DNA of 64,000 nucleotides. Origin: Blastocystis hominis (taxonomy: Eukaryota; Sar; Bigyra; Opalinata; Blastocystidae). This document shows positions 1 through 64,000 of the stretch, in pieces. The stretch lies in contig NW_013171828.1 in the NCBI RefSeq assembly GCF_000151665.1, positions 222,817-286,816 of the forward strand, given 5' to 3'. Both the position numbers and the translations under genes were made by a program. The notes under the pieces are model-generated. The model made no database searches, was not told the origin of the DNA, and was given only the letters and a program-made list of their open reading frames with translations. Position 1 is the stretch's first letter, and each line of letters begins with the position of its first letter.

Positions 1-382
1 CCGAAACAATTTCGCTCATAACAAACTACGGTAAATAGAATAAGGAAATATTTATTAAAAAATCAAGTCTGCAAAAACTGGAATTCCACTAATCCTGGAC
101 AAAAATAATCAATGACGTAATTCCTTGATTTGCGATGTATTTCCTATACATCGTTTCCAAACGAAAAAAATCCATAAAGCTAGAAATCCTTGGCTCCTTC
201 ACTTTGCTCGGGTACTCGATTGGAGAGCGTAATAAATATCGCGTGACTCACCTCCACTTTATCATAATCAAATCGGCAGTTTTCGCAGTTATTTTCCTTT
301 CCGCGATTATCTGGCAACTTTGACCAGACTCTAAATCTTTAGATTCTATCTGTTTGAATAGCCTTGTACATTGCCCCTTCGA
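1..382. other. Upstream intergenic sequence
   Basis: AT-rich sequence before the first recognisable gene. A 62-codon open frame on the plus strand (135-323) has no recognisable domain and its composition is not coding-like. I see no RNA gene. It presumably holds the promoter of the kinase that starts at 383 and perhaps the end of an upstream gene. Confidence 0.5.
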
Positions 383-2047
<1,665 letters not shown>

Positions 2048-2073
2048 AAGCTTTTTTTACTATTTTCTGAAAT

Positions 2074-2942
2074 ATGACCGAGTGCATTTGGTTGGGACAT
2101 GCCTGCTTCCTGATTAAGACCAACGGGGTGCGTCTTCTGATCGACCCGTTCTTGAGCAATCCTCTGGTATGGATCTTGATTCGAGAGTGATTTCCAGGTC
2201 CCTAAGAACTACAATATCGATACGTTGGACGTGGATTACATTCTTGTCACCCACGGACATATGGATCATATTGGAGACTCGATTCCAATTCTCAAGGCGC
2301 ACCCGAACGCTGTGCTTATTGTATATCTAGATCGGAGGTGTGTTTGTAGAGTATTGTCGAGCTGTGTACCTATCTCCAAAGCCAAGGAATCAGTGGCAAG
2401 CGCTTCATTGCCATGAACATGGGAGGAACGATCACCTTGAAAGGCGGAGTGCAAGTGACGATGGTTCATGCGGTGTGATTTTGACTATGTTCTTTATGTA
2501 GCTGCATACTAGCGGAATTACGGGTCCGGATGGACGCATTATCTACGGAGGCGAGCCTACTGGTTTCGTAATCCATACTCCGGACAGTAAATTCGATTGT
2601 TTTGCACTCATTTGAAAGATCATCACATTTACCACAGCGGAGACACCGCTGCGTTCAGCGACATGAAGGTCATTGACGATCTCTACACTCCGGACGTTTC
2701 GCTGCTCTGTATCGGCGATTTCTACACGATGGGACCGAAGGAAGCGGCCTATGCTGTGGATCACGTAGCTTAAGAGGATGGGTTGTGATGGATCTAGTTT
2801 TTGCTGCACAGCAAGACGGTGGTTCCGATGCACTTCAAATCGTTTGGAGCACTGACTGGAACGCCGGAGGCGTTGAAGAAGCTGATCACGCGCAAGGATT
2901 GCGAGGTGAAGGAATTGACTCCGGGTGAACCCCTGGTGTTGT
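2074..2942 (+). CDS. Metal-dependent hydrolase of the UPF0173 (beta-lactamase fold) family
   Basis: The spliced product begins [14 protein letters not shown] and carries the metal-binding motif THGHMDH, then a [12 protein letters not shown] segment and a [12 protein letters not shown] segment, all typical of the UPF0173 family of metallo-beta-lactamase-fold hydrolases. The physiological substrate of this family is generally unknown. Five introns of 29-33 nt: 2167-2197, 2321-2349, 2473-2501, 2587-2618, 2765-2797. The start ATG at 2074 lies 27 bases after the TGA end of the kinase frame. The conserved protein ends at about GEPLVL; no stop is encoded there and reading runs on through T-rich DNA. 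T2942, first in its codon, sits exactly 5 nt before TGTTTGTT (2947-2954), so the stop is probably made by polyadenylation. Confidence 0.88.
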
Positions 2943-2946
2943 TTTT

Positions 2947-2954
2947 TGTTTGTT
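2947..2954 (+). terminator. TGTTTGTT polyadenylation motif of the UPF0173 gene
   Basis: Exact motif, 5 nt after T2942, the predicted first base of a TAA completed by the poly(A) tail. No encoded in-frame stop occurs at the end of the conserved domain. Confidence 0.75.
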
Positions 2955-3438
2955 TGAGACGGAAAAGGGAGGAAGAATAGGGTGGAGATGGAGAAATGAA
3001 GGTGTAGGATCGTGAGACAGAGGAGAGTTTGGTGAGTAGAATCGAAGTGGATCATTGTGGTTCGCATCGTCAAGAGTGTGACAAGGACTCGATTATTGTT
3101 GTTGAAGAAACGATTAGACGAATAATAATGGATAATAATAATAATAATGGATAATACAACGCTATGTATATATGCAGGAATCAATAAGGTGAAGATCATT
3201 CTTCCAAGATTTCCACCAATCCATAACATCCTTTTCATCCCTTTCTACTAATAATAATATTACCAATAATCATTCCATCTCCTCTCCTCATATCTCCTCT
3301 CCTTTCTTCCCATTTCCAACAAACATCCCACAATGAATACAAACAACAACTAATAAGATTCATAAATGCGGAAAGCAAACGCTCCCAATGTTACATTCGC
3401 ACACTGCATATATCTACGCTCAACAACCCTCCACTCCC
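2955..3438. other. Intergenic region between convergent genes
   Basis: AT-rich with ATT/AAT microsatellite stretches (about 3120-3160 and 3245-3270). It holds the 3' ends of the plus-strand UPF0173 gene and of the minus-strand GH13 gene. On the minus strand TGTTTGTT occurs at 3318-3325 and could serve the GH13 gene about 115 nt after its stop. The long minus-strand open frame that overlaps it from 2543 is a shadow. Confidence 0.5.
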
Positions 3439-5792
3439 CTACTTATGCGCCATCTGATTCAAACATTTCCCTACAACCACCTCATCCCCCTTCGACGGAT
3501 TGCCGCCAAAAATCTCCGCGCCATCGGACTTGATCACCGGCGTCCACTTCCCCGAAAACGACGGCGGGAAGTCAATCTCCACTCTACTCCTCACTCCCAA
3601 AAAGCGCGGCAAACGAAGCATTGGTGGGTCTTGCCGCGGTATTCATCACGATCACCGCGCGCTCCATTTTTTTATTCAGCAACAGCGCGAACACCGTGTC
3701 ATTCGCGTTGAAGTACAGCGACGGCGCGTAGGGCGGCACAAGCTATTTCAAAACCCGATCACCATCCCGTACAGCGCGCGAGACGCGGTAAGACAGCAGC
3801 GTTCGCGTGTAATTGAACACGCCAAAGCGAGGACCTCTCGATTCCCAGGTCATCGAAGCCTCGTTGAACGAACCGACCTCGCTATAATTCAACGGCGAGG
3901 GACGCGAAGAGAACGGGAGCGAGGAGAAGAACTCGTCCCCTGCACCTCAAAAAGTGGAAACGTAGAAACCCATGAAGATCTGGAGATAGCCGGGAGCGAG
4001 AAGGAAGACGGAGTGGAGGAGAAGAAGACGCTGAAGCGCCAGCGTGGCGTTGAAATCGATGGCCAAGGCGCGATAGAGAAGCCGGCCGCGTTCCTACACT
4101 CAATCGTAGAAACCGTGGAAACGTGGATGGTCTCGGGAGTGTTGAGAGCGAGCACGTGCCGGGCGGAGAAGTCGGCGAAGCCCTCGATGAATCGAACGAG
4201 CTCGAGTCCGGGGATTGGCTTCTGCAAAACGATGGAGACCAAAAGTTCGCCTTTCGCGAGATTGCTCTGCGCGGTGAAACCGAGTCCGCCTTGCGAGATA
4301 GGCGCTGTGATGTCCTTGATTCGCGAGGTAGCGGCTTGGACGAACCCGTTCCCGTCTTCTCCGAGCAGCGTCCATCCGCGATTGGCCATTTCGCGGAGAA
4401 AACTGATGACGTGATCGTTGTCTGCGCCCACGCCCTGCTCGCAGCTCGCTCCGTCCAGCCGCAGACAGAGCATTCCTTTCATCCAAAACCCGTGCAGCCC
4501 GAACGTCGACACGTACCGATTCAAAATCGAGCTCAGAACCAACTGAGAGGCGGCGCCCGTGCGGAAGTCGGGCTTGCTGCAGGTCTCGTCGCGGTAGGAA
4601 TACACGGGAGACACGCCGAAGAGCGCGCCAAATGATTGGCTGGTGGCGGAGCCGTCGTAGTTGTACCAGTCCGAGTCGTGTGTGAAGTGGGCGAGGTCCA
4701 GCTCGGCGACGGCGCTGATTTGGAACTGCATGAGCTTGGCGAGAAAGGCGTGGAGATCGGAGACCGAGCCGAGATCGGGGTGAGGGATTCCCGGGTAAAT
4801 GACGCGGGAATGGTCTGGAGAGAGGGCGAAGAAAAAGACGTACACCAACAAGAAAGATCGATGGTCGATGAACTGTCGCAGCGACTGGCTTCGAGAGGAA
4901 GCAGGTGGACAATGCTGACTCCCAGGTGGGAGAGCAGTGCTGCGTATTTGGAGGCATCGAAATAAGTCCCTTTTTCTGGAAAGGAGAGAGAGGAGAGAGA
5001 GTGGGTACTTGTAAAGGAGGGAAGGTGAATCGTGTAGATTACTTGAGTGTCGCTAGCTCGGACGGTGCGATTCTCAAACTGATTTAGCCATCGAGAGGTA
5101 GTAGAACCCTCGTAATTGCGCCAGTTGTTTTTCGTTCGCTGCGTTCTATGTAACAGGAAAACGAACGTGACTACAAATATAACCCGTTTTGCAAAAGATG
5201 AATGCGGCTGTTTCCCATATAGGTAACGCGATATGCATACTCTGACTGCGATCCAAATCCTCCAACATTAGCAAACCAATAGCCGTCATTCTGAATGCTA
5301 AATACTTAACTCTATCGATCAAAACTACATCATGGGAAACTCTTGCTCAACACCTCCATGAACCGATATAAGAACAATGACGCGCAATGCAGCAGGGGCA
5401 TAAACACGAAATGCAATTCCCTTTTTATATGAAAAACCATCAGAAAGAGTATAGAACTTGTCTGACGACCAAACGAATGCCCCAATGAATGAGGTACTAT
5501 CGCAATTATCTCCAGAAAAACCAGGGGGACATTCCTTTTCCTCTGGATCAGGCACTATATTACGGTTGGAAAGTGATACTACAATAACAATAATAACAGT
5601 AATAATAATAGTTAACAAAATAGACAACAATACAAAGAAATGACCTTTGGTGAAGTGAAAACTCTCTTTCGTAGGTAGCTCAGAAATGCTGCCCACTCTC
5701 CAATCTCTTTGGCTTGTACCAAGGTGACGCATCGAAAAAGCGTAGTACTCTCTTCCAGAATAATATCTCTCTCTTTGGTTTGGCACAGGCAT
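3439..5792 (-). CDS. Type II membrane-anchored GH13 (alpha-amylase/branching-enzyme-like) protein
   Basis: The N-terminus (from 5792 downward) is a cytoplasmic stretch of about 50 residues, one strongly hydrophobic segment (LLSILLTIIITVIIVIVV), and an EGF-like ECPPGFSGDNC turn. A CBM48-like beta domain follows (GIAFRVYAPAALRVIVL .. YWFANVGGFGSQSEYAYRV), then a GH13 barrel. Recognisable barrel blocks are VIYPGIPHPDLGS, ELDLAHF, LCLRLDGA (nucleophile Asp kept), LLGEDGN (acid Glu kept), GGLGF and FMGDEF, in the order of glycogen branching enzymes. Where branching enzymes have the third catalytic Asp (ESHD) this protein reads LNTPET, so His-Asp appears lost. About seven introns of 29-33 nt are needed; the exon joins restore the frame at each. 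Stop TAG at 3439-3441. It may be a true transglycosidase, or a non-enzymatic amylase-like ectodomain similar in plan to SLC3 heavy chains. Confidence 0.78.
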
Positions 5793-7267
5793 TAATTAAA
5801 ATCGATTATTCTTGCTATAAATACTCAGTAGAAAAAGAACATTGAATAGAAACATCGCACTCCTTGATTATCAAGGTTCAACTGATCACTATTTCCTACA
5901 TATAATTCAGCTGAATTATTAGGTATTTTTTATCAAGGATGGATTGTGGATGTGGTTGAATGGAACAAATTCCAATATCTAAAATAATCTAAAATCGATA
6001 CTCCAGGTTGTTGTTGTCACTTTTCAACATCACGTTTATTCGCTATCTGCAATATCAAAAGAATCTAATGACGAGTTACGAGCAACTAATCGACAGTTTT
6101 TTTAGCTTGTTTACAGAAGGCAACCCGGTATATGAAAACAATACAGTATAAATGAGGTGTTGATAGATGAATTGATTTTAATACACTCAGATGAGTGTAT
6201 TAAGGTAATAAAACCTATTGGTTTTCACTTCACACGGAAAGAATGATTGTTGACTCTGATCCTCAAATAGAATATTTGAGATGATTTTGTATAGCTTTTT
6301 ATGAGTGTTGGTAGATTTATATGGATAGAGTATTCGTGAACTGTACACCTCAACAATTGATATTGGTACCCCAAATGTTTTTTTCCACTCATTTAACAAT
6401 TATTTCCACTATCATAGTCGAAAATCATATTCCTTGTCACCCAACAAGGAATCAATGAAATCTACGAATCAAGCATTATACTAATGGCTAATAATCATCT
6501 ATCAAGTTATGAGCGATTGAATGATAAAAGGAATGAATAAGAGATATGTGTAGTGTATTATCGGATACTGCAATAGAAGGGAGAATGATGGGATGTTGAT
6601 AAGACGAGCTCCTAAGAATTATAAAGTATGAATGAAGTGTTCTAAGTGATTGAATGTGCAATATCAACAATGTTCATCCACTATCAATAATGAAGATAGA
6701 TGGCTTCAGTCGTAGTTCTTGTTAGGCGATAGAGGTAAGTGGTGTGAATACTTCACTACGGGTTATAATGATATATTTTTATTTGCTTCAGTATGATGAT
6801 CTTTGTGTCATTTTGGAAAGCTTCATCGTTGTCAGTATGTGTTTTATTCAGAAACACTAGATTTCTTATTTATTTTTTAACAACCTCGATTCTTTTTAGT
6901 CTTTTATTGTTCAGAGATTCGATTTGATTTGAATAAACACAATATAGTTAATCGTCTAGATAATGAATAGGTAAAAACAATGAATGAAATTTGAAATAGT
7001 CAAGTATTTAAGTATAAATAACAACAGAATCGCTAATCAATGCTAGTATTATCTCAGCAATCAAAAATGCATAGTGTCGTTTCAAATTGATTGTATTTGA
7101 CACAATGAAAAGAATTTTGTGATAACGATTCGATTGAAGTCGTTCGATTTATGTATATTCGAAACGTGATATGTTGTTATATCTATGTAAAATAAAAACC
7201 AGTTTATTGAGTATACAATTAAGGAATAGATTCAACATATACAAAAAAAACATCCATATATTCCTAA
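5793..7267. other. AT-rich intergenic stretch with a weak echo of the distant repeat block
   Basis: No gene recognised. Small open frames (for example 6187-6399 minus) have no family signature. Positions about 7085-7350 resemble 46180-46430 in the same orientation, sharing the block ACGATTCGATTGAAGTCGTT and several following patches, so an old, diverged copy of repeat-block DNA lies here and runs into the 3' end of the next gene. Confidence 0.45.
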
Positions 7268-8240
7268 TCAAAGTACAACACAACTAAATCCCATAATATT
7301 CCTAATTATTGTATTGTTATTATCGAACGCTAATTCGAATTGTGTACAAGGTTCCATTTCTATCTCGAACATACAACACATATTATGTTTTCCAGGCCTC
7401 AGATTGTGAATCAAAACATAGCCATCGACCCTTGCCAAACAAAATTGCAAGGATTCAATTTCGTCCTCACTCGACTCGCAAAACCAACATATAGTGATTC
7501 AAATCATCGCTGATGAGAGGAATCATCGCTTGAATCTCTTCGTTCTCAGCCACTTTCCAGTTCTTTTTGACGTTGAAAATATCGAAATAAAGCAGGAACA
7601 CAGTGCCATTCACATCGATTCGGGTGATATTGTGGAGAAGACCCAGCGAAACCTCTTCCTTCTCGTCTGTTTCGAGCGAGAATTGGAAGGTCGATGTGCT
7701 GTAGAGGTGGTCCAGCTTCACACTCATAGGCAGACTGGGATATGGTTCGCCTGCAGGACCGGATGCATACACAAAGAACTCCACTCCCTGCGAGGTTCTC
7801 TTTCTGAACAGAGAGTATGAAGGCTTGATTTCCTCGATGTTCAGATTGCGCTTTGGATTGTAGTCGGTAGAATCCAAATCCAACGAAGCCGACAACTGCT
7901 TCTTCACTCCATTATTCGTCACAACGGACGCGGTAATGCTCGCCTTACCACTTTGAATCGGCTTTGAAATGCGCAGAGGAATCACTACCTCTGCATCATC
8001 TTTCAATACTGGCTTCACAGTCACTTCCGATGCTATGTCATCCATATCCTTCGTGGAGAGAGTGATCGAAACGTCCTGTAGGAGCGAGTTCGGGAAGGGA
8101 GTTTCGTTCAGCATTGCGGATACGCGCAGAAGCACCTGGCAATTCTCATTTTTTCGTACGAGCCCTTCGTTATCGACATCGCCCTTGTTTCCCTTATCGC
8201 GAGATCGATCTTGACTTATACCACGGTTTTATTGTCCAAT
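7268..8240 (-). CDS. Unrecognised beta-rich protein, 3' part of a multi-exon gene (5' end unresolved)
   Basis: A 222-codon exon (8135 down to about 7467) reads as a coherent protein with alternating hydrophobic strands, FFVYASGPAGEPYPSLPMSV and related segments. It joins a last exon ending ..LVRVDGYVLIHNLRPGKHN-like text with TGA at 7268-7270. A 29-nt intron at about 8203-8231 links an upstream exon ending LDNKTV. The strand-rich pattern recalls macroglobulin-like or immunoglobulin-like ectodomains, but I cannot name a family. Upstream of 8240 the frame breaks up and the opposite strand carries the TAF1-like relic, so this gene may itself be truncated at its 5' end. Confidence 0.45.
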
Positions 8241-8339
8241 CTCGTAGTGCAAGTGAGTCAATGCGTACTCCGATCGCCACAACGATGGTTGAACTTAAAT
8301 TTTTACGCTCTGTTCATTCTCAAACACAGGCGATTTTAT

Positions 8340-10610
8340 CTGTATCAGAGTTCTCAACGAACTCGGAACATCGAGTTCTCGTCAAATCCTCCAAGCCACA
8401 GCCATTCATGTTGTTTTTAAACCAGGAAATGGGTGTCTATTCATCAACTGGATCGATTTCGAGTGTCTTGGGGCGAATTATATCGCTCTTCGAAAATCTC
8501 ATTCACAAATTCGCAGCCTGTAGATGCGTCAATCGTGTGTTGAAGTCCAACGAGCTAATGTCTCTCATGGGAATGCTAGAAAAGGGACAGCAGCAGCTTT
8601 CCTTCTGCTCTTCTCTCTACAATACTCCCTAGTTTCAACACGAGTTATTTCCCACAATTCGATCCTTTTCATTTACAGCTTCCTTTCACCGATTCTCTCC
8701 TCATTACCCAAGTCGATTTGTAGTTCCACGTTTTTACTTTTGACTTGACTGCTCGAGCCGTTTTCTTAGGCGAGTCAAGTGTACGAAGCGTCGATTCGAA
8801 AAACGGATACTCTGTATTTAGCTGACAAAATGGAGCCGAGTATGTGTGTGTTTCTGCCAGGCGATAAGGATTATCTGTCTACCATGCAGCAATTCGAGGA
8901 GTATGTGCTTCAGACATACATTCAGAAACGTGAAATCCAAAATCGTGGTTATTTGTAAATTTAAAATGCGAAACAACTACCCTGTGTCGGTTTCTCGCAA
9001 TCTAACTCCCATGCAGGTGTGTGTGATGCAGAGTTCCCGAGTTTCGTACAACTGACTGAAGGATGCGGGCGTATCGGACACTCTGGATTTCACAACAACA
9101 TCTGCAACGAGGAAAGAGAATCTGAGATGTAGTGTTGATGCGAATCAAGGAGTATTTGGAGCTGATCTATGATTCCACGAATAAACAAATAACTGATGGA
9201 TTAGATCGTGCTGGGTGGATTGGTAGGATCGATGGACAGCAAGACACTGTCAAAGCGCTATTTTTACCACGACATGCTTTACTTTATCAATATCAACTTA
9301 AATACGGCGAACTATTTGGTGGATCGCGTGTGTCGAACGTCGTGGAACCTTACCGATCAGTATATCAGTGCGATTATCGAGGTGACGATGCGGAGAGCGA
9401 TGAATGGATAAAAGAAAACGCGAATAAACATGACACACGATATCTACTTCGGCAATCTGCACGACGATAAAGCTGGTGAAGCGTATCTCTATCTTCCAAA
9501 CAAGGTACTCGCTCGTCCATGCGCCTTTCTGTTCCAGTCTCTTCGTTCTCGAAAAGAAAAGCCTATGGTGGACAGCGGCATCGATACGACTCAGAACAAG
9601 ATAAAGAATCACAGGTAGAGCTCAACGAAGCGAAGAGGATTTCTAGAAAAAGACGGAAAAGCCGAGGAACAGCCGGATTTGCGAACCCTCAAAATGGGAG
9701 AACTGCATCAAATCGTACGTAATCTGGGCTGTCAGAAGGCGAAGATCGACGTTTTGGACCGCTGGTCGCTCGTTGGATACGTTGAGCGGCATGGAAAGAA
9801 CGAGTACGAAGATCTTTTCCGTCTGAAAAAGCATAACCATCAGGAAGTGAATCAGGAATTCCAGAACCAGGGGAATCAATTGTTCCGCGAGCAGTGCGAA
9901 CGACTGAGCCAACTCACGCCGGAGCAGTTCATTTTGTTTATCCAAGTCGATTTGAACACATCGTTTTCGCTGGGCGATTTGGAAACAGGCACTGAACAGT
10001 CTGATGCTGCTCCCGCTTGACAGCCAGCCCTCTGCGAAGGATTTGGGAAAGGCGAAGAACGGATAGAAAGGGCGGCTGAGTGGGGAATGGGGTGATGGCT
10101 GAATGGTAGAACGCGACTTCGAGAACTACACGCCGTTCCGACGCCATCGTCTTGAGAATGGAAAGTAGGATCCATGGAGAAAAGCGTTCATTGCAGAGCG
10201 TCGCTGGTTCACCAAGTGAATCTGATGGTGCTGTCGGATGGAAACATCCACGCTGAGTGTTCTGATTTGTAGAGCGCCAGAGATATTCACGCCGCAGAGA
10301 GGATTTGCCGCAGCTACTCCAAGCCAGGTTTCCCTATTGCCGACCGTTTGGATTTCACTGGTTTGCTTTGATTCTGTGTAGTTCTCCGCGATGTACACAA
10401 ATTCGATGTGAACGCGTACAATCAAAAGCTGCCTGCCAAGGTGGTGGCTCGCAAAGGGAAAGTCAATCTGACCGCAGCTCCGAAGCGACGCAGAGTATTC
10501 ATGTCTCAATTCGAGGTGGAGCGTAGAAAATACAATCCAAAACGCCCAAAGAACCCATCAACGAGATAGTGAGGCATAATCTGCACAGCTTGGAACGCTA
10601 CTGAACTGAT
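8340..10610 (+). pseudogene. TAF1-like (TFIID subunit 1) relic, truncated before the bromodomains
   Basis: Several blocks follow the TAF1 central region in order: KPQPFMLF and SLYNTP..FQHE (about 8395-8660), a TDSLLI-like block, RLKDAGVSDTL-like text (about 9058), CRTSWNLTDQYISAI (about 9330), the THDIYFGN..YLYLPNK block, and KMGELHQIVRNLG..DRWSLVGYV followed by FREQCERLSQ (about 9690-9910). APKRRRVFMSQFEVE..RRKYNPKRPK (about 10470-10545) corresponds to the segment just before the bromodomains. The frame is broken: in-frame stops after SLYNTP, after RVSYN and after KNHR, and at least two frameshifts (about 8690 and 10550). Two of the stops could be skipped by 21-nt introns, which would be unusually short. 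Homology ends at about 10605, next to the start of repeat block A at 10618. Confidence 0.6.
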
Positions 10611-10617
10611 CTGGGTG

Positions 10618-12950
10618 TTGAAGTGAGTGGAAGAGATCTGTATGATGGATGGCATATTCATTCATTCACTCACTCAATATTACTTGTTTATTTAATACTA
10701 TTGCTATGTTAATCACATTGCATTTCACATTGTTTTGTTGATCAAATAGAAAGCAAGGTTTTCATTCATAGGATTCATGGATTCCATCCATCATATTATT
10801 CAATCGATTGTTTTGTTTAATGATACTATGATTCCTATTCACCATTTTACTCTATGACCACATTCCTTTCTCTGCAATATCATTCTTTGTACTCAATATG
10901 GATGGTCATTGTGACAGAAGAGAATCGAAGTATCAACAGAGAATCAATACAATAATCCATTTGTCAAATAGAAATGATGGATTTTGCATTCTGCATACTA
11001 CTGCCATACTCTCTATAACGAATCAATCCATTCCAACAGTATTTACTATTGTGAGTTCGATTGTTGCAAAACAAGATTAACTACCACATAACTGATATAT
11101 TTTGAATAACATATATCCATTATAGACTTAATAGAACAGCCATTCTAACATGAGAGAGTAAAGGTGATGAAAATAAGTAATAATTTACAATTATAGCTAT
11201 AAGTATCTAAAAATAACACAAGAATATATGAATAGATGGAAATGCACCAAAATATAGAAAAATAGAAATGGGTGGAGAAAATGAGGTTTTATTATATGTA
11301 TTCTAGTTTGTAGCACACCAGCATATCAAAGCCATACACAATAATCCATGACGTGTGTTCTATCGAGAAATAATGAAACAGACCTTTCCAAAAAAACCGT
11401 TTTACCATATTTCTTTTCATTTCCATGCAAAACATTGCTGATTTTGTCAATTTTGCTATTAATAACTATTATATTGATATTTCCATGATTCAAAATGTGC
11501 AGGGATGCTTGGGTAAAGAAATGAAACCAAATGGCTGGATTTCACTCATTTTGAGTAATGGAGAATGTGTAGTATTGCAATTCAATAATGGAGTATTTAT
11601 GAACCAAGGATTTGTCCTCAATGAGCAGAAAGTGTTGAAAGTGTTTGGAAATCATCAAATTGGTGCTATTTCATATAATGAAGAACAATCCATAGAAGTA
11701 GTAGAAGAAGGAATCGTGGATTTGGATCATGGAAGTCGATTTGGAGGCTTGGTATTGACAGAAAAAGAAAAGGAAGGTAATATTGGAATTCCATTTGGAT
11801 ATGGTGAAATGTATGATGATGATGGAATATTGGTGTACAAGGGCATAATGATCAATTGGAAACGATTTGGATATGGAACGAGTTATCATAATAATGGATG
11901 TATTGAATATGAAGGATATTGGTGTGATGATAAGCGATTTGGAATTGGAAAAGTGTATGATCGATATGGCAATTTAGTGAATGAATGTGAATGGTATAAT
12001 GGAATTGAAATTGATGTTGATGAAGAATATGAAGGAGATGGTTCAGAACCAATGAATATCGGAATGAAACATTTGAAACTGATTGACAATTGTGCATTGG
12101 TTGATTGGGATGTTTCATTGTTGTATAATTTGGAATCAATCGAAATCGGTAATGAATGTTTTGGATCAGTGCAAACATTCAAAATCGATGGATTGAATCG
12201 ATTGAAAACTATCAAAATCGGCAAGAATTCGTTTACTGAGACAAAGAATAGTGCTGGAAAAGATGAATCGAAATCATTCCACATATTGAATTGTGAATCA
12301 TTGGAATCCATTCAAATTGGTGAATTCAGTTTCAGTGATTTTGCTGGCGACTTTGAATTGAAGAATTGTCCACAATTACAATCCATTCAAATTGGTACAA
12401 TTGGAAGTGATTCATGGAATTTCTGTTATAATTCCTTTGTGATTCGAGGTATTGATATGATATTGAATATTTGTATAATGCATAGATCTTCCAAATCTAC
12501 AATCCATTACATTAGGTATTGATGCATTTTGTGAATCCTTATCAACAATAATTGAAAGTATTGAATGAATTCGAATGAAATGATTGATGTAGATCTTCCA
12601 TCATTACAATCCATTCAACTCGGTGAATATGCACTTGATGGAAGTTTTAATGATTCAAGTTCATTGACACTTCGAAGTAATAATGAATTGATTGGTTATG
12701 ATTTGCTTTGTAGATCTTCCAAATCTAACATCAATAACTTCTGTAGGATATAGTTTCGAATATCCTTTTACAGTGACATTGGCAAGTATTTCTGAAAATT
12801 GAATATTGATAGTATATAGATATTCCAAATCTTCGAAATGTCGAGCTACCTGATTCATTCCAGGAAGTTCGATTGAAATCAATTTGGAGTATAGTTTGAT
12901 TGATTTGATTTGATTCATAGATGTTTCTTCCATTCTCGCTGATCTTGTCA
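10618..12950 (+). repeat. Repeat segment A, left copy (inverted relative to 48225-50541)
   Basis: Runs from the last codons of a truncated type-2 MORN-like gene (ending DLYDGW) through a CATT-repeat spacer and a complete type-1 MORN/LRR gene. It is nearly the same as the reverse complement of about 48225-50541, including non-coding parts such as the spacer at 10680-11420. The block starts directly after the TAF1-like relic, so its edge probably marks an insertion or recombination point. Confidence 0.8.
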
Positions 12951-12964
12951 AAGTCACTCAGTAA
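11425..12964 (+). CDS. Type-1 MORN-like / leucine-rich-repeat protein, intact copy
   Basis: The N-terminal half (MQNIADFVN..) contains MORN-like turns such as GYGEMYDDDGILVYKG, RFGYGTSYHNNGCIEYEGYW and RFGIGKVYDRYGNLVNE. From about residue 215 leucine-rich repeats of the form LESIEIGNECF, LKTIKIG, LESIQIG, LQSIQIG follow. The 365-codon frame does not end the protein: five phase-1 introns (12449-12485, 12558-12592, 12677-12713, 12786-12819, 12889-12920; 32-37 nt) join further repeats starting DLPNLQSITL, DLPSLQSIQL, DLPNLTSITS, IPNLRNVELP, then NVSSILADL and TAA 12962-12964. All splice sites and the frame are intact. The function is unknown; both repeat types are protein-binding modules. Related copies lie at 48213-49731 (intact) and 36084-37608 (broken). 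Confidence 0.8.
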
Positions 12965-13829
12965 TGTTAACACTGGATAAACAAACTGTATTCCATTCTA
13001 TTTAGTTCAAGGATCATTTTGTATTTATTGCTTGCTTACTTACAATATGTGTTCGTTTGCCCCAAAATCCCTTACAATCATTCTTTGGCCATTTATTGAT
13101 TTAAGATCAATTCAACGATTGACTCTTTTCCATCATCACAACCCAGATTAGTTTAGCTGGCCTGTTTCAATCTTTTGTGTAATCAATCTTGAGAATGAAC
13201 AATATTAATGAGAAATGAGCAAGCAAAACTAATAAGATTGAGTTTGTCACAGTATTTATAATAGGTGTTAGTAATAACTGAAAACCACTACATTTTGGAT
13301 GATTGAATTGAGACCATCATGTGAAAAAAATGAAATGTACTAAATAGTCTCTTATTACCTTCCTATTGTTCGTTGTTATATTTGATTGAAATAGAATGTG
13401 AATAGAAATTAATATTTCGATTCGATTTGTGTTAATTATCTGACAAAATATACTGTTATCACTTAAAGAAGGTTATTTATCAATAAACTCAATGGGTATT
13501 TAGTATCGATATGGATTAAATTAATTTCCAGTAAGAGCAATAAAATATATAAATAATAGAAAAGTTTTAAAATGACTGAATTGCATTTTTAGTAATATGA
13601 AATTGGCGCATTCTACGCGAAACCTGGCAGCTGTATATTTCGCCAAAAATGAGCGAGGCATACCCGTCTGCTCTTTCGAGATAAGCGAGGCTCCCAGTAC
13701 CCGCGAGTCCTCATGTAAGCTAGGCTACCCTAACGTCATTGGTCGCCCAGGACCAGGTTTCACGCAAAAACATGTCAATATCACACTTTTAACCTTTAGG
13801 TAAAGAGGAACAAGTTGTGTACTACTCCA
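12965..13829. other. Non-coding spacer between repeat segments
   Basis: AT-rich to about 13590, then about 200 bases of more balanced composition (13597-13800). The block CCAGGTTTCACGCAAA at 13753-13768 recurs at 41781-41796 near other virus-derived DNA. GGTAAAGAGG at 13799-13808 is the left copy of a motif found upstream of every copy of the virus-like structural gene. No gene seen. Confidence 0.5.
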
Positions 13830-14312
13830 TGTTCATCCAAGGTTCATTCAGTAATTGTTCATTCGAATGGATCAACCCTTACAAGTATCGGAATACCTGC
13901 ATCACTTCCATGACTGTCCTGTTCCGATTCAATTAAGTCATGTTCAACAATGTGGATTCTATTAATGTGGTCACCAACTTGAATGACGAAGAGCTAACGA
14001 TTCCTCCTGGCTACTACATGATCGGTCAAATCATTGCCATCCTCAACACCATGATCGATACTACGTTCTCGATATCTACGAAGGCTTCGAGTTTTGGGTG
14101 TATTTATATCCAGTCCACACACATCATCGATTTCACCAATACTCCGGATATTCGAGAAATCCTCGGTTTGGAAGGACGAATGGTCATTCTACCTGCTTCG
14201 TTCTATGGATCGAATGTGATTGATATCACGCGAAATCACCAAGTGATCCAAGTGTACATCACATTCACGATATCTTGTAAGCACAACTTCAGTAAGGTAT
14301 TCAAGAAGATAG
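13830..14312 (+). pseudogene. Deleted copy of the virus-like structural gene
   Basis: Matches the start of the 400-codon gene at 56193-57395: the segment corresponding to TFEWIKPFKYRNPYITSM is present at about 13865-13930, then an in-frame stop, then the N-terminal domain through the ..NVIDITRN block. At about 14255 the sequence jumps directly to the last 20 codons (TISCK..FKKIDR). About 250 codons are missing and the start region is damaged, so this copy cannot give the full protein. Confidence 0.8.
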
Positions 14313-15320
14313 ATAGATAGATAGATAGATATCAATGTCTATCTTCTATATATATCTGAAAAGTAATAGTTTGATTGTTGCCTCCAACAAATAATCAGCC
14401 AGATATGTCTCACAGCTTGATATTGGACAACTACTCATTCCCATAGAGTCCATTCTTATGGATTTCAGCTTTATCATCAACAATACTGATATCACTATTA
14501 GTGAGTAATTCTATTCATCCTAATGAGTTGGGAACCAAAGCATTTCACTTTCATCAACCAACTCAAACAGCAAGTATTATGTATACTATTGTTATTCATG
14601 CTCGTAATAGAACAACATTGTGAATCACTTTGTATCCCTATTGAAGTGGTGTACAATTCGATCCTTCCTTTAAATAGGAGATATTCTGCATTATTTGGCA
14701 GGTGGGGGATACTATATGGGTTAGAATAAGGGATAGTATTCTCTGGCAATATAACAAACTCTGATAGGTTCAGAGTGCATCAAAACGACAAAAACTGCAC
14801 ACCAACTATCCAAAAACCTAGAAACAGTGGAATATGAATATATCTCTATTTGTTCGTATAAAATATATTATGTATTCTACCTTATTTTGCTCAGTTCTTC
14901 AACGACACACCCACCTTTCTCACAAACTCTACTATTCGATTCTACTATACACATATCACATATTATTACTATAAATGATAACCCCAAAAACTGTTTATCG
15001 CTAGCTTTTCCATTTTCATTCCTATCATCATCTTCTACATACCCTATTTCTTTCTATCCCATCTAGAGTAGATTCCAAATGAATAGAACGAAAAACAAAA
15101 CGCTTCCACTGGAAACAACACTCTTCGATCTATTCATTCCACAATATCCCATTTCCGCTCATCTCCTTCCACTTCACAGTAAAAACAACTCCCTCCCTAT
15201 TCGAAATCTATTCTTCCACTCATACCCAATTTCAACACTATTTTCACAATTGCACAATTCCTGTGTATTTTTGAAATCATTTGTTTTACAATAAAAGCTA
15301 TTAGCTTCGTCTTACTGGGT
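14313..15320. other. Non-coding part of repeat segment B
   Basis: Open frames here (for example 14498-14749 minus and 15079-15294 plus) are repeated almost unchanged in the inverted copy at about 55180-56190, but they have no domain signature, and the conservation covers non-coding DNA equally. I see no gene. Confidence 0.5.
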
Positions 15321-15329
15321 TTGAATGTA

Positions 15330-18301
15330 TTCAAAATTTGGAATTGGACTTGTATGTCCTGTCTTTTGTTTTGTTTTGTTTTGTTTTCGGACTTCTATGT
15401 GTTTTTGTGTGTTGTGTTGTGGGAGTGTAAGTATTGTAGCTGGGATGGGTTCTGTCCTCAAGTTGGTGTGTTTGAAGAAGCTAGTGTAGTGTGCGCTATC
15501 GTTACTTTGACTAAACTGTGTGTGTGAGATATGCATCGTGAACGCATTCAATACCATAATGGCGGTGGACCCTGGTTCCATTTTTGCTGTGTGGAGTGTG
15601 TTCTGAGTGAGGAATTTCTGTACTTCAAACTATGCAACGTGGCGAACCCATTCATGCCATGTGTGACCGCGGATACATGGAGATAACTTACAATATGGGA
15701 GGTATCTGGTACAGGCACGACGTTCTTGCCTAGGATATCTGTTCTGTTTCTCGTATTTTCATTTTCATATTGTGAGGTGGTAGAGTGTGGTAGAGAGAAC
15801 GGATTTGCGATGAGTGAAAGGACAAACAATGGGAGCAAGAGCTGTAGGTTTGTAGAAGCGGAGCGTTTGTGGAACTTGGGAGAATGGGACAAGAAGGCGG
15901 AGTATGCGAACTGCTGTGGGTACGGTCCTCGCCTCTGATTGATGGGAGCCGAGTGAACTGAAATGGCCAGTGGGAGCAGGCGAGTTCCAAGACGGTGCAG
16001 TTGTGCATTTGTGGGTCTGTGGAGCATGGGAAGGTGTAGGTGTGCGTGGTGCGGGCGTGTGGGAAGTGTTGGAATGGAAGAGAGGTGAGGTGCGTGGCGG
16101 TGGTGTGCCCCGCGGACGAAGCGGCGGGGTAGCCGGAAGGGCACTTGGGGCAAGTGTTGGATACGAAGTGCGATGTGGACTAGTGGGGCATGATCACGGA
16201 TGGGTGCAACGCCTATCAGCAGTGGGAATCGATCGATCGATCGATAGGGGACGGGCTCCTGCCAGCCCATCCTGCCGATGCTGCGCTGCGCTGCGCTGCG
16301 TGGCGGGCGATGGGGCGAGGGACGTGGCGCTGTGGACGATGGGAGATGGGAAGCAATCCACGATGTACTGCACGAGCAATGTGGGCGTGGGCGAGGTGAT
16401 GAACGACCCATTCGAGCCCATGAACATCCACATCGTGTTTGAATTGGCCGAGGCCACGTTCTCCTATCCCACCACCGCGATCTCCATCTCCGACTACACC
16501 ATTGCCTTCGCGTTCGATGGCTCCTTCCCGCGGTTCTGCGAAGGCACGCACGCTCTACATCAATGCCAACAGGTTGGTGTCCCGAAACGGCCTCCCCTTC
16601 CCCGCGGAAACCCTCATCGCGACCTTCTCGACCCGCGCCGGCGTTCGGTTGGCGTTCGGTTGTGGCCTGCTCGGATTGTGGAGAGCGCGATTGGTATGAG
16701 GGAAGTGGAGTGGGCGCAGCGCAGCGCAGCGTGTGTGTGCAGATGGAGGTTCCCTGGAGCAGTGGCATCTCCGATGAAGCCCCGATGGATGGCCTTGATG
16801 GGCAGCAATGTGCAGAGCCAGTTCTTCGAGACGCGCTCCGTGTTGGTGGCGGGCGCCATTGTGAACAGCGTGATGGCCATCAGCTGGCGTGTCCGCAAGG
16901 GCGCCTCCTGGTCCGCCTTCGCGTCCTTCTCCGTCTACCGCCCCGTCGTGCTGCTCCCTCCCTCTCTGCCTCCGCGCCCGTCGTGCTGCTGCCGCCTTCG
17001 AAGCCACGCAGGTGCGCTGGGTCTGGTGGTGGTGCGAGCTCTTCGTGCAGGCCTTGGTTGGCTCCCACTCCCAGCTCTTCGCCGCCGACGCGCTCCTCCA
17101 AGAGGGCGACGTCCAGCAACCCGAGCTGTCGCTCTCTCTCTCTCTCGATGCGTGCGTGGCCTACTGGGTGCGCGTGGCGCTGTGCTCCGCCGCGTGCTCC
17201 ATCCTCTCCGAGGCCTCCTCTCCCATCACCCTCGCCGCGTATGTCGTCGCGCCCGGCGCGGTGCAGAACCTCGAGGTGGCCGCGCTCTCCTCGACCTCGC
17301 TGCGCGTGCAGTGGGCAGAGCCGGCGGAGCTGGGCGGCGCCAGCATTCGGTACTACGTGGTGCGACGCTCGTGGATGGCGTCGATGGCCGTGATCCAGAG
17401 CGAGAGCGAGAGCGAGAGCGAGAGCGAGGTCGCCAGCACGAACTGCTTCCTGGACCTGCAGAGCGTGCAGAGCGTGCAGAGCGTGCAGCACGCGCCCATC
17501 TATCTGAGCGTGGCCGCGTTCACCGGGTATCTCTCCCGCCAAGAGAAGATCCCCGCGGTTCTGTATGCGGTGTGTGTGGAATCAGGCGGAGGGCATTGAG
17601 TGGGACTGTGCGATGGCGATTACCGGATCCTTCCATGATCTCTGCACCGCCACGTGCGAGCTTCGCGCTCCCGCCACTTCCTCCTTCCCTTCCTCCTTCC
17701 TCCTTCCGCCGAACCGTCTGGTTCCCCGCGGGACGCGATGTGTGGGACGTGTTGGAGGGTGGGATCCCCGCGACTTCCTACACGCTGGAGTGCGTCCCGA
17801 GCGAAGTGGGCAGTGCCGAGTGGATGGGCAGGCAATTCGGAGTGTCCACGATGGCCACGTCGGAATTCGTTGGGTGTTGGTGGTGGACGGCGAGCCAACC
17901 TCCTCGCTCACCGGTTCGCTCTGGGTGTGGGTGTGGGTGTGGGTGTGAGTGAGCAGGAATCTGGTGGGCGATGGGGTGGGGTCCGTGGCTCCCTACGAAG
18001 GTGTGCAGAGTCGACCGGGCTCTCTGGATCTCTTCCTGTCCAACTGGGCGCAGAACGCCACCGTGGTCTCCGTCACACAGCCCCTCCGCCTCCGCCTCCG
18101 CCTCCGCTTCCGCTTCCTCTTCGCCTACGACGTGACCGGCGCGCTCATCCGCGCCCACCTCGTCGATCACGCCTGGTGCGCCGTGGGTCGCGATGTTTCC
18201 ACGTTTCCACGATCCAGACCGATTTGACAGTTGCTGAGAGAAAGAAAGAGAGAGAAATGGTTGCGGTGTTTGGTTTGGAAGATGGATGGATGGAATTGTA
18301 G
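15330..18301 (+). CDS. GC-rich multi-exon gene with fibronectin type III-like domain, left copy (boundaries approximate)
   Basis: The sequence is strikingly GC-rich against AT-rich flanks. Coding segments in several frames must be joined by short introns: a hydrophobic N-terminal stretch (about 15355-15430, possible signal peptide), a Cys-containing region, DVALWTMGDGKQSTMYC.. with EPMNIHIVFELAEATFSYP (about 16320-16500), VSRNGLPFPAETLIATFSTRA (about 16580-16640) and QSQFFETRSVLVAGAIVNSV (about 16810-16870). These are followed by a fibronectin-III-like unit PGAVQNLEVAALSSTSLRVQW (about 17250-17310) and SLDLFLSNWAQNATVVSVTQP (about 18020-18080). Tandem coding repeats encode Ser-Glu (17399-17425) and Ser-Val-Gln (three units, about 17460-17490). 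The likely product is a secreted or surface protein; exon joins could not all be solved. The inverted copy is at 52140-54990. Confidence 0.45.
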
Positions 18302-19218
18302 AGATGTGGAATGGTTGAAGCGTTGTAGGATTTGAATGAGAATCGAAAATGTGTTTAGGAAGGAAGGAAGGAAAATGTAGATTTAGAGTGTGTAGGGTGT
18401 TGGAATGATTTAGAAACATGAACAGAATAATCCAGAACGAGGAACCAAACGACTCTAGTTGATAATAATAATAGAGTGCTGTGAGTTGATAGTTGAAACA
18501 AAGATAGAAAGATAGAAAGAAAGAAAGTGTATTTAGAGTTAGTTGGTTGGTTTAGGATAAGGAAATGATAGAAAATGGAGTGAATGGTTAACGATGTGTG
18601 AAGATAGGTTCTTTGTGTGAAAATCACTGGATCAAAACCAATTTCCATTCCATCCGATTTGATTTACTAGTTTTACTAGTTTTACTAGTTTGAATTGCTT
18701 TCAAACCCAACCATTCCCAAGTCAAAATGATTTGGCTAGAATCATGGATGGATAGATTGGATTATCGAAATAATAATAATAATAATAATAATAATGATAA
18801 TATAGACTATTTAGACAAAGTGGAGTGAGCAACCAAATCCTTGCTTCATAACACGATTTCACTATGATATCATAAATATACAACCTATACAGACATAGTA
18901 GACAACAAAATGGACTTTTCCATTTTGAGTGTTTCCAAACAATCCTGATATTATTATTATAAATATCTATACCTCCGAACTATTTCAACCACAAAAATGT
19001 GAACAAAATGATGCGAAACACAAGTGAGTACTTCACTTGGAAATCTTGGATCCAATGTGTATATGGTAGCACTCTATCATAATTTTTAAATATGAAGAAT
19101 ACTTAGGTGTAAGGAAATAAACTGATCTCTCTGTTTTCTTCATAAATTCTTTATATTTGGCTATAAATTACAAATTCAAAGAGTAGAGGCTAAGGATATG
19201 TGATAATAAATAGGTAGA
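18302..19218. other. AT-rich spacer of repeat segment B
   Basis: Contains an ATT/AAT microsatellite (18770-18795) and short tandem copies of ACTAGTTTT (18665-18690). The reverse complement of 51227-52100 matches it closely. No gene seen; the last 200 bases are presumably the promoter region of the gene at 19219. Confidence 0.5.
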
Positions 19219-21067
19219 ATGGAAGAACTTAAGGGAAGCGAATTTCTCCTGGACGGTTACATAACGCTTGGTGAAGCAAAGGAAATCACTATTGGAGGCT
19301 GCAAGTATAGCCTCCAATATTATCAAGGCGATCACGAGGCTGAATACACGTTGACGAGAGCTGGGAAGGTTTGCCTATTCCAAAATGGCATACTGAAGAT
19401 GTATTACGAGGTGGATGCGAACGGGAGCGAAATCGGTGACTTTACGCGATTTGATAATGGACGTGTCGCTTTTGTCCAATCATTTGACGAAATTCTGGAT
19501 CAGCACGATTTTCATCGTATAATAAACCATGTCCGAGGCGAACGAATGGAAATCTATTCGCATGCGAGTGATCACCTGATTTATCACGGTGAATTTAATG
19601 AGAAGCGAGAACGAGAAGGATGGGGCATCGCGTATGACGATAAAACGGGTGCCATGCTGCTTGAAGGGATGTGGAAGGGGAACAAGCTGGTGGAGATCAT
19701 CCGCAAGATCGAGGGAAGCATTATGATCGAGTTCAAGCGAAACGGTAACAACACCATCGCTTCGAATCGAATTCCCCTCTATGTGGGTGAATTCGTTTAT
19801 GATGAATCGAAAGAATCGTTTCTTCGAAATGGTCGAGGATACTGGATCGATGAAGAAACTCGGATTGCTACTCGCGAAGTGGAATGGAAAGATGGAGTGG
19901 AAGTGAGTGGAAGAGATCTGTATGATGGATGGTACACTCGATCCACAACTCTAAAACCCAAACCCAAACCCGCTCCGATGCCTGTGCCTGCTCCTGCTCC
20001 TGCTCCTGCTCCTGCTTATGTTTCTGTTTTTGTTCCTGCTCCTGTTCCAAAACGCGAAGAACCTGCTCCTCTTCGATTCAGCGTCACTGGATCTACAAAA
20101 TGGACCGATGTGAGTTTGCAAGTGACCGATTTGAAGATTTCATCGAATTGCTGTAACGATTTGAATGCATTGGATCTGAATCGATTCGAGTGGCTACGAT
20201 CTATCGAAATCGGCAATGAATGTTTTGGATCAGTGAAAAAATTCAAAATCGATGGATTGAATCGATTGAAAACGATCAAAATCGGAAGCAATTCGTTTAC
20301 TCAAGTGAAACAAGCCGAGCGGAATAAGATAAATTATTGTTATACCGAAGCTGTCCGACGATGTAGCAATTCGAAATCATTCCACATATTGAATTGTGAA
20401 TCATTGGAATCCATTCAAATTGGTGAATGGAGTTTTAGTGATTTTGCTGGCGACTTTGAATTGAAGAATCTACCACAACTACAATCTATAGAAATTGGTA
20501 CAATTGGAAGTTATTCAGGAAATTTCTGCTTAAGCTCATTTGTGATTCAAGGTATTGATATGATATTGAATATTTGAATAATGCATAGATCTTCCAAATC
20601 TACAATCCATTACATTAGGTGATCTTGCATTCACTGATTCCAAATCGACAATACTTGAAAGTATTGAATGAATTCGAATGAAATGATTGATGTAGATCTT
20701 CCATCATTACAATCCATTCAACTCGGTTGTAATGCACTTGTTGGAAAAAGGGATAATCCGACTTCATTGAGACTTCGAAGTAATAATGAATTGATTGGTT
20801 ATGATTTGTTTTGTAGATCTTCCAAATCTAACATCAATAACTTCTGTACAATACAGTTTCTATTTTCCTTATGTAGTGACATTGGAAAGTATTTTTGAAT
20901 ATTGAATATTGATAGTATTTAGATATTCCAAATCTTCGAAATGTTGATCTACCTGGTTCATTCCAAAAAGTTCGATCGAAATCAATTTCGAGTATAGTAT
21001 GATTGATTTGATTTGATTCATAGATGTTTCTTCCATTCTCGCTGATCTTGTCATAATCGATGAGTAA
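19219..21067 (+). CDS. Type-2 MORN-like / leucine-rich-repeat protein, intact copy
   Basis: The N-terminal half (MEELKGSEFLLDGYITLGEAKE..) differs from the type-1 family but has MORN-like turns (LIYHGEFNEKREREGWGIAYD, PLYVGEFVYDES..GRGYWIDEET). A low-complexity Pro/Ala/Lys hinge (about 19955-20060) follows. From about 20195 the protein continues in the same LRR half as the type-1 genes (LRSIEIGNECFGSV..LESIQIGEWSFSDF). Five introns fall at the same places as in the type-1 gene, the first at 20552-20588, all phase 1, each followed by an ATCTTCCA- or ATATTCCA-type exon start. The end is DLVIIDE, TAA 21065-21067. TGTTTGTT occurs at 21131-21138. This looks like a chimaera of a type-2 N-terminus with the common LRR module. 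Confidence 0.8.
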
Positions 21068-22110
21068 ATCTCTAATTTTGATTTGATTTGATTTGTTTAG
21101 TGATTCGTCATTGTTTAGGAATATTTCCATTGTTTGTTTGTTTGTTTGTTTCAAACCGATTCTTGATCACAATTCATGATTCTATAAATTATCAAAATAT
21201 CAATCCTACCTGATTATTATGATGTTCTTCTTTACCATTTTAACAATGATACTGAATTATGATTGTTGTTTCAATCAATCAATCAATCATTGTTTTCGAT
21301 CATTATCATCATCATTATTATTATTATTACCAATGACCCAATGATCACATATTGAACATTCACAAATGATGAATCCAATCTACCAATAATAATAATAATA
21401 ATATAGAAATGATGGTTTGAATAGGTTTGAACTAGGATTTGTTCAATATTGATAGGAAACTGCTTGCTTCGAATAATCATAATCATATTCATCATGAATA
21501 ATAAGATTGGATTTGCTAGTGACACAATGGAATGGTTGGAATCGATTGATATTGGATGATTATTCACATTTGTGAATCCATTGTTAAATCGGTAGATAAT
21601 ACAATACAATACAATACTATACAATGATTGATATTGAATTAGGATATTGATTTTGACTTATTGAATAGGAATAGATCATTGTATACATAGAATAGAATAG
21701 AATAGAATAGAATAGAATAGAATCCGAATGAATAGCATTGGAAATCATATTGGATTCACCATTCAATCAATCCAACTATCATTTGTTTGTTTGTTTGTTT
21801 ATCAATGAGTCACAAAACATGGATTTATCAATTTGATAATAATGGAATCAAATCGGATGTGTTTGATACTTGATAGTTGTAGTTAGTAGTAATATCAATC
21901 ATGGTTTTACAATTCGATATTTGGATGGAATGTCGTATTCTTCAATATCACACAAACCATTCACTCATTCACTCATTCACTCAATCAATCAATGGATCAA
22001 TGGATGAAAGATAGCTGATTCAAAATGCAAATGGATGTTGAATATCGTAAAGAATCAATTCATCATTCACACTCAATAATACTGAGAAGAATAGAAAGGC
22101 TCTTCAATCC
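20195..22110 (+). repeat. Repeat segment C, left copy: LRR half and 3' flank (inverted relative to about 47090-49070)
   Basis: From the first LRR through the stop and about 1 kb of flank with ATT, GTTT, TAGAA and CATTCACT microsatellites, this matches the reverse complement of 49070 down to 47090. In the right block the same LRR half belongs to a type-1 gene, so the junction at about 20195 is where two gene types share sequence. Confidence 0.75.
21131..21138 (+). terminator. TGTTTGTT motif after the type-2 LRR gene
   Basis: First unit of a GTTT microsatellite, 63 nt after the stop. It could act as the polyadenylation motif; because it is part of a tandem repeat, the evidence is weaker than for the single-copy motifs. 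Confidence 0.4.
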
Positions 22111-22124
22111 ATTGATTGAATGAT

Positions 22125-22345
22125 TGAATGAATGAATTTGAATGAAATGATTGATGTAGATCTTTTATCATTACCATCCATTCAACTCGGCTAATAAACA
22201 TTTGGTGGCAGAAAAAATAATGATTAATGTTCATTGCTAATGCGAAGTAATAATAGGAATAATATGAAATGATATGATGTAGATCTCTCAAATCTAACAT
22301 TAATCGATTCTAAATAGTCGAGTTTTCATTATCCTTAAACTGTAG
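22125..22345 (+). pseudogene. Decayed fragment of the LRR module
   Basis: Recognisable intron-exon landmarks of the LRR genes (GATTGATGTAGATCTT.., CATTCAACTCGG, the AATCTAACAT exon) occur in the right order but with stops and indels. No protein is possible. It shows that the module has been copied more often than the intact genes suggest. Confidence 0.6.
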
Positions 22346-23534
22346 TATAAGAAAATAATTCATTTTATGACTCTTTTGTGTTCCTAAATAATTTAATCTG
22401 GGATATGATGATTTATTGATTTCTTTAAGGTCCAATATTTGGATCTATTTCTAGTAGGTTGTGAATTTGTTATTGTTGACTCTTGACATATGTATTTCAA
22501 GCTTGCTGAATGTGTTTAAGTTAACAGTTCTTTATACTTTACTGTCTTATGTTTCATAATGTTATGTAATTCTGTTTTTTCTAAATCTATTAGCTTTTAT
22601 AATTTTTTATAATTTTAGTTTATTTGGAAAGTTGTACAGTATAGTGGATTGAGGGATATCTAAGTATTATTATAGTAGTAACTAGTATTTTATAATAATT
22701 AGCTATGGAGTATTTAATAGTTATGTGTGAGAGAATATGATTTCACCTCTTCCAGTTTTGCAAAGCAATTTGTGATGTTGATAGCATGAGACTGCGTTAA
22801 ACTATATGATTCACATATCTCTTTCTCTATGACCCTTAAATGCATTCACTTCTCGTAGTTTATTTTCTTTACATTCTCCACTATTCCTTTTTGCAACCTT
22901 GCCTTTATTTTGAGATTTCCTTTGAGATTTTGGTTCACATGATCAATGGATCATTTAGGGATCTTCGTATAAATAACGTTTATCGAAGAATTCTTTGTTT
23001 CAGCACTAGTATTTAGTAATTTCCTGTAGTATTTCTTTAAAGAGCAGAATAAACTAGTATACACGTTTTTTACTTAATATGTGTTTTAATAGTTTGTTAT
23101 CATTTAAAGAATAATGGTAATATTACTGAATCCGTTCTATACAATATCATTGTTTTAGGGGCAATAGAGATAGAAGCATATAACTCCTAGATTGCATGGG
23201 CAAATCATACTAGACAACGTAGCCAATACTATTTTGTTTCAACAATTCTTCTGGTAAAGCTCGTCCATATTACCTATTGATTTAAGAGAGTGTTTTCCTT
23301 CGTATTATAGTTGTTTTCTAATCGATTATAATTCAAATTAGAAATAATGTTTCATCGTGGCTCTATTCGAGAAGGAGTGCCAAACTGTTTGGAAGCACTG
23401 GCCATTACTTTAGTACGAATGCTGGAGTTGGAAAACATCATTATTACTTGTTCTTTGAGGTAGGCACATTCAATTCCATTCTATTATTACTTTTTTACTT
23501 TTCTGCTTTACTAATATTGCTCATTTATATTAAT
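22346..23534. other. AT-rich intergenic region before IPK1
   Basis: No convincing gene. A 38-codon frame starting ATG at about 23349 (MFHRGSIREGVPNC..) has coding-like composition but no partner exon that I can identify; it could be a non-conserved small gene or part of the 5' leader of IPK1. Confidence 0.4.
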
Positions 23535-24877
23535 ATGAAAATGGAACTTGTTTTTTCAAACTCACAGTGGAGTTTTATTGTTTAGGGAGTTTTCAATGTT
23601 TTTATTTTTTAGGGAGAGGGAGCTGCCCATCGCGTATACAAATACATAGGAAACGATGAATCATTTCAAGGTTTTGTGCTACGTGTGCCAAAAGTAGATA
23701 TTCTGTATATTTTTCATTAGAAAGTGTGTTCTGTGCCAAGTGATGATGAGCAAATTGCCAATGCAGAGATGATTAACCTTCTTGGAGCAAGTCGTGTCTA
23801 TGTTCCTAGAACATATCGGTTATCGATGTTTCATTAAGAAGAATATATTATTTTAAGAAAGAATCCTGAAGCACTTCTTTCAGAGCAGAAAAACGCTGTA
23901 TCATATTTTTTACGTTTTTATTAGAATGCAAATCTCTCTATTTTACCTCTGCAGCTTATCCAAGACTGGAGCTTTTTAGTCGAGAATGCCATGTCCATTC
24001 CCAGCGTTCATTCTGCGACGTTCACGTTCGAAATCAAGCCAAAATGGGGTTCTCTCCCCGTGTACTTTCTGTCCACTTGCTTCATAGAGCCATCCCACCC
24101 ATCCCATCGAAATCGATCATTGCCGCTTTTGCATCCAACAGTTCCAAAAACTTCGCACGGGCAAAATCTCCTCCATTTCCTCCTATTGCCCTGTGCAGCT
24201 TTTTTCTTCAGCAATTGGGCAGTTTCAGTCGATCCTTCATCTCTTTGAAACGCCCCAAAACAATCTCACTTGCTTTCTTGATGGCCAAAAATGCCAGGTT
24301 TCCACGATTCCACTCCCGATCGATAGCTCTGCGATCAAGTCTTTCGCGAGGGAGCTGGAGCTCGCTCTTCCCGCGGTTTTGACGAAGGAAACCGCGATTT
24401 CTGTTTTGATCACGTTGGCGTTTCAGCGAAGTGGCGTGCTGAACGATCTGCTGCGCGTTCAGGTGGGAGAAACGGAGAGTTTGGACATAGAATCGAAGCG
24501 ATTGGAATGAATCCATGGCGCTGGATCGATATAATAATTGGAAGAATCACATGACGGGGAAGGCGGAGCTGGAAGCGTTTGCGATGAGTCGGGGTGCACG
24601 TGATTGTTCTGTGATGATTTCGATGGCGGTTGTGGAGAAGATTGAGAAGGAATTGCCTGCATCTTGTTTTAGTGTTCCTTATATATCCAATTTTGTTTGT
24701 GTTTTTTTCTTGTGTTTCTGTTTTTAATTGTTTCTGTTTTCTTGATTCTACGGCGATCAGTGGATCATTTTGAAGATTAGCTTAGTGGATTATGAGATTA
24801 AGCAGCTTGAGAAGATTCCGATTTGGTATAAGGAATATACCGAAATCTTGAAAGCATATGATGAGATGCACAGATAA
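23535..24877 (+). CDS. Inositol-pentakisphosphate 2-kinase (IPK1)
   Basis: Phosphorylates inositol pentakisphosphate at position 2 to make phytic acid (family knowledge). The spliced product begins MKMELVFSNSQWSFI and then GEGAAHRVYKYIG..GFVLRVPK (ATP-binding lobe). It continues with EIKPKWGSLP, the IPK1 signature, then HCRFCIQQF, SYCPVQLFS, a PQNNLTCFLDG block and GARDCSVMISM near the end, followed by LVDYEIKQLEKIPIWYK. About eight introns of 27-40 nt are needed, the clearest being the 28-nt one directly after SLP. TAA is at 24875-24877 and TGTTTGTT at 24884-24891, leaving only about two bases of 3' UTR by the 5-nt rule. The start follows from the in-frame ATG just upstream of the nucleotide-binding exon. 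Confidence 0.88.
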
Positions 24878-24883
24878 AGGCGG

Positions 24884-24891
24884 TGTTTGTT
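24884..24891 (+). terminator. TGTTTGTT polyadenylation motif of IPK1
   Basis: Exact motif; cleavage 5 nt upstream would fall about two bases after the encoded TAA. Confidence 0.65.
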
Positions 24892-24961
24892 TTAATCTCT
24901 TTTTTCAATTCTACCATTTTTACTTGGGATGGGCCCTATTTTTTGTAGCGGTTCAATTTCC

Positions 24962-25590
24962 ATGGAAGTAATCCCTTCGAAGGAGACTTGTTTCAATTCA
25001 CAAGCAACTGCGGTTTCGAACAAAATGTATTTACCTGTTCGCCTTTTTTACACTCTAGACAGTACGAAGCAGTCGAAATTCCTACAAAACTTGGAGTAGC
25101 TTCGAATGAGGTAAACTCTGCTTATCATGACTTTTATTCATTGCCACAGGACCCAAGAGTAATATTTTATATCCGTTTTTAATTACAGAAAGCTGCGATA
25201 AATCCACGAGATAAGGGATCATCTTTCTCCGTAAATTATGATAGTATTCAGAAGCATATTAGTGATGCTGTTGAGGACACTCGCAAGCAATGTGGGTGGA
25301 AAGCTGATTTCGTATTGCCTTATGTAGAAGATGTGTCCGAACTGTTATATTTCGAAACTAAATTACTAGAAAATGTGAAGTCGTGTAGTTGAGTTGATGA
25401 TTAGGTACGGCAGTTATTGCTTCGCAGTAGCTACACATCGTTTTTATTGGATAAAAAGGATGGTCGCGTTTTGAAACAGCGTTCCCTTTCTATGGAAGAA
25501 CCAAGCCCGGATCTTTTCTCTGAGAATCATCCAGTCAGGGAAGGCGGGCAGTCTTTAAAGATCAGCAGACAAAACTCGATAGGTGATTAA
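24962..25590 (+). CDS. Small protein of unknown function
   Basis: Four or five exons give about 165 residues: MEVIPSKETCF.., QYEAVEIPTKLGVASNE, KAAINPRDKGSSFSVNYDSI, VLPYVEDVSELLYFETKL, then VRQLLLRSSYTSFLL and a Ser-rich tail ending RQNSIGD, TAA 25588-25590. Introns of 30-32 nt fit at about 25027 and 25376. Between SNE and KAAIN an 82-nt gap can be read either as one long intron or as 39- and 30-nt introns around a 9-nt micro-exon (GACCCAAGA). No family recognised. The start is uncertain: an alternative upstream frame (HGSNPFEGDLFQF..) does not splice in frame. Confidence 0.55.
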
Positions 25591-25618
25591 GTTTTATATT
25601 TTTTTGTTTGAGGAAGAA

Positions 25619-26641
25619 ATGTTTCGTTTGTTTTCAAAGGGAGTCTCCACGATGGTGAAAGGGGAGTACTCTCTTCTGAATCGAGCATTTTCCAAGATTG
25701 TCAACTTTAAAGAAACTTACCCTGTTTTATATAGTCACGTCCATCCTGATTCATTGCCTATTGTAAATAAACCGTGTATCGACTCCAAGACTGTAATTAA
25801 GTGGTTTTGCCCCAAAGGACCCGATCATGTATGGGAAAGTGATATTGAGTTGAGAATACGATCCTACAAACGTCGAAAAGATTGTAAGCTTTCGAGTTGT
25901 TCGTCATGTTCAGTTGTTTGCCTGTTTTGCAGCGGGAAACTTGTCTCCGTCACAAATAGTCTAGCTTCGCGTCACCCTGAATATATCAAAGAGTGGATGA
26001 AAGAGAAGAATGGAGATTTGACTCCTGACAAGATAACTTGTTTTTCAACTCGCGATGTCTGGTGGCAATGCCCTAATAACCCCAAACACCAATATTTAAT
26101 GGCGCCTCAAGATCGCAATGGATCTCACACTTCGTGTCCCTTCTGTCGAAACGCTTCGGTCAATTCCACCAACTCGCTCGCTGCGCTCTTTCCCGACATC
26201 GCAGCGCAGTGGAACTACGCGCGCAACGGTCTCCTCACCCCCAGCGACGTTCTGTCGAATTACCGCGGGAAAGTGTGGTGGAAATGCGCGAAAAACCCGG
26301 CGCATGAGTGGAAAAGCAGCGTTTTTTACCGAACCAAACGGCACGGCGAGTGTCCGTTCTGCAAGGAATTGCTGCACGATGAGAAAAGCCTGTCGGAGCT
26401 GTGTCCCGCGGTGGCGAAGGAATGGAATTCGGCGAAGAATGGCGCGCTTTCGCCGGATGAAGTGAGCGGGACGAGCGACAAAATTGTGTGGTGGCGATGT
26501 GAGCACGGAGTGGAGTGGAAGCAGACCGTGGTGCATCGATTGCAGGCGTTTAAGGCGGGTAGGAGCGAGAAGCGAGGTTAAATTGTAGGGAGACATCGAT
26601 GCGAGTTGTGTCGAGAGAAGATGGGCGGGAAGGAGGAATAA
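25619..26641 (+). CDS. Treble-clef zinc-ribbon repeat protein (DUF4379-like)
   Basis: Four repeats of about 60-70 residues with the pattern H/E-P-x..EW, then WWxC....H.W, then CPFC: examples are DVWWQCPNNPKHQY, VWWKCAKNPAHEWKSS, VWWRCEHGVEWKQT, with CLFC, CPFC, CPFC knuckles. This is the treble-clef 'probable zinc-ribbon' family, of unknown molecular function, often predicted to bind nucleic acid. The first 35 residues (MFRLFSKGVSTMVKGEYSLLN..) are basic and hydroxylated and could target the mitochondrion-related organelle. A 30-nt intron at about 26549-26578 restores the final knuckle (RCELCREKM); TAA 26639-26641. It has only one clear intron, fewer than its neighbours. Confidence 0.8.
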
Positions 26642-26938
26642 TGGCGTGTTTTTGTTGGACTGTGAATTGTGAATTGTGAATTATGTTGTGTTGTGTTTGT
26701 TGGATAACAAATTGGACAAGGATGAATCATGGTGGGTCTATCATTGGGATATTGGAAATTATTATATTTAGATGAGTTGTAGAGGCTATTCTGAATTTGT
26801 GGATAAGACCCTATACACGAATAAAGAGACAAAAAGAAATTGGTGGCAAAGAAATGGAGGCAAAAGTTCGAGGCAATTTAAGCGGGCTTTCTCTCTAGAT
26901 TCACGTTTTCTTTCTCATCACAGAGCATTTGGTTGGAA
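26642..26938. other. Intergenic region before the cyclin
   Basis: Short AT-rich gap with TGTTTGTT at 26694-26701, 52 nt after the zinc-ribbon stop. No gene. Confidence 0.5.
26694..26701 (+). terminator. TGTTTGTT polyadenylation motif of the zinc-ribbon gene
   Basis: Exact motif downstream of TAA 26639-26641. Confidence 0.6.
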
Positions 26939-28307
26939 ATGGAGGATCGTGAAATTGTCAACTGTGAAAGCGAATTATTGCCTGCGGGAAAGGTTGTATC
27001 TAGAGTAAGCCTTTCTGTTTGTGGAACTGATGGGGTAGCCAAGGGAAAGAAAATGCGAACATGTAGATGTGATGGATACTCCGCTTTTTGAGTCCAAGAG
27101 GCAGAAGATCCAGAGACCCTCTCCTGTGAAGCCGGATCTGTACCAGAATGACAATGAAATTGAGGAGAGGGAGATAAATGGGTTTCTGGGATTTTTAAAG
27201 CGCACCGAGAAATATGCCCATATCAAATTGGAATTGAAGGATCAGCAGTTTATCACAAAGGGTATGCGAGCGATTCTAGTTGATTGGATGTCTGAATTGT
27301 GCTATAATTACTCCTTGCACCGAGTAACGTTCCATATCGCTGTATCGATTTTGGATCGTTACCTGTCTCAAGTCTATACCACCAAGCGCAGTGAATTTCA
27401 AACACTGGGAGCTGTCTGCGTGCTTCTTTCCACAAAGCTTTGCGTAATATTGTTTGTTTTTATCGTGATTCATAGGAGCCAGTGTCGATTAATCTTGCCA
27501 CACTGATTCAAGCCACTGGCCAGAGCTGTACCAAGCTCGAGTTGCAGCTGTTAGAGCAGAGAGTGGTCGGGACGTTGGAGTGGCATTTGCTCATTGCCAC
27601 TCTGCCTGACTGGGTTCTGTTCTTCCTCCACCGACTCCAAAGCCAGCAGAGTTTGGATGGGTCGAGTGTGCAGAGTGTGCAGAACCATGCGAATTCGGAG
27701 AGTCGAAATGACATAAGAGGTCAAATCATGGGTCAAAACTCCGGTCAAATCATGGGTCAAAATTCTGGTCAAATCATGAGTCAACTCGCAATGCACATGG
27801 GTCAATCGGGTCAATCAGGTCAATCTTCGGTTCCTTTTGATCTCTTCTTTCGCTGTATGGATCTCTGCGATCGGCTTCTTCTCGATTCCGACGTATTCAT
27901 TTCTTTTCTCCTTTTCTCATTCAGTACGCTGCTTTTCTCCCCGCGGAAATCGCTCTCTCCGTGGTCTCTTCCTTCTGCTGCGAAGTCCGTCCGTTGCGTA
28001 GGGATTCCCGCGGGAAATCATGGGTAGAGGGGGCGTTACGCTGCTTGTTGCGGGAGTTTCAGTTGAATCAGGAGTGCACGAAGTGGGTGTTGGATGTGGG
28101 ACTTTCGGCGCCGTCGCATCCGCTGATTCAGCTTCTGGACTCGGAAGAGGGAGAAAAAACGCGGGAGATGATCAAATCGAGGGTATAGAGTTGGAGGGAG
28201 ATGATGAGGTGTAGGAGGATATGAATATGGAGTTTAATTTTAATCAGCCATATAACCAGTTGTCTTTGACACATTATACGACATCACAGAAGGAGAAGGC
28301 GCAATAA
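26939..28307 (+). CDS. A/B-type cyclin
   Basis: Regulatory subunit of a cyclin-dependent kinase (family). MRAILVDWMSELCYNY is the cyclin-box signature (MRAILVDW), followed by LHIAV-type helices, ILDRYLSQ and LLSTKL. The second cyclin fold follows with EQRVVGTLEWHL and TLPDWVLFFLHRL. Between them and the C-terminal helices lies an inserted low-complexity tract of Gly-Gln-Ile-Met-Gly-Gln-Asn-Ser repeats (27718-27790). Introns: 34 nt (about 27006-27039), 32 nt (about 27444-27475), 32 nt (about 27891-27922), 32 nt (about 28182-28213), each restoring frame. The start ATG 26939 gives a short N-terminus without an obvious destruction box. TAA is at 28305-28307. Confidence 0.88.
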
Positions 28308-28354
28308 GGTGTGTGTAGTAGTTAGTTTATGTACTATATTTTTGCTTTTCTTTC

Positions 28355-28362
28355 TGTTTGTT
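28355..28362 (+). terminator. TGTTTGTT polyadenylation motif of the cyclin gene
   Basis: Exact motif 48 nt after the cyclin stop and 34 nt before the next start codon. Confidence 0.6.
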
Positions 28363-28395
28363 ACATCCGAACTTAATCGCTGTGGGAATAAGGAT

Positions 28396-31300
28396 ATGAA
28401 CAGGAATTTTGATCAGGAAGACGATTCTGGAGGATTATGTGGGATTGAAATCTGTATGAAAAATTGATGATTAGTCTCCTTTCGAAAGCGTTCAAACAAT
28501 ATTTCGTCGCGAATCAAGAGCCAGTCGTCAAGTTCCGGAGGGACTTCGTCTTCCTCGTTGTTCGGGAATGTATTCGCATCTCCGAAGGTAAATAGAACAA
28601 AGAAATCAGCGATTGCTGACTTATCAGAAGAAGATGATGTGTGTGAGAGCGATCTAGTTTATTTGTAGGTGGCAGATGATGCAATTATCGAGGAAGATCC
28701 TGTTCCTGGAATGGTCAGCATCTTTGTATCATCGTCCGAAGAAGACCGCCAAATTTTGCAAAATGCATTAAACGTATTGTATTCGGACCGTGGAGTGATT
28801 TTTGCTAGAAAAATCAGCGTGTTGGTGACATTTCTGTGGAACTCCCCAGCTACTGGTCTTCGCGCCATATCTCGACGTTCTCCACGTGGGCTGTAAAGCT
28901 GGGACTGCGTCGTTCCTATTTTGGGATGCAGGTTCGCCTCTCCATTCCACGTGGCCACATCACCAACCTGCGTCGCTGCGTCGCAGCAGCCAGTCGCCTC
29001 ACGTCCTCAGAAGACACTTCCCGGACCCAGACAACGCTCAACACGTCTTCGTTGCTGCTCACCGAGACATCATCCTCATTGAGTCAATCGCGCGTCTCGG
29101 AGCTCTCCGAGCTTTCCTACCTGTCTCTCCGCCAGCTCTGCAAGGACTACCAGATCAAGTCGACCGGCAAGAAACAGGAGCTGATCGACCGCCTTGTGTC
29201 TCTGGAGCAGGCCGTTCGCTCGGGTTTGTCCGTCCGCGAGGAGCGATCCATCGGCTCGCGTAGGGCTTCGAGCCGCGTTTTTTTACCTCTAGGAATCCCT
29301 TCCGCCTCCCTGGAGTCGCCTGGGTCGCCTGGGTCGCCTGGGTCGATTGGGAGGAGGGCGGTGGGGGGCGTGGGGGGCGTGGGGGTCCGGAATGAGTCGA
29401 TGAGCGACGAGGAAACGCTGCTGCATCAGCTGCGACGCGAGGAATTCGAGCGGAACCACGAGGGCGAGGACTACTACCGCGATGCGAATGGAAGGTACAA
29501 TCTCAGCCTCGACGACCAATCCGATTTCAGCGACGCACCCAATCTCAATCCCAACCAATCCACGTGGATGTCCCCCACGCCGTCCAGAATCCAGACGCCT
29601 CACAAGATGGTTGGTGAAACTCCTTACAATGCTCACAAGATGGTCAATGAAACTCCTTACAGTGCTCACAAGATGGTTGGTGAAACTCCCTATAGTGCTC
29701 ACAAGATGGTCAATGAAACTCCTTACAGTGCTCACAAGATGGTCAATGAAACTCCTTATAGTGCTCACAAGATGGTCAATGAAACTCCCTATACACCTCA
29801 CAAGACAACTCACCAATCTTCCTACACGCCTCACAAGACAATCAACGAAGCTCCCTACACGCCTCACAAGAGGGTGGCGTGGTCGTCTCCGGGTCGCAGT
29901 GTTTTGGAATCGCCGCATCGGAGTTTGTTGGACTCGTCTTCGTTCCTCGGCGATCTTCCTCGCTTCGGTTCGCTTCGCTATTGGCTTCGTTGACGTCTAG
30001 CCGAGCTCCAGAAGAAACTGCAGCGTCGTCGAGCCAGCATATTGGAACTGCCCTTGAATCGTCCCTCCCCAATCCAAAACAAAACCCTAACCAATTCCAT
30101 TCAATCCATCCCCCCACCGAATTCCATCCAACCACCCCATTCACTTACCACGGTTTCCACGGTTTCTACTGTTTCTAGAGTTTCTACTCTTACCAAAACC
30201 CCTACTGTTTCCACTGTTTCCACTGTTTCCACTCTTACCAAAATCCCTACAATCCCTACAACCCCTACGGTTTCCACGGTTTCCACGGTTTCCACGGTTT
30301 CCACGTTTCCCTTGCACCCCATTGCGCTTCTGCATCACGTGCTTCCCTTCCTTTCTCCCGCTTCCCTCGCCGCGCTGCGCCGCGCTTCGCCCGTCGTCCA
30401 ACTGGCCGTCGACCGCTGGCAGAACGCGCAGACGCTCGCCTCCCTCCATCTCCTCCGCCCGCCCCCCGCGGTTATCATCCCCCTCCCGCAGTTCCAGCGA
30501 GAATTCACCGCGGGGGAGGTCCTGGGCGAGGGCGGATACAAGGTTGTTTTTCAGGCCGATTTGTGGAATGGCGAAAAACGGGCGCTCGCGGTGATGGATT
30601 TGCAGGCTCTCCGCCAAAACGGTGCCAATAACCGCGGTTTTTCACATAGATCTCGTCGAAGTGGCGCGGCAGGAGCTTCGCGTTTCGCTCCTCTGCTCGC
30701 TCTTCGCGTCTCACTCGCTGTCTCCGCATTTCCCGCGGGTTTATCGCATTTTCCGCGGTTCTTTTCCGCCTCCTTTCAGCCGTCCGCTGGTCGCTTCGAC
30801 CGACTATTTATTCGTGGAAACCGAGGTCGCGACGCGTCGTGACGTGGAGCAGGTGCTTCGAACAGGCGATCTGAGCGACGCCGCGACGCTCAGCGTGTTC
30901 TTTCAGATGGTTTTGTCGCTCTTCGCAGCCAATGAAACCGTTTCATTGCGCCGGACGTTTCATCGTAGATCGGATTGGTTCATTACGACGTCAAACTTTC
31001 CAATTTTCTGCTCCACGAAACGCCCCAGCGCGGCGCCACGTATTCTCTCCCGTGGGGCCGATACTCGACTCCCGCGGTGAACGGGCGGGAATGGCTGGTG
31101 AAGCTGAGCGACTTCGGAACCGCGGAAATTTCGCAAAACGGGGAAATCAGCGTCGGCCAGTTCACAACGCTCGAAAACACGCCGATTTTTTGCCTGCTGG
31201 AGTCGAAGCCGCCGCGCGGCGCGCACTGCGATCGCTGGGGCCTCGGGCTGAGCCTGCTCCACCTCCTCACCGGCCAGGTTCCGTCGTGGTGATCGGGTTT

Positions 31301-31949
31301 TGTCACGTAGATACGAAGAATGGATGGCCGATTGCGCCTGTCCCGCGGCTTTTCGCGCGCTCGCGCGGTCGTTTTGGACCGCTTCCGGGGCGTTTCCGGC
31401 GCTGCGGCAAGTGCTCCGCGAGGACGACGAAGATGTGTTGGCGCGCACGCTGTACCGCCAGTTGGTGCTGTGGTTTCGACCGGATTTGCCGCGGGGATTG
31501 GTGGATTCTGCGGTAGAATCGGAGGAAGGGAATGAGGGAAAGCTGTGGACGCGGATCTGGTCGATTCTGACGCGAAGAACGGTGCGGACCAAGGCGGAGA
31601 AGGCGATTCGGTCGAGCGTAGGGAGTTAAAGGGGTGGGGGTAAATGAAAGTTTGAGAAAGATCAGAAGCGATTTTCGTGGCTGTGGGGCGAGGATCCGAT
31701 GCTGGTGAGGGCGAGGGAGCGGTGTAGGAGGATGAAGGGGATGGAGGAAGTGCTGATGGATCTGGTGAGGTTTGATTGGGAGCGACAGATGAGTTATGAG
31801 GTAGGAGATCGTGATCATGATTGTGATGATGGTAGGATATTTTGAGGAGTGGTGTATTTGACGCATTGAAGAAAGCGGAGTCGCTGGAAGGAAGTCAGTA
31901 CAGGATTGATGTGAATAGAATGAGGCAAGTTATGTGCAACTTTCTGTAG
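28396..31949 (+). CDS. Large multidomain protein: SAP domain, 11-residue repeats, F-box-like motif, protein kinase-like domain
   Basis: Reads as one gene because the exons stay in frame and no polyadenylation motif lies between the parts. Order: Ser-rich N-terminus; a region with ADDAIIEEDPVPGMVSIF; a SAP motif LSYLSLRQLCKDYQIKSTGK (about 29120-29175), a DNA-binding fold; about nine 33-bp tandem repeats encoding HKMVNETPYSA (29590-29875); a Thr-Val-Ser repeat (30150-30310); an F-box-like LHHVLPFLSPASLAALRRAS (about 30330-30395); and a kinase-like domain with GEGGYKVVF, HYDVKLSNFLL, LSDFGTAEI and CDRWGLGLSLL. The usual ATP-site lysine is replaced (RALAVMDL). Introns include 29 nt at about 28823, 33 nt at about 29967, 28 nt at about 30622, 29 nt at about 30940 and 28 nt at about 31280. 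TAG 31947-31949. Splitting into two genes near 30000 cannot be excluded. Confidence 0.65.
29590..29875 (+). repeat. Coding tandem repeat, 33-bp unit
   Basis: About nine copies of a 33-base unit encoding variations of HKMVNETPYSA, with TPY and TPH motifs that could be proline-directed phosphorylation sites. The central units are nearly the same and the outer ones diverged, as expected from unequal exchange. Confidence 0.85.
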
Positions 31950-31975
31950 AATAACAATAAAAAACTTTTGTTTGG

Positions 31976-31983
31976 TGTTTGTT
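31976..31983 (+). terminator. TGTTTGTT polyadenylation motif of the SAP/F-box/kinase-like gene
   Basis: Exact motif 26 nt after TAG 31947-31949 and 33 nt before the next predicted start. It supports ending the large gene here rather than fusing it with the next one. Confidence 0.65.
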
Positions 31984-32016
31984 TGAGTGCAAATCGCTTC
32001 GGTTTTGAAAGAGTGG

Positions 32017-33208
32017 ATGGAGAGCACGTTCAGAAACAAGGAAATACCGGAAGGAAGGGAGGTTTACATACGAAGCTATCTTGATTGCATGTATCAGGAA
32101 ATTCAGGAAAAATACAAGTTGGACGAACCTGTGGAAAGCCAACATACACAGCTTGATACGATATCGCTTCTTGTTGGCTGTTTTTGTCTCCTCTTATCTG
32201 AATAGCATCAAATGCAAGGCAGTTATTTTGAAAATGCTTCTACATTCATAACCGATTTAAAAGTATCCTGTTTTTTCACAGAGTGATGACAAGGCAACTT
32301 TGGTTCGATGTCTAGACTATATCCGAAATCCGATTATCGATGCAAGTTGCAAGGTAGTCTATCAGCCTCGAGTTTCGGTAGGGATTGAGGAAAGCAACTT
32401 GATTAAAGACATTTCCTCCCGAAGAGGAATGCCATAACTCCGCAGAGTATAATCGACGTGTTTTTGTCAAAAAAGCTCTTCTGGAAGAGGAAGATCCGTT
32501 TTGCTTTACCAATTGGGATGCAAAACCACATTTAATGATTGGAGATATTTGTGTTATTGGATCGAAAGTTCTATCCTCCAAAATCCAGGTAATCAACTTG
32601 TGAAGAGTGTTGATAGTACAGCTTTGTGATATGCATTTCCGATACTCTGACAAGCCGGTTTTCTTCTCAGTCATTGACACGCCGATCGATTTGCCTCCGA
32701 TTCGGCAAGCGAAGCAATTGATCAAGAAGTTGGTAGCGTCGCTCAATTCTGCTCAGTGCAATTCACTTGCAGATTTCTGCACTGTAGATTCATCCTTTTT
32801 CGTCATTACTCCCAGGTTCTGGCGAACACTTGCCATGCATTAGCAGACATTCGAAGTTGTTTCGGATATGAAAACAGTGGTGCAAGGAACGCGATCTACG
32901 TGGATCTGAATGCAGAGGAAGCAACGAAAGGCGGCTATGAAGTTCGTTATTATGTGAGAAATGCGAAACTGTTTGTTGAGGTGGTTTGTCTCCAGAAGGG
33001 AGAAAGTCGGGGAGAAATCGTCGTAAAAGACGGCAAAACCTATACAGTGAAGGAGAAAATAAGTGTAGGCGAGAGAGAGTGGAAAGGAGATGAATGGTAG
33101 AAAGAGATTTCTGTGGAGTTTTACGATACGGTGTGTGGACGAATCGAGCGTAACTTGCATAAAGCGCGAATGTTGAAGCAGAAGTGTGAAGTGCTGACGA
33201 CCTTTTAG
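32017..33208 (+). CDS. Protein of unknown function, multi-exon
   Basis: Spliced text is coherent: MESTFRNKEIPEGREVYIRS.., CMYQEIQEKYKLDEP, LLHQMQGSYFENASTF, LVRCLDYIRNPIIDASCK, then FVKKALLEEEDPFCFTNWD and HLMIGDICVIGSKVL. Next come MHFRYSDKPVFFSVIDTPID, LIKKLVASLNSAQCNSLADF, CFGYENSGARNAIYVDLN and a C-terminal helical end KARMLKQKCEVLTTF, TAG 33206-33208. Introns of 31-33 nt fit at about 32176, 32377, 32589 and 32787, and a longer one (36 nt) at about 33067. I do not recognise the family; there are no membrane segments. The start is uncertain: ATG 32017 is the first in frame. Confidence 0.55.
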
Positions 33209-33234
33209 TTGTACTCTTGTTTCTTTTATGTTTG

Positions 33235-35331
33235 ATGGACAACGGAGAAGAGAAGAGTGTTGTTTCTAGAGAGCAGTCCGATGCTGTAAATAATGGAACA
33301 AGCAAGGCACAAAGGTAGATGAGCGATTCTTAATTTTGATTGCAGAAAACGAGTAGCTACCGCAAAGAGTAAACAATCCAAAAATCTAGCGCAATCTACT
33401 GAAGTCTCGAAAGAATGTGCTTCAGAAACAATCCACCTCCGTTCAGAGCATTTCATTAGTTTTGTTTCATGATACCTAGATTTGCGTGCAAAGAGAATCC
33501 GACTTGCAAGCGATTTGCAGTTTCTGTTATATTTAGCACTTGATTCGACCTCCACTGTTTCAAAATCCGCAGAATCATCCAATTCCTCTTCTGCTACCAC
33601 CAAAAAGTACAAGCTAAAGAGATCCAAAACGGATGTGGGTCTGAAGAATCGCGAAGAATACTATACCCTGGTTGTCTTGTGTGTATCGTCTCATATGCAG
33701 TGCAAATTCATAGCTAAAGGCGAGCCTTGCCCGTATGGAGCCGCCTGCAAATACGAGCACGATATTCCCACCTTTTTGAAAAACCGCGGTGAAGACATCG
33801 GCCCCGTATGTCCATTTTGGGTACTTCTCGGTTTCTCCTATTCACCACAGAACGCACATGGGTACTGTCCCATGGGATTGAATTGCCGATGGGCGATGTC
33901 GCACACTTCTGCCTCCTTCGAGCCCATCGAGAAGCCCCAAGCCGAGCAAACGCCGTACGTCGAGCTGAACACGTTTCGCTCGATCCCCCTGCAAATCCGA
34001 AAGAAAACCTACGTATTCCAGTTCGATTCGTGGAAACAAAATGCCAAAAATACCCCCGAAATCGACGCTTCCGGCATCGACATCCGTGAAACTCCCTCTT
34101 CCCGCTCATTCGCAGCCATCGGCCCGATCCTTCCTCCCGACCGCGCGCCCCTCGATTTCCGCGGGAAAATCTACATCGCTCCGCTGACAACCGTGGGGAA
34201 TCTTCCGTTTCGTCGGATCTGCGTGGAGCTGGGTGCGGACATCACGTGCTCGGAGATGGCGATGTGCGGGAATCTGCTTCATTCCTGCGCGTCGGAGTGG
34301 GCGTTACTGCGTCGACACCCGAGCGAGCAGTGCTTCGGCGTGCAAATAACCACGGGGAAGGTGGAGGACGCAGGGTACGTCTGCGAGCTGCTGCGGCGCG
34401 AAGGGACGGTCGACTTCGTGGATCTGAACGCGGGGTGTCCGATCGACGCGGTCGAAAAGGCCGGTGCGGGCGCAGGGCTGCTGACGAAGGTGGGAAGGCT
34501 GAAAAGAATCGTGCGGTGCATGCTGGGGAGCCTGGAAAACGTGCCGCTGATGGTGAAAGTGCGGACCGGCGACCACGAGAACACCAGCCATCGCTTGGTG
34601 CCGCAGCTGCAGAGGATTCGGGGAAACCGGGGAAACCGGGTGAGCGGGGTGATCATTCATGGGCGGACGAAGCAAGGGCGGTATACGAAGAGCGCGGATT
34701 GGGAGTCGAACCGCGGGGAAAGTGAGATATAGGTATATTAAGGCGTGTGCGAAGAGTCAGGATGCGGATTTACCGCGGTTACAGGTGATCGGGAACGGGG
34801 ATGTGTTTGACAACGAAGTGGAAACCCGCGGGGAATTGAAGGGTAGGATTACTGGAATCGCATGGAAGACGGCGTTTTGGACGGGATTATGATCGGGCGC
34901 GGCGCGCTGATCAAACCGTGGATCTGCACCGAAATCAAGGAGCGAAGTCGGCATTTCCGGGGCGTTTCATTGTAGGGCATTGGGATATTTCCGCGGGGGA
35001 GCGTCTGGAGATCGTGAAGCGGTTCTGCGATTATGGGTTGGAGCATTGGGGCAGCGACGCGCAGGGCGTGGATCGCACGCGGCGATTTCTGCTGGAGTGG
35101 CTGTCGTTTCTGTGCAGATATGTACCGATCGGACTGCTGGAGCATCCGCAGACGATGCAGCAGCGACCGGTGGCGTATGTGGGGCGGAGCGAGCTGGAGA
35201 CGCTGCTGGGGAGCAGAAGAGCGGAGGACTGGATCAAGATCTCGGAGATGTTTTTGGGTCCGGTGGCGGAGGGATTTACGTTCATTCCGAAGCATCGGAG
35301 CTCTGCGTGGGTGGAGTCGGAGCCGAAATAA
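33235..35331 (+). CDS. tRNA-dihydrouridine(47) synthase [NAD(P)+], DUS3 type with two CCCH zinc fingers
   Basis: Flavin enzyme that reduces uridine 47 of tRNA (family). A basic N-terminus is followed by [20 protein letters not shown] and, after a 30-nt intron at about 33813-33842, [22 protein letters not shown], the two CCCH fingers typical of DUS3. The TIM-barrel part reads [45 protein letters not shown] (with the catalytic Cys), [38 protein letters not shown] and [20 protein letters not shown]. Introns of 28-31 nt after SADWE (about 34708), after FDNE (about 34819) and after IKE (about 34944) restore the FMN-binding blocks. TAA 35329-35331. The N-terminal exon joins (33320-33700) are less certain. 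Confidence 0.9.
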
Positions 35332-35363
35332 GGTGAATGGAAAGGAAGTGGAAGATGGGTTGT

Positions 35364-35371
35364 TGTTTGTT
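35364..35371 (+). terminator. TGTTTGTT polyadenylation motif of DUS3
   Basis: Exact motif 33 nt after the DUS3 stop; the last feature of the unique gene block before repeat DNA begins. Confidence 0.6.
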
Positions 35372-35561
35372 GTAATATAGTATTATGAAGAAGTTGCTGT
35401 TTTGTGTTTGCAGTAGTGGCAGTAGTTGATAATGTAGTAGGGTAGCTTTTTGGGTATAAAGCCATTTTCTTGATAGATCGATGATCTCTGCATTCAATCC
35501 CTTATGGTATATCCTATCCTATGGATTGGAGTGGTATCGATGGGTTGCTGACTGTGAAAAT

Positions 35562-37927
35562 ATCGTTATTACTACATTCTCGATGGAGATCGATCATGAA
35601 TTGTTTTCATAATCACATCCATACAATCTAATACTATATAATGCGGTAGAATCATGATAGTAGACCAGTATTCTATTTCAATTCGACTATTATCTTTCCA
35701 TGTTGACATTAATAATGATAATACTATTAACTCGTACTTAGAATCATGAATCCAATACTCATCAATGGATTTGTCTACCGAGTTGTCAACAATATTCAGA
35801 ACCAATACATATTTCTTCCTCTTTTTATGATCAGCATAATCACAGCATTTAGTACTACTAATATGAAGAAGAATTGTTTTCCTGTACTTTCAAAAGTTAA
35901 AAAACGAAATGAAATATATTTATAATTGAACTCACATTTAAGATCCAAGTTTGATAAATAATAAACAGTGGGTTTGAAGGAATAGATACTACATAAAGGA
36001 TAATTTAACATATCTCATATTTCTAGATTCATTTGAAATTATTTTGCAAGCAACAACCATAAAATCACTACATATAAATCCACTTAGACACGAATAGCGA
36101 GAACGGGAGATACATCTATAAATGAAAATAAAAATTAAGAAATACTCCAAATAGATTTCGATCGAACATACTCGAATGGACGACGAAAATCAGTATGTAA
36201 CTTAACAATTTGAATATTTGGAATATCTAGATACTTTTAGTATTCAAATAATAATAATACTTTCCAATGTCACCCAACGGGGATATTGAAAACTCTTTCC
36301 CTCAGAATTGTCAATTGATGTCAAATTTGGAATATCTATAATCAATCATATTGAATGATTTCAATATTACTTCGCATTGTCAAGGAACAAGAACCATCAT
36401 CTTCTATTCCTTCAAGTGAACTCCAACCAAGTTGAATGGATTGTAATGATGGAAGATCTAGATCCATTATTTCACTCACATTTATTCTATACTTTCAATT
36501 ATTGTTGATAATGATTCATGGAATGCATTGTAACCTATTGTAATGGATTGCAAATTAAGAAGATTTATGCATTATTCAAATACTCAATATCATATCAATA
36601 CCTCGAATCACAAATGAACTATAACAAAAATTGTATGAACTACTTCTAATTATGCCAATTTGAATGGATTGTAATTGTGGTAGATTCTGTAATTCAAAGT
36701 CGCCTCCAAAATCACTGAAACTATAATCACCAATTTGAATGGATTCCAATGATTCACAATTCAATATGTGGAATGATTTCGATTCATTAATTCCCCATCT
36801 GTTCTTTTTCTGAGTAAATGAATTGCTTCCGATTTTGATAGTTTTCAATCGATTCAATCCATCGATTTCGAATGTTTGTACTGATTCAAAACAGTCATTG
36901 CCAATTTCAATTGATTCCAAATTATACAACAATGAAACATCCCAATCAACCAATGCACAATTGTCACTCAGTTTCAAATGTTTCATTCCGATATTCATTG
37001 ATTTGCTTCCATCTCCTTCGTATTCAATGTCACATTCAATTCCATTATACCATTCACATTCATTCACTAATTTACCATATCGATCATACACTTTTCCAAT
37101 TCCAAATCGATTATCATCACACCAATATCCTTCATATTCAATACATCCATTATTATGATAACTCGTTCCATAGCCAAATCGTTTCCAATTGATCATTATG
37201 CCCTTGTACACCAAGAATCCATCATCATTATACATTTCACCATATCCAAATGGAATTCCAAACTTGTTTTCTGTCAATACCAATCCTTCAAATCGACTTC
37301 CATGATCCAAATCCACGATTCCTTCTTCTACTACTGCTATGGATTGTTCTTCATCTATATGAAATAGCACCAATTTGATGATTTCCAAACACTTTCAACA
37401 CTTTCTGCTCATTGAGGACAAATCCTTGATTCATGAATACTCCATTATTGAATTGCAATACTACACATTCTCTATTACTCAATATGAGTGAAATCCAGCC
37501 ATTTGGTTTCATTTCCTTACCCAAGCATCCCTGCACATTTTGAATCATAGAACTATCAATATGATAGTTACTAATAGCAGAATTGACAAAATCAACAAAC
37601 TTTTGCATCGGAATAAAAAGAAACTACCAAATGAATACAATCTCATTATATACCTAATTACAATGTAAAAAATATCATATTCATAGGTTTCGAATATTGT
37701 TGACAACTTGGTGGACAAATCCATTGATGAGTATTGGATTCATGATTCTAAGTACGAATAAATAGTATTATCATTATTAATGTCAACATGGAAAGATAAT
37801 AGTCGCACTGAAATAGAATACTGGTCTACTATCATGATTCTACCGCATTATATCGTTTTAGATTGTATGGATGTGATTATGAAAACAATTCATGATCGAT
37901 CTCCATCGAGAATGTAGTAATAACGAT
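35562..37927. mobile_element. 2.4-kb unit with about 240-bp inverted ends around a broken MORN/LRR gene
   Basis: The left end (about 35562-35806, starting ATCGTTATTACTACATTC) and the right end (about 37687-37927) are inverted copies with only scattered differences. Between them lies a single type-1 MORN/LRR pseudogene on the minus strand. No transposase is present and I see no clear target-site duplication. It may be a non-autonomous element or simply a local inverted duplication. Confidence 0.55.
36084..37608 (-). pseudogene. Type-1 MORN/LRR gene, broken copy
   Basis: Same architecture as the gene at 11425, read from ATG 37606-37608 to TAA 36084-36086. Two defects: one extra base at about 37365 (after the GAISY block) shifts the frame, and the acceptor of the first LRR intron reads TAA instead of TAG (about 36562). 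The remaining four introns and the terminal exon look sound. Probably non-functional unless a nearby AG is used. Confidence 0.75.
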
Positions 37928-38170
37928 GTTTACAGTAGTAGTCAATTAATTACGTCTAAGACGCAAAAACATGGCGTCTGATATTGACCACGGAAGTCCA
38001 TTTTGCGTCTTTCGTGTCGTCTCGGTTGTCCATCACGTCTAAGACGTAATAATCCATGGCAGTCAAAATCAGCCGATTTTGACCAGGATCGTCCCCAGGT
38101 TGCCCACTCCTCCACTGTTTACCATACCATCTATGGTAAAGTAAATGCATGGTGAATTTTCAATTCACCT
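37928..38170. other. Spacer with short repeats and a hairpin at the edge of the viral relic
   Basis: ACGTCTAAGACG occurs twice in the same orientation (37952-37963 and 38035-38046). AGACGCAAAA and TTTTGCGTCT form an inverted pair (about 37960 and 38001). TTTACCATA and TATGGTAAA (38119-38140) form a perfect 9-bp inverted pair with a 4-base loop, and the second arm is the motif seen upstream of the virus-like structural gene. No coding sequence. Confidence 0.5.
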
Positions 38171-38174
38171 ACAA

Positions 38175-38312
38175 AAGGAACCTTCAATTTTACGACATTT
38201 CTCCATGCTCATTCAAGGTTCACCTAGTAACGACACGTTCACCTGGATCAACCCGTACAAGTATCGAAACCCCTACATCACTTCCATGAATGTCCTGTTC
38301 ATACCTTAGTAA
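38175..38312 (+). pseudogene. 5' fragment of the virus-like structural gene
   Basis: The plus strand reads a damaged start followed by the segment equivalent to WINPYKYRNPYITSM, then stops. It is oriented opposite to the related fragment at 40890-41380, so the viral relic has been rearranged internally. Confidence 0.65.
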
Positions 38313-38342
38313 AAACAACTTTTACTTTACATGATTTTCAAT

Positions 38343-39215
38343 TGGTAATGCCCGACAGACAGATAACGCACATTGTCGTCCAAAATTCATCTCTTGTTGT
38401 CTGTGCGAGTCATGAATATTTAGGTCTGTTCCTTATTGATGATGACGAAGCCCTGGTTGTTGATGCGTTTGAAGGAGCCCTCAATGATTGTATCGCCTTC
38501 CTCTCTTCCTCAAGAACACACTTGTACAAATCGATGTTCTTTACACTTATTCTCTCACTATCGATTACAACATTGCGAAGTACTCCCGTTGCTGTGTAGT
38601 GTATCACATTCTTCTCATCCACGAAACAGTACATCTTCTGTCTGAGTTTCACGAACTTAATAATACGATGTCCATCGTGTTCATCCTTCTAAATAGGTTC
38701 CGACAGCTTCTTGTCAAAGTTAAGGAACGAGGACCACGAAGGGAATTAATTATTGTCTACTTCCTGATCGTAATAGTTCACATGTTGCTAACAGAAGTAG
38801 CTTGTGTTATCCAACTCCGAGTAGTCGAATGATATTACATCTCATACATCTTGTGAACGATACTGCCCTTGTCATTCGGTTATACGGTGAGTGAGCCATG
38901 TTCTGTCCCAGTTATTTCCCGCTATCGAATGTGTTTTTGAGCACATTGTAGTAGAAATCGTAGATGATGTATTTGGACATGTCGAGAATGGCGAACCCGA
39001 TGAAGAATGGTATCACCATCTTTTCACAGGTGTATTCAACTTGACACCAATCAGATTCTCGGAATACATGGTGATTCCCGCAACATTATCATATCCATAC
39101 TTCTTAATAATAACCTCGCGTTCATTCCATGTGGTGGCGAACTTTACTTTCATTCGTTTCAATTTAGTCTCCACGAATTTGCATTATGTTAATTATGCCA
39201 ATAACTAGAATAGGT
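38343..39215 (-). pseudogene. Protein-primed family B DNA polymerase relic (C-terminal part, Polinton type)
   Basis: On the minus strand, in broken frames, the order of blocks is that of Polinton/adintovirus-like PolB: text around NLIGVKLNTPVKR, then IPFFIGFAILDMSKYIIYDF (the GxxILDxSK block of these polymerases), a region equivalent to the KDE segment, FVKLRQKMYCFVDE (the conserved LRxKMYS block), and finally DNKR..ILDDN..GHY at the extreme C-terminus. Several stops and at least three frameshifts separate the blocks. The exonuclease and the catalytic DTDS part are missing or unrecognisable. This is an old integrated copy from a virus of the protist, not a working gene. Confidence 0.75.
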
Positions 39216-39352
39216 TTATTTCACAGTGGTGTTGGATTTGGCTCGTTTCTCACTTTGCATATTCACATATTCGAATATGAATGAAGCTTGTCTGAAGGGT
39301 ATGTATGTCATACACTATAAACGAAATCAACCAAAGTAAAATAAATGAATCA

Positions 39353-39940
39353 ATGTCGTACATATTCAGCAGCAATGGAAACAATTAAACGTTCAAGAAG
39401 CTCGATAACATGCTCATCAATATACCAGAGAACGACGGCAAAGACATATTCGTACGTGAGACAGTGGATGGCATTCATCAATATTCATGGACGATACCTT
39501 CTGGGTGTTTTGTGAAAGTCAATAATGCCACATTGTTTGAACATACACTCACATCCACTCAACCATTCAATAATCAATGCTAATTCGAATTATCTTCTGC
39601 TTTATATCTCATAATCACATCGATTCCATGTTACAATGAGAATGATGCCCTTAATCAAACATTGTGATTCCATCGAATCGATTGTGGATAAGGGATACAA
39701 GGTGAGTGTTTCAATGGATGGTGTGTGATTGCTCGATATGCCATTCATCGATATACTCAACAATCTTGTGACCCTTTTCGATACCAAACTGATAAATGGA
39801 ATCGAATGGACAAATGAGAGTCATATGATCTCTGTATTCACGAATATCCCTTCTCTTGTATGTCTGAGTGATGTGAAGAGCATCACGATCGTTTTCAAAC
39901 ACTTGGGCGAGGTTGTTGCTTCTGGGTGCTCGTAATGGGT
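39353..39940 (+). pseudogene. Decayed gene between the polymerase and integrase relics
   Basis: Plus-strand text such as LINIPENDGKDIFVRETVDG, QYSWTIPSGCF, and later MPFIDILNNLVTLFDTKLI and VKSITIVFKHLGEV looks protein-like but is interrupted by stops. Its position between PolB and integrase fragments suggests another gene of the same virus-like element. I cannot assign it. Confidence 0.4.
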
Positions 39941-40890
39941 CGATGTGATCTTGCTTCCTCTCTCAATGCATTGGGTTCCTTTCGACTCTTGGATCGAGTG
40001 ATGGGTGGTACTGGTTGTGGTTTACATTTGCTTGCCAGCAGTTCCCAATCATAACACTTCTGTGTGCTATCGCTTTCCACATTCTTCACTTCGTACATCA
40101 ATGGCATGATGTGATCGTCAATGTCAATAACTTCAACCAAGTCCTGAGACCATTTGCTTGTCAATGATCGTTTTTCCAGAATGCGAGGTCTTCGTGTCAC
40201 TCGAACATAATCACCAACATCGAATTGAGGTGTTGTGTCCTTTGCTGTCATGTTGGATGGTTCTGTTTTCTCCATGTACAAGATATCGTTGTTGTTGTTA
40301 AGCCAAAGGTCATTGGGTGTATATCCGATGTCTCTGTTCTTCCTTCCATTATGTCTACAAACTGTACCATCGATCAAGTCGAACCATACACCTTTCGATT
40401 GATTGAATGGAACCATGATGTCTTCCTTGATATCTCGAATTGTACGTTTATCTAGTACTGCCCTATTCGCTGAATCCATGTGATACATGGTGATATCATA
40501 CTTGTCCAAGATGTTGGTACGAAAGATGGCATTGGTGAACTCGGTACTTCGATCCGAGCAACTATGCTTTGATGATTCACCATATGTCTGAATGATATCC
40601 TTCATCGCATGAGTGACTTCTGTAGCACTCTTGCTTTTCAGTTTCCGAGTCATCAAGTATTTCGAATATCCATCAATACATACAAGGACATACTTGTATC
40701 CACGATTCTTGTGGAATCCAGTACTCTTTTGTGATCCTAATACTTCCTGTATCGATTTGTGTTATTTGGAAAAGAAATCGATGAGATCGATGAAGTATAT
40801 GTTTCGTTTGAACCCACTGATGATCACTCGATTGGCACCTCTTCGTTTTGCTGGTTTCCATAGTTCCTTGATCTCATTCATGCTCCCCAC
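39895..40890 (-). pseudogene. Retroviral-type (rve) integrase relic of a Polinton-like element
   Basis: Two open stretches join in the order ELWKPAKRRGANRVI..IYFIDLID (first acidic block), then NRGYKYVLVCIDGYSKYLMT, the second acidic block around CSDRSTEFTN, and RDIKEDIMVPF with DIGYTPNDLW. A C-terminal VGDYVRVTRRPRI..SQDLVEV chromo/SH3-like end follows. This is the order of the Polinton c-type integrase. A frameshift at about 40660-40780 and the altered sequence around the third acidic residue indicate loss of function. Confidence 0.75.
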
Positions 40891-41380
40891 ACACCTCGAT
40901 AAATGAATCGCTTTATTCAAGGAATGAATAAGTTGTGTCAGAGGAAGAATCACAAACTGGTTATAGACTCGAAATGCATTTTCTCCACTATACACTATTT
41001 CAAATAGAGCATCACTCGCATTCAACATTGCAATTATCGTTTCGATATCATATGTACCTCGCGAAATCGATAGAGTATGGAGACTGGATCCAAATACACT
41101 CATAACTTGTAGCCATTGTGGAAATTGAGAATGTAGTATTAATCATAATGTTCAGAATGGCAATGATTTCACTCAGTGTATAATAACTAGGCGAGATCGT
41201 TACCTCTTCACCATTGGTGTTTGTCACCACATTGGTTGAGTCCACATTATTGAACATGACTTGATTAGGTTTGAATAGAACAGTCATGGAAGTGATCTAT
41301 GGATTTCTGAACTTGGAAGGATTGATCCAATCGAATGAACCATTGATAGGTGAATCTTGTATGAGAATGGAATAATGCAT
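40890..41380 (-). pseudogene. Rearranged fragment of the virus-like structural gene fused to the integrase relic
   Basis: Starts at ATG 41378-41380 and reads the N-terminal domain (MTVLFKPNQVMFNNVDSTN.., then SPSYYTLSEIIAILN). It jumps near 41080 to a later block (SISRGTYDIETIIAMLN) and near 40890 into integrase sequence in the same frame. Upstream, CTCTCTTTACCAAAG (41384-41398) is the complement of the motif common to all copies. Confidence 0.7.
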
Positions 41381-41399
41381 ATTCTCTCTTTACCAAAGA

Positions 41400-43805
41400 C
41401 ATCTATGATTTGAATAGACAACAATAGATGGATTTGTGATGACAATATACACATATTGGGTTTCGGTCATCACAAATAAGCAAACAAACATGTAAATACG
41501 AGAGAAATAACAATAATTCACCTTAGCTAGGTATGTCTACTGCTTTCTTGCATCCAAGTATAACTGACACCACAAACACAACAATAGAAACGAGCACTAG
41601 GTTGATAGTAGAAAGGAATTGGCGTAAGAAAGCACGAAACCTGGTTCCTGACCGATGATTGTCGACCAGACAGCCTAGGAACGATAGTCGAGCACTCAGA
41701 ATCGGTTAATCGATTACAACGATGGACAAATGATCGCAATTGTGGTCATGGTGCAAAATAGCATATAAAGAAAACTGCCACCAGGTTTCACGCAAATAGT
41801 GTCATTCCCTTACTACTATTGTTCCATAGTAATGAGGTTTAAGATAGCTACAAGTTGATAAAGCATATTATTATTGATCGAAAGAGCTTTTTTTAGAGTG
41901 AAAATAGTATCAATTTTGTTATGTGACATGTATCAAATATAGATGAACTCATCAATAGAAATAGGAAGGATGAATCATTCATTTACCACAAGTATTGTTG
42001 TATTTCCTTTGATATATGACTAATCTGTATACTATAGTCTCGAGATACTTTGAATCAATACTTGGAAAATGAATATTTGGAATAGAATAACCACAAATGT
42101 GTATTGTTTCATTTTTGTGCATATTGTGTGATATGAATTGTATCAAAGCCCATAATGAATTCACATTCTAAATGTGACAACTAATAATGTTGTTAGTTCG
42201 TGTTATGAGCTGAGAGAAGGAATGAGCAGTATTAACAAACAAGAGTGTTCACAATAGTTATTCTCAATAGTATTGATTATGATTAGTTGATGTTTTGTCA
42301 TTATCATCATGATTATTATTCTGTATGGGAAGATAGAATAATGTGTATTTGTGATTGATTGTATATTTTGGCTTATTAGTATATTCCATGGAATAGAATA
42401 CTGTGAAAATAAGATAGGTATGTATGGAATAATCAGAAATGGCCAATATGAATGAAAACAACAATACTAGAATGTAATAGTATAGTAGAAAATAACATAT
42501 GTATGAAGTAGCAATGGAAATGAAGTCATTTTCACAAATTATGACGAACAATAGCTGAAATGATGATATTTCACAGGGATCTGTTTTAGCACATCCTGAT
42601 ACGAATTACATAAATCATGCATAGTTTTGCTTCAAAACAAACAAAATCCAGACAAACACGATTCTGTCATTTCATTGGTTTAACACAATGTTTGATTCTG
42701 TTAAATCCATTTTCATAAAATAACTAATTCTGAGTGGCAGGAACAATACTGTTGACACTTAGTACTGGAATAACCAATCCATGAATGAATGATTGATTGA
42801 TTGGAGTTTGTAGTAAATTCCGTTATTGTTAGTTGGAATGCACAATGATTGGTATATAGTGGTTGGAACTGAATGATTCATAGATATTATCACAGATTGT
42901 ATGCTATATGTGAATAGAATAGTACTGGAATGATTTGTGTAATTGGTCACAATCTATTGAATGAATATGAGTTGGATGTACAAAGATTGCATAGCATGGA
43001 GATGGTTTGTACCATGAATGGATGAAAGAAAGGAGAAAAGAATAGAAGAAATAGTATTCATTGCTTAAGATCTTAATCCATTCAATGATATGTATTAGTT
43101 ATTTATTACTGATGTAATACGTGATTATGATAATGAAGAGTGAATGAGAGAGAATCGAAATGAATGGGAATGTGATTGGTTGTGATATTGGAGTTGGATT
43201 CGATTCGATTTCAGCAATTCAACACTGAAAATGAAAACAAATGAATGAATGAATGAGTAATCCTACAAACATCGATTTGAATTGAGTCCATACTGTGATT
43301 ATGTATATTTTGTACCATAAGAATGAATGATGGATTGTTGACAAGGAAATATCGTTAAATCTGTATAAAGTGGACCAATAATGTGAATTGCAATGGGATA
43401 TTTGAATGATTATACGATCAAATCAATGAATGAATGAATGATATCTTATCTAAGAATTGATTGACAATCTCAATACACTACTCACAACCAATGATCTGTA
43501 AATCAGTAACAAGGATCTCATTCATTCATTCATTCAATCAATCTATTCTATTCTGTTCTATTCTATATTCATTCATAGTATCATATTTGATTCACTTTGG
43601 TTTGGATGGCTGATTGAATGATTGAATCAACCAACAAATCATTGAATGAATGAATGAATGAACAAAAGATTCTCTCTCTGTGGAGTGATTCACAAAACAA
43701 CAAAGACCTTTATCACAACCAATGAACTGTAATTCTGCATCAATAATGTCATCGATTCAATCATTCATTCAATCATTTGTTCATGCTTTTATGACTGTTT
43801 AACGC

Positions 43806-43843
<38 letters not shown>

Positions 43844-45057
43844 CGATGTCTATTCTGTATACTCTTTCATAATATGAATCTATCAAACAACAAAGCAAAT
43901 AATAACAATAATAACGACAATGAATTCGTTAAAATGGCACAGCAACAATAATAACAGTAATATAAATCAATGAGAATAATAATAAGACTATGTGTTCAAA
44001 AGCAATGTCTAGAACAGAAATGAAATGAAATGAAGTAATGAGCAGCAACAACATAATAGGAACGAACAATAACATGAGTAATAATCCAAATGGATGAATT
44101 GTAGCTCAATGCAGTGTCCGATATCGAATCAATACCAAATTGATGGAGAACAAACAATGTGTATGTGAATAACAAGCAATAATGAGAATAATAACAGTAA
44201 AAGGATTAAGAATAAGAATATCTGAGAACAATCCATAGCTATTGATGATTAATAATAATAGTAATCATCATAGAAAGAGATATTGAAACAATCATATGTG
44301 TAGTTTAATAAAGAAATAAGGAAAGAACCAAATCCATGATAATAATAGTCATATTATTAGTAATATGAGTCTTATTATTATAGATCAATCAATCAATCAA
44401 TAATACTTACTGATCGATTCTGAATAATAGATCAATTAGATTGTTATGTGGAATGATCGAAATGAAGAACAAACTCGATATGTGAAAACAAACAAATACC
44501 AAGAATGCATATCAATTTCAAACAATCCACATAATTGAATGAATCTATGTGAATCGATTCAGATTTAAATATAAATGAAGAGAAGATCATTTGATTGTCG
44601 GTTTGCATGGAAAGATTGATTGTTGTCATGAAACATCAATCGGATTGATTTGAAATGATTTCGTATTGTAGGTTCTGATTATTGATTAAATCATTTGGTA
44701 GATTGTTTGGTCCATTGCTTACTACAACTATAACTACTACTATTATTGTTGTTGTTGCTGTGGATGTTGTTGCTGCTATTGCTACTTCTCTCTCTTTCTC
44801 CCCTACCATTCATTCATTGATTCCAAACCATCAAAATCGATAACAATATTCCTTGTCAACAAAAGAAGAAATGGAATCAATGAAAGCAAAGAATCAAGTG
44901 TTTCCTTTATGACAATCAATGATCCATTAATCTATGAATGAATGAGTGAGTAATGAAGGAAAACAGAATGAATGAATAAATGAATAATAAGGAAAAACAA
45001 TAATATGTATGTCATATGATATCGGATACTGGAAGGTAGGGGAGAAAGATGGGATGA
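41400..45057. repeat. AT-rich, microsatellite-rich non-coding tract
   Basis: Dense in TGAA/ATTC tetranucleotide runs (for example 43235-43255, 43425-43440, 43515-43545, 43645-43665), GATT runs (43810-43840) and ATA/AAT runs. CCAGGTTTCACGCAAA at 41781-41796 repeats 13753-13768. Short minus-strand frames (41527-41739, 42264-42551) have no family signature. No gene is supported over this length, which contrasts with the tight gene packing elsewhere. Confidence 0.7.
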
Positions 45058-45450
45058 TGATGATTCAACTTCATTGATACTTCGAAGTAACAATGAATTG
45101 ATTGGTTATGATTTGCTTTGGATCTTCCAAGTCTAGCATCACTAACTTCTGTATAATGGAGTTTCTGTTGTCCTCGTTTTGGTGACATTGGAAAGTGGAT
45201 CTAAATATTGAATAGAGATGGTAAATAGATATTCCAAATCTGTTTCAAAATGTCAATCTACTTGTATCATTGGTGTATGTTCAATCGAAATCGATTCGAG
45301 TATTGTTGATAAATAGAATGGAATTGATTTCATATGATTTTCATAGATTTCAATTCCATTTGGTAAGTTTAAGCTTATCTTATCTTGTTAGGTGATTTGA
45401 TTTGATTTGATTCATTGTGTTTCATTCGATTCCGTTTGATCATTTGATTT
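45058..45450 (+). pseudogene. Decayed LRR module fragment
   Basis: Plus-strand copy of the last three LRR exons with their introns (TTCATTGATACTTCGAAGTA.., CTTCTGTATAATGGAG, then the ATATTCCAAATC exon). Several exon starts and frames are lost, for example the acceptor before GATCTTCC has lost TAG. It represents another duplication of the module without its N-terminal half. Confidence 0.6.
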
Positions 45451-46980
45451 GATTTGATTTGATGTGATTTGATTGGTTTAATAGGAACATATATCGATTG
45501 ATTATGATTGGAACAATTCTATCTGGTTCATTTTACAATGATTTGTGGAATTTGTATTGTTGTTTCAAACTGATGGCACATGATTGACTCGATTATTGGT
45601 TAAAATGGATATATAATAATAATGATGATGATGATAAACATAAAACAAACAGAAATAAGCAAAACAAAACATGGAACAGTCCAAACAAATAATCACATAT
45701 TTCCTTATGAGAATTGAATCAATAAGAATCGACACAATCCAATTTGTCTGGTGGATAGTGAATAATAAGATGAATGTTAGAATATAAAAAAGGAATAATT
45801 AAGAAAAAGAAAATACAAAACAGAAAAACTAAAAACAAATTAGAATCATATAATACAAAAGAAAAAGACAGAGGAATAAAATGTACAAATGTAAGAAAAT
45901 AAGAAACAAAGAAAACTAAAGAATAGCAAAACAAACAAGAATAAACTAAAAATCAAAATCGAAAATGAAATAATAAAATGAACTACAATCAATTCCAAAA
46001 GTTGAAAAACAACAACAACAAATGAAAAATGGGATAATCAAAAATAGATAAGCAACATCAAAACAAAAACAAAAACAAAAACAAAACAAAAGAACAATGA
46101 ATCATTGAGTATTATCCAAATTAATACTATCTCAACACACAAATATGGATTGTGTCGATTCCTATTAATTCAATTGGATTAAGTGCAATGAATCTTGTCA
46201 AAACGATTCGATTGAAGTCGTTCGATCAAGATTCATTCGAAATATGTGATTTGTGGATTCATCGGTGTACAATCACAAACAGCATATTGAATATACAATC
46301 AAACAATGGATTCCAAGAAAGCCCATTATCGAAATACTCATATTCAAACCACAACACAAATGGTTCTCACAATATGCCTCATTATTGTATTGTGATTATC
46401 AAATGCTGATTCCATATTGACTTGTTCGAATGGGATCTAATGATTTGAATGATATCAATAATAATGATAATGATAATGATAATAATGATCAGAAAAAAAG
46501 AAAGAAAGAATGAAAGAAAGAAAGAAATAAGAGTATTGTTATGCAATACAGTACAATGATAGATTCCAGCTAAACCAATGATCGAACATAATGATTTCAT
46601 GAATCTCGATTGATTCAATTGCAAAACAACCATTGAGACTACAATGTGTTTGAGTGATTGTTCCATTTGGATTCGATCGAATCAATTGTATAATTCTATC
46701 AGTCGATTGGATCGCTATCAATGAATCATTCGATCGATTCTATATCATTGATAATCGAACAAATACAAATACAAATACAAATACTACTACTACTAATAAT
46801 AATAATCACGAGGATTGATGGTTGAATACTCATCATCAATCTGATTCTGATTCTGATTCTGATTCTGATTGATCGATCCTATCCAATCATTCTATTCATG
46901 ATCAACAACACCAAAGTGATCTAATGGTATTCAATATGCTGAAATAGACCGATGAATCATGTGGATGATGATACAATCAT
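45451..46980. other. AT-rich spacer with simple repeats
   Basis: Contains CAAAA and GAAA runs, TGATAA and ACAAAT tandem repeats and a TGATTC run (46840-46875). Positions 46180-46430 resemble 7085-7350. I see no gene. Confidence 0.55.
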
Positions 46981-46984
46981 AATG

Positions 46985-49070
46985 ATAATGATAATGATGA
47001 TGATGAATGGAAATCGAAAACTAACCAAATACACACCATTCATTCAATCATTCATTCAATGGATCAATGGATTGAACAGCCTTTCTATTCTTATCAGTAT
47101 TATTGAGTGTGAATGATGGATTGATTCTTTACGATATTCAACATTCATTTGCATTTTGAATCAGCTATCTTTCATCCATTGATTGATTGATTGAATGAGT
47201 GGTTTGTGTGATATTGAAGAATACGACATTCCATCCAAATATCGAATTGTGAAACCACGATTGATATTACTACGAACTACAACTATCAAGTATCAAACAC
47301 ATCCGATTTGATTCCATTATTATCAAATTGATAAATCCATGTTTTGTGACTCATTGATAAACAAACAAACAAACAAACAAACAAACAAACAAATGATAGA
47401 TAGTTGGATTGACTGAATGGTGAATCCAATATGATTTCCAATGCTATTCAATCGGATTCTATTCTATTCTATTCTATTGTAGTTTCATTGCCTTGTTTTA
47501 TCCATTTCACCTCTATTCTATTCTATTCTATTCTATTCTATTCTATTCTATTCTATTCTATTCTATTCTATGTATACAGTGATCGATTCCTATTCAATAA
47601 GTCAAAATCAATATCCTAATTCAATATCAATCATTGTATTGTATTGTATTGTATTGTATTATCTACCGATTTAACAATGGATTCACAAATGTGAATAATC
47701 ATCCAATATCAATCGATTCCATCCATTCCATTGTGTCACTATCAAATCCAATCTTATTATTCATGATTATTATTATTATTTTGATTATTCGAAGCAAGCA
47801 GTTTCCTATCAATATTGAACAAATCCTAGTTCAAACCTATTCAAACCATCATTTGTATATTATTATTATTATTATTATTTGTAGATTGGATTCATCATTT
47901 GTGAATGTTCAATATGTGATCATTGGGTCATTGGTAATAATAACGATAATGATGATAATGATCGAAAACAATGATTGATTGATTGAAACAACAATCATAA
48001 TTCAGTATCATTGTTAAAATGGTAAAGAAGAACATCATAATAATCAGGCAGGATTGATATTTTGATAATTATAGAATCATGAATTGTGATCAAGAATCGG
48101 TTTCAAACAAACAATCAAACAATCAATCAATCAATCAATGGAAATGTTCCTAAACAATGACGAATCACTGAACAAATCAAATCAAATCAAAATTATGGAT
48201 TTAATGCTTGATTTAGTGGACAAGATTAGCGAGAATGGAAGAAACATCTATGAATCAAATCAAATCAATCAAACTATACTCGAAATTGATTTCGATCGAA
48301 CTTTATCGAATGAAGGAAATAGATTGACATTTCGAAGATTTGGAATATCTAAATACTATCAATATTCAATATTCAGAAATACTTTCTAATGTCACTACAC
48401 GAGGATAAAAGAAGCTATATCCAACAGATGTTATTGATGTTAGATTTGGAAGATCTACAAAACAAATCATTTAACATGAATTCATTATTACTTCGCATTA
48501 TCAATGAACAAGATTCATTCCAATTTCTTCCTTCAAGTGCATTATAACCAAGTTGAATGGATTGTAATGATGGAAGATCTACAACAATCATTTCATTCGA
48601 ATTCATTCAATACTTTCAATTATTGTTGAGAAGGAATAACGGAATGCACGATCACCTAATGTAATGGATTGTAGATTTGGAAGATCTAGGCATCATTCAA
48701 ATATTCAATATCATATCAATACCTCGAATCACAAATGAACAATAACTGAAATTCCATGATTGACTTCCAATTGTTCCAATTTGAATGGATTGTAATTGTG
48801 GTAGATTCTTCAATTCAAAGTCTCCAGCATAATCACTGAAACTATATTCACCAATTTGAATGGATTCCAATGATTTGCAATTCAATATGTGGAATGATTT
48901 CGATTCATCAATTCCCCATCCATTCTTTTTCTGCGTAAATGAATTGTCTCCGATTTTGATCGTTTTCAATCGATTCAATCTATCGATTTTGAATGTTTGC
49001 ACTGATCCAAAACAATCATTGCCGATTTCGATCGATTCCAAATTATACAACAGTGAAACATCCCAATCAA
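46985..49070 (-). repeat. Repeat segment C, right copy
   Basis: Inverted counterpart of about 20195-22110: the LRR half of the type-1 gene at 48213-49731 plus about 1.1 kb of flank containing TAGAA/TTCTA, CAAA and ATT microsatellites whose lengths differ between the copies (for example the TTCTA run at 47511-47570 is much longer than its partner). Confidence 0.75.
48106..48113 (-). terminator. TGTTTGTT motif (minus strand) after the right type-1 LRR gene
   Basis: Plus strand reads AACAAACA. It lies about 100 nt after the stop at 48213-48215, in the position equivalent to 21131-21138 of the other copy. Confidence 0.45.
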
Positions 49071-49731
49071 CCAATACACAATAGTCAATCAGTTTCAAAT
49101 GTTTCATTCCGATATTCAGTGGTTTGCTTCCATCGCCTTCATAAATTTCTTCAATATCACATTCAATTCCATTATACCATTCACATTCATTCACTAATTT
49201 ACCATATCGATCATACACTTTTCCAATTCCAAATCGATTATCATCACACCAATATCCTTCATATTCAATACATCCATTATTATGATAACTCGTTCCATAT
49301 CCAAATCGTTTCCAATTGATCATTATGCCCTTGTATACCAATATTCCATCATCATCATACATTTCACCATATCCAAATGGAATTCCAAAATTGTTTTCTG
49401 TCAATACCAATCCTTCAAATCGACTTCCATGATCCAAATCCACGATTCCTTCTACTACTTCTATGGATTGTTCTTCATTATATGAAATAGCACCAATTTG
49501 ATGATTTCCAAACACTTTCAACACTTTCTGCTCATTGACCACAAATCCTTGATTCATGAATACTCCATTATTGAATCGCAATACTACACATTCTCTATTA
49601 CTCAATATGAGTGAAATCCAGCCATTTGGTTTCCATTCTTTACCCAAACATCCCTGCACACTTTGAATAATGGAACTATCAATACGATAGTTATTAATAG
49701 TAGAATTGACAAAATCAGCAATGTTTTGCAT
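48213..49731 (-). CDS. Type-1 MORN-like / leucine-rich-repeat protein, intact copy on the minus strand
   Basis: Starts at ATG 49729-49731 (MQNIADFVNSTINNYRIDSS..). MORN-like turns are followed by LRRs in the same order as the gene at 11425. All five introns are present with GT/AG ends, the first acceptor reading CCTAG before the DLPNLQSITLGDRAF exon; the final exon ends NVSSILANLVH with TAA at 48213-48215. The two intact type-1 genes differ by scattered substitutions and small indels in loop regions (an IEVVE deletion, the EE/KEKEG loop), which suggests selection on the frame. Confidence 0.8.
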
Positions 49732-50541
49732 GGAAATAGGAAGAAATATGGTAAAACGGTTTTTTTGGAAACAAGATCTGTTTCATTATTTCTCGATAGA
49801 ACACACGTCATGAATTATTGTGTATGGCTGTGATATGCTGGTATGTTAAAAACTAGAATACATATAATAAAATCTCATTTTCTCCACCCATTTCTATTTT
49901 TCTTTATTTCGGTGCATTTCCATCTATTCATTTTTTTTTGTGTTATATTTAGATACTTATAGCTATAATTGTAAATTATTACGCATTTTCATCACCTTTA
50001 TTCTCTCATGTCAGAATGGCTGTTCTATTAAGTCTATAATGGATATATGTTCTTCAAAATATATCAATTATGTGGTAGTTAATCTTGTTTTGCAACAATC
50101 GAACTCACAATAGTGAATACTGTTGGAATGGTCAGATTCGTAATAGAGAGTATGGCAGTAGTATGTAGAATGCAAAATCCATCATTTCTATTTGACAAGT
50201 GGATTATTGTATTGATTCTCTGTTGATACTTCGATTCTCTTCTGTCACAATGATCATCCATATTGAGTACAAAGAATGATATTGCAGAGAAAGGATTGTG
50301 GTTCATAGAGTAAAATGGTGAATAGGAATCATAGTATCATTAAACAAAACAATCGATTGAATAATATGATGGATGGAATCCATGAATCCTATGAATGAAA
50401 ACCTTGCTTTCTATTTGATCAACAAAACAATGTGAAATGCAATGTGATTAACATAGCAATAGTATTAAATAAACAAGTAATATTGAGTGAATGAATGAAT
50501 GAATATGCCATCCATCATAGAGATCTCTTCCACTCACTTCC
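48225..50541 (-). repeat. Repeat segment A, right copy
   Basis: Inverted counterpart of 10618-12950, from the truncation point of the type-2 gene through the CATT-repeat spacer and the type-1 gene. Confidence 0.8.
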
Positions 50542-51226
50542 ACTCCATCTTTCCATTCCACTTCGCGAGTAGCAATCCGAGTTTCTTCATCGATCCAGTA
50601 TCCTCGACCATTTCGAAGAAACGATTCTTTCGATTCATCATAAATGAATTCACCCACATAGAGGGGAATTCGATTCGAAGCGATGGTGTTGTTACCACTT
50701 CGCTTGAACTCGGTCATGATAGTTCCCTCGATTTTGCGAATGATCTCCACCAGCTTGTTACCCTTCCATATCCCCTCGAGCAGCATGGCGACCCACGTTT
50801 TCCTTCGTCATATTGGATGCCCCATCCTTCTCGTTCTCGCTTCTCGTTAAATTCACCATGATATATCAGGTGATCACTCGCATGCGAATAGATTTCCATA
50901 CGCTCGCCTCGGACATGGTTTATTATACGATGAAAATTCTGGTTGTCCCAGATTTCGTCAAATGATTGGACAAATGCGACGCATCCTTTTTCAAATCTGG
51001 TAAAGTCGCCGATTTCGCTCTCGTCTGCATCCACCTCGTAGTACATTTTCAGTATGCCATTTTGGAATAGGCAAACCTTCCCAGCTCTCGTCAACGTGTA
51101 TTCATCCTCGTGATCGCCTTGATAATATTGGAGGCTATACTTGCAGCCTCCAATAGTGATTTCCTTTGCTTCACCATGCGTTATGTAACCGTCCAGGAGA
51201 AATTCGCTTCCCTTAAGTTCTTGCAT
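50448..51226 (-). pseudogene. Type-2 MORN-like gene lacking its LRR half
   Basis: Starts at ATG 51224-51226 (MQELKGSEFLLDGYIT..) and follows the gene at 19219 to the WGI..YD block. An indel at about 50790-50810 then shifts the frame; the second part resumes as LLEGIWKGNKLVEIIRK and runs to DLYDGW. There the hinge and LRR half of the intact gene are replaced by a CATT tetranucleotide repeat and AT-rich DNA. The truncation point is shared with 10660 in the left block, so the truncation preceded the duplication. Confidence 0.75.
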
Positions 51227-52139
51227 TCTACCTATTTGGAATCACATATTCTTAGCCTCTACTCTTTGAATCCGTAATTTGTAGCCAAATATAAAGAATT
51301 TATGAAGAAAACAGAGAGATCAGTTTATTTCCTTACACCTAAGTATTCTTCATATTTAAAAATTATGATAAAGTGCTACCATATACACATTGGATCCAAG
51401 ATTTCCAAGTGAAGTACTCACTTGTGTTTCGCATCATTTTGTTCACATTTTTGTGGTTGAAATAGTTCGGAGGTATAGATATTTATAATAATAGTATCAG
51501 GATTGTTTGGAAACACTCAAAATGGAAAAGTCCATTTTGTTGTCTACTATGTCTGTATAGGTTGTATATTTATGATATCATAGTGAAATCGTGTTATGAA
51601 GCAAGGATTTGGTTGTTCACTCCACTTTGTCTAAATAGTCTATATTATCATTATTATTATTCTTTCGATAATCCAATCTATCCATCCATGATTCTAGCCA
51701 AATCATTTTGACTTGGGACTGGTTGGGTTTGAAAGCAATTCAAACTAGTAAAACTAGTAAATCGAATCAAATGGAATGGAATGGAAATTGGTTTTGGTCC
51801 AGTGATTTTCACACAAAGAACCTATCTTCGCACATCGTTAACCATTCACTCCATTTTCTATCATTTCCTTATCCTAAACCAACCAACTAACTCTAAATAC
51901 ACTTTCTTTCTATCTTTCTTTCTTTGTTTCAACTATCAACTCACAGCACTCTATTACTATTATTGTTATTATCAACTAGAGTCGTTTGGTTCCTCGTTCT
52001 GGATTATTCTGTTCATGTTTCTAAATCATTCCAACACCCTACACACTCTAAATCTACATTTTCCTTCTTTCCTAAACACATTTTCGATTCTCATTCAAAT
52101 CCTACAACGCTTCAACCATTCCACATCTCTACAATTCCA

Positions 52140-54990
52140 TCCATCCATCCATCCATCCATCTTCCAAACCAAACACCGCAACCATTTCTCTCTTTCTCTC
52201 TCTCAGCAACTACCAAATCGGTCTGGATCGTGGAAACGTGGAAACATCGCGACCCACGGCGCACCAGGCGTGATCGACGAGGTGGGCGCGGATGAGCGCG
52301 CCGGTCACGTCGTAGGCGAAGAGGAGGCGGAGGCGGAGGCGGAGGCGGAGGCGGAGGCGGAGGGGCTGGGTGACGGAGACCACGGTGGCGTTCTGCGCCC
52401 AGTTGGACAGGAAGAGATCCAGAGAGCCCGGTCGACTCTGCACACCTTCGTAGGGAGCCACGGACCCCACCCCATCGCCCACCAGATTCCTGCTCACTCA
52501 CACCCACACCCACACCCACACCCAGAGCGAACCGGTGAGCGAGGAGGTTGGCTCACCGTCCACCACCAACACCCAACGAATTCCGACGTGGCCATCGTGG
52601 ACACTCCGAATTGCCTGCCCATCCACTCGGCACTGCCCACTTCGCTCGGGACGCACTCCAGCGTGTAGGAAGTCGCGGGGATCCCACCCTCCAACACGTC
52701 CCACACATCGCGTCCCGCGGGGAACCAGACGGTTCGGCGGAAGGAGGAAGGAGGAAGTGGCGGGAGCGCGAAGCTCGCACGTGGCGGTGCAGAGATCATG
52801 GAAGGATCCGGTAATCGCCATCGCACAGTCCCACTCAATGCCCTCCGCCTGATTCCACACACACCGCATACAGAACCGCGGGGATCTTCTCTTGGCGGGA
52901 GAGATACCCGTTGAACGCGGCCACGCTCAGATAGATGGGCGCGTGCTGCACGCTCTGCACGCTCTGCACGCTCTGCACGCTCTGCACGCTCTGCACGCTC
53001 TGCACGCTCTGCACGCTCTGCAGGTCCAGGAAGCAGTTCGTGCTGGCGACCTCGCTCTCGCTCTCGCTCTCGCTCTGGATCACGGCCATCGACGCCATCC
53101 ACGAGCGTCGCACCACGTAGTACCGAATGCTGGCGCCGCCCAGCTCCGCCGGCTCTGCCCACTGCACGCGCAGCGAGGTCGAGGAGAGCGCGGCCACCTC
53201 GAGGTTCTGCACCGCGCCGGGCGCGACGACATACGCGGCGAGGGTGATGGGAGAGGAGGCCTCGGAGAGGATGGAGCACGCGGCGGAGCACAGCGCCACG
53301 CGCACCCAGTAGGCCACGCACGCATCGAGAGAGAGAGAGTTCGGCTTGCTGGACGTCGCCCTCTTGGAGGAGCGCGTCGGCGGCGAAGAGCTGGGAGTGG
53401 GAGCCAACCAAGGCCTGCACGAAGAGCTCGCACCACCACCAGACCCAGCGCACCTGCGTGGCTTCGAAGGCGGCAGCAGCACGACGGGCGCGGAGGCAGG
53501 GAGGGAGGCAGGCAGCAGCACGACGGGGCGGTAGACGGAGAAGGACGCGAAGGCGGACCAGGAGGCGCCCTTGCGGACACGCCAGCTGATGGCCATCACG
53601 CTGTTCACAATGGCGCCCGCCACCAACACGGAGCGCGTCTCGAAGAACTGGCTCTGCACATTGCTGCCCATCAAGGCCATCCATCGGGGCTTCATCGGAG
53701 ATGCCACTGCTCCAGGGAACCTCCATCTGCACAGACACGCTGCGCTGCGCTGCGCCTACTCCACTTCCCTCATACCAATCGCGCTCTCCACAATCCGAGC
53801 AGGCCACAACCGAACGCCAACCGAACACCAACCGAACGCCAACCGAACGCCAACCGAACGCCGGCGCGGGTCGAGAAGGTCGCGATGAGGGTTTCCGCGG
53901 GGAAGGGGAGGCCGTTTCGGGACACCAACCTGTTGGCATTGATGTAGAGCGTGCGTGCCTTCGCAAAACCGCGGGAAGGAGCCATTGAAGGCGAACGCGA
54001 AGGCGAACCCAATGGTGTAGTCGGAGATGGAGATCGCGGTGGTGGGATAGGAGAACGTGGCCTCGGCCAATTCAAACACGATGTGGATGTTCATGGGCTC
54101 GAATGGATCGTTCATCACCTCGCCCACGCCCACATTGCTCGTGCAGTACATCGTGGATTGCTTCCCATCTCCCATCGTCCACAGCGCCACGTCCCTCGCC
54201 CCATCGCCCGCCACGCAGCGCAGCGCAGCGCAGCATCGGCAGGATGGGCTGGCAGGAGCCCGTCCCCTATCGATCGATCGATCGATTCCCACTGCTGATA
54301 GGCGTTGCACCCATCCGTGATCATGCCCCACTAGTCCACATCGCACTTCGTATCCAACACTTGCCCCAAGTGCCCTTCCGGCTACCCCGCCGCTTCGTCC
54401 GCGGGGCACACCACCGCCACGCACCTCACCTCTCTTCCATTCCAACACTTCCCACACGCCCGCACCACGCACACCCCCACCTTCCCATGCTCCACAGACC
54501 CACAAATGCAGAACTGCACCGTCTTGGAACTCGCCTCCTCCCACTGGCCATTCCAGTTCACTCGGCTCCCATCAATCAGAGGCGAAGACCGTGTCCACAG
54601 CAGTTCGCATACTCCGCCTTCTTGTCCCATTCTCCCAAGTTCCACACACGCTCCGCTTCTACAAACCTACAGCTCTTGCTCCCATAGTTTGTCCTTTCAC
54701 TCATCGCAAATCCGTTCTCTCTACCACACTCTACCACCTCACAATATGAAAATGAAAATACGAGAAACAGAACAGATATCCTAGGCAAGAACGTCGTGCC
54801 TGTACCAGATACCTCCCACGTTGCAAGTTATCTCCATGTATCCGCGGTCGCACATGGCATGAATGGGTTCGCCACGTTGCACAGTTTGAAGTACAGAAAT
54901 TCCTCACTCGGAACACATTCCACACAGCAAAAATGGAACCAGGGTCCACCGCCATTATGGTATTGAATGCGTTCACGATACATATCTCAC
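52140..54990 (-). CDS. GC-rich multi-exon gene with fibronectin type III-like domain, right copy (boundaries approximate)
   Basis: Mirror copy of 15330-18301 with the same exon blocks (IHIVFELAEATFSYP, NGLPFPAETLIATFSTRA, QSQFFETRSVLVAGAIVNSV, PGAVQNLEVAALSSTSLRVQW, SLDLFLSNWAQNATVVSVTQP). Differences concentrate in tandem repeats. Ser-Val-Gln has eight or more units (about 52945-53020) against three in the left copy; Ser-Glu is shorter; an inserted tract of CGAACGCCAAC-type repeats (about 53815-53860) lies next to a presumed intron; the final exon shifts frame relative to the left copy. Whether both copies are expressed is not visible from sequence. Confidence 0.42.
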
Positions 54991-54994
54991 ACAC

Positions 54995-56192
54995 AGTTTA
55001 GTCAAAGTAACGATAGCGCACACTACACTAGCTTCTTCAAACACACCAACTTGACGACAGAACCCATCCCAGCTACAATACTTACACTCCCACAACACAA
55101 CACACAAAAACACATAGAAGTCCGAAAACAAAACAAAAGACAGGACATACAAGTCCAATTCCAAATTTTGAATACATTCAAACCCAGTAAGACGAATCTA
55201 ATAGCTTTGATTGTAAAACAAATGATTTCAAAAATACACAGGAATTGTGCAATTGTGAAAATAGTGTTGAAATTGGGTATGAGTGGAAGAATAGATTTCG
55301 AATAGGGAGGGAGTTGTTTTTACTGTGAAGTGGAAGGAGATGAGCGGAAATGGGATATTGTGGAATGAATAGATGGAAGAGTGTTGTTTCCAGTGGAAGC
55401 GTTTTGTTTTTCGTTCTATTCATTTGGAATTTTATCTAGATGGGATAGAAAGAAATAGGGTATGTAGAAGATGATGATAGGAATGAAAATGGAAAAGCTA
55501 GCGATAAGCAGTTTTTGGGTTATCATTTATAGTAATAATATGTAATATGTGTATAGTAGAATCGAATAGTAGAGTTTGTGAGAAAGGTGGGTGTGTCGTT
55601 GAAGAACTGAGCAAAATAAGGTAGAATACATAATATATTTTATACGAACAAATAGAGATATATTCATATTCCACTGTTTCTAGGTTTTTGGATAGTTGGT
55701 GTCCAGTTTTTGTCGTTTTGATGCACTCTGAACCTATCAGAGATTGTTATATTGCCAGAGAATACTATCCCTTATTCTAACCCATATAGTATCCCCCACC
55801 TGCCAAATAATGCAGAATATCTCCTATTTAAAGGAAGGATCGAATTGTACACCACTTCAATAGGGATACAAAGTGATTCACAATGTTGTTCTATTACGAG
55901 CATGAATAACAATAGTATACATAATACTTGCTGTTTGAGTTGGTTGATGAAAGTGAAATGCTTTGGTTCCCAACTCATTAGAATGAATAGAATTACTCAC
56001 TAATAGTGATATCAGTATTGTTGATGATAAAGCTGAAATCCATAAGAATGGATACTATGGGAATGAGTAGTTGTCCAATATCAAGCTGTGAGACATATCT
56101 GGCTGATTATTTGTTGGAGACAACAATCAAACTATTACTTTTCAGATATATAGATATATATATATATATAGAAGATAGACATTGATATCTAT
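54995..56192. other. Non-coding part of repeat segment B, right copy
   Basis: Inverted copy of 14313-15320 with ATAG/CTAT microsatellite (56155-56210) next to the structural gene stop. No gene seen. Confidence 0.5.
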
Positions 56193-57395
56193 CTATCTAT
56201 CTATCTTCTTGAATTCCTTACTGAAGTTGTCCTTACAAGATATCGTGAATGAGATGTACACATTCGAATTCAAGGAGATCGGACGGTCATTCGCATCTGT
56301 CAATACCCAATCAATGGAATCCAGATTCGATTGTTCAATCACATCGATCGATAGGTTGTCCCAGGTGATCATGTTGTTCAGTCCCATCGATACATGAATC
56401 AGGTTATCGATCAGCGGACTCTTCAGACCGAATGTTTGAGCATTGATACTACTGTACACTCGGATCACACTCATGCCATTCGTGATGTCGTAGGTTCCTC
56501 TGGTTATTAACACCTCGTGTGGGGATGTCCCCGCATCGATTAATATCACTTGATCGGATGGGACATTGTGCAACACGAAGTCAGTATACAACGACACAGA
56601 CGATATGGAACATTGATCGAATGACAGAGGATTGTCCAGCTTCACTTCCTTCTTCGTAGTATTACCGAACACTTCCATCATACTCAACTGGTTCATCGGT
56701 AGAATTGAGGAAGGCACTTGATCAAACACATCTTCGATCGTCAACTGGAGTTCGAATTCGCCGTTCAATCGCATGATATTACCATCCATATCGCGGAACA
56801 GGAACATCAATCGGTCGAATCGGGTTATCATCGGAATGCAGATGTCTTCCACGGTGCGGAGGTAATTAACCTCGGGATCGTCAATGATCATTGTGGTGAG
56901 CAGGTTGTTGTTCTGGTTGGCAATCTTCAGATCGGAGGAACGCACGAGAGACGAGTACACTTGGATCACTTGTCGATTTCGTGTGATATCAATCACGTTC
57001 GATCCATAGAACGAAGCAGATAGAATGACCATTCGCCCTTCCAAACCGAGGATTTCTCGAATATCCGGAGCATTGGTGAAATCGATGGTATGTGGATACT
57101 GGATATAAATACATCCATAACTCGAAGCCTTCGTAGATATCGAGAACGTAGTATCGGTCATGGTGTTGAGGATGGCAATGATTTGACCGATCGTGTAGTA
57201 TCCAGGAGGAATCGTTAGCTCCTCGTCATTGGAGTTCGTGACCACATTCGTAGAATCCACATTGTTGAACATGACTTGATTGGGTCTGAAGAGGACAGTC
57301 ATGGAAGTGATGTAGGGATTCCGATACTTAAAAGGTTTGATCCATTCGAACGTGCCGTTACTAGATGAGCCTTGGATGAGCAAAGAGTAGTGCAT
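56193..57395 (-). CDS. Uninterrupted virus-like structural protein gene (candidate minor capsid/penton of a Polinton-like element)
   Basis: 400 codons, no intron, ATG 57393-57395 to TAG at the edge of a CTAT microsatellite. Two related beta-rich halves: the first has PGYYTIGQIIAILN and ends with FLFRDMDGNIMRLNGEFELQ; the second has LITRGTYDITNGMSVI and a similar closing strand pattern. The text resembles the smaller structural proteins of Polinton, adintovirus and Polinton-like virus groups, and the link is supported by decayed copies lying next to polymerase and integrase relics at 38.2-41.4 kb. Lack of introns in an intron-dense genome also fits viral origin. The sequence TATGGTAAAGAGAG (minus strand, 57402-57415) lies just upstream. 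Which structural protein it is remains inference; a host-adopted role is possible because this copy stays open. Confidence 0.6.
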   Translation of the reverse strand: MHYSLLIQGSSSNGTFEWIKPFKYRNPYITSMTVLFRPNQVMFNNVDSTNVVTNSNDEELTIPPGYYTIGQIIAILNTMTDTTFSISTKASSYGCIYIQYPHTIDFTNAPDIREILGLEGRMVILSASFYGSNVIDITRNRQVIQVYSSLVRSSDLKIANQNNNLLTTMIIDDPEVNYLRTVEDICIPMITRFDRLMFLFRDMDGNIMRLNGEFELQLTIEDVFDQVPSSILPMNQLSMMEVFGNTTKKEVKLDNPLSFDQCSISSVSLYTDFVLHNVPSDQVILIDAGTSPHEVLITRGTYDITNGMSVIRVYSSINAQTFGLKSPLIDNLIHVSMGLNNMITWDNLSIDVIEQSNLDSIDWVLTDANDRPISLNSNVYISFTISCKDNFSKEFKKIDR

Positions 57396-57401
57396 GGCTT
57401 A

Positions 57402-57415
57402 CTCTCTTTACCATA
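57402..57415 (-). promoter_or_regulatory. Conserved motif upstream of the structural gene
   Basis: On the minus strand TATGGTAAAGAGAG ends 6 nt before the ATG. Related sequences precede the other copies: CTTTGGTAAAGAGAG (minus, 41384-41398), TAGGTAAAGAGG (left copy, ending 13808) and CTATGGTAAAG (plus, 38131-38141). A virus-type promoter or leader element is the simplest reading. Confidence 0.5.
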
Positions 57416-58430
57416 GAGAGCAGGGCAAACAGAAGGAATCTATGAATACCCGAGTAGTTAGTAATTGGCGTGGTTATGCGCGAAAATTGGATCCCTACAG
57501 ACGTGCGGCATCAGGGGGTGGCTCGGATGCCATGGAGACGAGGGGTGGAGGGGCGGATTAGCATGGCCGACCAAGTTGACAGGCAAAAATGGCCATTTTG
57601 GCGCGAAAAAGGTGGCCATAATTTTCTCGCAATACACTCCAATTCCCAACTACTACATCAGTATACTTGTTAAATCATAATGACTTTCTCTAATGTTCAT
57701 TTACCAAGCGATTGTAAGTTATTAAGCGTAACACTCATAGTTATTAAATTCCATCACTATTTTTATTTCACATGTTCATACATATCATCACCTAGTACTA
57801 GATATCAGAGAAAATGATTGTAATAGACTACAGTAACGCATTCTACCTAAAAGCCAAACTATACGATATGCATCTCGCATATACATTCCTAGCATTAGCA
57901 TTATTAACAATTCAAATGATCCATTATTCCTCGTGTATAAATCAAAAATGAAAACAAGTCACATCAAATTCTATTCTTCAAAATATCAAAACCATTATAT
58001 TAGGATAGCGAATATCATTCCACCACAAAACTTTACCAATTATCAGCATACCTTCTCCAATCGAAACTATACGATTTCCCTATCTATCAACCCATTTCCC
58101 TAAACCAACCAACCTACACACAAAAATCAACCCTCCTATGTAAGTTTCAAAAGTAAAACCACCATGTGACCTTCAACCTTCAAATTCCACCATCAATCCT
58201 TCTCCATCGCAACAATTTTCCTATTTAATCATCTACACTTTGTAAGTCGTTTGTTCATTGCGTATCTGACAAAAGCACTTCTCTGCACCTCTGCCTTTTC
58301 ACAATCCATTACTCTACGAGGCAGTACCTAACCATTGCAATTTCAGCAACAATCTCTCAAAGTACCTCGATCGCCCAAAAACCCACTCACTTACCCCAAT
58401 TCCACCCACCTTCTCTCACAGCATTGCTCA
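57416..58430. other. Intergenic region between repeat block and katanin gene
   Basis: Positions 57450-57650 are of mixed composition with several short G-rich runs and no family signature; the rest is AT-rich and changes gradually into pyrimidine-rich DNA near 58300. No tRNA or gene seen. The right edge of the repeat block appears to lie near 57440. Confidence 0.5.
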
Positions 58431-58438
58431 AACAAACA
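58431..58438 (-). terminator. TGTTTGTT polyadenylation motif of the katanin gene (minus strand)
   Basis: Plus strand reads AACAAACA. It is 43 nt after the stop complement at 58482-58484. Confidence 0.65.
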
Positions 58439-58481
58439 ACGTCCACCCACTTCTCACTTTCTCCACCCACATTTTTACACT

Positions 58482-60227
<1,746 letters not shown>

Positions 60228-60327
60228 CACGGATCGCAACAGGATTCGGAAATTCTTATTTGTTATTGAGAATCACTCGAGCATCCATTTTCCCGTTTTC
60301 ATTGGGTGCTTTTCAGAACTGACAGAA

Positions 60328-61050
60328 ATGGTTCAGAGTTCTGTCGATAGAAAGTCTTCTTATCGATCGATGACGCTACGTCTTTTGGACGTGTTGCTCT
60401 TTGAGGTTGTTGTACTGGCTCTGATTTGTGGTGTTATTGTATTGATTTTTCACGTCTACGACATATCCTTTTTTGCAATCTGAGAGTATTCAATTGTTTC
60501 CTTCACATGGTTACTTTTCATCGGTTCTGACTCTCATCAAATACGTGGCACAGTTGTTCGTTGCTATTCGATTTTCTGTGTTCGTTGTACGCGCCACTTT
60601 CTTCATCACTACGCTTTACGTGCATCAAGGTGGCTCAATGGTGGTTTTCTCATTTCCAGACCTGATCATTGCCTTTATATTTTTGCTCGTTGGTGTGTTC
60701 TATGTGTTCATTAAGGAAGACGTTATTCAGTCGCTGTAGCTCTTTTTGTTGTGAATGAATGGAATAGGATTCAACGTCTGGACTACTATGTCGACCCAGT
60801 GGTGCTGGTGATTGTACAGAAAGGATTCAAAACTGTGAAGCGTGAATTTTCTGTTTTTTTGGTCTATTTTACTTACCTGCTGATCGCAGTTCTTGTATGT
60901 ACCCTCGTCGAGTTGGCAGGACGTGCTCTTTGGAGAAACCTCGTGGACGACCTTCAGTTGCACGCATTTAACAAGAAGCAGTTGATAGATGGACTAAAGC
61001 AGTTTGGTATTGGGATCGGTGTTGCCAATGAGAAGGAAAAGCAAGATTAG
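60328..61050 (+). CDS. Multi-pass membrane protein of unknown function
   Basis: Three exons: ATG 60328-60330 with hydrophobic segment VVVLALICGVIVLIFH; a 31-nt intron (about 60453-60483); LIKYVAQLFVAIRFSVFVV, VVRATFFITTLYV and IIAFIFLLVGVFYVFI; a 32-nt intron (about 60737-60768); then LDYYVDPVVLVIVQKGF, VYFTYLLIAVLVCTLVELA and a soluble tail ending NEKEKQD. TAG is at 61048-61050. Four to five membrane segments, about 210 residues. I do not recognise the family. Its start lies about 100 nt from the divergent katanin start, so the two may share a promoter region. Confidence 0.75.
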
Positions 61051-61059
61051 TTTTTCGGT

Positions 61060-61067
61060 TGTTTGTT
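61060..61067 (+). terminator. TGTTTGTT polyadenylation motif of the membrane protein gene
   Basis: Exact motif 9 nt after the TAG; cleavage 5 nt upstream falls about 5 nt after the stop. Confidence 0.65.
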
Positions 61068-61269
61068 TCAAACCCACAGGATGGACCTTTCCGATGATGG
61101 AATAAGTTTCGCAGCATCCGATTTTGGATTAATGATTGAATGAGAGATCGGCCATTCAAATGAGAGAAGCATGATAATAGTGCGCACCAGTTAAGTTCCG
61201 CGGATTTCGTGCATTCCTAGCGCCTATTGAAGATTCGAATCACACTTACCAGAAAACATTAATAAATAG

Positions 61270-62910
61270 ATGGCTGCTTTAACGGAGTATACCTGGATTC
61301 CTTGGTGCTGTGCAGTTGTTGCATTCTTCTGTGCCTTCGGAATTGGTAGGCTCTGACTTCCCTACGTTTGATGTGTAGGAGCTAACGATGTCGCTAATGC
61401 ATTCGCTACTTCGGTTGGTTCGGGTGCACTCTCTCTAAAGGCGGCTATTATTATTGCTGCAGTGATGGAGTTTAGTGGAGCTTTTCTCCTTGGAGGAAAT
61501 GTGGCTACCACCATCATGAGGGGTATTACAAATCCTGATTTGTTCGTTGACACTCCTGAAGTGTTGATGTTGGGAATGTTTGTAGTTGTTTTGTGTGTTG
61601 CTGCCTGGTTGATTTTGGCTACCGTGTATGGTCTGCCCGTGTCTACAACACACTCCTGCATTGGAGGACTTGTCGGAATGGCGGTGGTTGCGAAGGGATG
61701 GAAGGCCGTGTACTGGGGCAAGGTGGGACAGGTTGCGCTCTCCTGGATCATCACCCCGGTCATCTCCAGTCTTCTCTCCTCTTTTGTTTTTTGGCTGGTT
61801 CGCAAGTACGTCCTCCGCTCGAAGGAGCCGCTTCGTCGCGGGTTCCAAGTGTACCCGTCGATCATCGGTCTCACGATCGGTATCAACCTCTTCCTCGTTC
61901 TCTACACGAGCGAGTCTCTGGACATCCCTCTGGCCTGGTACTACATCCTGCTCATCTGCGTGGCGGTGGCGGTGGTGATCGGTCTCTTCGTGAACTTCGC
62001 GATCCTCCCTCGCCAGAAGCGCGCCATCGAGCGCGAGCAGAACCGCAAGGAGCTCGAGCTGCACGAGAAGGACATCGTTGTGGACGTGGACGTGGTGAAG
62101 AAGACCGTGGAGGTGCCGGTGACCATCGAGACGGTCCCCGAAGTCCCCAACGAGTCGCACGCCGCGGCGGAGTCGACGCCGGTCACCGCGCCGAGCGCGA
62201 CCACGCCGGAGCCTGCAAAAGAAGCGGCGAGCGAGGCTGCGAGCGACGTGGAGAAGGAGCCTGTGAAGGAGGGAGCGAAGGAGCACGGGAAGGAAAGCAA
62301 GTTCGAGCACCTGATGGAGAAGCAGAACATCCACGCGGAGCTGGAGGACGAGAAGTCGAAGGTGTACCAGCTGCACAAGAACGCGGAGGTCTTCGACGAG
62401 CGCACGGAGAAGCTCTTCACCTACCTGCAGATCATCACGGCCATCTTCAACTCCTTCGCGCACGGCGCGAACGACGTGGCGAACGCGATCGGCCCCTTCG
62501 CGGCGTGCATCTCCATCTACGAGACCGGCGTCGCCTCGCCCAAAGCCACGCCCGAGACTTGGTGCCTCGTCCTCGGAGGAGCCGGCATCGTCGTCGGACT
62601 GGCCTGTCTGGGATACAAGGTCATGGCCGCCATTGGAGTCAATATGGTGAAGGTCACGCCGTCCAGAGGATTCTCCATCGAGATCGCCTCATCGCTGGTG
62701 GTGCTGTTTGGGTCTGCGCTGGGACTGCCGCTGTCGACCACGCATTGTAAGGTGGGATCCACGGTCGGAGTGGGACTCGTGGAAGGAAAGAGCGGAGTTA
62801 ATTGGTCGCTGTTGTATGGAGTGTTCGCGGGATGGATCTTCACACTGTTTATTTGTGCAGTGTCCACGGGGCTGATTTACGCGTTTGCATTGTTCTCTCC
62901 AAAGCTGTAG
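61270..62910 (+). CDS. PiT-family inorganic phosphate transporter (SLC20-like)
   Basis: Sodium- or proton-coupled phosphate symporter of the plasma membrane (family). One 33-nt intron at about 61348-61380 sits inside the first signature, giving FGIGANDVANAFATSVGSGA after splicing. The second PiT signature is FAHGANDVANAIGPFAA (about 62455-62505), and PVSTTHSCIGG and PLSTTHCKVGSTVGVGL are the matching loop motifs. About ten hydrophobic segments flank a long hydrophilic, Glu/Lys/Ala-rich central loop (about 62010-62400), as in PiT proteins. TAG 62908-62910. Downstream only an imperfect motif (TGTGTTTGAG at about 62944) is seen. The 3' two thirds are more GC-rich than the start. Confidence 0.92.
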
Positions 62911-63074
62911 TTTTATGATAAAAAATAAATAGTAACGATTTTTGTGTTTGAGACTATTAAACTGGTGCGGCCAATCAGAGCGCGCGAAGGTCTGATGAAT
63001 CTAAAAAGTCGTGCTTAGCAATCGCAAGTCGATTCTTTGTTCATCGTAACCTTGTTCTTAACTGATTGAATTAA

Positions 63075-64000
63075 ATGGCTTTTGGTAACTACGTTGCTGT
63101 ATCTGTTGGCTGGCTTTCTCTGATCCCGCCTATTCTTGCTATGGTACTCGCGCTCATTACGAAAGAGGTGGTTTCATCTCTTTTACTCGGTTGTATTTCC
63201 GCCTGCATCATCTATTCTGTTGCTGTCCTTATGGGTAAAGCTCCGGGCCTGGAAAAGGCAAATCCAGTAGATGTCCTATTTATCACCATGGGTACCAAAA
63301 TTGGAGAAAACATTTATATCTGTTTATTCCTACTCTTTATGGGTGGGCTGATCACTCTGCTGACCGTATCTGGCGGATCGAAGGCGTATGGTCGATTGGC
63401 TCACAAGTATATCCATGGAAAGCGCCCCGCACTGATTTCGACGGTGGTCCTGGGCGTTCTCATGTTTCTAGATGACTATTTTAATGCGATCACTACAGGT
63501 ACTGTCATGCGCACGGTGGCGGAAGTCAACAACGTTTCGAAACCGAAACTTGCCTATCTGGTCCACACGATCGCCACCAACATGTGTATCACCATCCCTC
63601 TCACCTCGTGGGCTGCTGCCATTGTGGCTCAGATCAATGACTCGGGTGTGGAGAACGGCCTCGTGGTGTTTCTCAACACAGTGCCCTACAATATCTACAG
63701 TATCCTTTCGTTTTTGATGATCCTCATCACGATCATTTTCGATTTTGACTATGGCAAAATGAAATTCTATGAAGACAACGCGAAGTTGGGGCTCAGTGCC
63801 ACCGACGGATCCATTGACAAATCCTCCATCGTTCAAACCAACGAACAAACCGACAAGGGCTCCGTCTGGGACCTGCTGGCGCCCATTCTCGCGCTGGTTC
63901 TCCTCTCTCTCTACTTCATGTTCTATCTTGGCGGCTTTTTCAACGGCGGAATCTCCGTCACCGACGCGCTGCACGAAACCTCCGCTCCCAACGCGCTGCT
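63075..64000 (+). CDS. NhaC-type Na+/H+ antiporter, partial (runs off the window)
   Basis: Intron-free frame from ATG 63075. Hydrophobic segments WLSLIPPILAMVLALITKEV, SSLLLGCISACIIYSV, LFLLFMGGLITLLTVSGG, then LISTVVLGVLMFLDDYFNAI and the TTGTVMRTVAE..LAYLVHTIATNMCITIPLTSWAA block, which is characteristic of NhaC and related ion transporters. About 310 residues are present; the last part (..VTDALHETSAPNALL) is still open at the end of the window. The family is mainly bacterial, so transfer into the protist is possible, but neighbouring genes and base composition show no contrast. Confidence 0.85.
   Translation, partial: MAFGNYVAVSVGWLSLIPPILAMVLALITKEVVSSLLLGCISACIIYSVAVLMGKAPGLEKANPVDVLFITMGTKIGENIYICLFLLFMGGLITLLTVSGGSKAYGRLAHKYIHGKRPALISTVVLGVLMFLDDYFNAITTGTVMRTVAEVNNVSKPKLAYLVHTIATNMCITIPLTSWAAAIVAQINDSGVENGLVVFLNTVPYNIYSILSFLMILITIIFDFDYGKMKFYEDNAKLGLSATDGSIDKSSIVQTNEQTDKGSVWDLLAPILALVLLSLYFMFYLGGFFNGGISVTDALHETSAPNAL

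Follow-up and report, generated by a model that had tools for sequence, protein, structure and literature searches.

A decayed Polinton copy in Blastocystis hominis, its capsid-encoding family and the double hairpins of the fuller elements

The locus described here lies in the window, by which we mean the whole 64-kb stretch that was analysed (C14:222817-286816, where C-numbers denote contigs of the 18.7-Mb, 40-contig assembly). Comparison at the DNA level with three fuller elements of this genome, those on C13, C3 and C2, identifies positions 38201-41394 as an internally deleted and frame-broken copy of a ~22-kb Polinton, whose pieces are collinear with one element and mostly separated by large internal deletions. 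Read along the minus strand, the relic opens with the broken 5′ end of a structural gene of ~1,040 aa (41394-41060, 71.5-75.4% identical to the gene starts at C13, C3, and C2), followed by a further structural-gene fragment with deletions on either side (41069-40973, 79-80% to C13:465974-466070 and its equivalents), the integrase gene with its upstream region (40978-39929, 86.4% to C13, and 88.9% to C2 over 39920-40881), and the 3′ end of the integrase region (39920-39868), where double-hairpin DNA present at C2 is absent from the relic (a ~87-bp gap, on the C2 side). Next come the junction of two small element genes with frames of 184 aa and 233 aa (39490-39286, plus strand, 79-82% to C2:1451124-1451320 and equivalents) and the C-terminal part of PolB, spread over several frames (39281-38308, 75.7-77.1% DNA identity to the PolB genes of C13, C2, and C3). 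Beyond the PolB end, a second, inverted structural-gene start lies on the plus strand (38201-38299, 80.8-84.8% identity); it forms an arm of inverted repeat I2, which in a repeat search pairs the opposed structural-gene pieces at 75% over 111 bp. Neighboring alignment pieces overlap by 6 bp at 40973-40978 and by 10 bp at 41060-41069, and these overlaps may be microhomologies.

An earlier note on this DNA had recognized PolB and rve integrase fragments together on the minus strand, along with structural-gene fragments in both orientations, and both observations hold. The relic integrase frame (39895-40761, minus strand, 288 aa) matches PF00665 (E=4.5e-9; score 36.9 bits, cut-off 32.6 bits), is interrupted by an in-frame stop and, in the alignment, has lost its third catalytic acidic residue; its dS to two intact copies is ~0.31-0.34. 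The 974 bp of PolB sequence align (E=0.0) with the 3′-terminal ~980 nt of PolB genes that other loci of the genome retain in full length, and the corresponding half of one such gene matches PF03175 at E=1.1e-15, while the short relic pieces on their own have no Pfam match. Against PHROGs, the small PolB pieces had no significant match and the integrase had weak transposase matches, and a PDB sequence search with the PolB half gave nothing useful. Set against the three element copies, 38175-41398 contains no ATPase-like or capsid-gene match, and the terminus motif of the family was not found anywhere in the 64-kb window. Directly beside the relic, 258-bp inverted repeats (35555-35812 and 37677-37934, 94% identical) flank an LRR-type gene. 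A reading of the relic as cellular genes was rejected on the PF00665 and PF03175 matches, the DNA match to fuller copies, and the element ends.

The family to which the relic belongs is abundant and has many open copies, which goes beyond what the earlier note had proposed and places the relic among the least informative members. The capsid gene has at least 82 matches at ~76 loci, and 60 of 66 full-length copies have an open reading frame; the genome further holds at least 120 matches to PF00665, at least 86 match rows for PF03175, and at least 82 matches to an ATPase-like gene. Counting 22 kb per capsid locus, the family is estimated to occupy ~7.8-8.9% of the assembly, in agreement with the suggestion that this protist has been colonized by such an element. 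When integrase, PolB, and structural gene were chained at their expected distances, using a selected list of 69 rows for the structural gene, PolB lay within range of 72 of the 120 integrase matches and the structural gene within range of 44, and 38 triplets were complete.

In one copy, the gene order starts with the structural gene (1,040 aa), followed by frames of 231 aa, 800 aa, and 332 aa and a KilA-N gene, continues on the opposite strand with the ATPase-like gene, a 179-aa frame and the capsid gene (429 aa), and ends with a 430-aa frame, the integrase, two small opposite genes and PolB. The KilA-N domain protein is recognized by PF04383 (4.9e-9, L029:8234-9097), and the integrase of an intact copy matches PF00665 at 3.5e-13; among the 73 integrase homologues listed, one in Blastocystis sp. 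BT1 is 55% identical. A barcode primer sequence for Blastocystis 18S has three occurrences in the genome, putatively in 18S genes, and its reversed control has none. Comparisons between copies gave a median dN/dS of 0.09 for PolB (range 0.03-0.16) and 0.23 for the integrase (range 0.10-0.53, two frames being short), in each case over 28 of 28 pairs from 8 loci, and 0.11 for the single capsid pair. There is purifying selection among the copies, which diverged mostly while functional.

A double-jelly-roll fold is predicted for the capsid protein from the model of P0076, a protein 97% identical to the element frame; the Sputnik capsid is the best PDB match of this model by Foldseek, at 11% identity. 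By sequence the 429-aa protein has no Pfam match, a scan of IMG/VR with the capsid alignment found no relative, and a search of a phage collection with the protein gave no match. In the ATPase-like protein, a probable packaging ATPase, Walker A- and B-like motifs can be seen by eye, though it has no significant Pfam or PDB match. The 231-aa and 1,040-aa proteins have domains in common, and minor capsid proteins are possibly encoded by the element; no protease family was recognized by Pfam among the element frames scanned.

The ends were examined for 30 of the 38 triplets, and 28 of them have AGTAGTAGG as the left and CCTACTACT as the right terminus (the element on C16 only by the 9-mer, with no further likeness). 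A perfect 6-bp target site duplication (TSD), a length given as typical of rve integrases in the retrieved text of PMC12220804, flanks 11 of the 30, and one more agrees at 5 of 6 positions. Elements with more than one candidate for an end had their pair picked by a score that includes the flanks; 7 of the 11 perfect-TSD elements had one candidate pair, and 4 were chosen with the TSD in the score. A terminal inverted repeat (TIR) can be aligned in 24 of the 28, with identities of 75.6-100% and lengths of up to 497 bp, although three span just 32-33 bp. The search for intact copies with terminal inverted repeats that the earlier note had suggested is therefore positive. In four of the 11 perfect-TSD elements the TIRs are 99.1-99.7% identical over 220-434 bp, suggesting recent insertion. 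On the other hand, a perfect TSD is missing from 19 of the 30 end pairs and an alignable TIR from 4 of the 28 pairs with termini, so that many copies are mosaic or misassembled. Many of the remaining end pairs (L030-L089) combine different TIR types and have no TSD, and one left flank is found beside two right flanks that differ; either recombination between copies or misassembly would be enough to produce this. One Polinton (C3:173874-195813) has the TSD CTTCTT and paralogous empty sites in this window, where DNA comparison places the equivalent of its insertion point at 56204-56210.

The window also contains a separate related relic, an open 401-aa frame on the minus strand (56193-57398) in which ~305 N-terminal residues of the structural protein are fused to ~92 C-terminal residues of the 231-aa protein. 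A truncated copy lies at 13796-14257 on the plus strand, within an inverted segmental duplication, and other long copies occur genome-wide at 85-94% identity, some of them open; the frame has possibly spread by duplication or domestication. Its predicted structure is poor (pLDDT 50.5) and unfit for structure search. The segmental duplications themselves are large, imperfect, and inverted (10614-21738 and 47038-57412, with 14252-19932 matching 56261-50508 at 94.3%), and contain LRR-type genes, a G+C-rich gene and the Polinton-derived 401-aa frame.

The fuller elements carry a further class of sequence, which came to light in an upstream shared-motif search that gave no promoter. Three elements (66 kb) hold 34 pairs of adjacent perfect hairpins, in units of ~40 bp with stems mostly of 8-9 bp and loops mostly of 3 nt, and three units were folded; no such double hairpin occurs in 24 kb of flank, in the 64-kb window including the relic, or in three shuffles of six loci. 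Single hairpins at the ends of 30 elements have a density of 1.58 per kb within the element and of 0.09 per kb beyond it. Genome-wide, a pattern for one hairpin form has 240 forward matches, overlaps counted, and one hairpin core has 78 copies, each with 0 in the control; all 33 distinct places listed for the former and all 50 places listed for the latter fall within element spans, which in this comparison make up 16.5% of the genome.

At homologous sites, hairpin units are present in one copy and absent in another, flanked by repeats of 2-7 bp. Fifteen such events were judged clean, sites having been dropped where there was no comparable empty site or where the sequence was diverged or nested. 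All 9 clean sites in coding frames differ in length by a multiple of 3, as do 4 of the 6 clean intergenic sites, so the pattern partly reflects a common 45-bp unit. Inside frames lie 15 of the 34 hairpin pairs, though ~85% of the element is coding. Some units are nested in the loop of another unit, and loops at homologous sites are reverse-complemented between copies (GAA/TTC, AAA/TTT, and AGA/TCT; L021-L029, L030-L089), as if the loop flipped. At one hairpin site in the structural gene, the insert is missing in 23 of 24 spanning proteins, the sole carrier being the element's own protein P0075; as all 23 spanning metagenome proteins are without the insert, hairpin insertions are not confirmed outside this genome, although assembly from short reads may break off at palindromes. 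For their movement we favor replication-coupled template switching, which would take place on single strands of the element. It is tempting, at slightly under even odds, to regard the hairpins as hyperparasites of the Polintons, that is, Polinton-only units of ~40 bp. On this view, insertion would be accompanied by short target repeats, one unit could lodge within another, the 3-nt loops would flip between copies, and viral genes that contain a unit would stay in frame.

Several other origins can be considered for the locus and its family. rve integrases are common to Gypsy, Ginger, and Polinton elements, as stated in the available text of PMC2836005, and a degraded LTR retrotransposon or Ginger-type transposon, with a real integrase and a chance likeness to PolB, is one such origin. 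However, the adjoining 974 bp match the PolB of fuller copies, and these have TIRs, a capsid gene and partly 6-bp TSDs; since integrase, PolB, and capsid genes are linked in repeated ~22-kb units, this explanation is refuted and its probability is close to nil. The assignment to a retrotransposon or to cellular genes, which the earlier note had named as the outcome that would overturn its reading, did not occur. A different alternative is that template switching turned the locus into a short non-autonomous derivative which, like a miniature element, carries duplicates of the structural-gene start as inverted repeats at its two ends. The structural-gene starts facing inwards at both ends (I2), the large deletions with short overlaps at two junctions, and a second derived form, the 401-aa fusion, repeated in the genome, are all consistent with it, but the terminus motif is not found in the window, and we consider this origin unlikely.

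The whole family might also consist of virophage-like elements that depend on a large DNA virus of Blastocystis for their expression, an idea to which the Foldseek match with Sputnik gives some support and on which the gene ends bear. The Blastocystis polyadenylation motif, given as TGTTTGTT in the retrieved part of PMC4159000, occurs 34 times against 3.5 expected, some of the matches overlapping runs. Scored by matches to this one 8-nt motif, 0 of 29 element gene ends reach 7 or 8 of 8 matches, compared to 3 of 10 hand-chosen host-side ends. Random element segments, however, reach 7 of 8 in just 5.5% and 8 of 8 in none, and since they so rarely score this high, the element gene ends look like chance, with no sign of the host signal and no depletion either. 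Moreover, we know of no giant virus of Blastocystis, and classical Polintons, with their PolB and integrase, are thought to be self-sufficient; dependence on such a virus is accordingly quite improbable.

We therefore read the locus, with a probability of about 0.93, as a defunct member of a family of ~22-kb Polintons that encode a capsid protein and reside in the Blastocystis genome, upholding the Polinton-type relic of the earlier note, with its PolB and rve integrase. As a fossil, the relic is unremarkable. Its fuller relatives are bounded by TIRs with the shared termini, a part of them with target duplications, and encode PolB, integrase, a capsid protein of predicted double-jelly-roll fold and a KilA-N protein, together with a probable ATPase for packaging and what may be minor capsid proteins. 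Protein-primed replication would produce new copies, which the integrase would insert, and the family may form virions; the present copy would then have lost most of the element through internal deletions and decayed.

Among known systems, the Polinton-like viruses (Bellas et al., 2023, PMC10120064) resemble the family in their 15-30 kb size, TIRs, rve integrase, PolB, double-jelly-roll capsid, and many copies in a protist genome. The present family differs from them in a 429-aa capsid without Pfam match, a 1,040-aa structural protein with domains common to the 231-aa protein, and the double-hairpin insertions. Blastocystis is absent from the retrieved main text of that paper, while the supplementary copy-number table may hold it. 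Our literature search for polinton and Blastocystis gave an entry in a reference list as the sole Blastocystis mention, and one for Blastocystis genome, transposable elements, and Maverick gave, among the papers listed, nothing on Blastocystis elements. A close relative is protein A0A8S5L5M3 of MELD virus sp. (UniProt; taxid 2834287, unclassified viruses), which at 71% identity to the capsid model and a TM of 0.95-0.97 is evidently of the same family; neither its listing nor its taxonomy entry names a host, whereas the integrated copies here place the family in the Blastocystis genome. The Mavericks of Trichomonas vaginalis are likewise high-copy Polintons of an anaerobic protist with a hard-to-recognize capsid gene, although they make up about a third of a far larger host genome, compared to the estimated 8-9% here.

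The Rickettsia palindromic elements are, as here, selfish palindromes that protein genes accommodate without loss of the reading frame; they exceed 100 bp and differ from the double hairpins in host, size, and form. These elements are named in the available text of PMC5799277. The double-hairpin literature that we found, in the portions retrieved, all concerns organelle DNA, where double-hairpin or repetitive hairpin elements of fungi, sponges, and Volvox are described as short perfect hairpins with potential mobility, similar to those here. In the excerpts on Volvox, loops are of 3-5 nt and units nest mutually, and nesting is seen here too. In contrast to the organelle elements, the present hairpins reside in integrated Polintons (at all places listed), lie also inside protein genes, where they alter the length in multiples of 3. 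Furthermore, Allomyces double-hairpin elements are without flanking direct repeats according to the consulted part of the sponge paper, whereas direct repeats of 2-7 bp are found here.

What is new here is likely the host assignment, together with an unusual load of apparently mobile hairpins. The family gives a likely host to a relative of the “MELD virus,” for which none was named, and capsid-encoding Polintons fill an estimated 8-9% of a small genome. The double hairpins look like selfish palindromes housed by a virus-like element, and they are numerous enough for a test of how such units move. If they are indeed hyperparasites, no unit of this kind would have been known before from a virus-like element of the nucleus, and their mobility would depend on the replication of the element, for example through hairpins formed on the strands displaced in protein-primed synthesis.
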